Shown here: positions 1-64,000 of the stretch, in pieces
Layout of the letters: the number at the start of each line of letters is the position of its first letter
Position numbering within the stretch: position 1 is the first letter of the stretch
NCBI GenBank assembly: GCA_029641185.1
Contig: JAPWGK010000015.1
Location: 1,175,704 to 1,239,703, forward strand
DNA length: 64,000 nucleotides
DNA from: Pseudofabraea citricarpa
Lineage: Eukaryota; Ascomycota; Leotiomycetes; Helotiales; Dermateaceae
Direction: 5' to 3'
Notes under the pieces: model-generated
Told to the model about the DNA's origin: nothing
Databases searched by the model: none
What the model saw: only the letters and a program-made list of their open reading frames with translations
Made by a program: the position numbers and the translations under genes

Positions 1-2744
1 GGCTGACACTCTGATAGCTTGCCCATCGTTATCAAATTTGTGTTCTCGCTGATTACCGGAACAGTAGGTGTCCATGCGCAGCTTTGATATCTCTCTGGAG
101 GAAAGTTAGTAGAATTTCCAATTTAATATAACATTTCAGCATCATCCAGACCGGATGAGGCTAGAGGAGAATTTCGAAGAGCCCAGACGGATTTTATTTT
201 CCTTATCCACACAAACGAATAAAAAACGGACGAAACTTACTATTGGAAATAGATCCAACTAACAAAAACAGCGCGTTAGTTATAATCTCCCAATAGAAGA
301 CTTAGGGGCAACTTACGTTTATAAGGACAACAGAACTCCCGGTGCTGGCCATCAGAACAAGCTTTACCTCCGTCCTGATCTCCTCTCACCGCAACTGACG
401 TCTCACTGTCAAAATTACAGTCTGAAGTTTTAGAGCAACCAGTCCAATAACATTCCTTTTGTTCTGGGAGGGAATCACAACATAGTGACCGTAGACCACT
501 GGCGCACACAGCACCTCCGGCGGCGCTTGTGTATTTGTCAGTCACTAATTCGTACTGATCTGATCCACATGTGGTATCACCGAGACCTCCGTCGCAGTAA
601 CTATATAGAATTAGTCATGGTGGAAAGAGATTGTTAGGGTTGCTATGTACTTACAATGAGCTCCTTTCTGGTGCTCCTCGCCAATTGCAGTTTTGGGGTG
701 GGCTCTTTGTCTTGCAGCATATTGTCTTCCACGAGTTCTTTGGGCAGAATCTATTCTCATGCTGCAAATATCCAGAAGAACGGTATGTGAGATCCCCAGG
801 CTCATGAAGTGTATCGAGAGCACTATATCCACCTTTGCAGGTAGAAAATGTGGTGTCATCTGTTCCTGGGCCAGTACATCCCATGGTTATATAACATGAA
901 TCGCCAGTAAGGCCACTCAACTCTTCAGCAAGTGCTTCTTTTTCTTCGTCGCTCATACTTCCGCCTTCCAACAAAGCACCCCCAACGAAGTCGTCTCCAA
1001 GGAGGCCGCTGAGGGCCTGAAAGTCGTCGGTATCTTGATCAATAGCCCAGATCATAACGCCTCCAAGGCATCGGTCATCCATGAAAGTGCGCTTATCGGC
1101 GAAGCTCTCCGCATCATCGTATGAAATCCACTGGTTACCGTCATAAACCATATATTTACTTCCAGTAGGTTCGTCATAAGTCTCCTTATATCCATTAAAG
1201 CGTCTTTTTCGAGCCATGATTTCTATACTTTCTGTTAGTAACCGCGTTTCATACATTATTGCCAATATTCACGATATACCTTTGAAAGTCAAGATTCCGG
1301 CTTCACCAGAACACTCTCCTTCATTGCCTGCTGCGGAAAACTCGCAGCCTGGGTCGTTACAAGAACTATCTATAAGGGTATAAGTTCTACCATCGAAACC
1401 CATCCCAAGGTTGACATTTTTCAGATCAATATCGTTTCGGCGAAGCAGGTCGAGTGCACTGTCAATCTCCGTGAGATTGGTGTGACCAAGCACCCACCTA
1501 AATGTTATGAGCCCCCTTTACTTAAGAGAACTTGTATTGTTACTTACGGTCCAGTATACGGATTATCCTGATCCCTAAAAAATATATTAAGTATGTCTCT
1601 CAAATAGAGGAGCAGGACTTATTGCTAACCATTTGCCGTGCATATCATAAGACATCAAATTGAACCAGCTCAGGTTCTCTTCCAAAGAAATAACATCAAA
1701 GTGTTGAAGATACCAATAGGAGGCTGGAATTGCCATAGAGATACCTGTTGAGCGTAAGATATTATGCCTCAAGACTTCGATGAGAATAACTTGCCCCAGG
1801 ATGGCTCCCGTTGATCAAAAGCTCTTCTCATTGCGTTAATAAGGTAGACATAGTTGTCATAGTCGGCATCGACTCCACCTCTGTCATCAGCCTGTGGATA
1901 TTCCCAATCTGAAAAGTTAGCTTTGCTCCACAAGGTTCAACCTACTCTGAAGACCTTACCGAGATCTACACCATCTAATCCGTATTTTTCTAAGAAGTCC
2001 ATGATACTGTTGACGAACTTTTGTCGACCTGCTGAAGTCGAAACCGTATCGGAGAACCTAGTCCTTGTCGGCCCAGGGTCATTAAATGCCCAGCCTCCGA
2101 TGGCAATGAAAATCTGAAGCTTCCGGTTGCGGAGCTTGAGTTTGGTGATGCGGCGGATCATGGAATCGTCAGCAAATTCAATTTCTCCACCTGAAGTAAT
2201 GCCGGCAAAGGCAATGTTGAGATGTGTAAGTGCATGCACTGGAATATCTTCTGGCTTAAATTTATCACACTCTTTTGTATCTGCCCAAGTCTCATAATAG
2301 GCGACTCGTCTCTGCATCCATTGAGAGGGACATGTTTGCTTGCTAGATGTCCAAAATTTTTAGCCATTAGAGTTACCACGAAGGTTAAGAATTAAGAATT
2401 TGCGCTTACGGGGGATCCTCACAGCCACTTTGACATTCATTGTTGCAAAAGTCCTCAGTGGTTCCACAAAATCCAAATTCTGAGCAACAGACGTTCAAAG
2501 GACAAAGCTCCCCTGGATTGGCAGCATATTCTCCACATTCTGCTGTCGCATTGCAATTACCAATGCAATTATCTGTCGAGCACCAATCATCTCCAAAGCC
2601 ACAACTACCATATTTCGAGCAGCATCCAACTTTACATGGAGTTTCAGTATCACAGCTACCTCCTTGTTGGGCTGATGTAATGAATAATTGAGAAGAAATA
2701 AAGAAAGTTAAGGTAACATAAAATAGTGTCACAAAAGAGCGCAT
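1..2744 (-). CDS. Secreted GH18 chitinase with two chitin-binding domains, subgroup C type (3' end outside window)
   Basis: Predicted extracellular endochitinase. Exons (minus strand) that join in one frame: 2744-2410, 2342-1960, 1908-1795, 1744-1630, 1574-1548, 1497-1280, 1222-655, 600-317, 258-241, then 94-1 running off the edge. The start at 2744 opens a signal peptide (about residues 1-24). Two Cys-rich ChtBD1 modules follow (about 26-110, with CCSKYGSCG and CCSEFGFCG). The GH18 barrel begins with RVAYYETWA and carries the catalytic motif DGVDLDWE at residues 235-242 (acid Glu242), assembled across intron 2; later landmarks are SYWYLQHFD, NLMSYDMHG and GGVMIWAIDQD. The tail is Cys-rich, as in killer-toxin-like subgroup C chitinases. 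Unlike many of these it shows no LysM before the barrel, but a LysM gene lies divergent to it. Intron 3 uses a GC donor and exon 9 is only 18 nt. The last two exons are the least certain. Confidence 0.88.
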
Positions 2745-3930
2745 TTTGGTGGTGGTTACCCCAAAGTGAAGTGACGGCGACTGCCTTGATGGAGAAATTC
2801 TGTAAAGACTGTAAACCCGTGTCCAAGTAACAGGATTGAACCTGGAGAATGAGTGATGAAGAGGTGAGATCAAAGACTAAGGAATGACAAAAGACATTGC
2901 GGCTGTATAGTTCTCGCCTTTTCAGGTCACCCCTGAAGTTGGCCATGAGAAATATTCGAGATCTACTATCCCATCCATCCCTGGCATATCACATTGCATA
3001 ATTTCTTGAAATGTAACGTATCTGCATTCACGGCAATTTGTCTTCAAGGTTTACTAACTACTAACTGTGCCTCGCGTAAGCCCAATATTTACAATCCACT
3101 AGGCTAAGTATTGATTGATATGGTGTTAGACAAGGGAAGGGTCCCAAAGGAGGGTGATTCATATGCGTGTGATCAGTAACATAAAAAGATATGCCAAGTT
3201 ATCAATATCTGCTAAATTGGGATTACCATCCGATGTTGTGTAAGACGGCGTTCACCTTCCGGTAGCATAGCGATGCAGGTACAGCCTCGGTCCTGTCGAA
3301 TCCATAAGCGAGGCTGTGGCATTGCCCCCTACCCCTTTGAAACTATAGGGCTAGACTTTCTGGCTCTTGGCAGGAAAAATTACATTTTGGAACTAAGGCG
3401 GGAAGAAGATTACGGCTGCTGTGCCTTTCTTGGACAATAACAGCAGGCAGCAGAAAGCAAGGTATCTGAGAATTAGCGACCGGCGCGCTCTCATTAGCGA
3501 CATTTTGTATTATCGTACAATATTTTGATTCCTTGCACTTCTCTAATGCACAGTACTTTATTTGCCAAGTCGGGTCAACTGTGGACGTATGCGGAGCGAT
3601 TTTTTGACGTACAACAAACTTAATGCAGTAAGCAGGTGAACCCAACCGAGCCAACTTGCAGGGTTGCAGAAAATAATGTACAGATTAGCAACAAGGGTCT
3701 CTCGTAGGGTTCTTCGTGCCAATGGACAAGATTTTTTCAGCCAGTTCATCACAACTACGTTCCGCTTGGATGCTGTAGGTCGGTATTCCATAGTCAGCGA
3801 GGCCCCATGCCCCGTGCAAAGGGGTGTTTTTTTTTGGGAAGGGAAATGTTTTGAATTTCAAACAACTAAACAATTCATATCAAGTACCAGTCACTCCTTT
3901 GGTTATTATCCAGTACGAAAAATCCTCACG
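2745..3930. promoter_or_regulatory. Divergent intergenic region between the chitinase and the LysM gene
   Basis: This 1.19-kb gap separates two start codons facing away from each other, so it must hold the promoters of both the chitinase and the four-LysM gene. I see pyrimidine-rich and T-rich stretches near the LysM start, but no element I can name with confidence. Co-regulation is inferred from the head-to-head layout, which is known for subgroup C chitinase/LysM pairs in other fungi. Confidence 0.5.
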
Positions 3931-5986
3931 ATGTCAAGTTTGTTAAGAAAAACATTGCTGTCTGCAATTCTTATTCTACAGCTCTGCTATCTTGGGAATG
4001 CAGAAGTTTACGCTATTCCAGGGACAGGATATCTACCCGCTACTGTTAGAGCAGCTTGTCGGACTGCGTTGGCGGTTAACATTACAGAATGCTCTTTCGA
4101 CCTTATGCAACAAGCGGTCAATATTCTTCCAGAAGAATTGGACGCTATCTGCACAACTCCATGCTTGAATGCTCTGAATAGCATGCGAGCTACGGCACTT
4201 ACAAGATGTGGGACCGACAGTGTGATTGTGCCCGTTGATAATTTGGAACCACCAACAAATGTCTCGCTCGTCCCTCTCAATTTCGCCGATGAGCTTGTAT
4301 ATAAATACCAGTCTGTTTGTCTGAAAGATATGTCTCCGTAGAACCCTTCAAAAATTATAATCTATGCTAACAGCCATTCACGGGGTCCAGATCAATCATA
4401 CTGCAAAGGCCAGCTGGTGAACATGACACAGGAAAAACAGTGTCTTGACTGTAATCTTCAGAAGACTCAGATGCAGCTTAATTCACCATTTGAGTATCAG
4501 CTACAGGATAAAGCCGAATTCACGTCACTCTTATCATCTTGTGGGGTGGCTGGAACTTCATATCCAGTTACATATGTACCAACAGCCACAGAAATACCTA
4601 CTGGTGAGCCCATGTAAGCCAACATCTAAATTCTTCTCTGAAATCTCGTTGGGATAATTGGTACAAGATATGAAGCTAGAGCTCATACTCACTATTGCAT
4701 AGGCCGAGCTGCACCAGTTCATATATTGCCAAACAAACAGACACCGCAAATTCAGTTGCCAAAGCCCTCCAGGTTTCGACTGATCGCCTTCTAACTTACA
4801 ATAATCTTCCACTCAATATGAATGGCACATTCACAGCGGGAGAGGCTCTATGTCTTGACAATGTCTCCAAATGCGTTACGCAAGCAGTCCAATCAGGAGA
4901 TACATGTACCACATACTTGAATCTAATTGGCAATAACCTGTCCGAATACATGCTCAGAAGCTGGAATCCAACTTTTGGACATGATTGCAGTAATCTCCAA
5001 TTCATGATTGGAAAAATGATCTGCATTGGCCCACCTGGACCTACTCCGACATCATATTCAGAAGCTACCGCAACCGCTACTTCGTCGATTACGACTTCAA
5101 CAGCCCCTGATACTTTGACATGGACCCAACCGGCGACAGCTGTAACTACTTTTACTTCTTCTATTACCACTGGATTCGTGTACTGGCCACCAACTATGCC
5201 AGCCATCGCGACGATTACGAGTGATGCACCTGCCGCAAGTGTAATTAGTGCAGCTCTAGCACGCCTGTCACATTGTCCATTCATGGCATACGGAGATGAA
5301 ACATGGACTGATGGGCTTAATTCAGACGAGTGGAAACCCAGTCTTTACGACCTTGACGACGCCTGTCAAGAGGAATGGGATCCGTACTGCTTCGCCAACA
5401 TCTCTGCTCCGATCCTACCCAGTCCTGTTGCCATCCCTTCCAGCTGCTATCCCAACGTAATTACTGTGACGCCAAAGTATGTCGAGCCCCCGGCCGCTAC
5501 ACAGAGTGGAAGTCCTACCAACTGTAATAAATGGCATATCGCTGCCAGTGGTGATACTTGTGATGCAATCGATTCCAAGTATGGCATTACGCTGGCTCAG
5601 TTAAAGGCATGGAATCCTTCAATTAATGCAGTCTGTTCCAACATTTTAGCTAAATATGCTTATTGCGTTCGCGTCTATGTTGAAACGGCTCTACCAACTT
5701 CTACTTCAACGTCATCTGCAACTGTCTCGACTACCCTTTCACCACCTGCCCCAACAGGCTCCGGCACAAGTGCTGCTTGTTACAAGTGGCATGTAATGAC
5801 GACTGGTAAGTTCCTTCCCATGACATCTCATTTTGCTTCATGAATTAAAGAATTCTAGGCGATACTTGCGCTTCTATTGCAAGTGCGTATGGTATCATAG
5901 TTAGTCGATTCAGGCAATTGAATCGTGGTGTGACGACTGCCTGCGATAACCTGGTTGATGGAAATGCATACTGTGTGGCTGCTTAA
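3931..5986 (+). CDS. Secreted protein with four LysM domains
   Basis: Predicted secreted chitin-binding LysM protein of about 625 residues. The ATG at 3931 is chosen because it opens a clean signal peptide ending near YLGNA; the longer open frame upstream has none. Exons are about 3931-4337, 4374-4613, 4703-5805 and 5859-5986. The first intron's ends are uncertain: donor 4332 or 4338, acceptor 4373 or 4390. A Cys-containing N-terminal region (25-215) precedes LysM 1 (about 219-268) and LysM 2 (273-328, with SGDTC and SWNP). A Thr/Ser/Pro linker and a Cys-containing segment (about 404-464) come next, then LysM 3 (490-541, SGDTC, AWNP) and LysM 4 (575-625), which is split by the last intron and ends in the stop at 5984. 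LysM modules bind chitin oligomers. Such proteins either shield or hide chitin from plant receptors, or modulate the fungus's own wall turnover. The divergent chitinase makes the second role plausible. Confidence 0.85.
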
Positions 5987-6129
5987 TTCTTCGGTTTTAA
6001 ATTCTGCATTCAGGTCTGAAGTTACTCCATAAGTTTAGTTGTAAGATAGTTAAAATTAGAAAGAGAAGAAATATAAATTCAGCTCTTCAAATTATGGTTG
6101 CGTTCAATAAGTGCCTGAACCGCTACCAT

Positions 6130-7133
6130 CTACCCTTGGTAATCCCATGGATCTCCCTCACAATAAGCATACGTTTCGCCCTCCTCGTCTTCTGTCTCAA
6201 CGCTAAGGTGCTGCCCGTTGGAATAATTCATGATTCGATTCACCACATCTCTGGGTGGAACACGAAGCCGCCCAGGCAACATCTCGCCGAACTCATCAAT
6301 CTCCATGAACAAAACAGTTCCCTCCTCGCATGCCTCCTTATCAGCAACTACAATCAACCAACGTTCTTTGACTTCTTCTTCCGGGTTCTCATCCATGTAC
6401 TCAACTTCATCCAGCTCCTGCTGATCCACAGCACTTGCCTCCAGCCTGTCCGGGTAATCGGAGAAGGCCTCGAGCACATAGGGTGGTGTGACGCCCGTGA
6501 AAGTCTCCGAGTCACCAGATCGATCAGCAAACCTGCCCTCGTCTTCAAAGACCCAAGGACGATCAATGAATATCTCATCGTTCCCCTGCATCAAAACGTC
6601 GCACAGGTGAGCGTAAGCCGCATCTGCATCTTCTCGGCTGACCTCAGCATCACCGAACCAAGTTCGGATCCAGAACAACTTCGTACCCCATCCCAGTGCC
6701 TGGCGCTGCAGGGGCGTGTGTAAGTCCTGTGGCACAGATGGTGGGGGCTCTGCAAGGCCCTCACGTGGACAATCAGCAGCGCGCTGCCGGTACGGCTGTG
6801 ATTATGGTCAGTCGAGATGCCTAAGGGTGGTTTGATGGCACAGAATATCGAATGGTAAAGAACAGTGGAATGGTGTATGCAAACTTACGATTCTACCACG
6901 CCATCCAAGTGCGAGATAACCCCGCACGAGGTCTTTCTTCTGATCCTCGCGCGATTTAGCCAAGGTCGAGTCCCAATGTTCCTGGGTGAGATCAGATCAG
7001 CTTCGTTGTTCGTCCCCTTCTAGGTACCAAGACTCATAAGATTTCCTACAATCAGGTAATGATCGAACCCGATACGACCGAAGCGAGGGGCCCGGTCAGC
7101 TGAAAACTCGCGCTCCTCTGCTCTAAGAGACAT
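6130..7133 (-). CDS. Acidic protein of unknown function
   Basis: Three exons, 7133-7050, 6981-6889 and 6795-6130, join in one frame to give 280 residues; both introns are phase 0 with GT...AG ends. I do not recognise the family. There is no signal peptide or membrane segment, so a cytosolic or nuclear location is likely. The protein is acidic, with a run of Asp/Glu in the middle (around DEVEYMDENPEEE) and near the end, and is rich in Trp. It starts with a charged segment containing REEREF-like residues. It sits between two LysM genes and is divergent from the second one across 860 bp. Coherent splicing and a long frame make it a real gene, but nothing in the sequence shows its job. Confidence 0.7.
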
Positions 7134-7993
7134 TATCTGTGGTGGCGATGGTTAATGGGTAATTTTGGATAAATGCGGAGGAAAGCGGAGTGGGTTGTGA
7201 TGATAGTTCAATGGATCCGATGCTAAGGGGCGGATACGGTTCGATTCTGAAGTACTGGTGAGATGAGGCAAAAGGCTCTCCCCGCCTTGATCTCGATCGC
7301 TAATGGGTTTAAGTAGTTCTCAAGCGGCTGACATGCGTCGCTAGGCGAAGCGGCCAATTAATTAAGGTGTGGCCCGAGAGGTGAGAAGCTAGAAGGGGAC
7401 AGAATGTGGATACGGAAGGAGGGGAAGGTGTTAGGTTCAAGGTTATAGGTTCAAGGCTGCAGGTTGTAGGTTGGCGGCTGCCTATCACCGGGGATGGCGT
7501 TGGTTGTACTTTAGTTTGACGTACAGTTACTTCACTTACTTACTGTGCCGGGAAATGAAGCCAAGCGATGCTGCAAGGCACAGTTTCTTGCGCAATTTAA
7601 CCTTTCTTGGTACCTGCATTTCATAATTCTTGCTTATTTTGTCTTTCGTATTTCGCATTCGAATTGGTAAAGCACTATTACATCGAGAGGCACAGTAAAC
7701 GCTACCATCCCTACTCTGGACTTGTTTCTGGTGAGTCGGGGACTTGGCAAATGACACCCCCAAGACTTGTGCCGCCGATAGCTTCTGCGTACGGCGCTGT
7801 AGCTTTTTTGCATTCTCTGTCACCTGAGCAAGTAAAGTGGTTCCTGTTTGTGTACAGTATATAGATGGCCTCACGAAGGATGGGAGCTGGATGCTTTGGT
7901 AGCTTGCCCTTCGTCCAAGGACATCGCCTATCGTCACTCCTTTATTTCCAACCCTAGTCAATCATTTACTTGTCTTCTTCCCCCGCTACGATA
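7134..7993. promoter_or_regulatory. Divergent intergenic region between the unknown-function gene and the six-LysM gene
   Basis: An 860-bp gap between two outward-facing start codons. A TATA-like stretch (GTATATAG, around 7857-7864) lies about 130 bp before the LysM start at 7994. Around 7431-7475 there are short imperfect repeats of AGGTTCAAGG and AGGTTGTAGG. No open frame here looks like a gene. Confidence 0.4.
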
Positions 7994-9640
7994 ATGTTTA
8001 TATCTTCATTTCTCTCGGGCCTCGCTGCTTCGAGCGTTCTCTTCACAGAAGCCTCTGGGGCGAGCATCAACAGAGTTAATTCTCGCCGAGATGAGACTCC
8101 AGCTCTTCCCTATGACCCAAATACCACTCAGTATTGTACTTGGTGGTACGACAACGATGGCTCTGTTCCATGTACAGATATCCCCACGGCATGGTCCATC
8201 ACACTAGAAGATTTCAAGCGTTGGGTAGGTTAAGCACCTACGTGTGAATTCATATCACTCCACTAATACTTCATTTTCCAGAATCCGATCATCACAGACA
8301 CCTGCGGAAATTTCGAGACTGGCAAATCTTATTGTGTGGAAGCCTTCGGGGAGCCGGAACCAGAACCAAGTCCAACTTCGACATCTACCAGCGCCGTGCC
8401 GACTCCAACAGGAAACGGGATCACTACTCCAACACCAATCCAGCCCGGAATGGTCTCCAACTGCGATAGCTTTTACTTTGTCAAATCTGGAGATCAATGC
8501 GGGACGATTGCTTCTTCTAATGGTATCTCTCTCGCTGACTTCAACACCTGGAACCCACAAGTTGGTTCCGGCTGCGCAGGCCTGTGGGCAGATGTCTACG
8601 TATGCGTCTCGATTATTGGCGTTTCGCCCTCTGCCACCAGCACTACTGTCCCGTCGCCTACGAATGGCATTTCAACGCCGTCTCCTATCCAGACCGGAAT
8701 GGTCACTAATTGCGATGCTTTTTACTTTGTTAAATCTGGGGATCAATGCAGTACCATCGCTTCTGCCAATAGCATTTCTCTGGCAGACTTCTACGCCTGG
8801 AACCCTGCTGTAGGAAACACCTGCAGTAGTCTCTGGCTCGATACATATGTTTGTGTATCCATCATTGGTGCCAGCCCAACCATTACCAGCACATCCACTA
8901 CAACTGTCCCAACTCCAACGAATGGGATATCTACTCCATCGCCTATTCAAACTGGCATGGTGAGTAATTGTGATGCTTTCCACTTCGTCAAATCTGGTGA
9001 TCAATGTGGTACTATTGCTTCTACCTATGGTATCACACTTGCTCGATTCTATGCCTGGAATCCAGCAGTTGGAAATACGTGCTCAAGTCTTTGGCTTGAC
9101 ACATACGTATGTGTTTCCATCATCGGTGTCGGACCTAGTACTACCACTGCACCTGCTACTACCACCGCGCCTGGTAATGGAATTGTAACTCCTACGCCAA
9201 TTCAAACAGGAATGGTCAGCAATTGTGACGCATTTTACAAAGTCAAATCAGGCGATCAATGCGGATCCATTGCCTCCGCCAACGGTATCTCACTTGCGCA
9301 GTTCTATAACTGGAATCCTGCCGTGGGCAATACTTGTGCAGCACTTTGGCTTGATACTTATGTCTGTGTTTCTATCGTTGGTGTCTTGCCTACCACGACT
9401 ACAAGTCCTCCAGTGACAACCACGGCACCAGGAAATGGTATTACCACCCCTACTCCATTCCAAACTGGAATGACTACCAGATGTAAGACATTCCACCTGG
9501 TCAAGAGTGGTGATACCTGTACGAATATTGCTGCAAGTGCCGGAGTTAGTGTGGCTACTTTCATCAGCTGGAACCCAGCTGCAAAGAGTGATTGCACTGG
9601 ATTGTGGTTAGATACTTATGCATGTATTGCAATTCTGTAG
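7994..9640 (+). CDS. Secreted protein with six LysM domains
   Basis: Predicted secreted chitin-binding protein of 529 residues. Exons are 7994-8224 and 8282-9640, with a phase-0 intron inside LysM 1. Residues 1-24 form a signal peptide. A dibasic SRRDE near residue 32 looks like a Kex2 site, so a short propeptide is likely. LysM 1 (48-97) is divergent. LysM 2-5 (138-190, 221-273, 307-359, 392-444) are near copies: each has NCD, VKSGDQC, WNP and a VCVSI end. LysM 6 (478-529) is more divergent and reaches the C-terminus. Linkers are Thr/Ser/Pro-rich, start from a repeated GNGITTPTPIQ-like phrase, and are probably O-glycosylated. The repeat period is about 83-86 residues. Neighbouring repeats keep the protein sequence while differing at many third codon positions. 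It likely binds chitin with high avidity; whether it is a plant-immunity effector or a wall protein cannot be told from sequence. Confidence 0.9.
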
Positions 9641-10184
9641 GTTTCAGGAATAAACCAGGGGCTAATTGTTTGTTTGTTCTCGGCCCTTGAGATTGTAGTA
9701 GTGGCTAAGGAAGCCTACACTTCGCTACTATTACAACCATAAGCTCAAATAATAAGGAGGCCGGAATCTATCATAGTTTCTAAGTCAAAAGATAAATTAT
9801 GAAGTTACGCAATTAAACACGTGTTATTAGAGATCTTCTCCGCTACATGCAATACAAGACGAAGAGGATCTGGCTTCTTATCTTTTCATCTAAGCTACCT
9901 TTTGGCAACAGTAGTCGGTGGGCATGATAGCAATGTAAAATCTTGCCTCTAATACAACCGAGGTAGTAATTTAAAGTAATTTCATCTAAATTAATCCTAT
10001 ATGAGAATTTCAACCATACGTGTGAAGTTAGCAGACAAAAAGGTACACTGTTTCAAAAGTAAACAAATAAACACTATTTTAAATAGACCCTAGGATGCAT
10101 GAAGACTTTTGCCCCACAGCATTTCTGAAAACCTTTCTCCTAGGTGTTAATTTCTTGTGGCACTGGTCGTACTGCGTTATATAA
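9641..10184. other. Intergenic stretch without a gene
   Basis: This 544-bp stretch holds the 3' flank of the six-LysM gene and the 3' flank of the converging amidase relic. It has no long open frame and no repeat or RNA structure I recognise. Confidence 0.4.
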
Positions 10185-12393
10185 CTAGGCAAATGCTGCT
10201 TTTCCTAGTAAAACGTAGTTGGGGATACCAAATTTGGGCAGGAACTCGTGAAAGATCTGCAATGGAGCCATATCAAACCTTCGTCCAATAGGTCAGCTTA
10301 AAAAAAGATGTGCAGACTTACTGCCGGAGTCGAATAACTTACCTTTAGGTCCGATTACAGAAACCGAGAGCGGGAATACCTCTGTTAGACCCGATATCTC
10401 AGAGGCGTACTCCATTTGACCAACTGAATATTCCTTTAGACCCTTCTCCTACACAATGTTTTTTTTTTTGAAAAGAACTCACTAGGCACAATTATATCTG
10501 AGCTTCCAAACATAGAAGAATGGTAATTGGAGTCAAACCCCTCAAAACCGCGATCCGGCATAGGACTACTCTTGTCAGCATCTGCCAAATAGCCAGTGTA
10601 TGCATGGTTATCAGTACCTTACGAAATCATCTCGATGAGCTGTATTCCATCTAGGAATCACAACGAGCGTAGCATTTTTGGCATTGTGTCCAAGAATCTG
10701 CTCGGAAAACCAGGCGTTGTGATTTTTGATTTCATTGTGGGCCTCATTGAGGCGTTCAGTAGAGACAGCCGCTCCGTATTTCCTGCACTGGACTTAGATG
10801 TTGCCTTTCTCTTGATGATAATTGAAGGTCTTACCACATCCATTGCATTGTCTTACTTACATATGGCTTATGGCCAAAGGTTAACAAATATTTGGCTCGG
10901 AAGTCTTCAGTGGCATCCCAAAATTCAGACGAGGCAACATCTATGAAGGTCTAGGTCAAGTCAGTTTTTAGGCCATGATTTATACATCAACAAACTAGCA
11001 AAACTCACTGTCTTAAAATACTCTTGGAAATTTTTTGATGTTGACGTTCCAAGATATGCCTTACAGCTGTCATCAAAAGAAACACGCTGAGATGCTGCTT
11101 GCACGTGTTCGGCCAGTTCAACAATAAACCTCTCGACCATGGCTTGAATCTTCGTACTATCTGAGTCATAATCAACGGGTGACAGTACACGGCCAACTTT
11201 GAGGGGCTATAGAAGTGTAAGCATCTTGAGTAACAATCCAAGGATAACCTTGAGCTACAATTCGTTCTGACCTCGTCTGGCATAGAATCTGCGAACCAAG
11301 TCTTTCCAAATCTTAACATCATATCGGTACTTCGGCTTAGGAATCCACAAGTCAAAAATGAGCTGAATTTGATTAGCCAATTTCAGCGAGGGTTGGGAGA
11401 ACATACGGGCACGGGTTCAAAACGTAAGTATCCTTTTTCCCTGTTGCTGAAGATCGAATGCCGTACACACCAGCAACCATTACTGGATCTCGCACACTTC
11501 CACCACCTATTTATCATTAGAATCCAGAGAATTAAAAGCCAGGAAGTCCTACCGTCAGTCCCGATTGTGACATCTACCCACGGGTATGAGATAGTACTCG
11601 AGCCACTACCAGTACTACCCCCAGCGGCAACAAGGTAGCTATCTGCACGGCTGTTGAAGGCATAGGAGTAGTCTGTTCAGTCTCTAATCCATTCCTGCGT
11701 GCCACCGAGTTTGCTAGTTTTAGCCTTGCCGGTTATGATAGCCCCCCCATCAACAGCTGTCTGAATTCTGTTAGAACTGTGCAAGACTGAGGTAGCTAGA
11801 GAACGGCAGGCTCTGTTTCCTTAGCCTGTGCATGTGCCCTGTAAATCTAACATATCCTTGACAGCCATTCTTAATCCCGCTAATGGCTGCTGAGCTGTAG
11901 CCTTGAAACGGAAACGGGAGGGAACTGACAGTGTCAAAGAATGTGTTCTATAGGCAGCTGAATTCAGATGTTCGTAGCTATCCTTTGTTAGTGGCTAGAC
12001 ATATATGGTCGTCAGGGATGCAACTAACGTGTATTTGTCTTGTTGAGAAGGCACTGTAGCTAGAATGAAGGCCTCTTGGTAGTCTGGATGGAGCTTCCAT
12101 GTCTGGAAGATGTCTGCGCTACTATAGAAGCATAGCCCTTCTAGCGCTAGCCAACGAAAGGAACCATAATATATCGCAGCGCATCCCCAACTCATCAGAA
12201 GCGGAATCGCATCCTTATTGATGCGTTGAATTGGGACATCCCCTACAAGAATATTAGTCTCTAGAAAAAAGGGACTGAAGATATCATTCGTGACGTTGGA
12301 CGTGTAGAGCTTTTCTAAAAGGAACTGAGCCGACAGGGAGGATTCACCGAGCGCCATGATAGTGAGAGGTTTCCATTTCGGGTTCCCGGCCAT
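10185..12393 (-). pseudogene. Amidase-signature hydrolase, full length but with three in-frame stops
   Basis: Minus-strand reading from 12393 follows fungal amidase-signature enzymes almost end to end. First is the N-terminal accessory part (about 12393-11998); then PSRFRFKA and PLAGLRMAVKDM; the catalytic-Lys segment GAIITGKAKTSK; the Gly/Ser segment GGSTGSGSS; and, after an intron, the nucleophile segment GGSVRDPV. Later pieces include TCGFLSRSTD, AWFSEQILG, DRGFEGFDSNYH, and a tail ending KAAFA at 10185. Introns with normal ends (for example before GGSVRDP) still separate these blocks. The frame is cut by TAG at 11995-11997, TAA at 11821-11823 and TGA at 11677-11679, with coherent protein on both sides of each, so these are nonsense mutations and not introns. 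The catalytic Lys and both Ser residues are still present, so loss is recent. Substrate unknown. Confidence 0.75.
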
Positions 12394-14061
12394 ACCAAAC
12401 GGATACTACGGTGTGCTTAGATTATGAATATAATATAGAGAGTTGTCTTATATCTGCCTTGTCTTACACGAAATATGCTGAATCCCCAAGTTCAATTACC
12501 GTTGATGATTTAGTCGTCATTTGTGTGGCGGAATCGACTTCCAAGCTTGGAACAAATATCTGAGGCTTGAAATGCTGAAAAACATGACGTTCGAGATGTA
12601 TCAATTCCCAGCTAGACTGCACGCTTGTATTCAGTGCAGGGAAACTTGGGAAATGATATTAAGAGCGAGGGCAGAAGCAAGAGCCTTCATCGTTGTGCAT
12701 GATTAAATTGAAGGTGGGATTCCGCGAAATTTGTGACAGCCAGAAGCGAGCGAAGGCTTGATGCAGGTGGTGCATATCTTCAACTAAGATCAGCACGAAA
12801 TCTAGCAGGTTTAAGGTAGTTTTATGCTAGCGGCATATTTAAACGCGACTGTATTACTTATCATAATAAAGCAAAATAAATATCAAATAAGTAAGTATTT
12901 TCGCATTAAAATAGAATAACCTCACATCGTAAACGAAAATACCTGTAAGCGAACTATACATTAATCGTACGCGACCGGTCTAAACTGCACCCAATAGACG
13001 CTCCCCTTGCAAGCTGGTGCCGTAATATGGCAGCAACTTCCGGGGCGTCGCGGGAAAACCTGTTATCTGAAGTACTTGAGCTTATTGGTAACCTCGCCAA
13101 ATACCGCACGGTACACCTGCGGGACTGGTATATACAGGAGCGTCAAAATGCCTAGAACTGCGACGACAAGCTTTCTATCCCCTGCGCTATCTGGGCAATT
13201 ACGCGCGAGCAGTGACGTGTCTCGCAGGCCGAGAGGCTGCGTAGTCTAAGATAGGCGCCACAACTCTCAAGAAACGTGAAGAAACCAAAACCATGTAGAC
13301 GCTGTGAAATCTCTTAGAATATAAGGCTAGAAGTGTGCTTGAAGTCGACTATACTCGAAGGACAAGTGGCAAAGGAAAACCCGGGTATAGTTTGTTCGGG
13401 TTTGTATTCCAAGGTGAGTTTTGGTATGTACCGTCACAGAGAAGATCTATAAAGCCTTTAAGAAAAACGCTGTCAAGCTCTGTATCTGAAATGTTATGTT
13501 GGCTGGGTTATTATTATAGAACCTCTCCTAAATTTTGACCTTTATAGATCTTAAACTGGCGATGAATAGTTTTTCTTGCCTACGAAGGTCTTTCTATTGC
13601 TCTTGGTCCGTTGTTGCTTTCGATATTGGTGCTTATCCTTGCTAGCTTCTCAATTGTCTATGTAGAAACTTTAGAACAGTACCTATATATAACCAGTAAA
13701 AGCTTGACTCTGTGACTGATAGTTTAAGAGGGGATCAATCACAACTATGAGTTGTAGTGTCACGTGTACGATAGTTAGCATATATAGCTTTTGCCTGGTG
13801 CAGAGTCTCCTAATAACATTATCATCATCCACAGACATACAATATGCAGCATTCGTCTTAGGCTAGCTGGTTGGTGACTTGGTTCAGGCAAAACTTGTTA
13901 TGCGTGTCTAGAGAGCGCAGGCGCCAAAACAGCCTTGTTAATGCTAGCATGACTTAACAAAATATATGAAAAGATTGTTTTATATCAACTGAATTTCACC
14001 CCCCGAACCTCTAGGTCACATAACAAAATCTTTGGCTTGGCGTTTTGATTATATAACAGGT
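12394..14061. other. Gene-free stretch
   Basis: About 1.7 kb without a supported gene. Short open frames at 12521-12706 and 13335-13538 have no start context, homology or splicing I can defend. The stretch 12830-12960 is noticeably AT-rich. It may contain old transposon debris, since a probable LTR follows directly, but I could not assign it. Confidence 0.35.
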
Positions 14062-14337
14062 TGTTAGTTAGCTGACTACCACTCGTCGACTACAGAGACT
14101 TTAGGCGGGCAGGCAAGAAGAATAGCAAATAACAGGGCTGTTACAAGGCGTAGCCCCTAGGCTATTTGTGCTTACTGCGCGTTTTGAGCTAATTGGCTTT
14201 ATCTTCGTACGCCCTATATAATTTGGTGCTTGTCGGACTATTCTTCTACTAGGTGAAGGTATCGGCCTGAACTTCACTGCCCCGAGCCTCTCTCGTGATT
14301 CAAATTCTTATCTCTCTCTAATGTCTAGCATTCTACG
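14062..14337 (+). mobile_element. Probable solo or truncated copia-type LTR
   Basis: The stretch opens with TGTTAGTTAG, contains a TATA-like CCTATATAAT about two thirds along, and has the C/T-rich 3' half common in fungal copia LTRs. It ends at about 14337 and is followed directly by GGGTATCAAC, similar to the initiator-Met primer binding site TGGTATCAGAG used by copia elements. No matching second LTR or pol was found in the window. The right boundary is approximate. Confidence 0.4.
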
Positions 14338-14612
14338 GGGTATCAACTAATGATTCCTGGCCAAAGACCAGAAGGGAAGAAATTGTGAGCATTTCATAGC
14401 ATCCAGGTTGATACCTAGCATCAAGCAAAAGGAAACACAAAATAGAGCTGCCGTTGCATGATTGTAGCTTCAAAAGCCAAACATAATAACTATACAGGCA
14501 TATATGATCTTATTTCACATCCTATGAATGTTGTTTCAGCTCAACTCAAGCTTTTTGGCTGTGTCTAAGTCCAACACTCCAGATGGACTTTAACTACGCT
14601 CATGTTGTCTTC

Positions 14613-15719
14613 CTAGCCGAGTTGGCCTTTAATGAAGCGGCTCTCGTCAACCACAAATCCGTAACCACGCTCAGAAAATTAGCATGCACACTATCTATGT
14701 GGGACGAAGTATCATACCGATATATCTTTGATACAAACATCTTGGCCACCAGGAGTGGTTGTACCACAGCAGTCTTCCAACATGACGCAGTCCAATCCCT
14801 GATAATAACAATCAAGTAAAGTTCCCAGCACACATTGGTTCGTGTTAACTCCAGCGAACAACAAGGTTTTGAATTCATTTCGTTGCAGAACTTCGGCGAA
14901 GGGTGTCTTAGCGCTCCACAGCCCGGAGACACGGGACTTTGGGCAGACGATGTCTGCTTTGATATTGTCGCGGTAAGATGACTCCAGGGGGCCGTATAAT
15001 TGAGCGTTCCATGATCCAAGCATAAGACAACGGCCCATGCCGTCACCTAAATCATCACCGAACCCTGTGCGGGGTTCATCCGGATCGGAAGGCGGGTCTG
15101 TGAACGTGCCGGCAAAACTGTTTAACGTCGCTGCTGGCATTGTGTCCAAGTCTTTGTCCTTCAACCCCCAACTCAGCCAGATAATCTAAAGGGAGCAAAT
15201 GTTAGTTTATGAAATGTAATAACATTTTCGGGCGAGCATAAATAAGAGAAACAAGGCGACCGAGAACGCTCTTATAGATTAGAGCCTCGGGCAGTGACAT
15301 AGGTAAGAAGAAAACACAGATACCTTGACACCAATTTCGCGGCATTTTCTGATAGCTCTAAGAGTATGGTCCACCGCAGCAAGGCCGGCAGGGTGAGTGT
15401 TGCACGATGGGTGTAGGAAATAGTTTTGCATATCGATGATGACCATAGCCGTTGCTTTGGGCGCGATTCGGACGGAAATGCCTTCGGGACCCTGGCTCGT
15501 GTCAAAGGAAAAGTAGTTTTCCGAAAGACCTCTAGTAAGATCGTATGTTTTTGTTGCTGGCGTATATTTCCACTCCCCACCAACTGGGCCAAAAGTGATG
15601 TCAGAACCCAGAGTTTTCACCTCATTAACACCTGTCGTTCCATTTGACGACTTCTTCATTGTTGATACACGTCTTCTGCCTAGGTCCCTTAACATCTTCA
15701 ATCCGTGCAAGCATCCCAT
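14613..15719 (-). CDS. Isochorismatase-like cysteine hydrolase (copy 1)
   Basis: Exons 15719-15324, 15185-14718 and 14669-14613 join in frame (both introns phase 0) to give 306 residues, within the usual range for the larger fungal members. The isochorismatase/nicotinamidase-type catalytic triad is visible: Asp96 in VIIDMQNYF, Lys215 in CPKSRVSGLW, and Cys250 in FAGVNTNQCVL. The segment TFGPVGGEWKY before the core is typical of this fungal group. No signal peptide, so probably cytosolic. The true start could instead be the Met at residue 21. The substrate (an amide, or isochorismate-like compound) cannot be told. A second, more distant member lies at 22294-23244. Confidence 0.85.
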
Positions 15720-16272
15720 TTTGACGTTTGAATTTCCGCTGCAAAGAGAGACTCCGACAAAGTCAAAGGTCTAAAGTCTTAGGGTGGGCAGGATCAAGTA
15801 ATGCGCTCGTTCATTATCACTTAATAGTCACCGTTATTATCCGTGAATCATATTCCCGTGGATAATATCTGCTGGCTTGAATATTAAGGAAGGTTGAAAA
15901 ATGGTTACTAGGACTGGAAGCGGTAGCAGATGAATGTTATGCTAAGTTCGTGTTCTGCAGATTAGTGCTAGCCTAAATTGGTTTAGCATGCCTCCGATGC
16001 ACAAGGCTGCTTGCTACGACTGGCACCTCTTGTATTTAAATGCTTTTCTCTGCTATAATAGTTCTTCTCTCTTCAACTACCTAGATAATCAATGTATATA
16101 ACCTATTCAGGCCTTCTTATATCGCCAGCTACCTTAGTAAGATGTATGTCCCCTTCGTAAGAAAATATAAACTCAAGAACATCCTATAAACTATCTTCAC
16201 TTCAAATTATACGTCTATATTCACGGGAAACAAATGACTTTCTAATACCCGTAAAATAACAATTTAACACTA
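15720..16272. promoter_or_regulatory. Upstream region of isochorismatase-like gene 1
   Basis: This 553-bp gap lies between the start of the hydrolase gene and the 3' end of the next minus-strand gene. It should hold the hydrolase promoter and the neighbour's terminator. I see no further gene or named site. Confidence 0.35.
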
Positions 16273-17295
16273 TCAAGCAGCTGGCTTGACAGCTGGTTTG
16301 ACACTCACAGCAAGTTGAGCCGCAGAAAGCCCAATTTGCACTAAAGCTAATATTAAGGCGATAATACCAACGATTGACACAACCCAGAACGTGAACCATT
16401 TAGGTTCATCCCTCTTATCTTTCCAGAAACTCCAGAAGGTTCTCGGTCTCTGTCTGAGATTAGATTCCTGGAGTTTCAGGAGACGATGCCCTAGTAAGGG
16501 CAAGTCGTTCATAGTATACTCCTCCTGCTTCCGCAGACTGCCATCAAGGTTGACACAGAAGCTAGGCCATAGTGTGGAAGGTAGTCCAGCTATTTCAGCA
16601 GACGAAGTGTTTTTCGAGCAGAGGATTTCCAACAACGGGTCCATCGTATTTGTGTCGTCGCCATTTGTGTGCGTTTTTACAATCTTGAAAAGCTTGCAAG
16701 ACGCCGCGTTGACCGATGGTAACGTCGCGAGATTGTCAAGGTCATACATTTCAGCTAAACCTCCAGCCCGGGGGGACCTCTTGCGCTTCCAAAACTTTTT
16801 GAAATTTGAAAACTACACGACAGTGTAAGCAGTGTGCCCCAATTCTGACTTCATCCTAGTAACATATCACTGTTATGGGGCTTAGACAAGGTCCTACATA
16901 CCCTCGCATTGCTTGGTCAGCTGCTCGTGTAGGATGTGCAGGAATTGCAGGACATTCGCAGAGGGGGTAGCCATATCAAGGTGTCTAAAGCTGGCTAGAG
17001 TTCTGGTAGAGGCTTTCCGTGTCCTGGAAGAAAGGCAATTATCGTGTGCAGGAAGTTGTGGCGCTCCGTGCATGAGATCTTCAAGAAACATGGCTAGATC
17101 AAGAGCTTTACATACTCTTGATTGATGGTCGATAGTGATGAACAATGAGGTGGGGGTGGGGGCAGCGACCTCGATTGGCAAGGCTCTGCTCATGATGTCC
17201 AGTCCAGTCGACGAGATACGCGAGCAACCATGGAAAAGAAAGTATGCCATAATGGACGAAGCGGCTACGAATACAGCCGTGGCAGTCTTGCCCAT
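16273..17295 (-). CDS. Putative tail-anchored membrane protein of unknown function
   Basis: Two exons, 17295-16902 and 16754-16273, joined by a phase-1 intron, encode about 291 residues. The ATG at 17295 is the first in frame. The N-terminus (about residues 5-20) is hydrophobic and could be a signal anchor. The C-terminus has a basic, Trp-rich segment (SFWKDKRDEPKWFTFW) followed by a single strong membrane helix of about 20 residues and a short tail. This C-terminal arrangement is common in a family of uncharacterised fungal proteins often found near HET/NLR genes; that link is from memory, not a search. The N-terminal half looks shorter than in such relatives, so the gene may be truncated. 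No enzymatic motif seen. Confidence 0.6.
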
Positions 17296-17724
17296 CTTCC
17301 TTGCGGACAACGGCAACAACGGCACAGAGGAATGGACCAAGATTAGATGTGGATGAAGATCATGCCAACAGAGTTCATAGGGGTGGGCGGCGTTCGGGTA
17401 ATTGAACCGACAGGAATTTGGTGAAGTTATATATGTCTTTCATAAAGTCTACTTCGTGATACGAATTCACTTGCTTTGACCTGTCTTTTGTAATCGATCG
17501 TTAGTAATCACAGCATTTGGATATGACATGGCCTTTGATACTGTACTACCACCCACTAGGTCTCTTGCTCCTGCACCCTCACTGTTATATTGGGAAGGGT
17601 TGCCTTGAGACCGGCTTAAAGACACGCCCGGCTTGTAAAGGAGGTTTATGAAGGGAGAGATTTCGACCCGCTCAAGTAAAGCCTCGCTGTGTTGCGGGCC
17701 ATCATTCAGCTAACCATCATACAG
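17296..17724. other. Intergenic stretch
   Basis: A 429-bp stretch between the membrane-protein gene and the oxidase fragment. No gene seen. The missing 5' part of the oxidase should lie here if the gene were complete, but no matching frame is present. Confidence 0.35.
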
Positions 17725-17995
17725 CATTTGGAAGGTTCTAAAGGGCCCGAACAATGACTGGCCACTGGCAGTCTACGACTTCTCAACGATAGATCTGGAC
17801 GAAGATGTGATGACAAATGATGCAGTACATTTGCAGCGAACTGGAGAGAATTGGCTCATACATCCAAGCGATAGACATCGTTGGTATTGTCTCAACGGAA
17901 TGATGCCTGATGATGCGATCGTGTTCCGAAACACTGATTTCAAAGAACTTCTATCTTATGAGAATGACAAGACCCTCCATCCAGAACCAATCTGA
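17725..17995 (+). pseudogene. C-terminal fragment of a CmcJ/AsaB-type hydroxylase/desaturase
   Basis: A frame of about 89 codons starts right after an intron-like acceptor (CTAACC...CAG at 17710-17724) and ends at TGA 17993. It reads WKVLKGPNNDWPLAVYDF, then GENWLIHPSDRHRWYCLNG and DDAIVFRNTD. This matches the C-terminal part of the CmcJ/AsaB (GA4-desaturase-like) non-heme oxidase family. In that family a long N-terminal part precedes this block; none is readable upstream, so this is a remnant. These enzymes act in fungal secondary metabolism, but no backbone synthase is in the window. The strand upstream could be scrambled beyond recognition. Confidence 0.6.
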
Positions 17996-18392
17996 CAAAC
18001 AGTACAGGTTCTTTCCATGTTGCATTCTTCAATCCCAGCTCTAAGACCAATCCACGAGAACGTGTGGAAGTCAGGGTCGCTGCTTTCAGGGACTGATATA
18101 GTTATCTCGCGCATTTGAACACGAAGAAGTAAAGTGCTGTATTTACCTTATCGCCTGTAATTTCTCAGCAGGGTAGATCCACATCCTAGCAGGTGGCATC
18201 TTTTCCACTCATCGCGTGGGGTTGGAACATCCATCCCATCACCCCGCAGCCACAAACACCTCTTTCTCTCTTGGATCCATCACAGCCGCCCTGACTATAT
18301 GGGTAATTTGTTACACATATCCTAGCTCAGATTTCTGTTGAAAATATTGCCCCTCCTTCCAGCTATCTGGTGGATGTGCATCGACGTTCAAA
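17996..18392. other. Upstream region of the NLR-like relic
   Basis: A 397-bp stretch with C/T-rich tracts near 18240-18290 and 18340-18360, consistent with a former promoter of the following gene. No coding signal. Confidence 0.3.
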
Positions 18393-21300
18393 ATGGAATC
18401 CGCAGATTCGTAAGTTCCTTTTTTCCAGGTTCCACTCCGGGTAATGAGTCTCAGTGACGAATCCTACACTGTTAAGTGGGATGGCAGTTTGGAGCAGATT
18501 CTAGAGCCCCTTAAGCCTGATAACGTCCAACAGATTCTAGCGATGAAAGATATTCAAGATATGAGGGACTATCTGACAAATCTGCTGCCAGGAGGAGGAT
18601 GTTATGAGCAGCATACAAAGCATGCTACAGCTACAGTCTTGCCATCTCTTCAACCGTACGAAGTATTCGTCAATTTCTTCGAAAAACAGTTTCCTACCCT
18701 GCCGAGAACATTGGTTGCATGGGATTTGCTGCGATTGAATCTAGTGGTAAGGACCACTTTTTTAATGGAACTTTTTTGGTCAATTGTAATACATTATTTT
18801 GAGTACGCGTTGACGGAAGTTATGTAGTTTGTATCCGATTCTTCACAGGGCTTGAACTTTGTCGCGCCGATGATCAAAGAATTCGGGAAGAAACTAGAAC
18901 TTTTCAATGAATACGTTGCCAGCGGTGGCAAACTAAAGCAGATCAAAAAACGGCCCTTGATGTTCATGTTGTGTTGACTGTTTTCTTCGCGGCAGCTGTT
19001 CATTTTTTCGAAGTCACCAATATTACGGGTATGTCTTTGACGCTTGATATGTGACGATCTTCCAGCTCAAGCTCACTTAAACTTAGGACAGAGTCTAGAT
19101 TGGACGATACTCGACCGGAGTTACAACAATGCTATCCAAAACATTGACAGCTTGTTCCATCATATAGATGCGCTGACACGATTATCCAAACGTAATGCTA
19201 TGGGAAAGCAGTTCTTGGGCCGGGATAGCATTACTGAGAAAATCGGCAATTCCTTCACCCAGATCCTGGCAAGTCGGTGTTCACAGCGCTGGCACTATAT
19301 GGAGTTGGAGGCATCGGCAAAAGTCATGTGGCGCTAAAGTATGCCCATTTCAGGTTGACAAGACGAACCATTGATGCTGTTCTTTGGATCCATAGCTGCT
19401 CTGGCCCTGGGGCTCTCACAAACTGGGAGAGAGAAGCAAGCCGAGAATCGCATCATCGTACTGAACTGGCTTCAACAGACAGATAAGCGCTTGTATACCG
19501 TATGATCTGAATTATATAACGAAATACTGTATGTAAGATGCTTCTGGTTGTTGATATTTGGCAATGTCGAGGACCACCATCTACTACTCGGTTATTGGCC
19601 GCCAGCATATGCCAAAGGATCAATAATCATCACGACTCGCAATCATAATATGCAGTACGGCCCTGCAGATGGGGGTATAGAGATTCCTTCTTTTGACAAC
19701 AAGCATGGCTCTAATTTGCTACTTCACCTCCTTCGATTGGATGTGCTCGACGCCGTGAATGCTAGCGAGGTGGCCTCTGCTGAAGAGCTCTCTTCTTAAT
19801 TCGGTGGCCATGCTCTTGCGCTGTCTATAATGGCCGGCCTTATACAGAAGATATCATGGTCAATTAAAATGTTCCTGCCCGTGTATGAGGAAAACAAGAG
19901 CAACTTTCACGGCTCAGAGCGTCGACCGAGTGCACTGCCAGCAATCTGGAGGCTCTCTTTTGAGTCCATGGACGAACAGGGGCCAGCACTACTTGGAATT
20001 ATCGCATATTTCAATCCTGACGTTATCCCAACTGAGATTTTGTTCCAGCGGAGCCCGAGTCACTTCCAGAATGTCTGCGCGACTTCATGAATGACTTGGA
20101 TTTCGGTGAGGTCATAGAACCACTTCTCACCTTGGCCTTGATCAACAGAGATAAAGAATCGAAGGCCTTTTCCGTATACCCGCTTGTATAGACACAATAT
20201 AGGTACCACTTGAGCCGAGTTAACCGGCAAATTGCGTTCAATAATGCAGTCAAATTGCTGTATCGTGGCTTTGACAGAGTCAGTAATCAGCTATATGACA
20301 GGCGGGCACGTTGCCAGATGTATATCCAACAGATATTCTCTCTTCGAAATCAATACCAAGAGGAGAGAACTGATGCGGGGGGTGTTAGACCAACGGTGCT
20401 CTTGTGCGGACTTTCTCGCAGCTCTCGGTGTGTAACCCAACGTGCTGCTGTTCAACAAAAACTGACTCAAGTGCGGTTCGCAGCTACCTGATTGAGACGG
20501 CGAACTATGCTGAACTAGAGAAACATTCGACAATTGCAAGATCAGCTTTTGATGCACTTCCGGCCGATACCAAAGAGCGTCATAGAGAGCTACTCGGCAG
20601 CATCCTCGGCTCTTTAGGCCTTCTATGGGGCCACCGCGGTTTCTTCGAACGAGGCGCGTCATGCATCCGTGACTCTAATGAGATATACGAGAAATTGCAG
20701 CAACAATCTCCGACTGACAAAACTTGGTCGTCTGATAGAGCTTGGGGTGATATTGACCTAGGAAACCTTGTTGCCTCTGCCGGAAATTGCGAAGAAGCGC
20801 TTTCACTGGAGCTGAATGGTGAGAAGGCGATGGCAGTGCTAAAGCAGGAAGGCAAGGAAGATGAATCGTCTCTGGGAATCATCTGGCAAAACATAGCAAG
20901 ATGCTATACCTTTCTAGGCCAATTCGAGAAAGCTCGCGAGAGACTTAGTCAGGCGCTAGAATATTGCGAACGCTCCAATAATTGGGCGATGTTGGCTTTG
21001 TAAGTTTTTAAGTTCCCCTATTCTCCTTCTTCTAGCTCCTACTAATTTGGAATCATTCTCTAGCAATTTATACGTGAAAGGGAATTTGGATCGCAAGCAA
21101 GGGCGACTTGAAGATGCACGAGCAGCATATATGAAAGCACAGACTACTTGGATTCAAGGTGGCAAGCTCAAAACCCGTCATTTTCATGGGGCTTGCGTTT
21201 ACAAACTTGGCTGCCTATCTGACAAAGAAAAGACAGAGGAAGCAATGTCAGTACTTGTTGGCCTGATTCTTCATTTGCTTTTGTCTGACTTCTCTTTTAG

Positions 21301-21573
21301 CAAGCATCTTCGAGAAGCTTTAGTCATCGCCAAATTGAAGAACGAGACAATGATGGGAGATCATGGACGTGTGTTGAACAAGCTGGCTACTGTTTTGAAG
21401 AAAACTCAAGGCGGGGAAGTTGAGGCAACTGAGAAAGCACGAGAGGCATTGCAGATGCTAATGGGGAGCAGGCTGAGTCTGGGAAGCGATCAAAGTCAAA
21501 CAGAGAGCTGGATTGCGATGTTACCGGAGATTCTGACCAGAGGCTTTATGATGGATTGGCTTACATTCTCTAG
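18393..21573 (+). pseudogene. NLR-like (NB-ARC plus TPR) gene broken by frameshifts and stops
   Basis: The order of parts is that of a fungal STAND/NLR protein. An unrecognised helical N-terminus comes first (ATG at 18444, or at 18393 with a very short intron). The NB-ARC core follows, with Walker A YGVGGIGKSHVALKYA at about 19298-19345, a Walker B-like WLLIFGNVEDHHLLL near 19545, and GSIIITTRN. Next is the winged-helix region (FGGHALALS, LPAIWRLSFESMD), and then TPR-like helices at about 20480-21003 and 21060-21450. Disruptions: shifts near 18945, 19270 and 19430; TAA at 19797-19799; a shift near 20065; TAG at 20189-20191 inside LV-TQYRYHLS; and further shifts near 20400 and 21450. The last frame ends YDGLAYIL at TAG 21571. 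Introns are recognisable at about 18750-18850, 19030-19087 and 21002-21063. NLRs sense non-self or mediate heterokaryon incompatibility; this copy should be dead unless the assembly is faulty. Confidence 0.8.
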
Positions 21574-22293
21574 CGCTAGCTTCAGGCATGATGAGGGCTC
21601 TCAGTTCCAACTCACACGCCAAGATCGAACAGCACGGGAGAAAACAGGTGCGTGGACTGGAAGATAGTGTGACAACGAAAAAAACCGAATTCACGGGACG
21701 CGACCGGATACATTGCAGGCATTTACAACGCTGATCAAGCTCATAGTTAACTAATTGTGACGCTCATCCGTAGCAACTGAGAAGATCGAGAAAATAGACA
21801 TATGAAATAAATGAGGTGCATTTGATATATTATTTCGCACGACTTGTACGTGTGCATGTTACGCGGCACCGAGACCGACTAGCTATTGCTGCAGTAGAGG
21901 CTGGTGCATATTGATGAGGTTCGAGGGGTATCTCTATCATCTACCTATGGTACCACGCGTCTCAACCGCACCTTTTCTCGAAAGGGCTGCCCGCAGCAAG
22001 CGACTGATGTTCAAAAGTCGTGGAATGCTTGTTGCATATGTCATATCATTGAACCTCTTGACAAAGCCTATTGCTTCGCGGAGTCGACCCGCTGAAGTTT
22101 AGAGATTCATGGTTCAGCGAGCTTTTCGGTTTCTTCTGAAGGTAAGTCAGGCCATCTTGGATCCTTTGAATGAGCACAACAAATCTCCTCTCTATAATAA
22201 AGATTCGAAGAGGTTTTATGTCTGACTGTTTTTGAGTGTAACAATCTACTCAGATATTCTCCAGGACGAGCCAGTCTATTTCCCAAGCCCCTC
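21574..22293. other. Intergenic stretch, promoter of isochorismatase-like gene 2
   Basis: This 720-bp stretch holds two overlapping open frames of about 63 codons (21904-22102). Neither has a signal peptide, recognisable domain or splice support, so I treat them as chance. The rest is presumably the upstream region of the hydrolase gene. Confidence 0.35.
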
Positions 22294-23244
22294 ATGGCCG
22301 CTTCATTACCTACGATGGCTGCAAACGCGTCAATATCTGGCCTTGTGGTCGGCAATGGAAGCTCGAATTTTTGGCTTTTCGACCCGCAAAGGGGCTTCGA
22401 TTTGACACATCCATCTACCCCCGAGGGCCCTGCCATGTCGAAGCAATTTCAGCTCTTGACATCGACTGCGCCTGTCATGATTGCGCCAGAAAAGACTGCC
22501 TTGGTTGTCATAGACATGCAGAACTATTTTCTCTCGGAGGGTATGAACAATCCACGAGGACCAGCTCATGACGCCGAAGACCTGCTCTTGTCCGATGCTT
22601 TCCCTGCGGCGCGCAAAGCAGGCATCCAGATCATCCATGTCACATGGGGCATTTCGGACGAGGAGCTGGCCGTCTTGCCGCCAGTGATCTTTCGAATATT
22701 TGGCTATGATGAGACCAGCGAGAGTTGGAATTCGGCCCATGAGGTCGAGAATGGCGCTGGCAAGGAATATCCTCTGAAAGTCACAGTCGGCGATGACATC
22801 GGCCATGCCAAGTTCCCCGACGGCTCGACATCTCCTGCGGGACGCTTGTTGATGCGTGATCAATGGAATACAGCGCTGCATGAGCCTCTCCAGAAGGAAT
22901 TCGAGAAGTCGCAATCATCGTCGTTGCCAGATCAGCGGTTCCACAAAGCGCGACTGTCCGGGTTCTGGGGTGGTGACACAGCTGCCTTACGATTTCTTAA
23001 CGAAAAAAAGATCACAACCCTCCTCTTCACCGGCGTTAACATAGATCAATGTGTTCTTGCGTCGATTCAAGATGCTTCCAATATGGGTTTCGATACTATC
23101 CTGCTGAAGGACGGGTGCGCAACGGATAGTCCAGACAGTGCAATTCAGATGACGGAGTACAATTGCCGCAAGTCTTGGGGGTTTGTTTCGTCATGTAAGG
23201 CCTTGAAGGAAGGCGTCGAATCAGCAGCAACCGCTCACCTATGA
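22294..23244 (+). CDS. Isochorismatase-like cysteine hydrolase (copy 2)
   Basis: A single uninterrupted frame of 316 residues; the ATG at 22315 is an alternative start seven codons in. The core has the family's catalytic residues: Asp74 in VVIDMQNYF, Lys218 in FHKARLSGFWG, and Cys253 in TGVNIDQCVL. An insertion of about 70 residues (around 130-200) separates the Asp and Lys blocks and is longer than in compact bacterial members. No signal peptide. It differs from the copy at 14613-15719 in lacking introns and in most of its N-terminus, so the two are not a fresh duplication. It lies downstream of the NLR relic on the same strand. Substrate unknown. Confidence 0.88.
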   Translation: MAASLPTMAANASISGLVVGNGSSNFWLFDPQRGFDLTHPSTPEGPAMSKQFQLLTSTAPVMIAPEKTALVVIDMQNYFLSEGMNNPRGPAHDAEDLLLSDAFPAARKAGIQIIHVTWGISDEELAVLPPVIFRIFGYDETSESWNSAHEVENGAGKEYPLKVTVGDDIGHAKFPDGSTSPAGRLLMRDQWNTALHEPLQKEFEKSQSSSLPDQRFHKARLSGFWGGDTAALRFLNEKKITTLLFTGVNIDQCVLASIQDASNMGFDTILLKDGCATDSPDSAIQMTEYNCRKSWGFVSSCKALKEGVESAATAHL

Positions 23245-24415
23245 GGAATCAAATGTGGATTGCAATGAGAAGAAGCTTCCCTAAGTTGCATGTGACCCGT
23301 AATGAACCTCTAGCATTTGACCAACTTCGTAGCTTGACTTGCAACTATTCTTTTCTTCAGTCCAGCAATGCAAAATTCAATGCAACATCGAGAAGGCCTG
23401 CAAGCACAGGAATTCCATGCTTAGTGGGACAAGTTATATGTTAGGCTAATCTTTGGACTGTTTCTGGCTGTAGCAGCCGTATAGCTGATATTAGGATCTT
23501 GTGTTTCAAGTAGACATGAACCAGAATCATCCATGTCTGCTCTCTCTTCCTGAATGATGTTTCAACTCCTCTTGCTAGCGAGTCTCCGAGGAGAACTGGG
23601 AACCTTGCCATTTCAAACAGAAGATCTCTCGCAATTCTACTTTTATGTCCCGAACAAGTGCCCTTTAACTTCCTCCTAGGGTGAACACATGCGATGACAA
23701 ATTGTTATTATATTAAGCGAGGCATATTCTAAAACCTATACCTACCTTTAGCAAAGCCAGCGAAAAGTTTAATAAATCAACGATACTATTGGTATGGCTG
23801 CTTGCTGTTCCTTTTTAAAGGACGCTCGCTCGGACTGGATGTAAAATAGGAAAACATGTTTCTCTTTTGCAAGTCTCCTAAGAGCCCAGACTTTTTCAAA
23901 CAACTTCCAAAAAGCAAGGGGCTCTCTCACCGAGTGTTATCGTTGTGGAAGCGGATCACTACTCTATCTGGACGGAACGCGAGCCAGAGGGGCGGGGTCT
24001 GTCTACGCCCGCAGGAGTCTAGAGCCCCAAACATGGCTCGTTTGTCTTTCTATCTCACAAGTCAAAGTTGTGAGTTCGTTCTTTGCGATTTTCGCCAAGA
24101 GTCCTGCCCTCATATGAAGCCAGACATTTTGTCAACGCGCCCGTGGCCACAGATCCGAGACAACAGTTCGAAATTCCAAGTCGAATTATTCACGTGGTTT
24201 AAGTATCAGTTCAATCAAGTATGGTTTTAAATACACTAGTTCATGTACAGAGGTTGCAGCTTCGGATTATGTCTCATGTGGGTAGATTGACTGTACCGTA
24301 GCGTGATCGGACCTGCTGACTCATTAGTTAGTATACTACCATTTCCTTCCAAACCCAAACGCTCTCTCATTCATCCTCCACAAAACCTCATCAGTCTTGG
24401 AGCGAGACCACCATT
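23245..24415. promoter_or_regulatory. Intergenic stretch upstream of the kinase gene
   Basis: About 1.17 kb between the hydrolase stop and the kinase start. An open frame of 124 codons (23856-24230) has no domain or signal that I recognise and lies where the kinase promoter and leader should be. C/T-rich stretches around 24340-24410 resemble a fungal transcription-start region. Confidence 0.4.
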
Positions 24416-25838
24416 ATGTCCTCTTCGGCACACGTGTACTCTGGAAGCCATGCACTTCCCCCGATGCAACCCGGTGGCGGAATGAATTATATCTATGTGC
24501 CCAGCGGGCTGAGACGCGTGGAAAATCTTGCAAAGTACAACGTTGGAGGCCTCCACCCAGTCGATCTGAGTCACTCCTATCAGGAGGGGCGGTACAAAAT
24601 TGTCCACAAACTGGGCAACGGTGGTTTCTCGACAACCTGGCTAGCAAGAGATTCACAAACCGATACATATGTGGCCCTGAAGTTTGTCACAGCTGATGCA
24701 TCGCAGGGCTATGGTGATCTCAAAATCCTTCGAGGCATTCGTGGCGAATCTAATACTAGTTCTGGATACAAATACATCAACCATCTTCTGGACGAATTTT
24801 ACGTAGATGGCCCAAATGGCCATCACCTCTGTCTCGTAAGCAAAGTGTTGGGTCCCAGCATCTCCAACGTCTCAGACGACTTGCACAGGCTGAGCGGCAA
24901 GGCTTCTCAAGAGCTTGCTTCTCAGGCTGTTTCAGCTTTGGTTTATCTTCATAGTCTGGGAATCTGTCATGGAGGTGAAACCCCCATCTAGCAAAGTAAG
25001 AAGGAACTGACTCTCTTACGTAGACTTTACTTCTGCAAATACTCTCCTCCAGTTTCTTGAGACACTTGACACCTTCACTGTCGATGAACTGTACACAGTT
25101 ATTGGAGAGCCAGTGAAGGAAACCTTACGGACCCTGGATGGAAGTGTTGTCGGACCATCAGCTCCTTCGTACGTTGTAGATAGCGTTGATTTTATGGCCG
25201 TTCCTAATCTTTTATCATTACGACTGAAGGTTATCGACTTTGATCAAGCCTTCCCCGTTTCTAGCCCCCCGTCGACACCGCTCGGGACGCCTGCCAGGTG
25301 TTTATCTCCAGAGGCAATCTTTGATCACGAAGTCGGAGTGGCCTCGGATGTGTGGGCTCTTGGTTGCCTAATCTTCAAAATTAGATCTGGGTTTGAACTT
25401 TTCGCCAGCTTCGACAGTTCCGGCCCAGACTATGCTGTGATGCAGATAGTCAAGACTCTGGGGCCATTACCCGAGAAATGGAGAAGTCGAAAATTTGATG
25501 ATGACGGGTATCCTGTCCAAGACTGCGATGAAAGAATACATGATGCCGAAGAGCTAGAGTATGAGCCCTTTCGAGCACCGCTACTAGAAGCAGTGCGTGA
25601 GATTGAGGGTGATCCGAATGTATTATTGGCTAAAAACCACGATAGCTTAGAAGCCGAGCTGTGGACTCCTAGCTATGAGTCCAAAGATATAGATGGTTCT
25701 AACTCCACAATGCGTATTTCGAGGGAGGAGGCGGATTTGTTGTTTGATTTGTTATTGAAGATTTTCAAGTATTCGCCGGAGGAGAGGTTAGGGCTCAGAG
25801 AAATCGCAGATCACCCTTGGTTCAAGATTCATATCTAG
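24416..25838 (+). CDS. SRPK-like serine/threonine protein kinase
   Basis: Exons 24416-24974 and 25024-25838 join in phase 1 to give 457 residues. Kinase landmarks appear in order: glycine loop LGNGGFSTTWLA (66-77), VALK with Lys89, catalytic loop HGDFTSAN (His185-Gly-Asp187, split by the intron), metal-binding DFDQAF (258-263, DFD in place of DFG), the activation segment ending SPEA, then SDVWALGCLIFK and a C-terminal RLGLREIADHPWF. The HGD and DFD variants are common in the fungal SRPK-like group, and the catalytic Asp and metal-binding Asp are kept, so activity is plausible. SRPK proteins phosphorylate SR-type splicing factors, but the expanded fungal group has mostly unknown targets. The gene ends about 10 bp before the AT-rich block and looks unmutated. 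Confidence 0.88.
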
Positions 25839-26150
25839 AGTATACTTAGAATAAAGTGGTTATTTTACTTCGTATAATAACCTACTATAATAAAACTACC
25901 TGTTATTAGTTTTAGGATCTTACTTTTAGATTCTACCAGATTTATACTCCTTAGAGGGAGTTATAATTAAAAAGAAATTAATCTTATATTAATATAAAGC
26001 GTTTATATAAAATATAACTATAAATAAACTTAAAGATATTAACTAGTTGATATAATAAAAAGCTCGCGTAATATATAAATAAAAGTAATATTTATAATTA
26101 TTAAAAAATATTTCTTTTTCTCTTTTAAAAAATTATTTTACTTATAAGAT

Positions 26151-26561
26151 AACTAGGTTTTAATTATATATATATTAGAAGTCTTTTTAAGCGCTAGGCT
26201 AAAAAAAGCTAGAAAAAGAACTTACTTTTATTATATAATAAAAAGAATATATAGCTTATATTTATATAATTTTATTATTTATTTCTTAAAAAAAGAACCT
26301 CTTAAGTTATAAGTATATTATATAACTCTTTCTTACTAGAATATTAGCTTAATTATTATTATATTATATTCTTTCTTATTAAGCTATAATCTTATAATAT
26401 TACTTAATATTAGATTATATAAAGTTTATTAACTTACTTTTATTAACTTAATATAAAAGCTTTTAATTATCCTAAGAGATAATATATTAGTAATAATTAA
26501 TTCTTTCTAGTAATTATTATTATTATAACTTATATATATATAAATACGATTATTATAACTA
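26151..26561 (+). repeat. Direct repeat, copy 1 (about 410 bp)
   Basis: Begins AACTAGGTTTTAA and contains TTTTTAAGCGCTAGGCTAAA. The same string order recurs from 28530, with mostly C/T and G/A differences and small indels. The 2.4-kb spacing and direct orientation suggest LTRs of a shortened element, but no target duplication could be defined. Confidence 0.65.
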
Positions 26562-28529
26562 GTATATATATAAATAATATATATATAATTATAAATATAT
26601 ATTAATACTTAGTTAGATTATTTATTTATAAATATATTAACTTATATATAATATATTATTCGTATAAGATACTAAGACTTAATTAAATACTTATAACTTA
26701 AGAAATATAAATAAAAAGTATATAATTCTCTTAATATTAATAACTTTTTTTTTTAATAAATATTAAATTAGATTATATTTTATATAAAATAATATTATAT
26801 AAGTATAATATTATTAAATAATTAATACTAAGAAAGTATAAATAACTAAGAAACTAAAGATAAATACTTATAAATATTTATTATATAATAAAAGTAAAAA
26901 TAATTTAAGTAATTAAGAAAATATAAAAAATATAATTTATATTATTTAATTAAAAGAAATAAAAGATTATAAGAAAAAGCGTATTTATATAAGAATAATA
27001 CTTATTATTAAATAGATTATCTTAGTTATCTTAATCTTTTATATAATAAATTACTTAATTCTAGATTTTATAATATATCTTATAATTTATTATACTTAAT
27101 ATATATATTATTTTCTAAGAATATAAGATTAATATATTATCCTTAAATAAATAAATAATATAAGCTAAGTAATTATATTATATACGATTATTTATTAACT
27201 AAAATATTAGATTAAGTTTATAAATTAAAGATTTTCTTATATTATTTTTAGTTCTCTTAATTCGATTAATATTAGGAATAATTTAATTATTATTTTATAA
27301 ATTAAGAATCTTACTTATAAAATCTTTATTTTATAATTTTTTCTTTTTTCTTTTTTATAATCTTAATCTTAATCTTAATTATAATATTATTAAGCTTAAG
27401 TATTTCTTTTTTTTTCTTTTTTTTCTTCTTATTATTTACTTTTTTAAATAAGTAAATTAAAGATATTTTATATAACTTATAAAATAAAAATAAAAAATTT
27501 ATTAAAAGTATATAAAATATAAAAGTTTTTTATAAGATTTATTTTTTTTTCTTTTTTTTTCTTAATATATAAATAATCTTTTATATTTTATACTAGTTAC
27601 TTATTATTTTATAAGTTATAAATATTTACGATTTTTCTTAAGCTAAAAATATATTTATTAATAAGCTTATAAAACTTATTATAATATTTTCTATTAATAA
27701 TATTAAGCTTATTAATATAAAAACTTCCTAAAAAACTTTTTTTTTTAGTTTTTTTTTTAAAAAAAAGTTTTATATATATATTTTAGCTAAAAAAAAATTT
27801 AATTAAATTAAAATAAATTTTATAAATTTACTTATAATATAATTAATAATTTTTATCCTAAGCGTATACTTATTATATATAAGAAATTTTAGTATAACTT
27901 CTTAGCTCTTAAGAAAAAGTCTAAGTATCTTCCTAATAAAACTAATAACTTTAATTATAAGAAGCTTCTTATTCTAAAAGATTTACTTTTCTTTTATAAG
28001 TATTTTTATCTAATACTTATATTATTATTAATTATTATCTAGTTATTTTATATAATAAACGCGATTATATAAATTAGCTTATATTTACTTATACTTATAA
28101 AAGCGATAATCTTAAGTTTCTTAAGAGTTTAAATAATATATATATATATTTTTAAATAATTTATCTAATAATAATAAAAATAATAATAATATTTTTAATT
28201 AATATATTATTAAATATATTTATTATTTTTATAAGTATTAAATTTACTAAAAAGAAAATCTTAATTAATTTTTTATATATTAGAAGCTTAATATTAAAAA
28301 TCTTAGTTTAAAGTTTCTTAGTAAAATATTTTAGGTTATTAAAAATAAGTACTTAGTTTCTTATCTTAATTATTTAAAAAATATCTTAAGTAATAAAAGT
28401 AATAATTATTATTTTAAGATTATTAGTAAAAGTAAATATTATTTATTATATTTATCTAAATATATTTATATTTTAATTTTTAATTTAATTTTATTTTTTA
28501 TTAAGTATTTTATTATTATTTTTTAAAAA

Positions 28530-28927
28530 AACTAGGTTTTAAGTATATATATATTAGAAGCCTTTTTAAGCGCTAGGCTAAAAAAAGCTAGAAAAAAGAC
28601 TTACTTTTATTATATAATAAAAATAATATATAACTTATATTTATATAATTTTATTATTTACTTTTTAAAAAAAGAATCTCCTAAGTTATAAGTATATTAT
28701 ATAACTTTTTATTAGCCTAATTATTATTATATTATATTTTTCCCTACTAAGTTATAATCTTATAATATTAATTAATACTAGATTATATAGAATTTATTAA
28801 TCTACTTTTACTAACTTAATATAAAAGCTTTTAATTATCTTAGGAGATAATTTATTAGTAATAATTAATTCTTTCTAATTATTATTATTATTATAACTTA
28901 TAAATATATAAATATAATTATTATAAA
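28530..28927 (+). repeat. Direct repeat, copy 2 (about 400 bp)
   Basis: Second copy of the repeat at 26151, sharing AAGCGCTAGGCTAAAAAAAG, the poly-TA middle and the GAGATAAT...TTAGTAATAATTAA end. It is slightly less mutated than copy 1 (for example GAAGCC against GAAGTC). Confidence 0.65.
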
Positions 28928-29113
28928 TTATATATATATAAATATAATTATTATAAGTCGTATATATAATATTACTAGTTATAATAATTAAAATAATATT
29001 ATTATAATTTATATTAATAATAATATAAAAGAATAATTTTATTTCTAAGTAACTAATATATATAATTATAATTTATCTTATTATTTATAAAAAAGAAATA
29101 TTTAATATTTAAG

Positions 29114-29152
<39 letters not shown>

Positions 29153-29770
29153 CTTTACTTTTAAGTTATTATTTTAGATTTACTACGATTTATTATAACT
29201 TATATTATAATAAGATTATATACTCGATTTTATTATTTTTTTTACTTTTATAAGAAGTTATTATTATCTTAGATATTATTATATAAAAGCTTTATAAGTA
29301 TTTTTTAAGCGCTCTAGAAGTTATATATTATTATTTATACTTTATTATTATAATTAATTAACTACTTTTTTCGCCTCTTACTTTTATAATTATTAATTCG
29401 ATTATTAAATATATCTTATATATAATTATTTATATTATATTAGTTACTATTTATATTTATAATATTATAAATTTAAATACGTCCTAATATTTATTATCTT
29501 ATTATATTAGTAATTTATATAAAGACTTTAAATAATAATAAATATAAACTAAATTATAAATTATAATATTAATACGATAAACTTATTTAATATTAACTTT
29601 TAATAATAAGCTAAGCTCTTAGAATACTTAGAGTATAATTACGCGATTATTAGTAAAAATAGCTAAAAATATTAAAACTTATAAATATAATCGATTATTA
29701 AGTTTATAAGATATTAATCCGAGTTATTTTATAAGTTAGATACTTAATAATAAATATAAAGAATAATACT

Positions 29771-29974
29771 TATTATAAATAAAAATAAAGTAAAACTTAG
29801 AATTAATATTATATAAATAATAATTAATAATTATATAATTATTTACTACGAATTATCTAAAGAATAAGAGATTAACTAAAAGAGAACGTAATTTTATACT
29901 AGCTAATTAGTACTAAGAGATTATATAAGTAGTATAACTTATATAATAACTAAGGTATAATTTAGGTTATAATA
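29771..29974 (-). repeat. LTR of outer copia element (3' LTR in element orientation)
   Basis: 204 bp, plus-strand ends TATTATAAAT...GGTTATAATA. Aligns without gaps that I can see to the three other LTRs. Confidence 0.88.
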
Positions 29975-32900
29975 TATCTCCTAGTTAATTCTAATTAATC
30001 TTAAGAGCGTACGCTTTTATTAGTTATAATTATATATTACTTATATTACTAAAACGTCTTATATTACTTATTATAATCCTACGTATATTATTATCTAATT
30101 AGGCTAACTTATCCTACTAGATTATTAATCTTTCGATTTACTAGAGAGTCTTACTTATAAATTTTTACGCTTTCTATTAATTCTTTTCTTTTTTATAATA
30201 ATTCTTTTATATATACTTTAACTTAAGATTATTTTTTTATCTTACTTTTGCCTTTCTTTTTTTTAATCTTTTAATTTAATTATAAAAGATCTTAATTATA
30301 ATAGCTCCTAAGACTTTTACTAAGATTACTTATAATATAAATATAACTTATACGTATATTATTTAATTCTAATATTTAAGAAATTACTTGTATTCTTATA
30401 AAAGTAAGTTTAATCTTATATTCTTTTATTATTATATAATTATAATCTAATTATTCTAGTATTTTAATAATATTTCTATTAATAAGAATTTTATTAATAA
30501 GAAGATTAATAATCTTTAATAAAAGACTTCTAAGCTTAAGTTTAAATATTATCGTTTTAGTATTTCTCTTATATTCTTTAATCCTAAGTTCCCTTATATT
30601 AAGGATTTATCTTTTACTAAGAGAAATAAATAAGTTAAAAAGACTTTAATTTTTTCTTTAATATCTAATATCTTAAGTAAGAATATTCCTAATTTTAATA
30701 CTTTTATTTCTTTTAATATATTTATTATTTATATTATATAAGAGGATCTTAATTAAACTATAAATAATTATATTTATAATAAAAAAGATTTAAATACTTT
30801 TATTTAGTTTTTTACTTTTACTTATTAGTTAAGTTTTTGTATTTATATTATTATTACTACTAAGAAAAAATATACCTAAAAAAAGAAAAACTTACTTATA
30901 AAAAAAAAACTAAGTAAAAATATACTTATATTACTAAGATTATTTATTATATATAAAAGGTTTATAATAAAAAGCTCGCTTATAAGTAAATAAATTATAA
31001 ATAATATAAGTATTATAAGAAAACTTATAAGAAAACTCCTAATATTTTTAAGGTTATTACTCCTAAGGTCTAGAAAACTAATACTAAAATAAACCTTACT
31101 TATAATACTTTTACTTATTACTAGAAAAAAGAAACTTATAAGTATTTTTATCTTAGTTATTTAAAGAATATCTTAGATAATTCTTCTAATAATATTTATT
31201 ATAATAATAAGGGTTCTAGTACTTATTATTAGAGATATTCTTTTAGATATTTTTACTAAGAATTTTTTTTTATTTAATCTTTTATTAATTTTTTTCTTAT
31301 AAGAATTACTAATACTTAGGATCCTAATAAGCTAAAAGCTTAGGATTATACTAAGAAGACGATTACGTATATAAGTATTATATTCCTTTTAGACTTAGTT
31401 ATATACTAATATTACTTATAATAATTAATATAATTTTATTATATTATTTATATTACTTTAGAATTAATTAAAATTAAGCTTAAGCTTAAGATATCTTTTA
31501 TTATTATTAGTCCTCTTATATTAGAGAAATATATTAAGTTAAAAAAGCTTCTTAGTAAGATTATTAACTTAATAGTTAACTAAAGCTAGAAAAAACTTTA
31601 GAGATAAGCTAAAAGCTTAGTAACTAGAGATATTACTTAGAAATACTTTTTATCTTATATTAATAAAATAAGCTTATTATAAATACTTTTATATAAATAA
31701 AATATTATAATATAAATATATAAAAATATAAATAAAATAATCTAAAATAAATATAAATTTTATTAATATTTCTTAATCGAGCTTCTTAATTTTACTTTTT
31801 ACGTCTTAAAGGTTTAGTAAAATATAAAAAGCTTTAAACTTATATTATAAGAGATTCTTAGTTAAACTATTAGCTAATATATCTTTAATTAAAATATAAG
31901 TTATATTAAAAATATTTTTATTATATTTTTAATATAATTATATATTTTAGATATTTATATAATATAACTTAGTTATTATTCTTATATTCTCTTTTATAAT
32001 TAATTTAATCGTTTATTAATTATTATATAAAATTATCTAGGTATTACTAATATTAAGTTTAAGATTATAAAAGAACCTTTAAAAAGCTATAATTTCCTTA
32101 GCTATAAGCTTTATATCTCTTATTTCGGCTTTAATAATTAAGGTTAATATTATTATTTAATAAGTAACTTATTATATAATAAATCTACTAAATAAGAAAA
32201 TAATATAATTATATAAAAAATATTATATTTTAGTATTATTAGTAAAAGACGCGTCTAATATAATTAATAATTAGATCTTATATAGCTTATAGTTATACTC
32301 GATTATAAGAAAATATATATTAAATAAGTATTTAATTATCTAACTAATTATAGTTAAATACTTAGGGCTAAGGTTTTAGAAGAAATTAAAAAGTTATAAA
32401 ATAATAAAAGTAATATTTATACGTACGATAATAATAATATATAATATAAATCTTATTTTCTCTTAGTACTTTTTAATCTAAGCTAATAAAGTCTTTCTTA
32501 TATATTTTATAAATTCTATTATTAGTAGAAATATACTTAGGTACTTTTTATTTATAAGCTTAAATTTTTATATAATCTTCTTAATATAAGTATTATATAT
32601 TATTTAGATTTTCTTATATTTTTTATTTTTAATTACTCTAATACCTAGGAACTATTAGATTTTACTAAGCGTATATAAGTTATATACTAAGTTTAAATCT
32701 TTAATAATCTCTTAAGTACGCTTTTTATTATTTTTATAAAATAAAACTTAGATATTATTTATATAAAATATAATAAAAATCTTTTATTATTTATTAAAGA
32801 AGATATAATATACGAATCCTTTTTATATAAGATAAAACCTAAGCTTTTTAAGGTAATAAAAAAATATATAAACTAAAGCGCTAAAGAATCTTTTAAGTTA

Positions 32901-35900
32901 TATAATATTTAATTGGTTTTTACGCTTTTACTAGGGATTTTAAATCCTTCTAGAAGATAATAAGTTATAAATATATTACTTATATCTTTTTTTATATTAA
33001 TAAATATATTTATAATATTAAATTATTTAATCTTAAGATTAAATCGAGTAACTAAAACTATTATAATATAAAAGGATCTAGCTACTAATATAACTATATA
33101 TATTAAAATAATCGTTTTATTATCTTAGAAATTATCTCAAATAATAATTCTTACTTAATATCTAATAAAAAATCCTAATAAATCTAGCTTATAACTAAAT
33201 ACTTATTTTAATAAGATTAAAATACTCTTAGCTTCTAATATTTAGATTATCTTCTAATAGTCTTTTATTTTAAGGTTTCTAAGCTCGAGTTTTCTTTTAC
33301 TTAGAATTATACTTTAAGAGGATAATTTTTAAGATTATTTTATTTCTTTAGTATTAGAGGAAGTTTACTTATTCTAATATACGAAGTTATACTTAAGTAA
33401 GCTTACTTAATATATTTATTAGCTCTTAAGACTTTAATTTATATTATTATTACTAATTATAATATATATTATTTGATAATAAGTATTTTCCTTAGCTTCT
33501 AATAAATTAAGCTAAAACGTATTAAAAAAGTCTTTAAGTATATTAATATCTTAATATCTTATTTTACTTATTATTTTTTTAAGTCTTTTACTAGTATTCG
33601 TATTTCTTATAAATATAATAAAAACTCTTTTTTTAGTTTTATTTCTAGAGGTATTATTATTATTTTTATTTTTATCTTAAAGCCGCTTACTTAATCTTAT
33701 AATAAGGCTATAGACTTTTCCTTTTATACTTTTTCCTAGGTTTCTTTATAATAAGCTTAGTAGGATTACTAGATTTTATTAAGCGTTTTATTACTTATAA
33801 TAAGCTTTATATATTAGATAATAGTTTTAGTTAAGTTATTTCCTTTTATTTTTAATTTATTACTTAGTCTATTAATAATAATTATTAGATAATTACCTAG
33901 GAGTATATTTCTTATATTAGTCTTATATTTATATTATTATTAGTATTACGATTAATTATACTCTTGTTTTTATCTTAAATATATAAATCTTTATTTATTA
34001 TTACTAGTATACTTTTAGTAAAAGAAATATTTCTTAGAAATAAAAGGTTAATTTTTAGCTCTAAAGTATTTTTCTATTATTTTATTATTTAGATTAATAT
34101 AAATAATTCTTTAGAAGATAATCCTAGTATTTCTATAATCTTAGAATTTAAATCTAAGGTTTCAGATATTTTTTTATCTCCTAGAATAATTAGATTTATA
34201 TCTATTAATTTTACTAGTATTTTATTTTACTTATTAACTAAGTTTTTATTACTTAGTTTATTATATTTTTAAGGATTAACCTAGTATCTTAGATCTTATT
34301 ATCTTTTATCTCGATTAGTTTAGTAATATTTTCGAATAATATTAAGTAATTAATTTTTCGCTTACTTCTTAAGTTAAGATATATAAAATATCTTTATTAA
34401 ATATAATATTCCTAGTAATAATTACTTAGTCGAATACTAGAACTTATATTTAATAAATATTAGAAGTAATATATTTTACTAAATATCTAATATACTCTTA
34501 TAATTATATTTTAAATATTTAATAATATTAATTAACTTTTTTATCTTTTATTAATAAATATATCTAAGTATTATATATATAAATCTTATTTTAATTAGAT
34601 CTAAGATCGTTTATTATATATATTATAATTATAAGATTATATTACCTAAAATATTAGAAAAATTATAAGTTAAATATTTAGTTAAATAAGCGAAAATTAT
34701 AATCTTATAAAAGACTTATATTTAAAAGATATACTCTAGTATATATAATCTTTAGCTATAAATACTTAGGTAAGTTAGTTATTACTTTTATTTTAATCGA
34801 TTTTATAATAATCTTTTATTTTATTTTTTTAAGAGTATTATTTAGCTTATAAGTATATATTAGTAAAAGCTTTAACTTAATCTTCTCTTTTATAATCTAG
34901 TATTAGTAACCGTTATTTTAATATTAGAGATTATTATAGTATTATTATTATACTTAAGGATATAAATTAATAAATTATATTATCTTTTTACTTATATCTT
35001 AAAGTCTTATATTATAGAAATATAAATATATATTCTTTTAAGTAATATAAGAAAATAAATATTTTTCTTATTAAACTTATCTTTTATAATAAATAACTAA
35101 GAGAATTTATTAAACTTATTACTAAAGTCGAATAAATCCTAGGATATTTATTAAAATAATCTTAGAGATTATTAATATCTTAGATAATATAAGATTATTT
35201 ATTTTATATATATAATTATATAACTTTTATATTTTATATAAGTAATTCCTTTAATTATTATATTTCTTATATTTAAGATAAGATATTATAAAGTCTTTAG
35301 ACTAAGATATCTTACTTATATATATTATTTATTTTTTAAATTAACCTAAGGTTTCGCTTATTTTTTATTTCGTCTTAGCTTATAAGTTATTTCTTTAGTA
35401 ATTATAAGGAATATTATAATATTATATATACTTAAGAGAATAATTTAGAGGATTAATAAATAATTAGAAATAAGCTTATATTTAAGGAATATTAAGTTAA
35501 ATTTTCTATAAAATTTCTTAAGTATAATATTATTCCTCTTAGAACTAAAACGAAAAATATAATTTAAACTTATATATTAAACTTTCGAATCTATAAGATA
35601 AGTCTTAGAAATAATATTTATATAAAAACCTTTTATTATTATTATATTAGAAAATAATAGATCTTTAGTATCTTTTCTTTTAGGTTCTTATAATATATTT
35701 CGAATTAGCTTTTTATTTCTCTTAAGAATAAGTAATAATTATATTCTTATTTTAATTATATTATTTACTCTAGACTTAATAAATATACTAGTAATAAGTA
35801 TATTTTTGTTATTTATTAGATTAAGTAAATTATAATTATCTAAGAGAATATTATTTATAAGAAGATAAATAAAGAAATTAAAAGTAAAGTAAATATTTTC

Positions 35901-36617
35901 TTTTAATTTCTTAATTATAAGAGAGAAATTAATAAAAGTAATATTAATTTATCTAGGTAATATAAGAATAAGCTTATTTTTTTTAAGCTTAATCTTCCTA
36001 AGAATAATAAATTAAGCTAGTTTTTCTTAATAAGTTTATCTTATAAAACCTTAAAATTCTTTTTCTTAAGTTTATTTTTAATTTAATCGTATTTCTTTAA
36101 TAAGATCTTATAATTACTAGGTTTTTTAAGTATTTTACTAGTAAAAGTAAACTTTATAATATAATATTCTTCTAAAGCCTAAGGATATCTAAAGGCTCTT
36201 TTATATAAGTAATTTAACTTCTAGAAGCTCGATTATAATAATAAGCCTTAGTAATTATCTAATTATTTACTAAGAATAATAAAAATCGATTATTTTCGTA
36301 TACTCTTATATATTAAGTTCTTATATACTAAGGCGAAAAACTAGTTCTTATAATCTTTAAGTAAATATATTTTATTACTTAATTCTTTTACTTTAAGAAG
36401 CTCTATTAATTAGTTTCTAGCCTAGTTAAAAGTAAGCTTATATAAAATTATATTAAGAAAGTCTTTAATTATAAGTAATCTTTTAATATTAGAGCTATAA
36501 TATACCTAAGCTCGAGTTAATACTTATAATTAATCCTTATACTAATAAAAAAGATTATTTATATTATTTCGTATTTACTTAAGTACTTAGTAATACTTTT
36601 ATCTTATAATTATTTTA

Positions 36618-36622
36618 GTACT
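36618..36622. repeat. Target-site duplication, left
   Basis: GTACT immediately before the inner element; repeated at 44353-44357. The uninterrupted site is seen within the inner copy at 43475-43479. Confidence 0.85.
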
Positions 36623-36826
36623 TGTTATAGACAAAAATAAAGTAAAGCTTAGAATTAATATTATATAGATAATAATTAATAATTATATAATTATCTGCTA
36701 CGGATTATCTAAAGAGCAAGAGATTAACTTAGGGAGAACGTAGTTTTATACTAGCTAATTAATACTAAGGGATTACGCGGGCGACACGGCTTATATAATA
36801 GCCGAGGTATAATTTAGGTTATAATA
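36623..36826 (-). repeat. LTR of inner copia element (3' LTR in element orientation)
   Basis: 204 bp. It keeps the unmutated end TGTTATAGACA on the plus strand, which is the canonical ...CA end of the LTR on the minus strand. It also has a GC-richer middle (ACGCGGGCGACACGGC). Confidence 0.9.
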
Positions 36827-37139
36827 TATCCCCTAGTTAGTTTTAATTAATCTTAAGAGCGCGCGCTCCTATTAGCTATAATCGTACGCTACTTATGTTA
36901 CCGAAACGTCTTATACTATTTATCGCGATCCCGCGTACGCTACTACCTAATCGGGCTAGCTCGGCCCGCTAGATTATTAATCTTCTAACCTACTAGAAAG
37001 CCTCGCTTATAAATCCTTACGCTTTCTATTATTTTTTTTTCTTTTTTCTTTTTTATAATAACTCTCTTATACGCGCTTTAACTTAAGATTATCTTTTTGC
37101 TTTACTTTTACTTTTCTTCTTTTCGATCTTTTAATTTAA

Positions 37140-38460
37140 TCGCAAAAGATCTTAATTACGATAACCCCTAAGACCTCTGCTAAGGTTACCCGTAATACGA
37201 ATATAACTTATACGCGCGTTATTTAGTTTTAATATCGCGAAGTTACTCGCGCTCTTATAAAAGTAAATTTAATATTATATTCTTTTATTATTAGATAATT
37301 ATAATTTAATTACTTTAGCGCTTCGAGGATATCCCTATTAATAAGGATTTCGTTAACGATAAAGTCGATAATCTTTAGTAGGATAATCCTAAGCTCGAGT
37401 TTAGACGTTATTCTTCTAGTATTTCCCCCGCGTTTTCCGATCTTAATCTCCCTACCGTTAAGGACTTCTCTTTTACTAAGAGAGCTAAGCGAGTTAAGAA
37501 GACTCCGATTTTCTCTTTAGTATCTAGTACCTTAAGTAAGAATATTTCTAATCTCGGTACTCTTGTTTCCTTTAGTATATCTATTATTTATATTACGCGA
37601 GGCGATCCTAATTAGGTTATAGATAATTACGTTTACGATAAAGAAGATTTAGACGCTCTTGTTTAGCCTTTTGCTTTTGCTTGCTAGTCGAGTCTTCGTA
37701 CTCGCGCTACTACTACTACTAAGAAAAAGCGCGCTAAGGAAAAAAAAAAATATACTTATAAGGAGAAGGCTAAATAAAAACGCGCTCGTACTACTAAGAT
37801 TACCCGCCGTACGTAAGAGGCTCGCGATAAGAAGCTCGCTCGTAAGTAAATAACTTATAAGTAATAAAAGCGTCGTAAGAAGACTCGTAAGAAAACTCCC
37901 GATATTTTTAAGGTTCTTACTCCTAAGGTCTAGAAAACTAATACTAGAGTAAACCTTACTTATAATACTCTTGCTCGCCGCTAGAAAGAAGAAGCTTATA
38001 AGCGTTCTTGCCTTAGTTATTTAAAAAGCGCCTTAGGTAATTTTTCTAATAGTATTTATTATAATAATAAGGGTTCTAGTACTTGTTACTAGAGATATTC
38101 TTTTAGATACTCCTGCTAAGAAATCTCTTCTTTTATTTAGCCTTTTACTAATTCTTTTCTTATAAGAATCGCTAATACTTAGGGTCCTAGTAAACTAAAG
38201 GCTTAGGATTACGCTAAGAAGGCGATTACTTATATAAGTATTATACTCCCTCGTGCTTAGTTATATACTAATATTACTTATAGTAATTAATACGACTTCG
38301 CTATATTATTCGTGTTACTCTAGAATTAATCGATATTAAGCTTAAGCTTAAGATATCTTCTATTACTATTAGTTCTCTTATATTAGAGAAATATACTAAG
38401 TTAAAGGAGCTTCTTAGTAAGATCGTTAACTTAGTAGTTAACTAAAGCTAGAAAGGACTT
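37140..38460 (+). pseudogene. Antisense frame rich in Lys and Arg between pol and the 3' LTR
   Basis: On the plus strand, opposite to pol, one reading frame runs for over 400 codons, broken only by TAG and TAA. It starts around 37,140, passes through phrases such as NKDFVNDKVDN and FSFTKRAKRVKK, and then enters a strongly basic segment (about 37,700-37,930) that includes TTTTKKKRAKEKKK. The matching stretch of the outer copy (about 30,290-31,590) reads the same way. I do not recognise a family. It could be an extra gene captured by the element, or a chance frame: with TG depleted, TGA stops are rare everywhere, which weakens the evidence. Confidence 0.4.
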
Positions 38461-38634
38461 TAGAGATAAGCTAGGAGCTTAGTAACTAAAGGTACTACTT
38501 AGGAATACTTCCCGCCTTATATTAATAAAATAAGCTTACTATAAGCGCCCTTATATAAATGAAATATTATAATATAAATATATAAAAATATAAATAAGAT
38601 AATCTAAAATAAATATAAACTCTATTAATATTTC

Positions 38635-41600
38635 TTAATCGAGCTTCTCGATTTTTCCTCTTATATCTTAGAGGTTTAGTAGAATACGAAAAGCTTTAAA
38701 CTTATATCGTAGGAGATTCTTAGTTAAACTATTAGCTAATATATCCTTAGTTAGGATATAAGTTATATTAAAAGTACCTTTATTATACTCTTAACGTAAT
38801 TATATATTTTGGATATTTATATAGCGTAGCTTAGTTATTATTCTTATATTCTCTCCTACGATTAATTTAATCGTTTATTAGTTATTATATAAAATTATCT
38901 AGGTATTACTAATATTAAGTTTAAGATCACGAAAGAACCTTTAAAGAGTTATAGTTTCCTTAGCTATAAGCTTTATACCTTTTATTTCGGCTTCGGTAGT
39001 TAAGGTCGATATTATCGTTTAACAAGTAATTTATTATATAATAAGCCTACCAAATAAGGAAATAATATAATTATACGAAAAGCGTCGCGTTTTAGTATTA
39101 TTAGCAAAAGACGCGTCCGACGCGATTAATAATTAGATTTTACCTAGCTTATAGTTATACTCGATCGTAAGAAAGCGTATACTAAATAAGTATTTGATTA
39201 TCTAATTAACCGCGGTTAAATACTTAGGGCTCGGGTTTTAGAGAAAATTAAAAAGCTACGAAGTAATAAAAGTAATATCTACGCGCACGGTAATAGTAGT
39301 ATATAATATAAATTCTATTTTCTCTTAGTACTCTTTAATCTAGGCTAATAAAGTCTTTCCTGTGTATTTTACGAATTCTATTATCGGCAGAGATATACTC
39401 GGGTACTTTTTATTTATAAGTTTAAATTTTCGTACGATCTTCTTAATATAAGTATCGTATATTATCTAGATCTTCTTACGCTCTTTATCTTTAATTACTC
39501 TAATACCTAGGAATTATTAGATTTTACCGAGCGTATATAAGTTATACACTAAGTTTAAATCTTTAATAATCTCTTAAGCGCGCTTTTTATCGTCTTTATA
39601 GAATAAGACTTAGATATTATTTATATAAAATACGATAAAAATCTTTCGCTATTTATCGAAGAAGATATACGGATCCTTTTTATATAAGATAAAACCTAAG
39701 TTTTTTAAGGTAATAGAAAAATATATAAACTAGAACGCTAGAGAATCTCTTAAGCTATATAATACTCGATCGATTTTTACGCTTTTGCTAGGGATTTTAA
39801 ATCCTTCTAAGAGACGGTAAGCTATAAATATATTACTCGTATCTCTCTTTATATTAATAAATATATTTACGATATCGAATTATCTAACCTTAAGATCGAA
39901 TCGAGTAGCTAAAGCTATTACGATACGGAAGGATCTAGCTACTAATATAACTACGTATATTAAAATAATCGTTTTATTATCTTAGAGATTATCTCGGACG
40001 ATAATTCTTACTCGATATCTGATAAGAAATCCTAATAAGTTTAACTTATAGCTAAATATTTATTTTAACGGGATTAAGGTACTCTCGGCTTCTAATATTT
40101 GGATTATCCTCTAATAATCTTTTACTTCGAGGTTTCTAAGCTCGAGCTTTACTTTTACTCGGAATTATACTCTAAGAGGATAATTTTTAAGATTATTTTA
40201 CTTCTTTAATACTAGTAGGAGTTTACTTATTCTAATATACGGAGTTATACTCGAGTAAGCTTACTTAGTATATTTACTAGCTCTCGAGACTTTAGTTTAT
40301 ATTATTACTACGATTACGGTATATATTATTCGATAATAAGTATTTTCCCTAGCTTCTAATAGATTAAGCTAAAACGTATTAAAGAAGTCTTCGAGTATAT
40401 TAATACCTTAATATCTTATTCTACTTATTATCTCTTCGAGTCTCTTACTAGTATTTATATTTCTTACGAACGTAACGAAAACTCCTTTTTTAGCTTTATT
40501 ACTAGAGGTATTATTATTACTTTTATCCTTGTCTTAGAGCCGCTTACTCGATCTTATAGTAGGGCCGTGGACTTTCCTTTCGTACTTCTTCCTAGGTCTC
40601 TCCGTAGTAGGCTTAGTAGGGTCGCTAAGCTTTATCGAGCGTTCTATTACTTACGATAAGCTTTATATATTAGATAATAGCTTCGGTCGAGTTATTTCCT
40701 CTTATTTTTAACCTATTACTTAGTTTACTAATAACGATTACTAGATAATTACCTGGGAGTATATTTCTCGCGTTAGTCTTATATTTGCGTTATTATTAGT
40801 ATTACGATTAATTATACCCTCGTTCTTACCTTAAACGTACGGATTTCTACTTATTATTACTAGTATACTTTTAGTAGAAGGAGTATTTCTTAGAGATAAA
40901 AGGCTAGTTTTTAGCTCTAGAGTATTTTTCTGCTACTTTATTATCTAGATCGATACGAATAACTCTTTAGAAGACGATCCTAGCGTTTTTATAATCTTAG
41001 AATTTAAATCTAGGGTTTCGGATACTTTTTTACTCCCTAGAGTAACTAGATTTATATCCGTCGGCTTTACTAGTACTTTATTTTACTTATTAACTAAGTC
41101 TTTATTACTTAGGTTTATTATATTTTCGAGGATTAACTTAATATCTCGGATCTTGTTATCTCTTATCTCGATCGCCTTAGTAATATTTCGAACGATATCG
41201 AGCGACTAGTCTTTCGCTCGCTCTTAAGATAAGATATATAAAATATCTTTGTTAAACGTAATATTCCTAGTAATAATTACTCGGTCGAGTACTAGAACTT
41301 ATATTTGATAAATATTAAAAGTAATATATTCTACTAAATATCTAATATACTCCCGTAGTTATATTTTAAATACTTGACGACGTCGATTAGCTTTTCTATC
41401 TTTTATTAATAGATATACCCGAGTATTATATATATAAATCTTATTTTAATCAGGTCTAAGATCGTCTATTATACGTATTATAATTATAGGATTATATTAC
41501 CTGAAATATTAGAGAAACTATAAGTCGAGTACTTGGTTAGGTAAGCGAAAACTATAGCCTTACGAAGGGCTTATATTTAAAAGGTATACTCTAGCGCGCG

Positions 41601-43480
41601 TAATTTCTAGCTATAAACGCTTAAGTAGGTTAGCTATTACTCTTATCTTAATCGATTTTATAACGATCTTTTATCTTACTCTTTTAGGAGTATTATTTAG
41701 CTTATAAGTATATATTAGTAAAAGCTTTAACTCGATCTTCTCTTCTACGACCTAGCGCTAGTAACCGGTTATTTTAACGTTAGAGATTATCGTAGTATTA
41801 TTATTATACTTAAGGATATAAATTAATAGATTATATTATCTCCTTACTTATACCTCGAAGTCTTATATTATAGGAAATACGGACGCGTATTCTTTTAAGT
41901 AAAGCGAGAAAACGAATATTTTCCTATTAAATTTATCTTTTATAATAAGTAACTAAGAGGACCCGTCGAACCTATTACTAAAGTCGAATAAATCCTAGGA
42001 TACTCGCTAAAACGGTCTTAGAGATCGTCGATATCTTAGACGACGTAAGATTACTTACTTCGCGTATATAATCGCGTAGCTTTTATATTTTATACGAGCG
42101 GTTCCCTTAATTATTACGTTCCTTGTATTTAAGATAAGATATTATAAAGCCTCTAGACCGAGATATTTTACTCGTATATATTATTTATCTTCTAAATTAA
42201 CCCGGGGCTTCGCTTATTCTTTATTTTATCTTAGCCTATAGGTTATCTCTCTAGCGATCGTAAGGAACGCTATAATATTATATATACTTAAGGGAATAAT
42301 TTAGGGGATCGAGAAGTAATTAAAAATAAGCTTATATTTAAGAAATATTAAGTTAAACTCTTTATAGAGCTTCTTAAGTATAATATTATTCCTCTTAGAA
42401 CTAAAACGAAAAGTATAATCTAAACCTATATATTAAACTTTCGAATCTATAAGACGAGCCTCGGAAATAATATTCGTATAAAAACCTTTTACTACTATTA
42501 TATTAGAAAGTAATAGATCTTTAGTATTCTCTCCTTCGGGTCCTTATAATATATTTCGAATTAGCCTTTTGCCTCTCCTAAGAATAAGTAATAATTACGT
42601 TCTCGCTTTAATTATATCGTTTAACCCGGACTTAATAAACGTATTAGCGATAAATATATCTTTGCTATTTACTAGATTAAGTAAGCTATAGTTATCTAGG
42701 AGGGTATTATTTATAAGAGGGTAAATAGAAAAATCAAAGGTAAAATAAATATTTCCCCTTAATCCCTTAATTATAAGAGAGAAATTAATAAAAGTAATAT
42801 TAACTTATCTAGGGTAATATAAGAATAAGCTTATCTTTCCCGAGCTTAATCCCCCTAAGGATAATAAGTTAAGCTAGTCTTTCTTAACGAGCTTATCTTA
42901 TAAGGCCTCGAAGCTTTTCTTCTTAAGTTTATTTTTAATTTAATCGTATTTCTTTAATAAAATCTTATAATCGCTAGGTCTTTTAAGCGTCTTACTAATA
43001 AAAGTAAACTCTATAATACGATATTCTTTAGGAGCCTAGGGATATTTGAAGGCTCTTTTATATAAGTAGTTTAACTTCTAGGAGCTCGATCGTAATAATA
43101 AGCCTTAATAATTATCCGATCGTCCGCTAAGGGTAACAAAGATCGATTATCCTCGTATACTCTTGCGTATCGAGTTCTCGTACGCTAAGGCTAAGAACTA
43201 GTTCCTATAGTCTTTAAGTAAGCGTATTCTATTACTTAATTCCTTAGCTCTAAGGAGCTTTATTAATTAGTTTCTAGCTTAGTTAAGGGTAAGCTTATAT
43301 AAAACCGTATTAAGGAAGTCTTTAATTATAAGTAATCCTTCGATATTAGGAATACGATATACCTAAGCTCGAGTTAATACTCGTAACTAATCCTTATACT
43401 AACGGAGAGGGTTATTTATATTATTTTATACTTGCTCGAGTACTTGACGGTACTTTTATCTTATAATTATTTTAGTACTT
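38635..43480 (-). pseudogene. Inner copia gag-pol, RIP-mutated
   Basis: Minus-strand frame from about 43,480 down to 38,635. The start reads as a Gag-like Trp/Arg-rich helical region (about 43,470-43,100). The RT part has the FLGIRVIKDKERKK phrase typical of copia, after the altered YVDDI motif. RNase H ends with TKDILANSLTK, RYKFKAFRILLNL and DIRGKIEKLD. Many codons are TAG or TAA where Gln or Trp is expected. The product would be the Gag-protease-integrase-RT-RNase H polyprotein; this copy cannot make it. Confidence 0.75.
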
Positions 43481-44148
43481 ACAAGGGAAAGGGTAAATTA
43501 CCGTTCTAAAGCTCGGACTAAATTCTATAAGAAGATTTTATTCTTACGAATAAGAGTAATTATATATAATACGAGGAGCTTATAATCTACGGTAGTATTT
43601 ACCTAATTTTATATTACTTAATATCTCGACGATATTTATACCTAGCGTAATTATTTTAATATATAGCTCTTAGAAAGTATTATAAACTTCTTTTTAACGT
43701 TTACGAGTATCGCAGGTACTAGTTTTAGCGACTTATTAGCTAGTCTTCTTTAGTCTTTAGGGAAAGCTATAAAAGTAATTATAAGAGTATTTCTTTCCGT
43801 ATTAAGATCGCGTATAAGTATCGCGATTATTAGAGGGAGGTTAAGCTCTTCGGAGATAACGTAAGATACGTTAAGAGTACTTAGATCGAGGAGATACCAG
43901 ATATTATAGAACTAAGCGGCGAATTAGTATTAGAGGAACTACGTAGGCTATCTTACGCGCTTTTTAAGGTAGATACTAGCTTCGACGCCGACCTCTTTGT
44001 TATTTAGGGTTATTATATTAAAAGTAATAATAAAAACGAGGTTTTATTAATCGTAATAATTAGAAGAAAGGAAGTATAATATTCTAAGGATTCTCTAGAT
44101 CCGTTAGCGTAGCAAAGGAAGCTTTATAAGTTATACTAGGCTTATAAT

Positions 44149-44352
44149 TATCATAGACAGAAATAAAGTAAAACTTAGAATTAATATTATATAGATAATA
44201 ATTAATAATTATATAATTATCTGCTACGGATTATCTAAAGAGTAAGAGATTAACTTAGGGAGAACGTGGTTTTATATTAGCTGATCGGTGCTAAGGGATT
44301 ACGCGGGCGGCACGGCTTATATAGTAGCCGAGGTATAATTTGGGTTACGATA
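44149..44352 (-). repeat. LTR of inner copia element (5' LTR in element orientation)
   Basis: 204 bp, plus-strand ends TATCATAGAC...GGTTACGATA. Least mutated of the four in its middle (GCTGATCGGTGCTAAGGG). Confidence 0.9.
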
Positions 44353-44357
44353 GTACT
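44353..44357. repeat. Target-site duplication, right
   Basis: GTACT immediately after the inner element, matching 36618-36622; the outer element's own sequence resumes with TATAAGAGAAAAAG. Confidence 0.85.
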
Positions 44358-45033
44358 TATAAGAGAAAAAGTAAATTATTATTCTAAAACTCGAATTAAA
44401 TTTTATAAGAAGATTTTATTCTTATAAATAAGAGTAATTATATATAATATAAAAAGCTTATAATTTATAATAATATTTATTTAATTTTATATTACTTAAT
44501 ATCTTAATAATATTTATACCTAGTATAATTATTCTAATATATAACTCTTAGAAAATATTATAAACTTCTTTTTAATATTTATAAGTATTATAAGTACTAG
44601 AACTACTAGCTTATTAGCTAGTATATATTATAATTTAAGAAAAGCTATAAAAGTAATTATAAGAGTATTTCTTTTTATATTAAGTTCGCTTATAAGTATT
44701 ATAATTATTAGAGGGAGATTAAGTTTTTTAGAGATAATATAAGATATATTAGGAATACTTAGATTAAGAAAATATTATTATATAAATATTATAAAACTAA
44801 GTAGTAAATTAATATTAGAGGAATTATATAAGTTATCTTATACGCTTTTTAAGATAAATACTAGCTTTAATATTAATTTCTTTATTATTTAAGGTTATTA
44901 TATTAAAAGTAATAATAAAAATAAGGTTTTATTAATTATAATAATTAGAAGAAAGAAAGTATAATATTCTAAGGATTCTTTAGATCTATTAGTATAATAA
45001 AAAAAGCTTTATAAGTTATACTAAGCTTATAAT

Positions 45034-45237
45034 TATTATAAATAGAAATAAAATAAAGCTTAGAATTAATATTATATAAATAATAATTAATAATTATATA
45101 ATTATCTACTATAAATTATCTAAAAAGTAAGAGATTAACTTAGGGAGAATATAATTTTATACTAGCTAATTAGTATTAAGAGATTATATAAGTAGCACGA
45201 CTTATATAATAGCTAAGATATAATTTAGGTTATAATA
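45034..45237 (-). repeat. LTR of outer copia element (5' LTR in element orientation)
   Basis: 204 bp, plus-strand ends TATTATAAAT...GGTTATAATA, followed by ATATT, the right-hand target duplication of the outer element. Confidence 0.88.
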
Positions 45238-48200
45238 ATATTAGAATATTTAGGAGATTAAAAACTTATAATAAATAATAAGTAATAATTAAAATAATAT
45301 AATAATATAAAAGTTAAAAGTTTTTAGGAAAATAAAATAACTAGAATAATAAGAATATTAGAAGAATTAAATACTTATAAAAGATAAAAGATAATTATAA
45401 TTATAAGAATATATAACTTTAAAAATTATCTAGAGATATATAAATACGTATATTATTAGGAATATTAAGATTATTATTAGAATAATAAAAGTATATCTTT
45501 ATAAGTCTTAGTTTAGGTAAAAGATATAATATCTAAAATTAGAGGAAGATTAAAAGAGATATTATAATAATAAGTATTAAAAAGACCTTAAAAGCTAGAA
45601 ACTAAAAAGATATAAGACTCTAGTATTTTTATTTATAAATAATAATTTTAAGAAATAACTTTAACCTTAGTATAAGTATAAAACAAGTAATTATATTAGA
45701 CTAAATAAGGTTTTACTAAAAGCTTAGGCTAAGATAAAAAAGCTCTTAGTTAATATTAATAGGTATAAGTTATACTTAAAGCTAGAGAATATAAGAGGAT
45801 AAAAGAAGTAATATATTATTATATTAGAAAGAAATATTAATTATTTATATATTTATTTAGTTTTTTAGTTTATTTTATTTAGTTAATTAATATAATTTAT
45901 ATTATTTATATTATTATTTATTTTCTAGTTAACTTTATAAGATAAATATTACTTATAATTTAATATAAGTATTTTCCTAATTTATTAAAGTTATTATAAA
46001 AATTATATTTATTATAATAATATCTTAATAAAAAGATAATATTCTTAAGTTTAGATCCTAATTATTCCTTACTTATACTAAGTTTCTTATAATAATAAGT
46101 TTAATATAAAAAATATATAAGAATCGAAATTATTTATTTATCTAATATTTAATTAAAAATATAATACTAAGACTTTCTAAAACTTAGGACCTAGGTTTTA
46201 GAATATAAATAAAATTAAGTTCGAATACTTAAATAAGAAATTAATTATCTTAGAAAAGTCTAAGAATAAGTAAAAAATATAATATAACTAGTAAAATAAA
46301 AATATAAAAGTAATAAAATAATAGCTACTTATTTCTAAGAAAGTTAATATAAAAAAAGTAAATCTTATATTATATTTAATTATAATATTAATTTTATCTT
46401 TCCTAGAAATATATAATAAAAGTAAATAATAAAAACTTAGAAGTAAAACTTTCTTATTTAAGTTATACTAATAAATATATATAATTTTAAGTTATTTCTT
46501 TTATATCTAATATTTTAATAATATAAAACTAAGAGAAATCTAATCTTATCTTATAACTTATTTCTTAAAGTTATATATTATATATATATAAAAGATAACG
46601 TTTAGATAAAATAAAAGTCTTAGATATTTAACTAAAAAGACTTTTATTTTATTTTTTTAATTATTTTATAATTTATAATTTATTATTATTTTACTTAATC
46701 TTTTCTTAGTACTTACTTAGTACTTAACTTAAGCTTATATAACTTTAATCTAATATTATAATATTATCTTAAGAATACTCTTTTATTATTAATCTTTCTT
46801 TCTTACTTATTTTTTCTTATAAATAAAAATAAAAGAAAAAAAAGAAGCTTTTAATATTTTTTTTAATTTATTAAGCTTAGAAACCTTACCTAATATAAGT
46901 ATTCCTAGTAAGAAAGAGAAATAAATAGTTATCTAGCCTAAGATAATATATAAAATAATATAAGTTATTTTAAAGTTTATTTTCTTAGCTTTATTAATAT
47001 TCTACTTTTTAAGAAAATAAAAGCTATTAAATTTATCTAGTATTATAAATAAATAATACTTAATAAAAGTCTTTTTAATACTAAGCTAATTCTTAGATAT
47101 TATATCCTAATTATTATTACTTATTAGTTTATCTTTATACTAAAATATTAGATAATTTTAAGTAAAAAGATTAAGTTATTTTTAAGAAAGTATTCCTAGA
47201 GAAATAAGCTAATTATAACTCTAAGTAACTTTAGTATATTATTAAGTTCTTAAATATTTTAGTTAATTATCTAAAGGAAGATATAACTAAAATCTTAGAA
47301 TTTCTAAAAATATATAAGCTAAGCTTTAAGCGATTACTTAATAATAATTAACTAAGCTCTTATAAATAAGTACGTAAACTTCTCTTTAATTTTTCTAAAG
47401 ATTATATTCTTATTATTATAAAGAAAAAGAAGATTAAGTATAATAAACTAAGAACTTTTATATTTACTAAGATTTATAAGTTTACTAAGACTTATACTTA
47501 AGCTAAGAAAGATTTTACCTACTTACTTAAGTAAGACGATAATAATATTATTATAATTAATAAGCTACTAGACTTTCTAGTTATATAATAATTTAAATAA
47601 GATTTTTAACTTGATTATATTTTTTATACTAATAATTAGTAACCTTATATAAATTATTATAACTCTTAGTATAATATTTAATAATATAACTATAAAAATA
47701 TAAGCCTCTAAAATAACTCCTAATTATAATAAGATTAATAATATTATTAATATAATAGCTAAGATATTATTAGAAGATTATATTATTTTTAAGATTATTA
47801 TAATTAAGTATTAGAAAAAGAAAGATAAGCTACTTATTATTACTAATAAAAGTAATACTAGAGTTAATATATTAGAAATTAAGTTTTATAATAATAAGTT
47901 AGAAGTTACTTAAGTAATATAATAATTATAATATTAAAGAGAAGATTAATAAGATATATTATATAATAAAAGCGTATAATTATAAGTATAATTCGAGTTA
48001 TATAATAAATATAAATCCTAGTATTAATATTTATATTAGTACTTTATAAACTGGCTATTAATAATTTAATTTTATAAATTAAGATTATATTTATTAGTAT
48101 TATAATAAGTACTTTTACTTTTCTAGTAATTACCTAATACTTATTTATTATATAAAAGTTAGAATCGTTTATAAAAATAAGAATAATAACTAGATATATC

Positions 48201-50599
48201 CTAGATTTATAATATCTAGTTTAATACTTTTTTAAAAACTAAAATATCTTAAGATATTTTTATTAAAAAATAATATTTATATTATAATAATAATAAGATT
48301 TTTTATTATAATCGATTTAAGATATTTTAGCTTAAAAAAATATAAAAACTAAATCTAATATTAATATTAAGATAAGTAAATATAAGTTTACTAAGATTTA
48401 TAAGTATAAGAAGAAAGATATTATAACTAGCTTTATTAATATATAAGATAATATTATAACTTTCTAGTATATAATATTAGTTATTAAATTTAAAGAAAAG
48501 CTAGACTCTTATTATTAGTTATAACTAGTTATAATAAGTAAAAATAATAAGATTAAGTAAATTATACTTAATACTCTTATTATTATATTAATAAGCCTAA
48601 GAGATATCCTAGTAATTACTAATATCTTCTAGTAAAACTAAGTTAAGTATAAGTATTTAAAAGAATACTAAGAAGCTAGAGAAAACTATTAAGTTTATTA
48701 TTCTAATATCTAGAATTATAAATTTAGATATTTCTAAGTAAATATTTTACTAATACGAATCTAATTAATACTAAGATATCTAAGTATAATAAGAAGCTCC
48801 TAAGTACTTAGGAAACCTTTATTAAGAACTTAATATAACTAAGCTTAGATAATAATAAGATCTTAGAAGTTACTAAAACTAAGGAGAAAAAAAAATATAA
48901 GTCTTATATCTTATAAGCTAAGATACTTAAAATATAATATATAATTATAAATTAAACGATTATACTTATATATAAATAAGCTTTTATCTTTAATTAAATA
49001 AACCTAGCTTAAGTTATAAGTATTAGTTATTATTAATTTCTAAGTAATATAATTTAAATTAATATACTAAAAGTTAGAAAGCTAGGATTTTATATAAATA
49101 TAAGCTTTCTTATATAAAATATAATTATTAAAGTTAATATTTTATTATATTATATTAATAACTTATATTTATTAGTAGTTATTTATAATTATAATAATTA
49201 GAAGTTAATATAAATAATAAATATAATAAATATAAGCGCTAAGATTAATATTATAACTTATAATATCTAGAGAAAAGCTAGTCTTAATATTAGAGAAAAG
49301 AAAAACCTTATAATTATTAATTATAAAGAAACGTCTTAAGTAATCCTTAGGGTTTATAATAATATATAACTAGATATTAGTAATATATAAGTAACCTTAT
49401 ATATTTATATAATATAATAATTAGGTTATAGCTTAATACTTAAGTAATTCTTTATATATAAGATAAAAGCGAGCTTAAAATAAAACTTAAAAAAAGATTA
49501 TAAGATATAAATTATAATTAATAATAATATTAATAGAATTAAGCTTTTATATCTTTATATTATTACTTATAAGTTTAAGATCTAAGTAATATAATAATAA
49601 AATCTAAGAGAATAACTCGGACTCTAGGAATAACTTAGAAAATTAGATATTAATTTATTATAAGAAAAATAAGTTAAGAGATACGTAAATAAATCTCTTA
49701 AATATATATAAGAAATCTTATTATATAAGAGAAGAAAATAAGCTTAATATAAGGAAAATAATAAAAGTTATAATATACTTATAAATATAAATATAAATAA
49801 AAAAGCTAATATTTTATTATATTTATTATTAAGATAAAAGAAATATAAGAAGCTTTAAGATATACTTAAGTTAGATTATAAGCTTAAGAAAGTTTTCTTA
49901 GTTAAAACTCTAAGACTTAAGAAAGCTTAATAAATACTTACTAGAAGCTTATTAAGTATTTTATTAGTTTTCTTAGAAATCTTAATATTAAATAATAAGC
50001 CTAGGATACCTAAAAGTAAAAAAATAATAAAAGTAACTTTATAAAATCTTTTTTTCCTAAAAAACGGTTTATATATTATTAGTCTTAAAAGATTATTAAG
50101 ATTATAAGTATTTTATAAAAATATAATACTTTCTTTTTTTAAAATAAAATATAAAAGAAAAATCTTAACTTTTTATAAGTAAAAAGCTTAAAAGATAAAA
50201 CTTATAAATCTAGAAGAAATATAAGAGTTAAGTTATTTAGTTTTAATAACTAGAAGAAAGTTATTAAGTTAATAAAAAATTACTTTTATTCTAGATTCTT
50301 ATAATAATTAGTTCGAGTTATAATATATAAAGTTTCTAAAAAGCTAAAAACTTATACTAGAAAGAATATAAGACTTATTTATAAGTAATATATTAATCTT
50401 AAAAGAGAAAGAAATATTCTAAGAGATATTTTATAATAAAAAAATATATTCTCGTTTAATTAATTAGAAAAAAAACTTATAAAACTAGAGATTATTAAGT
50501 TATAAGAGATTAAAATAATATTATATAAAATATAATAAATATAAAACTTTCTAATTACTAAGAGATTTTATAAGATTATATATAAGATAATAAGCGAGC

Positions 50600-51870
50600 G
50601 TATTACTAATAATATACTAGAAAGCTATTATAAGTTATATAAAAACCTATAGTTCCTAGTTATAAAAAAGAAGCTAAATAAATATAAACTTATAAGCGTA
50701 ACTATAAAGTATAATATAATAATAATTAGAAATATTAACTTTTTTTATTAGTAGATTCTTTTATAAAAGAATTTATATATCTCTAGATTATTAGCTTAAT
50801 TAATTTATTTTCTAGTTATAATTAGATTTTACTAGTTAAATAAAATAAAAACTTAATCGCTTTTTTTATAAATAATATTAGATTACTAAGAGTAATTATA
50901 CTTATATAAGACGTAATAAATTTAATAGCTTAGTTTATATATATTATATCTAAAATATTCTTTTCCTTAAATCTTATATTACTAAATTATTTCTTAATAA
51001 TATTAGTATTAAAAGACTTTATTTATAATATAATAATAAAAAAGTTTTTCTATAAAGTTTAATAATTTATAATAAAATATATATAAAACCTTAGTAAGAT
51101 ATTACTTAAGCTTAAGAAGATAAGTTTAATTATTATTCTAAGTTTAAGTTTTATATAAAAAGTATTAAAATTATTAGATTTATTTATAATCTTAAGAGTA
51201 AATCTCTTATTAATATAAAGATTATAAAGCTAGTTAATTAGTTAGATCTAACTAATACTAAAGAGGTTTATATCTTCTTAGGAATTTATATATATTATTA
51301 TATCTAGATTAAAATTTTTATACTTATTATAAAATTATTATATAATTTATTAAAAAAGAATATAATATTTAAATAAAATAAAAGATATTAAAAAGCTAAA
51401 CTAAAGCTTATTAAGATATTAGTAAAAGCTTTTTATCTTATTATAATTAATTATAAGCTAAGAGTAAGAATAATTTATATTATTATTAATATAAGTTTAG
51501 ATAGCTAAGAGAATATATTTTCTTAGGATAAATAAAATAAGAAAAAATATCTAAGTAAGTATAAGTTAGGAATATAAAATCTAGCTAAGCGTAATTATAA
51601 TATTACTAAGTATAATATAAAAGTATTCTTAAGATACTTAAGAAAATTAAAAAATATATTATTAGAATATATTTTATACTTAAGATAAATATTAATATTT
51701 TTATTACTTAGCTTAATAATATTACTTTAGATATACCTAGTATATTATTAATAAGATAGATTATCTAGATTCGGTTATTCGATTTTAAGGTTATATATAT
51801 ATCTAGTAAGAAAAATAAAGCTATAAATATTATCTGTAAAATATTTAAGTATTAGCTAAAATTAAATATA
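50600..51870 (+). pseudogene. Ty3/gypsy reverse transcriptase and RNase H relic
   Basis: Read through TAG/TAA, the plus strand follows the fungal gypsy pattern. An RT active-site-like DFIYNIIIKK lies near 51,016-51,046 and TNTKEVYIFLGIYIYYY near 51,260-51,305. These are followed by LLYNLLKK and an RNase H segment with KYKLGI-NLAKRNYNITKY near 51,560-51,610. It ends with RFGYSILRLYIYLVRKIK at about 51,770-51,825, the usual tether after RNase H. No LTRs or integrase could be assigned. Limits are approximate. Confidence 0.55.
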
Positions 51871-52069
51871 TAAATTATACTAAGGGTATTAGTAATATAT
51901 TAAGCGGGTTATTAATTATATATTAAGCGTACTAATAATATTAAACCTGCTATTATATTATTAGCCGGTTATAAATCGTATACTAGTTATATTAACCCTA
52001 CTAAAACTCTACTAGTTAATTACTAACTAGACGTTAGTCGCGTTTCTAGTATATAATTACTTATTTCCT

Positions 52070-52470
52070 TAGGCTAGTTTCCTTAGGCTAATTTAAAAGC
52101 TAGTTTAAAGGCTAGTTCGAAGGCTAGTTCGAAGGCTAATATCCTTAGGCTAGTTTATAGGCTAGTTTACAGGCTAGTTTAAAGGCTAGTATCCTTAGGC
52201 TAGTTTAAAAGCTAGTTTAAAGGCTAGTTTATAGGCTAGTTTAAAGGCTAATATCCTTAGGCTAGTTTAAAGGCTAGTTTAAAGGCTAGTTCAAAGGCTA
52301 GTTCGAAGGCTAGTATTCTTAGGCTAGTTTATAGGCTAGTTTACAAGCTAGTTTAAAGGCTAGTATCCTTAGGCTAGTTTAAAGGCTAATTTAAAGGTTA
52401 GTTTAAAGGCTAGTTTAAAGGCTAGTTTATAGGCTAGTTTATAGGCTAATTTAAAGGCTAGTTTAAAGGC
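52070..52470 (+). repeat. 12-bp minisatellite (GGCTAGTTTAAA type)
   Basis: About 30 head-to-tail units of GGCTAGTTTAAA with variants (TTCGAA, TTTATA, TTTACA), interrupted at intervals by a 14- to 15-bp GGCTAGTATCCTTA unit. It follows the gypsy RNase H relic by about 200 bp. Read in one frame, a unit is Ala-Ser-Leu-Lys. Confidence 0.85.
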
Positions 52471-53560
52471 TTAAACCTAAATTATTAAATATATCTCTAT
52501 ATTATTCCTAATTAAATAGTAGGTATATAATTATATTATATAAAAGGGTATTATAGGTATATTCTAGTATTTTCTATTACTTTAGAATCTTTACTTCTAG
52601 AAATCCCCTTATATTTTCAGATAATTATAATTTATCTACTAAAGTTATATAAAGTTTTATATAATTATAGCTTAACTAAAAAGGGTCTAGTAATTATAAT
52701 AAAATTAAAGATTAGATTAATACTAAATATATTTCTTAGAATAATATATAGAATATAATAAAATTAAATTTATATAAAAAAATCCTAAATTATTATTTTT
52801 TAGCTATTTAATTCTTTTTTATTTAGCTAACCTAATAAGATAAAAGAAGTAGGTCCCTAAAGGAGAGACTTTAATAGGTTATTACTAAGTCCTATAATAA
52901 AGCTTACTAGTAATACTTGTATTCTAGGATCGTCTAATTTAGATTTAATAAAACTTTCTTTATTTTTCTTCTTTTAGTTCTCTTAACTTCTACTTAGTAA
53001 AGGTTATATTAAAGCTAACTAAGAGCGACCAAATATATAAAATTATATATAGATTAGAGGAGCCTTAGTAGGATCCTTAGAAGAAGTATTACTAGGAGCT
53101 TTAGAAAAAACTCTTAAAAGATAATACGATTAATTAATTCTATCCTTAGAGATACTAAAGAAGAAGTATATTTAGGTATTTTACTCTAATTAAGTTAAAG
53201 ACTAGGTATATAAAACTTTTAGAAGCTAAGCGGATTAACTTTAAGTTCGTATTAGAGGTAATTATAAGTATTCTTTATATAATTCGGATTTTCTAATAAT
53301 AAGAACTTATTAAGTAATAAGAAATAATTTTATAAGAGATATAAGAGGCTATTATTCCTAAGTAAGGAAGTTAGTAGCCTACGTATATAATAGGTAATAT
53401 ATTAAGGTATAAAGAATACTATTATTATCTAGTTTTATCTTATTATATAATAAAATTACCTAAGCTTATAAAATAAAAAAACTACTTATTACTACTTATT
53501 ATTACTTTTATAATATAATAGTAGAAACGAATTTATATAAGCTTTATATTAGATAAGTTC

Positions 53561-54148
53561 CTTAGACTAAGTATATTATTAGCTAAATTATTATATTATA
53601 TAAAGAAGCTCTAGGCAAATATATAAATTTAGAGATAAATAAGTATTTAGCTTATACTACTAGTTTATATTACTTATATATATAATTATAACTTATAATA
53701 TTAGTTACTTATCACTTAAGAATAAGAATTATAAGTAGGAAGATTATCTTAACTTACTTAGACTAGACGTATTATTAGCTAAATTATTATATTATATAAA
53801 AGAGCTTTAGGCAAATATATAGATTTAAGGATAAATAAGTACTTAGCTTATAATACTAGTAAGTACTAGTTATTTATATAGTTATAAGTTATAATATTAG
53901 TTACTAATTATTCGAGAATAAGAACTATAATTAGGATATTTATCTCTACTTACTTAGACTAGATATATTATTAGCTAAACTATTATATTATATAAAGGAG
54001 CTTTAGACAAATATATAGATTTAGGGATAAATAAGCTTTTAGCTTATAATACTAGTAAATACTAGTTATTCGTATAATTATAAGTTATAATATTAGTTAC
54101 TAATTATTTAAGGATAAGAATTATAATTAGAATATTTATCTCTATTAT
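53561..54148 (+). repeat. Three tandem copies of a 196-bp repeat
   Basis: Units start at 53561, 53757 and 53953, each with CTTAGACTA, then TATTATTAGCTAAA and GCTTATA-TACTAGT phrases. The spacing is 196 bp both times. Copies differ mainly by transitions. Confidence 0.85.
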
Positions 54149-54339
54149 TAAAACCCTATTTAGAAGAGGTAATAGAATTAAATAAGCCTTTTCTATTACT
54201 TTTTCTATTAGTTATAGCTTTAATCTAGTTCTAGTAGTTATAAGTATTCGGATCGACTTTAAAAGCTTTTTACTTAGATTACTAGGGAATTATACTAGAG
54301 TTAAATATAAGAATTATATACTTAGACTACTTTACTAAA

Positions 54340-54630
54340 GCTATTTTAAAGGCTAGTTTATAGGCTAGTTTAAAGATTATTTTACTAAAGTTATTTTATA
54401 AGCTAATTTATAAGTTATTTTATAAAGGCTAATTTAAAGGCTAGTTTATAAGCTAGTTTATAAGCTATTTTATAGGTTATTTTATAAAGGCTAGTTTATA
54501 GGTTATTTTATAAGCTATTTTATAAAGGTTAATTTAAAGGCTATTTTATAAGCTATTTTATAAAAGCTAGTTTAAAGGCTATTTTATAAAGGCTATTTTA
54601 TAAAAGCTAGTTTAATAGCTATTTTATAGA
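54340..54630 (+). repeat. 12-bp minisatellite (GGCTAGTTTATA / GGCTATTTTATA type)
   Basis: Degenerate head-to-tail units of the same motif as at 52070, with frequent GGCTATTTTATA variants. Confidence 0.75.
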
Positions 54631-54929
54631 TCTTATTCCTTATATTAAGTTTTATTCTAAATATATATATTTATATAAGAATATAATATCTTAACTTAAT
54701 ACTTTAGTAATACTTATAATTAAAGTTAAAGACTAGGAAGATAATATAAGAAGATTTTAAGTAAATACTAAGAGTTTATTATTACTCTAATAATAAGCTT
54801 AAGATATAAAAAGATAACTATAAAGAAAGATCGTTTATACTTTAGACGATTCCTAAGAACTAATAATAATAATACTATTAGTAATAGGTATATATTAGGT
54901 AATATATATATATAAGATAATATATATAT

Positions 54930-55495
54930 TTAGTAAGGCTAGTTTATTATAAAGGCTAGTTAGAAGGCTAGTTTAAAGGCTAGTTTAAAGGCTAGTTTAA
55001 GAGGCGCTTTATTAGAATTATTTTACTAATATTATATTACTAATACTATTTTATAGAGGCTACTTTATAAGCTAGTTTAAAGGATACTTTAAGGGATATT
55101 TTACTTATACTATTTTATAAAAGCTACTTTATAGGCTACTTTATAGGTTATTTTAAGAGATACTTTACTTATATTATTTTATAAGCTACTTTATAAGTTA
55201 CTTTAAAAGATACTTTAAGGGATACTTTACTTATATTATTTTATAAAGGCTACTTTATAGGCTACTTTAAAGGATACTTTAAGAGATATTTTACTTATAT
55301 TATTTTATAAAGGCTATTTTATAAGTTACTTTATAAGTTATTTTAAGGGATATTTTAGAAGATACTTTAAGGGATATTTTACTTATATTACTTTATAAGC
55401 TACTTAGAAGGCTACTTTATAAGCTACTTTAAAGGATATTTTACTTATACTACTTTATAAAGACTATTTTATAAGCTACTTTAAGGGATATTTTA
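54930..55495 (+). repeat. 12-bp minisatellite (GGCTACTTTATA / GGATACTTTAAG type)
   Basis: Head-to-tail units of GGCTACTTTATA, alternating with GGATACTTTAAGGGATATTTTACTTATA higher-order units (written here in parts: GGATACTTTAAG, GGATATTTTACT). Confidence 0.75.
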
Positions 55496-58160
55496 TTATA
55501 TTATATAAATTATATTTAGTTAATTTTATATATTAATAGTATTTATCTTAAATTAATAAGGTAAAAGACTTAATATTTATAATCTATTAAGATAATAGCT
55601 ACTATTATCTAGATTTTCTTAATATATATATTAATTATTATTATCTCTTTTTTCTTAGATCCTAGGATAATATTCTTAATTTTCTACTTAGTAGCCTTTA
55701 GAATTATTTCTTATATCTTATTTACCTTTTAAATACGATCTTTTATTAGGTTTCCCTTAGTAACTAGAAGGTAAGAATAAATCTTTTTTATATTCTTATT
55801 CTCTTACCTCTAATAATAAGTAAAGTCTTAAGATATTATATTAGTATTAAAGTTAGGTTTAAGAAAGATAATAAAAATCGCTTCTAATAAAGTTAAGCTA
55901 ATAGAAAATATACTACTAGTCGTAATAATATACTAAGTAGTCTTAGTAGTAGGTACGTCTAGATTAACTTAAAATTAAGCTAATTCCTTAGTAATAATAT
56001 CTAAGGAATAATTACTTTTATTTATCTAGATAATATCTTCTAGTAGAATCTTATAAACGTATATTATCTATTATTAATTTCTATTAGTTTATCCCTTAGT
56101 TTAAAAGAATATTCGAACGAGTACTTATAAGTTATATAATATAATTACTAATATAAAAGCTAGAGAAAAAGATCTAATAAGTATTCTTACCTTTTATATT
56201 CTTAAAAGGTAGATTATACTTATTAATAATATAACCTAGTTTTATTAACTTACCTAAGGAGTTTATAATCTTTTAGAGATTATTAAAGTATAAGTTAGAG
56301 GTTATTCTTTTCTCTTATTTAATATTATTATCTTTGTCTTTCTTTTTTATCTTCTTTAGTTATTTATCTTTTATAAGTTTAAGCGGCTTATTTTTATTAT
56401 TTTAAAGATTTATAAGAAAGGAATATATTATAATTAGATATAAGTAGTAGTAGGTATTATAAGCTTATTTTTTATATAAAATAAAAGTATTTAGGTTTCT
56501 AAATTTTTATAGGTACTTAGTCTTATATTCTTCCTTTTTATATCTAAAAACCTTATTATCCTCTTTAATAAGACGATTAACTCTTTTAGTCTAATAATTA
56601 GAATAATAATATATAATCTCTTTTATAAAATTTAATAATACTAATACTAGAGGGTATCCTATAAAGTTATTATTTATAATAAATTATATAAAAAGCTTTT
56701 CTACTAGAGGGCTAAACTAGCTAATAATCTTATTAACTTATATTATAGTTTCTATTATTATAAGTTTATTACTATTATAATAAATATTCTACTTCTTACC
56801 TAAAGCCTTTAACTTATTTTTTATTTATTTAGATAAAGTATTATCTAATACCTATTATTACCTACTTATTATCTAAACGAATTTAATAAGGTTAAAGGGG
56901 CTAATAGATAATAGAATTTTACTTAAAAGTATAATAGAGATATTATAAAAAGGCTAATTATTTTATTATATTAGATTTATATTCTCTTAATTCTTATTAA
57001 ACTTTTATTAGACGAATTTAATAATCTTAATTATTAGGCTTTTATATAAGTAAAACTCGTTCTTAAATAATATTATAATAATAGCCTTTTAAGATAAGGC
57101 GTAAGTATATAAGAGAGAATTTAGTTTAATAATATAAGACTTACCCTTCGAGTTTACCTTTTTTATACCTATAAGTTAATATTATTATTTTTTAGAATCT
57201 AAAGACTTTTTAATAAAATATATTCTTAAAAATTCTAGGGTTATAATTATAAATACCTTCTTATTCTTAAGTTAAGAGATAAACTTAGATATTATCTAAT
57301 ATATAATTTATAGTATTTTATCTTCCTTTTTATATATTTCTTTTATATTAAAAAGAAGACCCTAGTAATATTATATAATATTCTTAATATTATACGCTTT
57401 TATTATTATTTAAAAGCCTAGATTATTTATATAATATTTTTTAAATTTTATCTCTTAAATATTAAGTAAACTTAGAGGTATTATAATAATACTAGTACTA
57501 AGTTTTATCTTAATAAAATAAGTTATACTACTAGGAGTATAAGAATAATTAAAATTATAAGTTAAGTATATTTTTATATTACTTAGATATTATTAGTCTT
57601 AATCCGAATAATCTAAAGAAAGATACTAGTTCTTATATTTTTAGATCTTATTATAATAAATAATATTAATAATATACTAGATATAAAAGATTATAAGTAT
57701 TATAATTATCTTACTAATACCTATAATATAAGTAAGTATTATACCTCCTAGTATATTATAAATTTAAGTAAAGTTATACTAAACCTTATACGCTTAAATA
57801 AGTAAAAGTAGTTAACTTAGTCTATTAATCTTAATATAATACTTAGGTTAAAGATTAGTCTTATTATAATAAAAGAAGTAATAGGTTTCCTACTAGATCT
57901 TAGATAATAAATATATATATACTTTATTATTAAGACTATTATATAAGCTAGATACCTATTAGTATAAGATTACTAAAATTAGAGTATATATATATTATAA
58001 CTTATCTTAATCTTATAGGTATTCTAGATAATATTCTAGTATTAACTTATACTTATTATTTAAATCGAAGTCCTAGTACTTTAGCTAACTTTCCTTTTAA
58101 TTAGATATTAATCTAAGGAGAAGATTAATATTAACCTTAGTTAGGTTTTTATCTAATAGA

Positions 58161-58286
58161 AAGGGTTCTAGTAATAGAAAGGATTTTAGAAGTAAAAGGG
58201 ATTCTAGTAATAAAAAGGGTTTTACTAGTAGAAAGGATTCTACTAGTAAAAAAGGTTCTACTAGTAGAGAAGGTTCTACTAGTAGC
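58161..58286 (+). repeat. Seven tandem 18-bp units
   Basis: Exactly 7 x 18 bp, consensus AAGGATTCTACTAGTAGA with transitions. The period is divisible by three and both strands are open, so it may have encoded a Ser/Thr-rich hexapeptide repeat. Confidence 0.8.
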
Positions 58287-59309
58287 TATATATAAAGTAG
58301 TAATTATTTTCTTAATACTTAAGTTATATATTAGTTATAATAAAATATAAGTTCTCTTAGGATTAGATTCTAGAGATATAAGATTAAAGATAGCTATTAT
58401 TTATTATTCTATAAATTATTAAATAATATAGCTAGTATATTTTATAAACCTAGCTCTAATTTAATTTAAATATATATATTATCTAAGTCTAATAATAGTA
58501 TAATTAACTTATACCTAAGCTTATATTCCTTAAAATCTAAAATAAAACTAAATTATCTTCTAATAAAACTAGAGACCTTAAGTAAAAAGATATAATATAA
58601 TCGAATATACTTAGTAGAGATATCTAAGAATTTATTATAAAGTATAATACTCGAGTAAAATTAGGTAATCTTATTTAGTAGGTTTATTAGGCTAAGAGAG
58701 GGATTAGTATATAACTCGATTATAATAAGCTATACTTTAAAGTCTAGAGGAGTTCTAATTAACTAGCTAGGATAATTATTATATAAGTAATAGGAGGAGT
58801 TATTAGGTAGTATAATAGCTTCTTATATAAATATAATATTAGTAATAAGAGTATTCTTAATACTTATTATAAGTAAAATATTACTATTATTTATATTTAT
58901 TAATATATTAGTATTATTTTATATTATAGATATATAATATATTAATAGGTATATCTATTATTATATTATCTATTAGTTAATTCTCTTTTATTAGCTAATC
59001 TTCTATAAGTTAAGGAGATAATACGTATATCTTAGCTTATAATTATATAATTATAAGAGAGAGGTTATATAATAGTAATATAATCTATAACCTAGGGCTT
59101 AAGAGAGTATTAGATATAATAAGAATAATAAGGATATTATAATACTAAGGGTAAGAATAAGTATTACGTAAAAGGGTTTAATACTAGGTAATAATATAAG
59201 ATAAATAATATAAGATTAAAGTAGAGAGGAGAAAGAATATAATAAATCTTAGGAGGAAGTAATAGTTAATAACTATTATAAGAGAAATCTAAGATTAGGT
59301 ATCTAGTAA

Positions 59310-60085
59310 ATTTATTTAAAGGATACTTTATAGGCTAGTTTATAAGGTTATTTAAAGGCTAGTTTTAGTATAAGTATAAAAGCTAGTTTAGTATAAAAGA
59401 TACTTTATAAGCTATTTTATAAGATTATTTAGAGGTTATTTTAGTTTAGTATAAAAGACGCTTTATAAGTTATTTTATAGGATTATTTAGAGGTTATTTT
59501 AGTTTAATATAAAGAATACTTTATAAGCTAATTTATAAGGTTATTTAATAGGTTATTTAGAGGCTAGTTTAATATAGGTATAAAAGATATTTTATAGGCT
59601 AATTTATAAGCTATTTTAGAGGCTAGTTATATATAGGAGTAAAGGATTAAGAGTAGTTTATAAAGGTAAAAGATAAAGGCTAGTTTATAAGTTAGTTTAT
59701 AGGTTACTTTAGAGGCTAGTTTATAAAAGTAAAAGATAAAAGGTAGTTTATAAAGGTAAAAGATAAAAGCTAGTTTATAGGTTAGTTTATAAGCTACTTT
59801 AGGGGCTAGTTTATAGAAGTAAAAGACGAAGGATAGTTTATAAAGGTAAAAGATAAAAGATAATTTATAGGTTAGTTTATAAGCTACTTTAGAAGCTAGT
59901 TTATAGAAGTAAAAGATAAAAAGTAGTTTATAGGTTAGTTTATAAGTTATTTTAGGGGCTAGTTTATAGGAGTAAAAGATAAAAGCTAGTTTATAGGTTA
60001 GTTTATAAGCTATTTTAGGGGCTAGTTTATAAAAGTAAAAGACGAAAGGTAGTTTATAGGTTACTTTATAGGATTAAAGGGTAAA
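59310..60085 (+). repeat. 12-bp minisatellite with a higher-order unit
   Basis: Units of GGCTAGTTTATA and GGTTAGTTTATA are grouped with an A-rich spacer (AGTAAAAGATAAA), giving a larger period of roughly 60-120 bp in the right half. Confidence 0.75.
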
Positions 60086-62309
60086 AGCTAATCTTAGTAT
60101 AATAAATATCCGTTTTATACTCCTAATATAAGCTATTAGCTAACTCCCTAAGTTATTTTAAAATAAGATATATATAAACCTAGTCTAATTATTATATATT
60201 TCTTTAATTAGATTTATTATATCTTTAATTATAGCTTTTAAGGCGCCTTAAATCCTCTTCGAACACTTTTTATAATATAAGTTTAATTTATTAAAACTCT
60301 AAGTATATATATTCGTACCTTTAATTCTAAGATTTACTTAAGCTTTTCCTATTAATCTTAGTATATCTAGCTATTATATAGATAATATATTCTTATACTC
60401 TTTAATACCTTTAATATTACTTAAGTATATATCTAGGAAAGATAATTTAAATTATACCTTTCTTTTTTCCTATAATTAGATTATATTATAAGTAAACTTT
60501 TATCTACTAACTATTATTATAACTAATTAAACTATAATATATATACTTAATATTAAGGTAGATTATTTAATTAGCAGATTATTATTTATTTTACTTTAAC
60601 CTACTTATACTTATAAATCTACTAGATATACTTATATTATATTTAAAAGATAAATTATATTAAGACTAATATTATTCTTAAAACTAAAGTAAACTCTTAT
60701 CTTCTTTTTATTTCTTCTTCTAGTATTATATAATAAATCCTCCTATTATATATCTTTATATAATATCTTATATAATATACTAGCTTTATTAATAATATTA
60801 TTAAATCTTCTATTATTATATATAATATATTAGGCTAGTCGATCGTATTTATACTTATACGTACTTATAATACTTATTACTAGATTCTTATAAACTAAGT
60901 AATATTCCTTCTACTAATATATAATCTATTATATAATAGAATATTATATTACTTAGAAGTAAGAGCTATTATACTTATAATTATTATCTTATTATACTAA
61001 GTCTTATTATAATTATTAGAGTATATCTATAATTATTTATAGCTATTTTATAATTATAATATATTATTTATTATAATACCTAGTAAGTATCTTAACTTTA
61101 TATAAGGAGATCTAATTCTAATATAATATAAAGTCGTCTCTTATATAATAATTAGTCTAATTTATTATCTAGCTAGCTAATAATAATATTATTAGTTAGA
61201 AAGCCTAGTTTATTATTAAAGTAAACTTAGACTTTAGCTCTTAGCTATCTAGTCTTTTAGTTAAGTTTATAGCTTTCTATAAACTCGAACTCGTACTTAA
61301 AATAATACTAAATAAGTAATTATAGGTTAAAGAGTTATAATAAGCGTATAACTAGAGATACCCTAATAAAAATATTAGAAAATATATAAAAGTATTAGAC
61401 TTTAAAAAGATTAGAGAATATATTATAATATATATATTAGAGATATTAAGAGTAATATAAAAGAATAAGTTAGGAGATTAGTTAAAAGACGTTTTTATAG
61501 TACTAGGTTCTTATTTATTAGTATTATAAAAGAAATAATATAAGAGAGTAAAGACTAAAGATACTAGTTTAGATATAAAGTTAAAACCTAATAATATATT
61601 ATTATAAGCCTTATTATATAGCTAAGTAATATCTATTATATTTAGCTAGGGTATATCTTTAATTATAACTCTAAAATTACTAGCTCTAAAAAGATAAAAG
61701 AATATTATACCTAGCCTTATTATAATAAAGTATATTATATTTATAGATTCTAATAAGCTAATACTTGTATATAAGACTTTAATACGATTATATCTTAGTT
61801 AGTAGAATATTATTATTTGAATATAAGAACCCCTCCCCTTTATATTAGATTATATTATAATAGAAGTAACTATTATTTTAGCCCCTTTTATTATATATTA
61901 TAATAATAATAATATTTATATAAAACATTTAAGTTAAGATAAGTTTTAATAAGCTATTATAAAAGTAGGTAATAAGTATACGATTATAAAAGGTAATTTA
62001 AAGAATATAAAAGATATAAAGTTAATATATAAAGTCCTAGGTATTATTAATTTAAGAAGAAAGAAGATAAAAAACGTATTAGATTTTATTAATACCCTAA
62101 ATATTCTAGACTAATATACGAGTTATAATAATATAAGCTTATATCTTATTATATTACTTACTACCTAGTTAATTAGAATACTAAATATAATATAATTTAC
62201 TAAGTATTAACTTATACTAAATAAATATTATATTAAAATATTCTAGATATTAAATACTAGTATAAGCTTTAATATAATATATTAATCTCTAGGTTAACCT
62301 CCTAATTAT

Positions 62310-63065
62310 TTAACCTAGCTTACTAGTCTTAGTAAACTAGCCTTAGTAAACTAGCCTTAGTAAACTAGCCTTAGTAAACTATTCTTAGTAAACTATTCTT
62401 AGTAAATTACCCTTAGTAAACTATTCTTAGTAAACTAGCCCTAGTAAACTAGCCCTAATAGACTAAAGTAGCCTTAAAGTAGCCTTAAAGTAACCTCTAA
62501 AGTAGCTTTAAAATAGCCTTAAAATAACCTTAAAGTAACCCCTAAAGTAGCCTTAAAATAACCTTAAAGTAATCTTAAAGTAACTTCTAAAGTAATCTTA
62601 AAATAGTCTTAAAGTAACCTTAAAGTAACCTCTAAAGTAACCTCTAAGTACGTCTAAGTATATTATCTAAAGTAACTTTTAAAGTAGCCTTCGAAATAGC
62701 TTCTAAAGTAACCTTAAAAGTAACCTCTAAGTATATCTAAGTATATTATCTAAAGTAACCTTTAAAGTAGCCTTTAAAGTAGCCTTTAAAGTAATCTTAA
62801 AAGTAACCTTTAATTATATTTAAGTATATTATCTAAGTATATTATTTAAAGTAGCCTTTAAAGTAGCCTCTAAAATAATCTTAAAAGTAACCTCTAATTA
62901 TATTTAAGTATATTATCTAAGTATATTATCTAAAGTAGCCTTTAAAGTAGCCCTTAAAGTAGCCTTAAAAGTAACCTCTAATTATATCTAAGTATATTAT
63001 CTAAGTATATTATCTAAAGTAGCCTTTAAAGTAACCCCTAAAGTAGTCTTAAAAGTAGCCTCTTA
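62310..63065 (-). repeat. Minisatellites in inverted orientation (14-bp then 12-bp units)
   Basis: First a 14-bp array of ACTAGCCTTAGTAA (62,310-62,460), then 12-bp units of AAAGTAGCCTTA or AAAGTAACCTCT, with a longer TATCTAAGTATATTATCTAA spacer recurring. The 12-bp unit is the reverse complement of the GGCTACTTTAAA type on the left. Confidence 0.8.
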
Positions 63066-64000
63066 GTATATTAAGAGTAAGAAAAAGAAAATAAAGATAT
63101 CTTATTAAACCTAGTTTACTAAGTCCTAATATTTAATTAAGCTAATATAAATATCTTTAGTTACCTAACTATTATATATTATTATTTTTATCTTTAAATA
63201 CTTTATTTTTATCTTATATCCTAATTCGTCTTTTAGTCTACTAAATAATAGAATATTATATTATATTATTAACTACTAGTACCTAATATATTCTAAGCTA
63301 ATATAATCTATAAGTAGCTTTACTAGATATATTTATAAGGCTAAGACTCTAATCGTACGCTCTTATAAAAGACTCTAAATAATATATAATAATAGCTATA
63401 AAACTAATATACTAGCTTATATATTATATACTAGGTTTTTATTAGTATAACTAATTCTAGAAGTAAATAATCAAATATAATCTAGTTATCCTAACTTTAA
63501 AAAGTATACTATTATATATTAAGATAAAGCTAACTTTATCTTATTATCTTATTATATATTAGAAGAGTATATTAGCTAATTAGATATTTTAGCTTCTTTT
63601 AATAATAAACTTACTAATAAAAAGTTAGATATTAAAGAGTTAAATACTAAAGAGTTAGATATTAATTATAATACTTATAATAAGTCTATTAATACTATTA
63701 AGATAAAAGAGTTCCTAATTATATCTATTAATATTATAGAAAGTAGACGCGATCTAAGTATTATATTAAGTAATATAATAATTATTAAATATTTTAATAA
63801 TAATATATAAGATAAGAAAGCTAGCTATAATATATTAAGAGAAAATCTTAAGGATTTATTTTAATCTAAAAAGATAAAAGATAAGTTACTTTTACTAATA
63901 TTATTTATATCTCTAGACTAACCCTAGTTACCTTTTACGTCTTAATAGGATTAGTAGATAATAGGCTAAGTAATAAGTATTAGATATAATAAAAGAAAAA

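What the first reader, a model, noticed from the sequence alone, without database searches (positions are those of the whole stretch)
29766..45242. Copia retrotransposon inserted into a copy of itself, with exact 204-bp LTRs and both target duplications preserved
Four LTRs of exactly 204 bp lie at 29771, 36623, 44149 and 45034. The middle two bound a 7,730-bp element flanked by GTACT on both sides. The uninterrupted site is visible in the inner copy at 43475-43479. Removing the insert and one GTACT leaves a 7,732-bp outer element flanked by ATACT/ATATT. The lengths agree within 2 bp, so this is a true nested insertion and not a tandem duplication. The insertion fell just after the 5' leader, at the start of gag.
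Basis: seen in the sequence. Interest (0 to 1): 0.8.

Follow-up and report, generated by a model that had tools for sequence, protein, structure and literature searches.

The report
Retrotransposon nested in its own copy
A virus-like jumping gene landed inside an older copy of itself near a contig end in what looks like a fungal genome, and a repeat-targeting mutation process scarred both copies, the older one much more heavily; nesting of this kind is known, but the mutation layers and a target site hit twice are worth keeping.

Summary
In detail: four gapless 204-bp LTRs, a 7,730-bp inner element flanked by GTACT/GTACT, and a 7,732-bp outer element split exactly at the homologous GTACT. The inner copy and four other genomic copies read through that site once, so this is a true nested insertion. 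RVT_2 in a sister copy supports Ty1/copia, minus strand. (2) Both copies carry RIP-type C-to-T change in different doses: outer GC 15-16%, inner 30%; 1,180 of 1,274 transitions are inner C, outer T. (3) The inner copy and its C18 sister differ by 716 transitions, 0 transversions, 0 indels in 7,730 bp: one recent cohort, so LTR divergence is no clock here. (4) A different LTR element, B, occupies the identical 5 bp in the C5 copy: a possible hotspot. "Start of gag" is not confirmed. Known kind of event; moderate interest.

The parts
29203..29765 (+). left part of host repeat X (third, oldest layer); homology to other X copies begins at 29202-29203 in 2 of 6 paralogues aligned and at 28847-29143 in the other 4
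29766..29770 (.). left target duplication of the outer element, ATACT
29771..29974 (-). outer LTR, left (3' LTR in element sense), 204 bp
29975..36617 (-). outer element, interior left of the inner insertion, GC about 16%
36618..36622 (.). left target duplication of the inner element, GTACT
36623..36826 (-). inner LTR, left (3' LTR in element sense), 204 bp
36827..44148 (-). inner element interior, GC about 30%
37153..38350 (-). second stop-poor stretch (element-sense frame 2, about 6.0-7.2 kb), fast-evolving by transversions; no family assigned
38953..43152 (-). stop-poor stretch in element-sense frame 0 (about 1.2-5.4 kb), the likely broken gag-pol frame; 74 in-frame stops in the inner copy
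39388..40074 (-). position corresponding to the RVT_2 (reverse transcriptase) match of the C18 sister copy; the window copy itself gave no match
   Evidence: placed by the gap-free register
43475..43479 (.). uninterrupted copy of the target site GTACT in the inner element
44139..44148 (-). candidate primer-binding site, resembling the complement of a tRNA-Met anticodon arm (8 of 10 bases)
44149..44352 (-). inner LTR, right (5' LTR in element sense), 204 bp
44353..44357 (.). right target duplication of the inner element, GTACT
44358..45033 (-). outer element, interior right of the insertion (its 5' leader side), GC about 15%
45034..45237 (-). outer LTR, right (5' LTR in element sense), 204 bp
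45238..45242 (.). right target duplication of the outer element, ATATT
45243..50630 (+). right part of host repeat X (at least this far), about 89-90% identical to the 6 paralogues aligned

Best explanation
This is a three-layer stack in an AT-rich island that runs to the end of a 1.24-Mb contig of what is probably an ascomycete fungus. A high-copy repeat X received a Ty1/copia-type element (outer copy, 5-bp duplication ATACT). Later a young copy of the same family integrated, in the same orientation, into the 5' leader side of the outer copy, with a 5-bp duplication GTACT. Both were mutated by a process like repeat-induced point mutation (RIP), which changes C to T, first at CpA. The outer copy carries a much heavier dose and split off from the family's source lineage earlier, so composition and transversions agree with the order that nesting demands. 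Shown here: the junctions, duplications, empty sites, and the direction, context and amount of mutation. Inferred: that the mutator is RIP in the strict premeiotic sense, and that the outer copy was already mutated when the inner one arrived.
For: Duplications and colinear break. Uninterrupted inner site in the inner copy and in the C18, C6, C14 and C11 copies. Outer empty site in X: 6 of 6 paralogues read; 35 of the 39 other strong left-flank places have a right-flank match within 16 bp (counted by eye). Mutation: inner vs outer 1,274 transitions, 50 transversions; 1,180 vs 94 in direction. On the + strand the left outer part keeps 2 CpA and 7 TpG in 6,857 bp, the inner 21 and 48 in 7,740 bp, against 1,794 and 1,743 in the 25-kb gene region. 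Age: inner vs C18 716 transitions, 0 transversions, 0 indels; 12 pieces of ten older copies differ from the inner by 0.33-1.12% transversions (LTR cross-matches included). Family: RVT_2 in the C18 copy, 48.1 bits over a cut-off of 31.6.
Against: No RVT_2 match was reported for the two window copies themselves; the family assignment rests on the sister copy. No integrase domain (one sub-threshold match, elsewhere) or gag domain (four matches, elsewhere) was found for this family. The 50 transversions may partly have arisen on the source lineage and not in the outer copy. The outer could be more mutated because RIP doses differ between copies. The CpG-heavy excess in the outer (82-88% of CpG C's changed) is not the classic CpA signature and may reflect a second, slower process.
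Confidence: 0.93

Rival explanations
1. Tandem duplication or unequal recombination between two copies made the four-LTR structure.
For: Same family, same orientation, direct repeats.
Against: GTACT is duplicated at the inner borders and single in the inner copy and four other copies; the outer is split at exactly that point; the outer duplications lie outside the whole structure, and X paralogues show the empty site; inner and outer belong to different mutation cohorts.
Confidence: 0.02
2. The two copies inserted close together in time and simply received different RIP doses; the composition difference says nothing about age.
For: RIP dose varies between copies (GC 13-20% among the older pieces).
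Against: The inner shares its dose with the C18 copy at a different locus (GC 0.299 and 0.307), and that pair has 0 transversions, while outer vs inner has 50 transversions and 17 gap openings, which RIP is not known to make (recalled).
Confidence: 0.07
3. The target site is a real integration hotspot: LTR-retrotransposon integration complexes favour this sequence or its chromatin, so self-nesting here is site preference and not accident. (Compatible with the best explanation.)
For: In the C5 copy an element of a different, 66-69% similar family (B) sits at the identical 5 bp, both borders read (GTATT / ATATT). In the C13 copy a third element (D) breaks the family 9 bp away, one border read. 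Of the 8 good matches to the site's left flank (a ninth is weak, 69%), 5 run through the site and 3 are interrupted within a 14-bp span. For 9 uniform insertions an exact pair has P = 0.0046 and three within 9 bp P = 0.0004.
Against: Post hoc, small numbers, only fetched copies surveyed; both borders were read for only three of the nine insertions, and three positions (C10, C14/D, C34) are approximate; integrases with weak sequence preference have far fewer effective sites than 7,730; the other target duplications read for this family (ATACT, GAATA, AACTT, ATATA, ATAAA/ATAAG) share no obvious motif.
Confidence: 0.35

Closest known systems
Nested LTR-retrotransposon clusters in a RIP fungus, Mycosphaerella graminicola (PMC4522978; passages seen)
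   Same: LTR elements inserted in LTR elements with 4-5 bp target duplications, in low-GC repeat regions with RIP-like mutation; 78 putative nested clusters reported.
   Different: The passages I saw do not order layers by RIP dose or transversions, and show no repeated hit of one 5-bp target; they give average LTR insertion ages, a measure that the present case shows to be unsafe under RIP.
'Autoinsertions' of plant LTR retrotransposons (PMC6911290; passages seen)
   Same: [quoted passage not shown] 5-bp duplications dominant; weak preference for palindromic targets (AGTACT here is a palindrome).
   Different: Plants; the preferred nesting region there is the 3' UTR, here the 5' leader side.
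Copia family RLC_Deimos burst in Zymoseptoria tritici (PMC9970103; passages seen)
   Same: One Copia family with very low-GC old copies and a later cohort with higher GC.
   Different: There the burst copies seem unaffected by RIP and lie closer to genes; here the young cohort (two copies found) is itself mutated and lies in AT-rich DNA.

Membership tests
Ty1/copia LTR retrotransposon | Copia-type reverse transcriptase (RVT_2) | tested here: met
   C18 sister copy, E = 2.0e-11, 48.1 bits over cut-off 31.6, on the strand opposite to the window-orientation match; no match reported in the window copies themselves
Ty1/copia LTR retrotransposon | Two LTRs with TG...CA ends and 5-bp target duplications | tested here: met
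   204-bp LTRs; 5-bp duplications at inner, outer (1 mismatch), C18, C14, C6 and an LTR on C41 that stands alone in the 1.4 kb fetched (1 mismatch), read. In the window TG survives at one of 8 LTR ends and CA at one end of the C18 copy; the other window ends read TA, as C-to-T change at TG/CA would give
Ty1/copia LTR retrotransposon | Integrase encoded upstream of reverse transcriptase | tested here: inconclusive
   rve: one sub-threshold match in the genome, not in this family
Ty1/copia LTR retrotransposon | gag domain | tested here: inconclusive
   Retrotran_gag_2: 4 matches, none at the places of this family; the sequence is heavily mutated
Half-tRNA (initiator Met) priming as in copia/Ty5 (recalled) | Primer site complementary to the anticodon arm of initiator tRNA-Met | tested here: inconclusive
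   C18 copy GTTATAAGCC vs GTTATGAGCC (complement of the arm of four tRNA-Met genes, found in 4 of the 19 loci), 9 of 10; inner copy 8 of 10. The arm motif used for the search was recalled, and no chance control was run for the match
Repeat-induced point mutation (RIP) | C-to-T transitions almost only, in repeats | tested here: met
   716 transitions: 0 transversions, inner vs C18; 1,274: 50, inner vs outer
Repeat-induced point mutation (RIP) | CpA preference | tested here: met
   Inner vs C18, C's of one copy changed in the other: CpA 31-65%, other contexts 8-18%. Against it: outer vs inner has CpA 92-98%, CpG 82-88%, CpC 43-47%, CpT 28-33%, not purely CpA
Repeat-induced point mutation (RIP) | Premeiotic, dependent on dedicated methyltransferase genes (recalled) | not testable with these tools
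   needs crosses or mutants; organism unnamed

The most novel reading that the evidence does not exclude
The 5' leader side of this Copia family contains a genuine integration hotspot (AGTACT) used independently by different LTR-retrotransposon families, so self-nesting in this genome is directed by target sequence or chromatin and not by chance.
Probability: 0.3. Interest if true: 0.5.

Novelty: new member of a known kind. Interest (0 to 1): 0.33.

Why it matters
Alone it is an ordinary self-nested retrotransposon. Its value is as a calibrated stack: three layers whose order is fixed by insertion logic, with a measured mutation dose for the two upper ones. It shows that LTR-LTR divergence would misdate such copies (17 of 204 differences, all transitions, in a copy with 0 transversions against its sister), and that transversions and indels give a usable relative clock. 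The repeated target site, if it holds up in more strains, would be a case of near-base-precise LTR-retrotransposon targeting in a fungus.

Tried and rejected
Considered that the source of the young pair was already mutated when it moved. Capture-recapture on CpA gives only 183 source sites, and 66 of 74 inner in-frame stops are shared with C18, which would fit. But in that stretch only 1 CAA/CAG/TGG codon is kept in both copies against 66 shared stops, as independent near-saturated hits would also give; 9 of the 24 CpA sites kept in both copies lie in the LTRs, 5% of the length, so the estimate is biased; and transversions in the pol-like stretch favour codon position 3 (distinct sites 12/5/21 for positions 1/2/3), a sign of a source kept functional. 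I rate a pre-scarred source as unlikely but not excluded. Shared non-CpA hits exceed independence (e.g. 21 of 960 CpT against 6.1 expected for C's kept in the outer); the numbers are small and site heterogeneity would also do it.

I make no claim that transversion dating or RIP layering of nested fungal elements is new in print. Searches (no hit) gave listings; I saw passages of five papers and read none whole. PMC10294615 gave RIP rates in Zymoseptoria; PMC10787394 notes RIP turning the LTR TG into TA.

Rows not used: a 2-kb trial chunk (overlaps the full left alignment); the L020 row of the site display, printed out of register, which is the C5 copy later mapped; the C14 element-D right border, mislocated by a short-word match (its position, about 4865, comes from BLAST ends). 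The C34 break (about 5624) is a BLAST end, and the C10 border has 3 unaligned bases.

Full report
What was checked. The window is the last 64 kb of contig C7 (1,239,703 bp) of a 44.0-Mb, 43-contig assembly. GC is 43-49% in the 2-kb steps up to 26 kb and 12-31% in those from there to the contig end. The open frame at 22201-23241 encodes an isochorismatase-like protein whose best named relatives are from ascomycete fungi (for example Rhypophila decipiens 64%, Fusarium duplospermum 62% identity), so a fungus is likely; the species is not known.

Structure. All four LTRs are 204 bp. The inner element (36623-44352, 7,730 bp) is bordered by GTACT on both sides. The outer halves (29771-36622 and 44358-45237) match the inner copy colinearly, and both break exactly at its GTACT 43475-43479. 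The C18, C6, C14 and C11 copies, and the inner copy, read straight through this site with one GTACT. That settles nested insertion. The element lies on the minus strand: in the C18 sister copy the RVT_2 match is on the strand opposite to the window-orientation match. In element sense 873 bp precede the target site, 669 bp of them inside the LTR. A stop-poor frame runs from about 1.2 to 5.4 kb and another, in a different frame, from about 6.0 to 7.2 kb. So the insertion is on the leader side, and 'start of gag' is not shown.

Third layer. The 800 bp left of the outer element match 39 other strong places in the genome, and at 35 of these the 800 bp from its right side match within 16 bp (counted by eye; each call scored only its 40 best candidates, so totals are lower bounds). 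In 6 of 6 paralogues read base by base the site is present once, ATACT in four and ATATT in two, the same two spellings as the outer duplications. Host repeat X therefore pre-dates the outer element. At least 13 of the 39 places lie within 25 kb of a contig end (with the contig lengths; lengths are not known to me for every contig).

Mutation layers. Inner vs outer: left part 6,840 columns, 83.0% identity, 1,123 transitions, 39 transversions; right part 873 columns, 81.4%, 151 and 11. Of 1,274 transitions 1,180 are C in the inner and T in the outer (either strand), 94 the reverse. The inner copy has few CpA but keeps 348 CpG; the left outer part has 57 CpG in 6,857 bp. Fractions of inner C's changed in the outer (left/right): CpA 0.98/0.92, CpG 0.82/0.88, CpC 0.43/0.47, CpT 0.33/0.28. 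Between the inner and C18 copies the CpA fraction is 0.31-0.65 and the others 0.08-0.18. A fast CpA-directed phase fits RIP; the CpG-rich excess in the outer copy may be further RIP or slower deamination, which I could not separate.

Relative age. Inner and C18 copies: 7,730 columns, 716 transitions, no transversion, no indel, with different target duplications (GTACT; GAATA). They were therefore almost identical at insertion and have since been changed by the C-to-T process alone. Twelve pieces of ten older copies differ from the inner by 0.33-1.12% transversions. Among eight copies compared in pairs, transversions run at 1.4-5.8 per kb outside the 5.9-7.3 kb stretch, the inner-C18 pair (0.0) apart. 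GC: inner 0.299, C18 0.307, older pieces 0.128-0.201. The inner and outer thus belong to different cohorts, in the order that nesting demands. Some of the outer-inner transversions may belong to the source lineage. That the outer was already mutated when hit is likely but not proved: the 5-bp target itself carries no CpA.

A site hit more than once. In the C5 copy of this family the same five bases are interrupted by element B (LTR about 197 bp), with GTATT and ATATT at its two borders, mapped to element positions 6853-6857 (window orientation) on both sides, identical to the inner insertion. In C13 a third element, D, breaks the copy 9 bp away; only one border was read, and the right-hand part of that copy was not among the matches. 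Of the 8 good matches to the left flank of the site, 5 run through it and 3 are interrupted within a 14-bp span. Altogether nine interruptions of this family were placed in the copies fetched (both borders read for three, three positions approximate). Under uniform placement an exact coincidence has P = 0.0046 and three within 9 bp P = 0.0004, but the test is post hoc and real integrases do not choose uniformly. AGTACT is palindromic, and weak palindrome preference is reported for plant LTR elements (PMC6911290, passages).

Comparison with what is known. Nested clusters with target duplications in a RIP fungus (PMC4522978, passages) and same-family 'autoinsertions' (PMC6911290, passages) are in print, and a Copia family with low-GC old copies and a later cohort is described in Zymoseptoria (PMC9970103, passages). 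The present case is a new member of that kind. The unusual points are the clean 716:0 cohort signature, the three ordered layers and the repeated target site.

Noticed in passing
window 37153-38350 (element-sense about 6.0-7.2 kb) and other copies: A stop-poor stretch downstream of the pol-like frame, in another frame, evolves several times faster by transversions than most of the element (pairwise 0.7-25.9 per kb against 1.4-5.8, inner-C18 pair apart) without a third-position bias (26/19/15 distinct sites); possibly an extra 3' ORF. Outer and C11 copies are nearly identical there (0.7 per kb). The 0.5-1.0 kb leader stretch is also raised in the four copies that cover it (5-11 transversions per 500 bp).
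   Followed up: partly
C5:1275009-1307563 (L018-L020, L055): Another copy of this family carries two insertions of the related family B, one at the identical 5-bp site used in the window.
   Followed up: partly
window 26509-27075: LTR of family B (26879-27075, 89% identity to the C5 one) beside element-D-like sequence (26509-26822) in the AT-rich island.
   Followed up: partly
many places: Host repeat X: of 39 further strong places at least 13 lie within 25 kb of a contig end, 11 of them with the same side facing the end (counted by eye): a possible subtelomeric repeat of unknown identity.
   Followed up: no
window 52068-63075: Several tandem arrays with 11-14-bp units (such as AGGCTAGTTTAA) and longer periods in the contig-terminal 12 kb.
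   Followed up: no
window 4680-5840 and 8267-9637: Open frames with LysM domains (one and four stretches) in the gene-rich part about 16-21 kb left of the AT-rich island.
   Followed up: no
C6:1260367-1261318 (L014): A copy of this family with an internal tandem duplication of about 280 bp on its 5' leader side.
   Followed up: no
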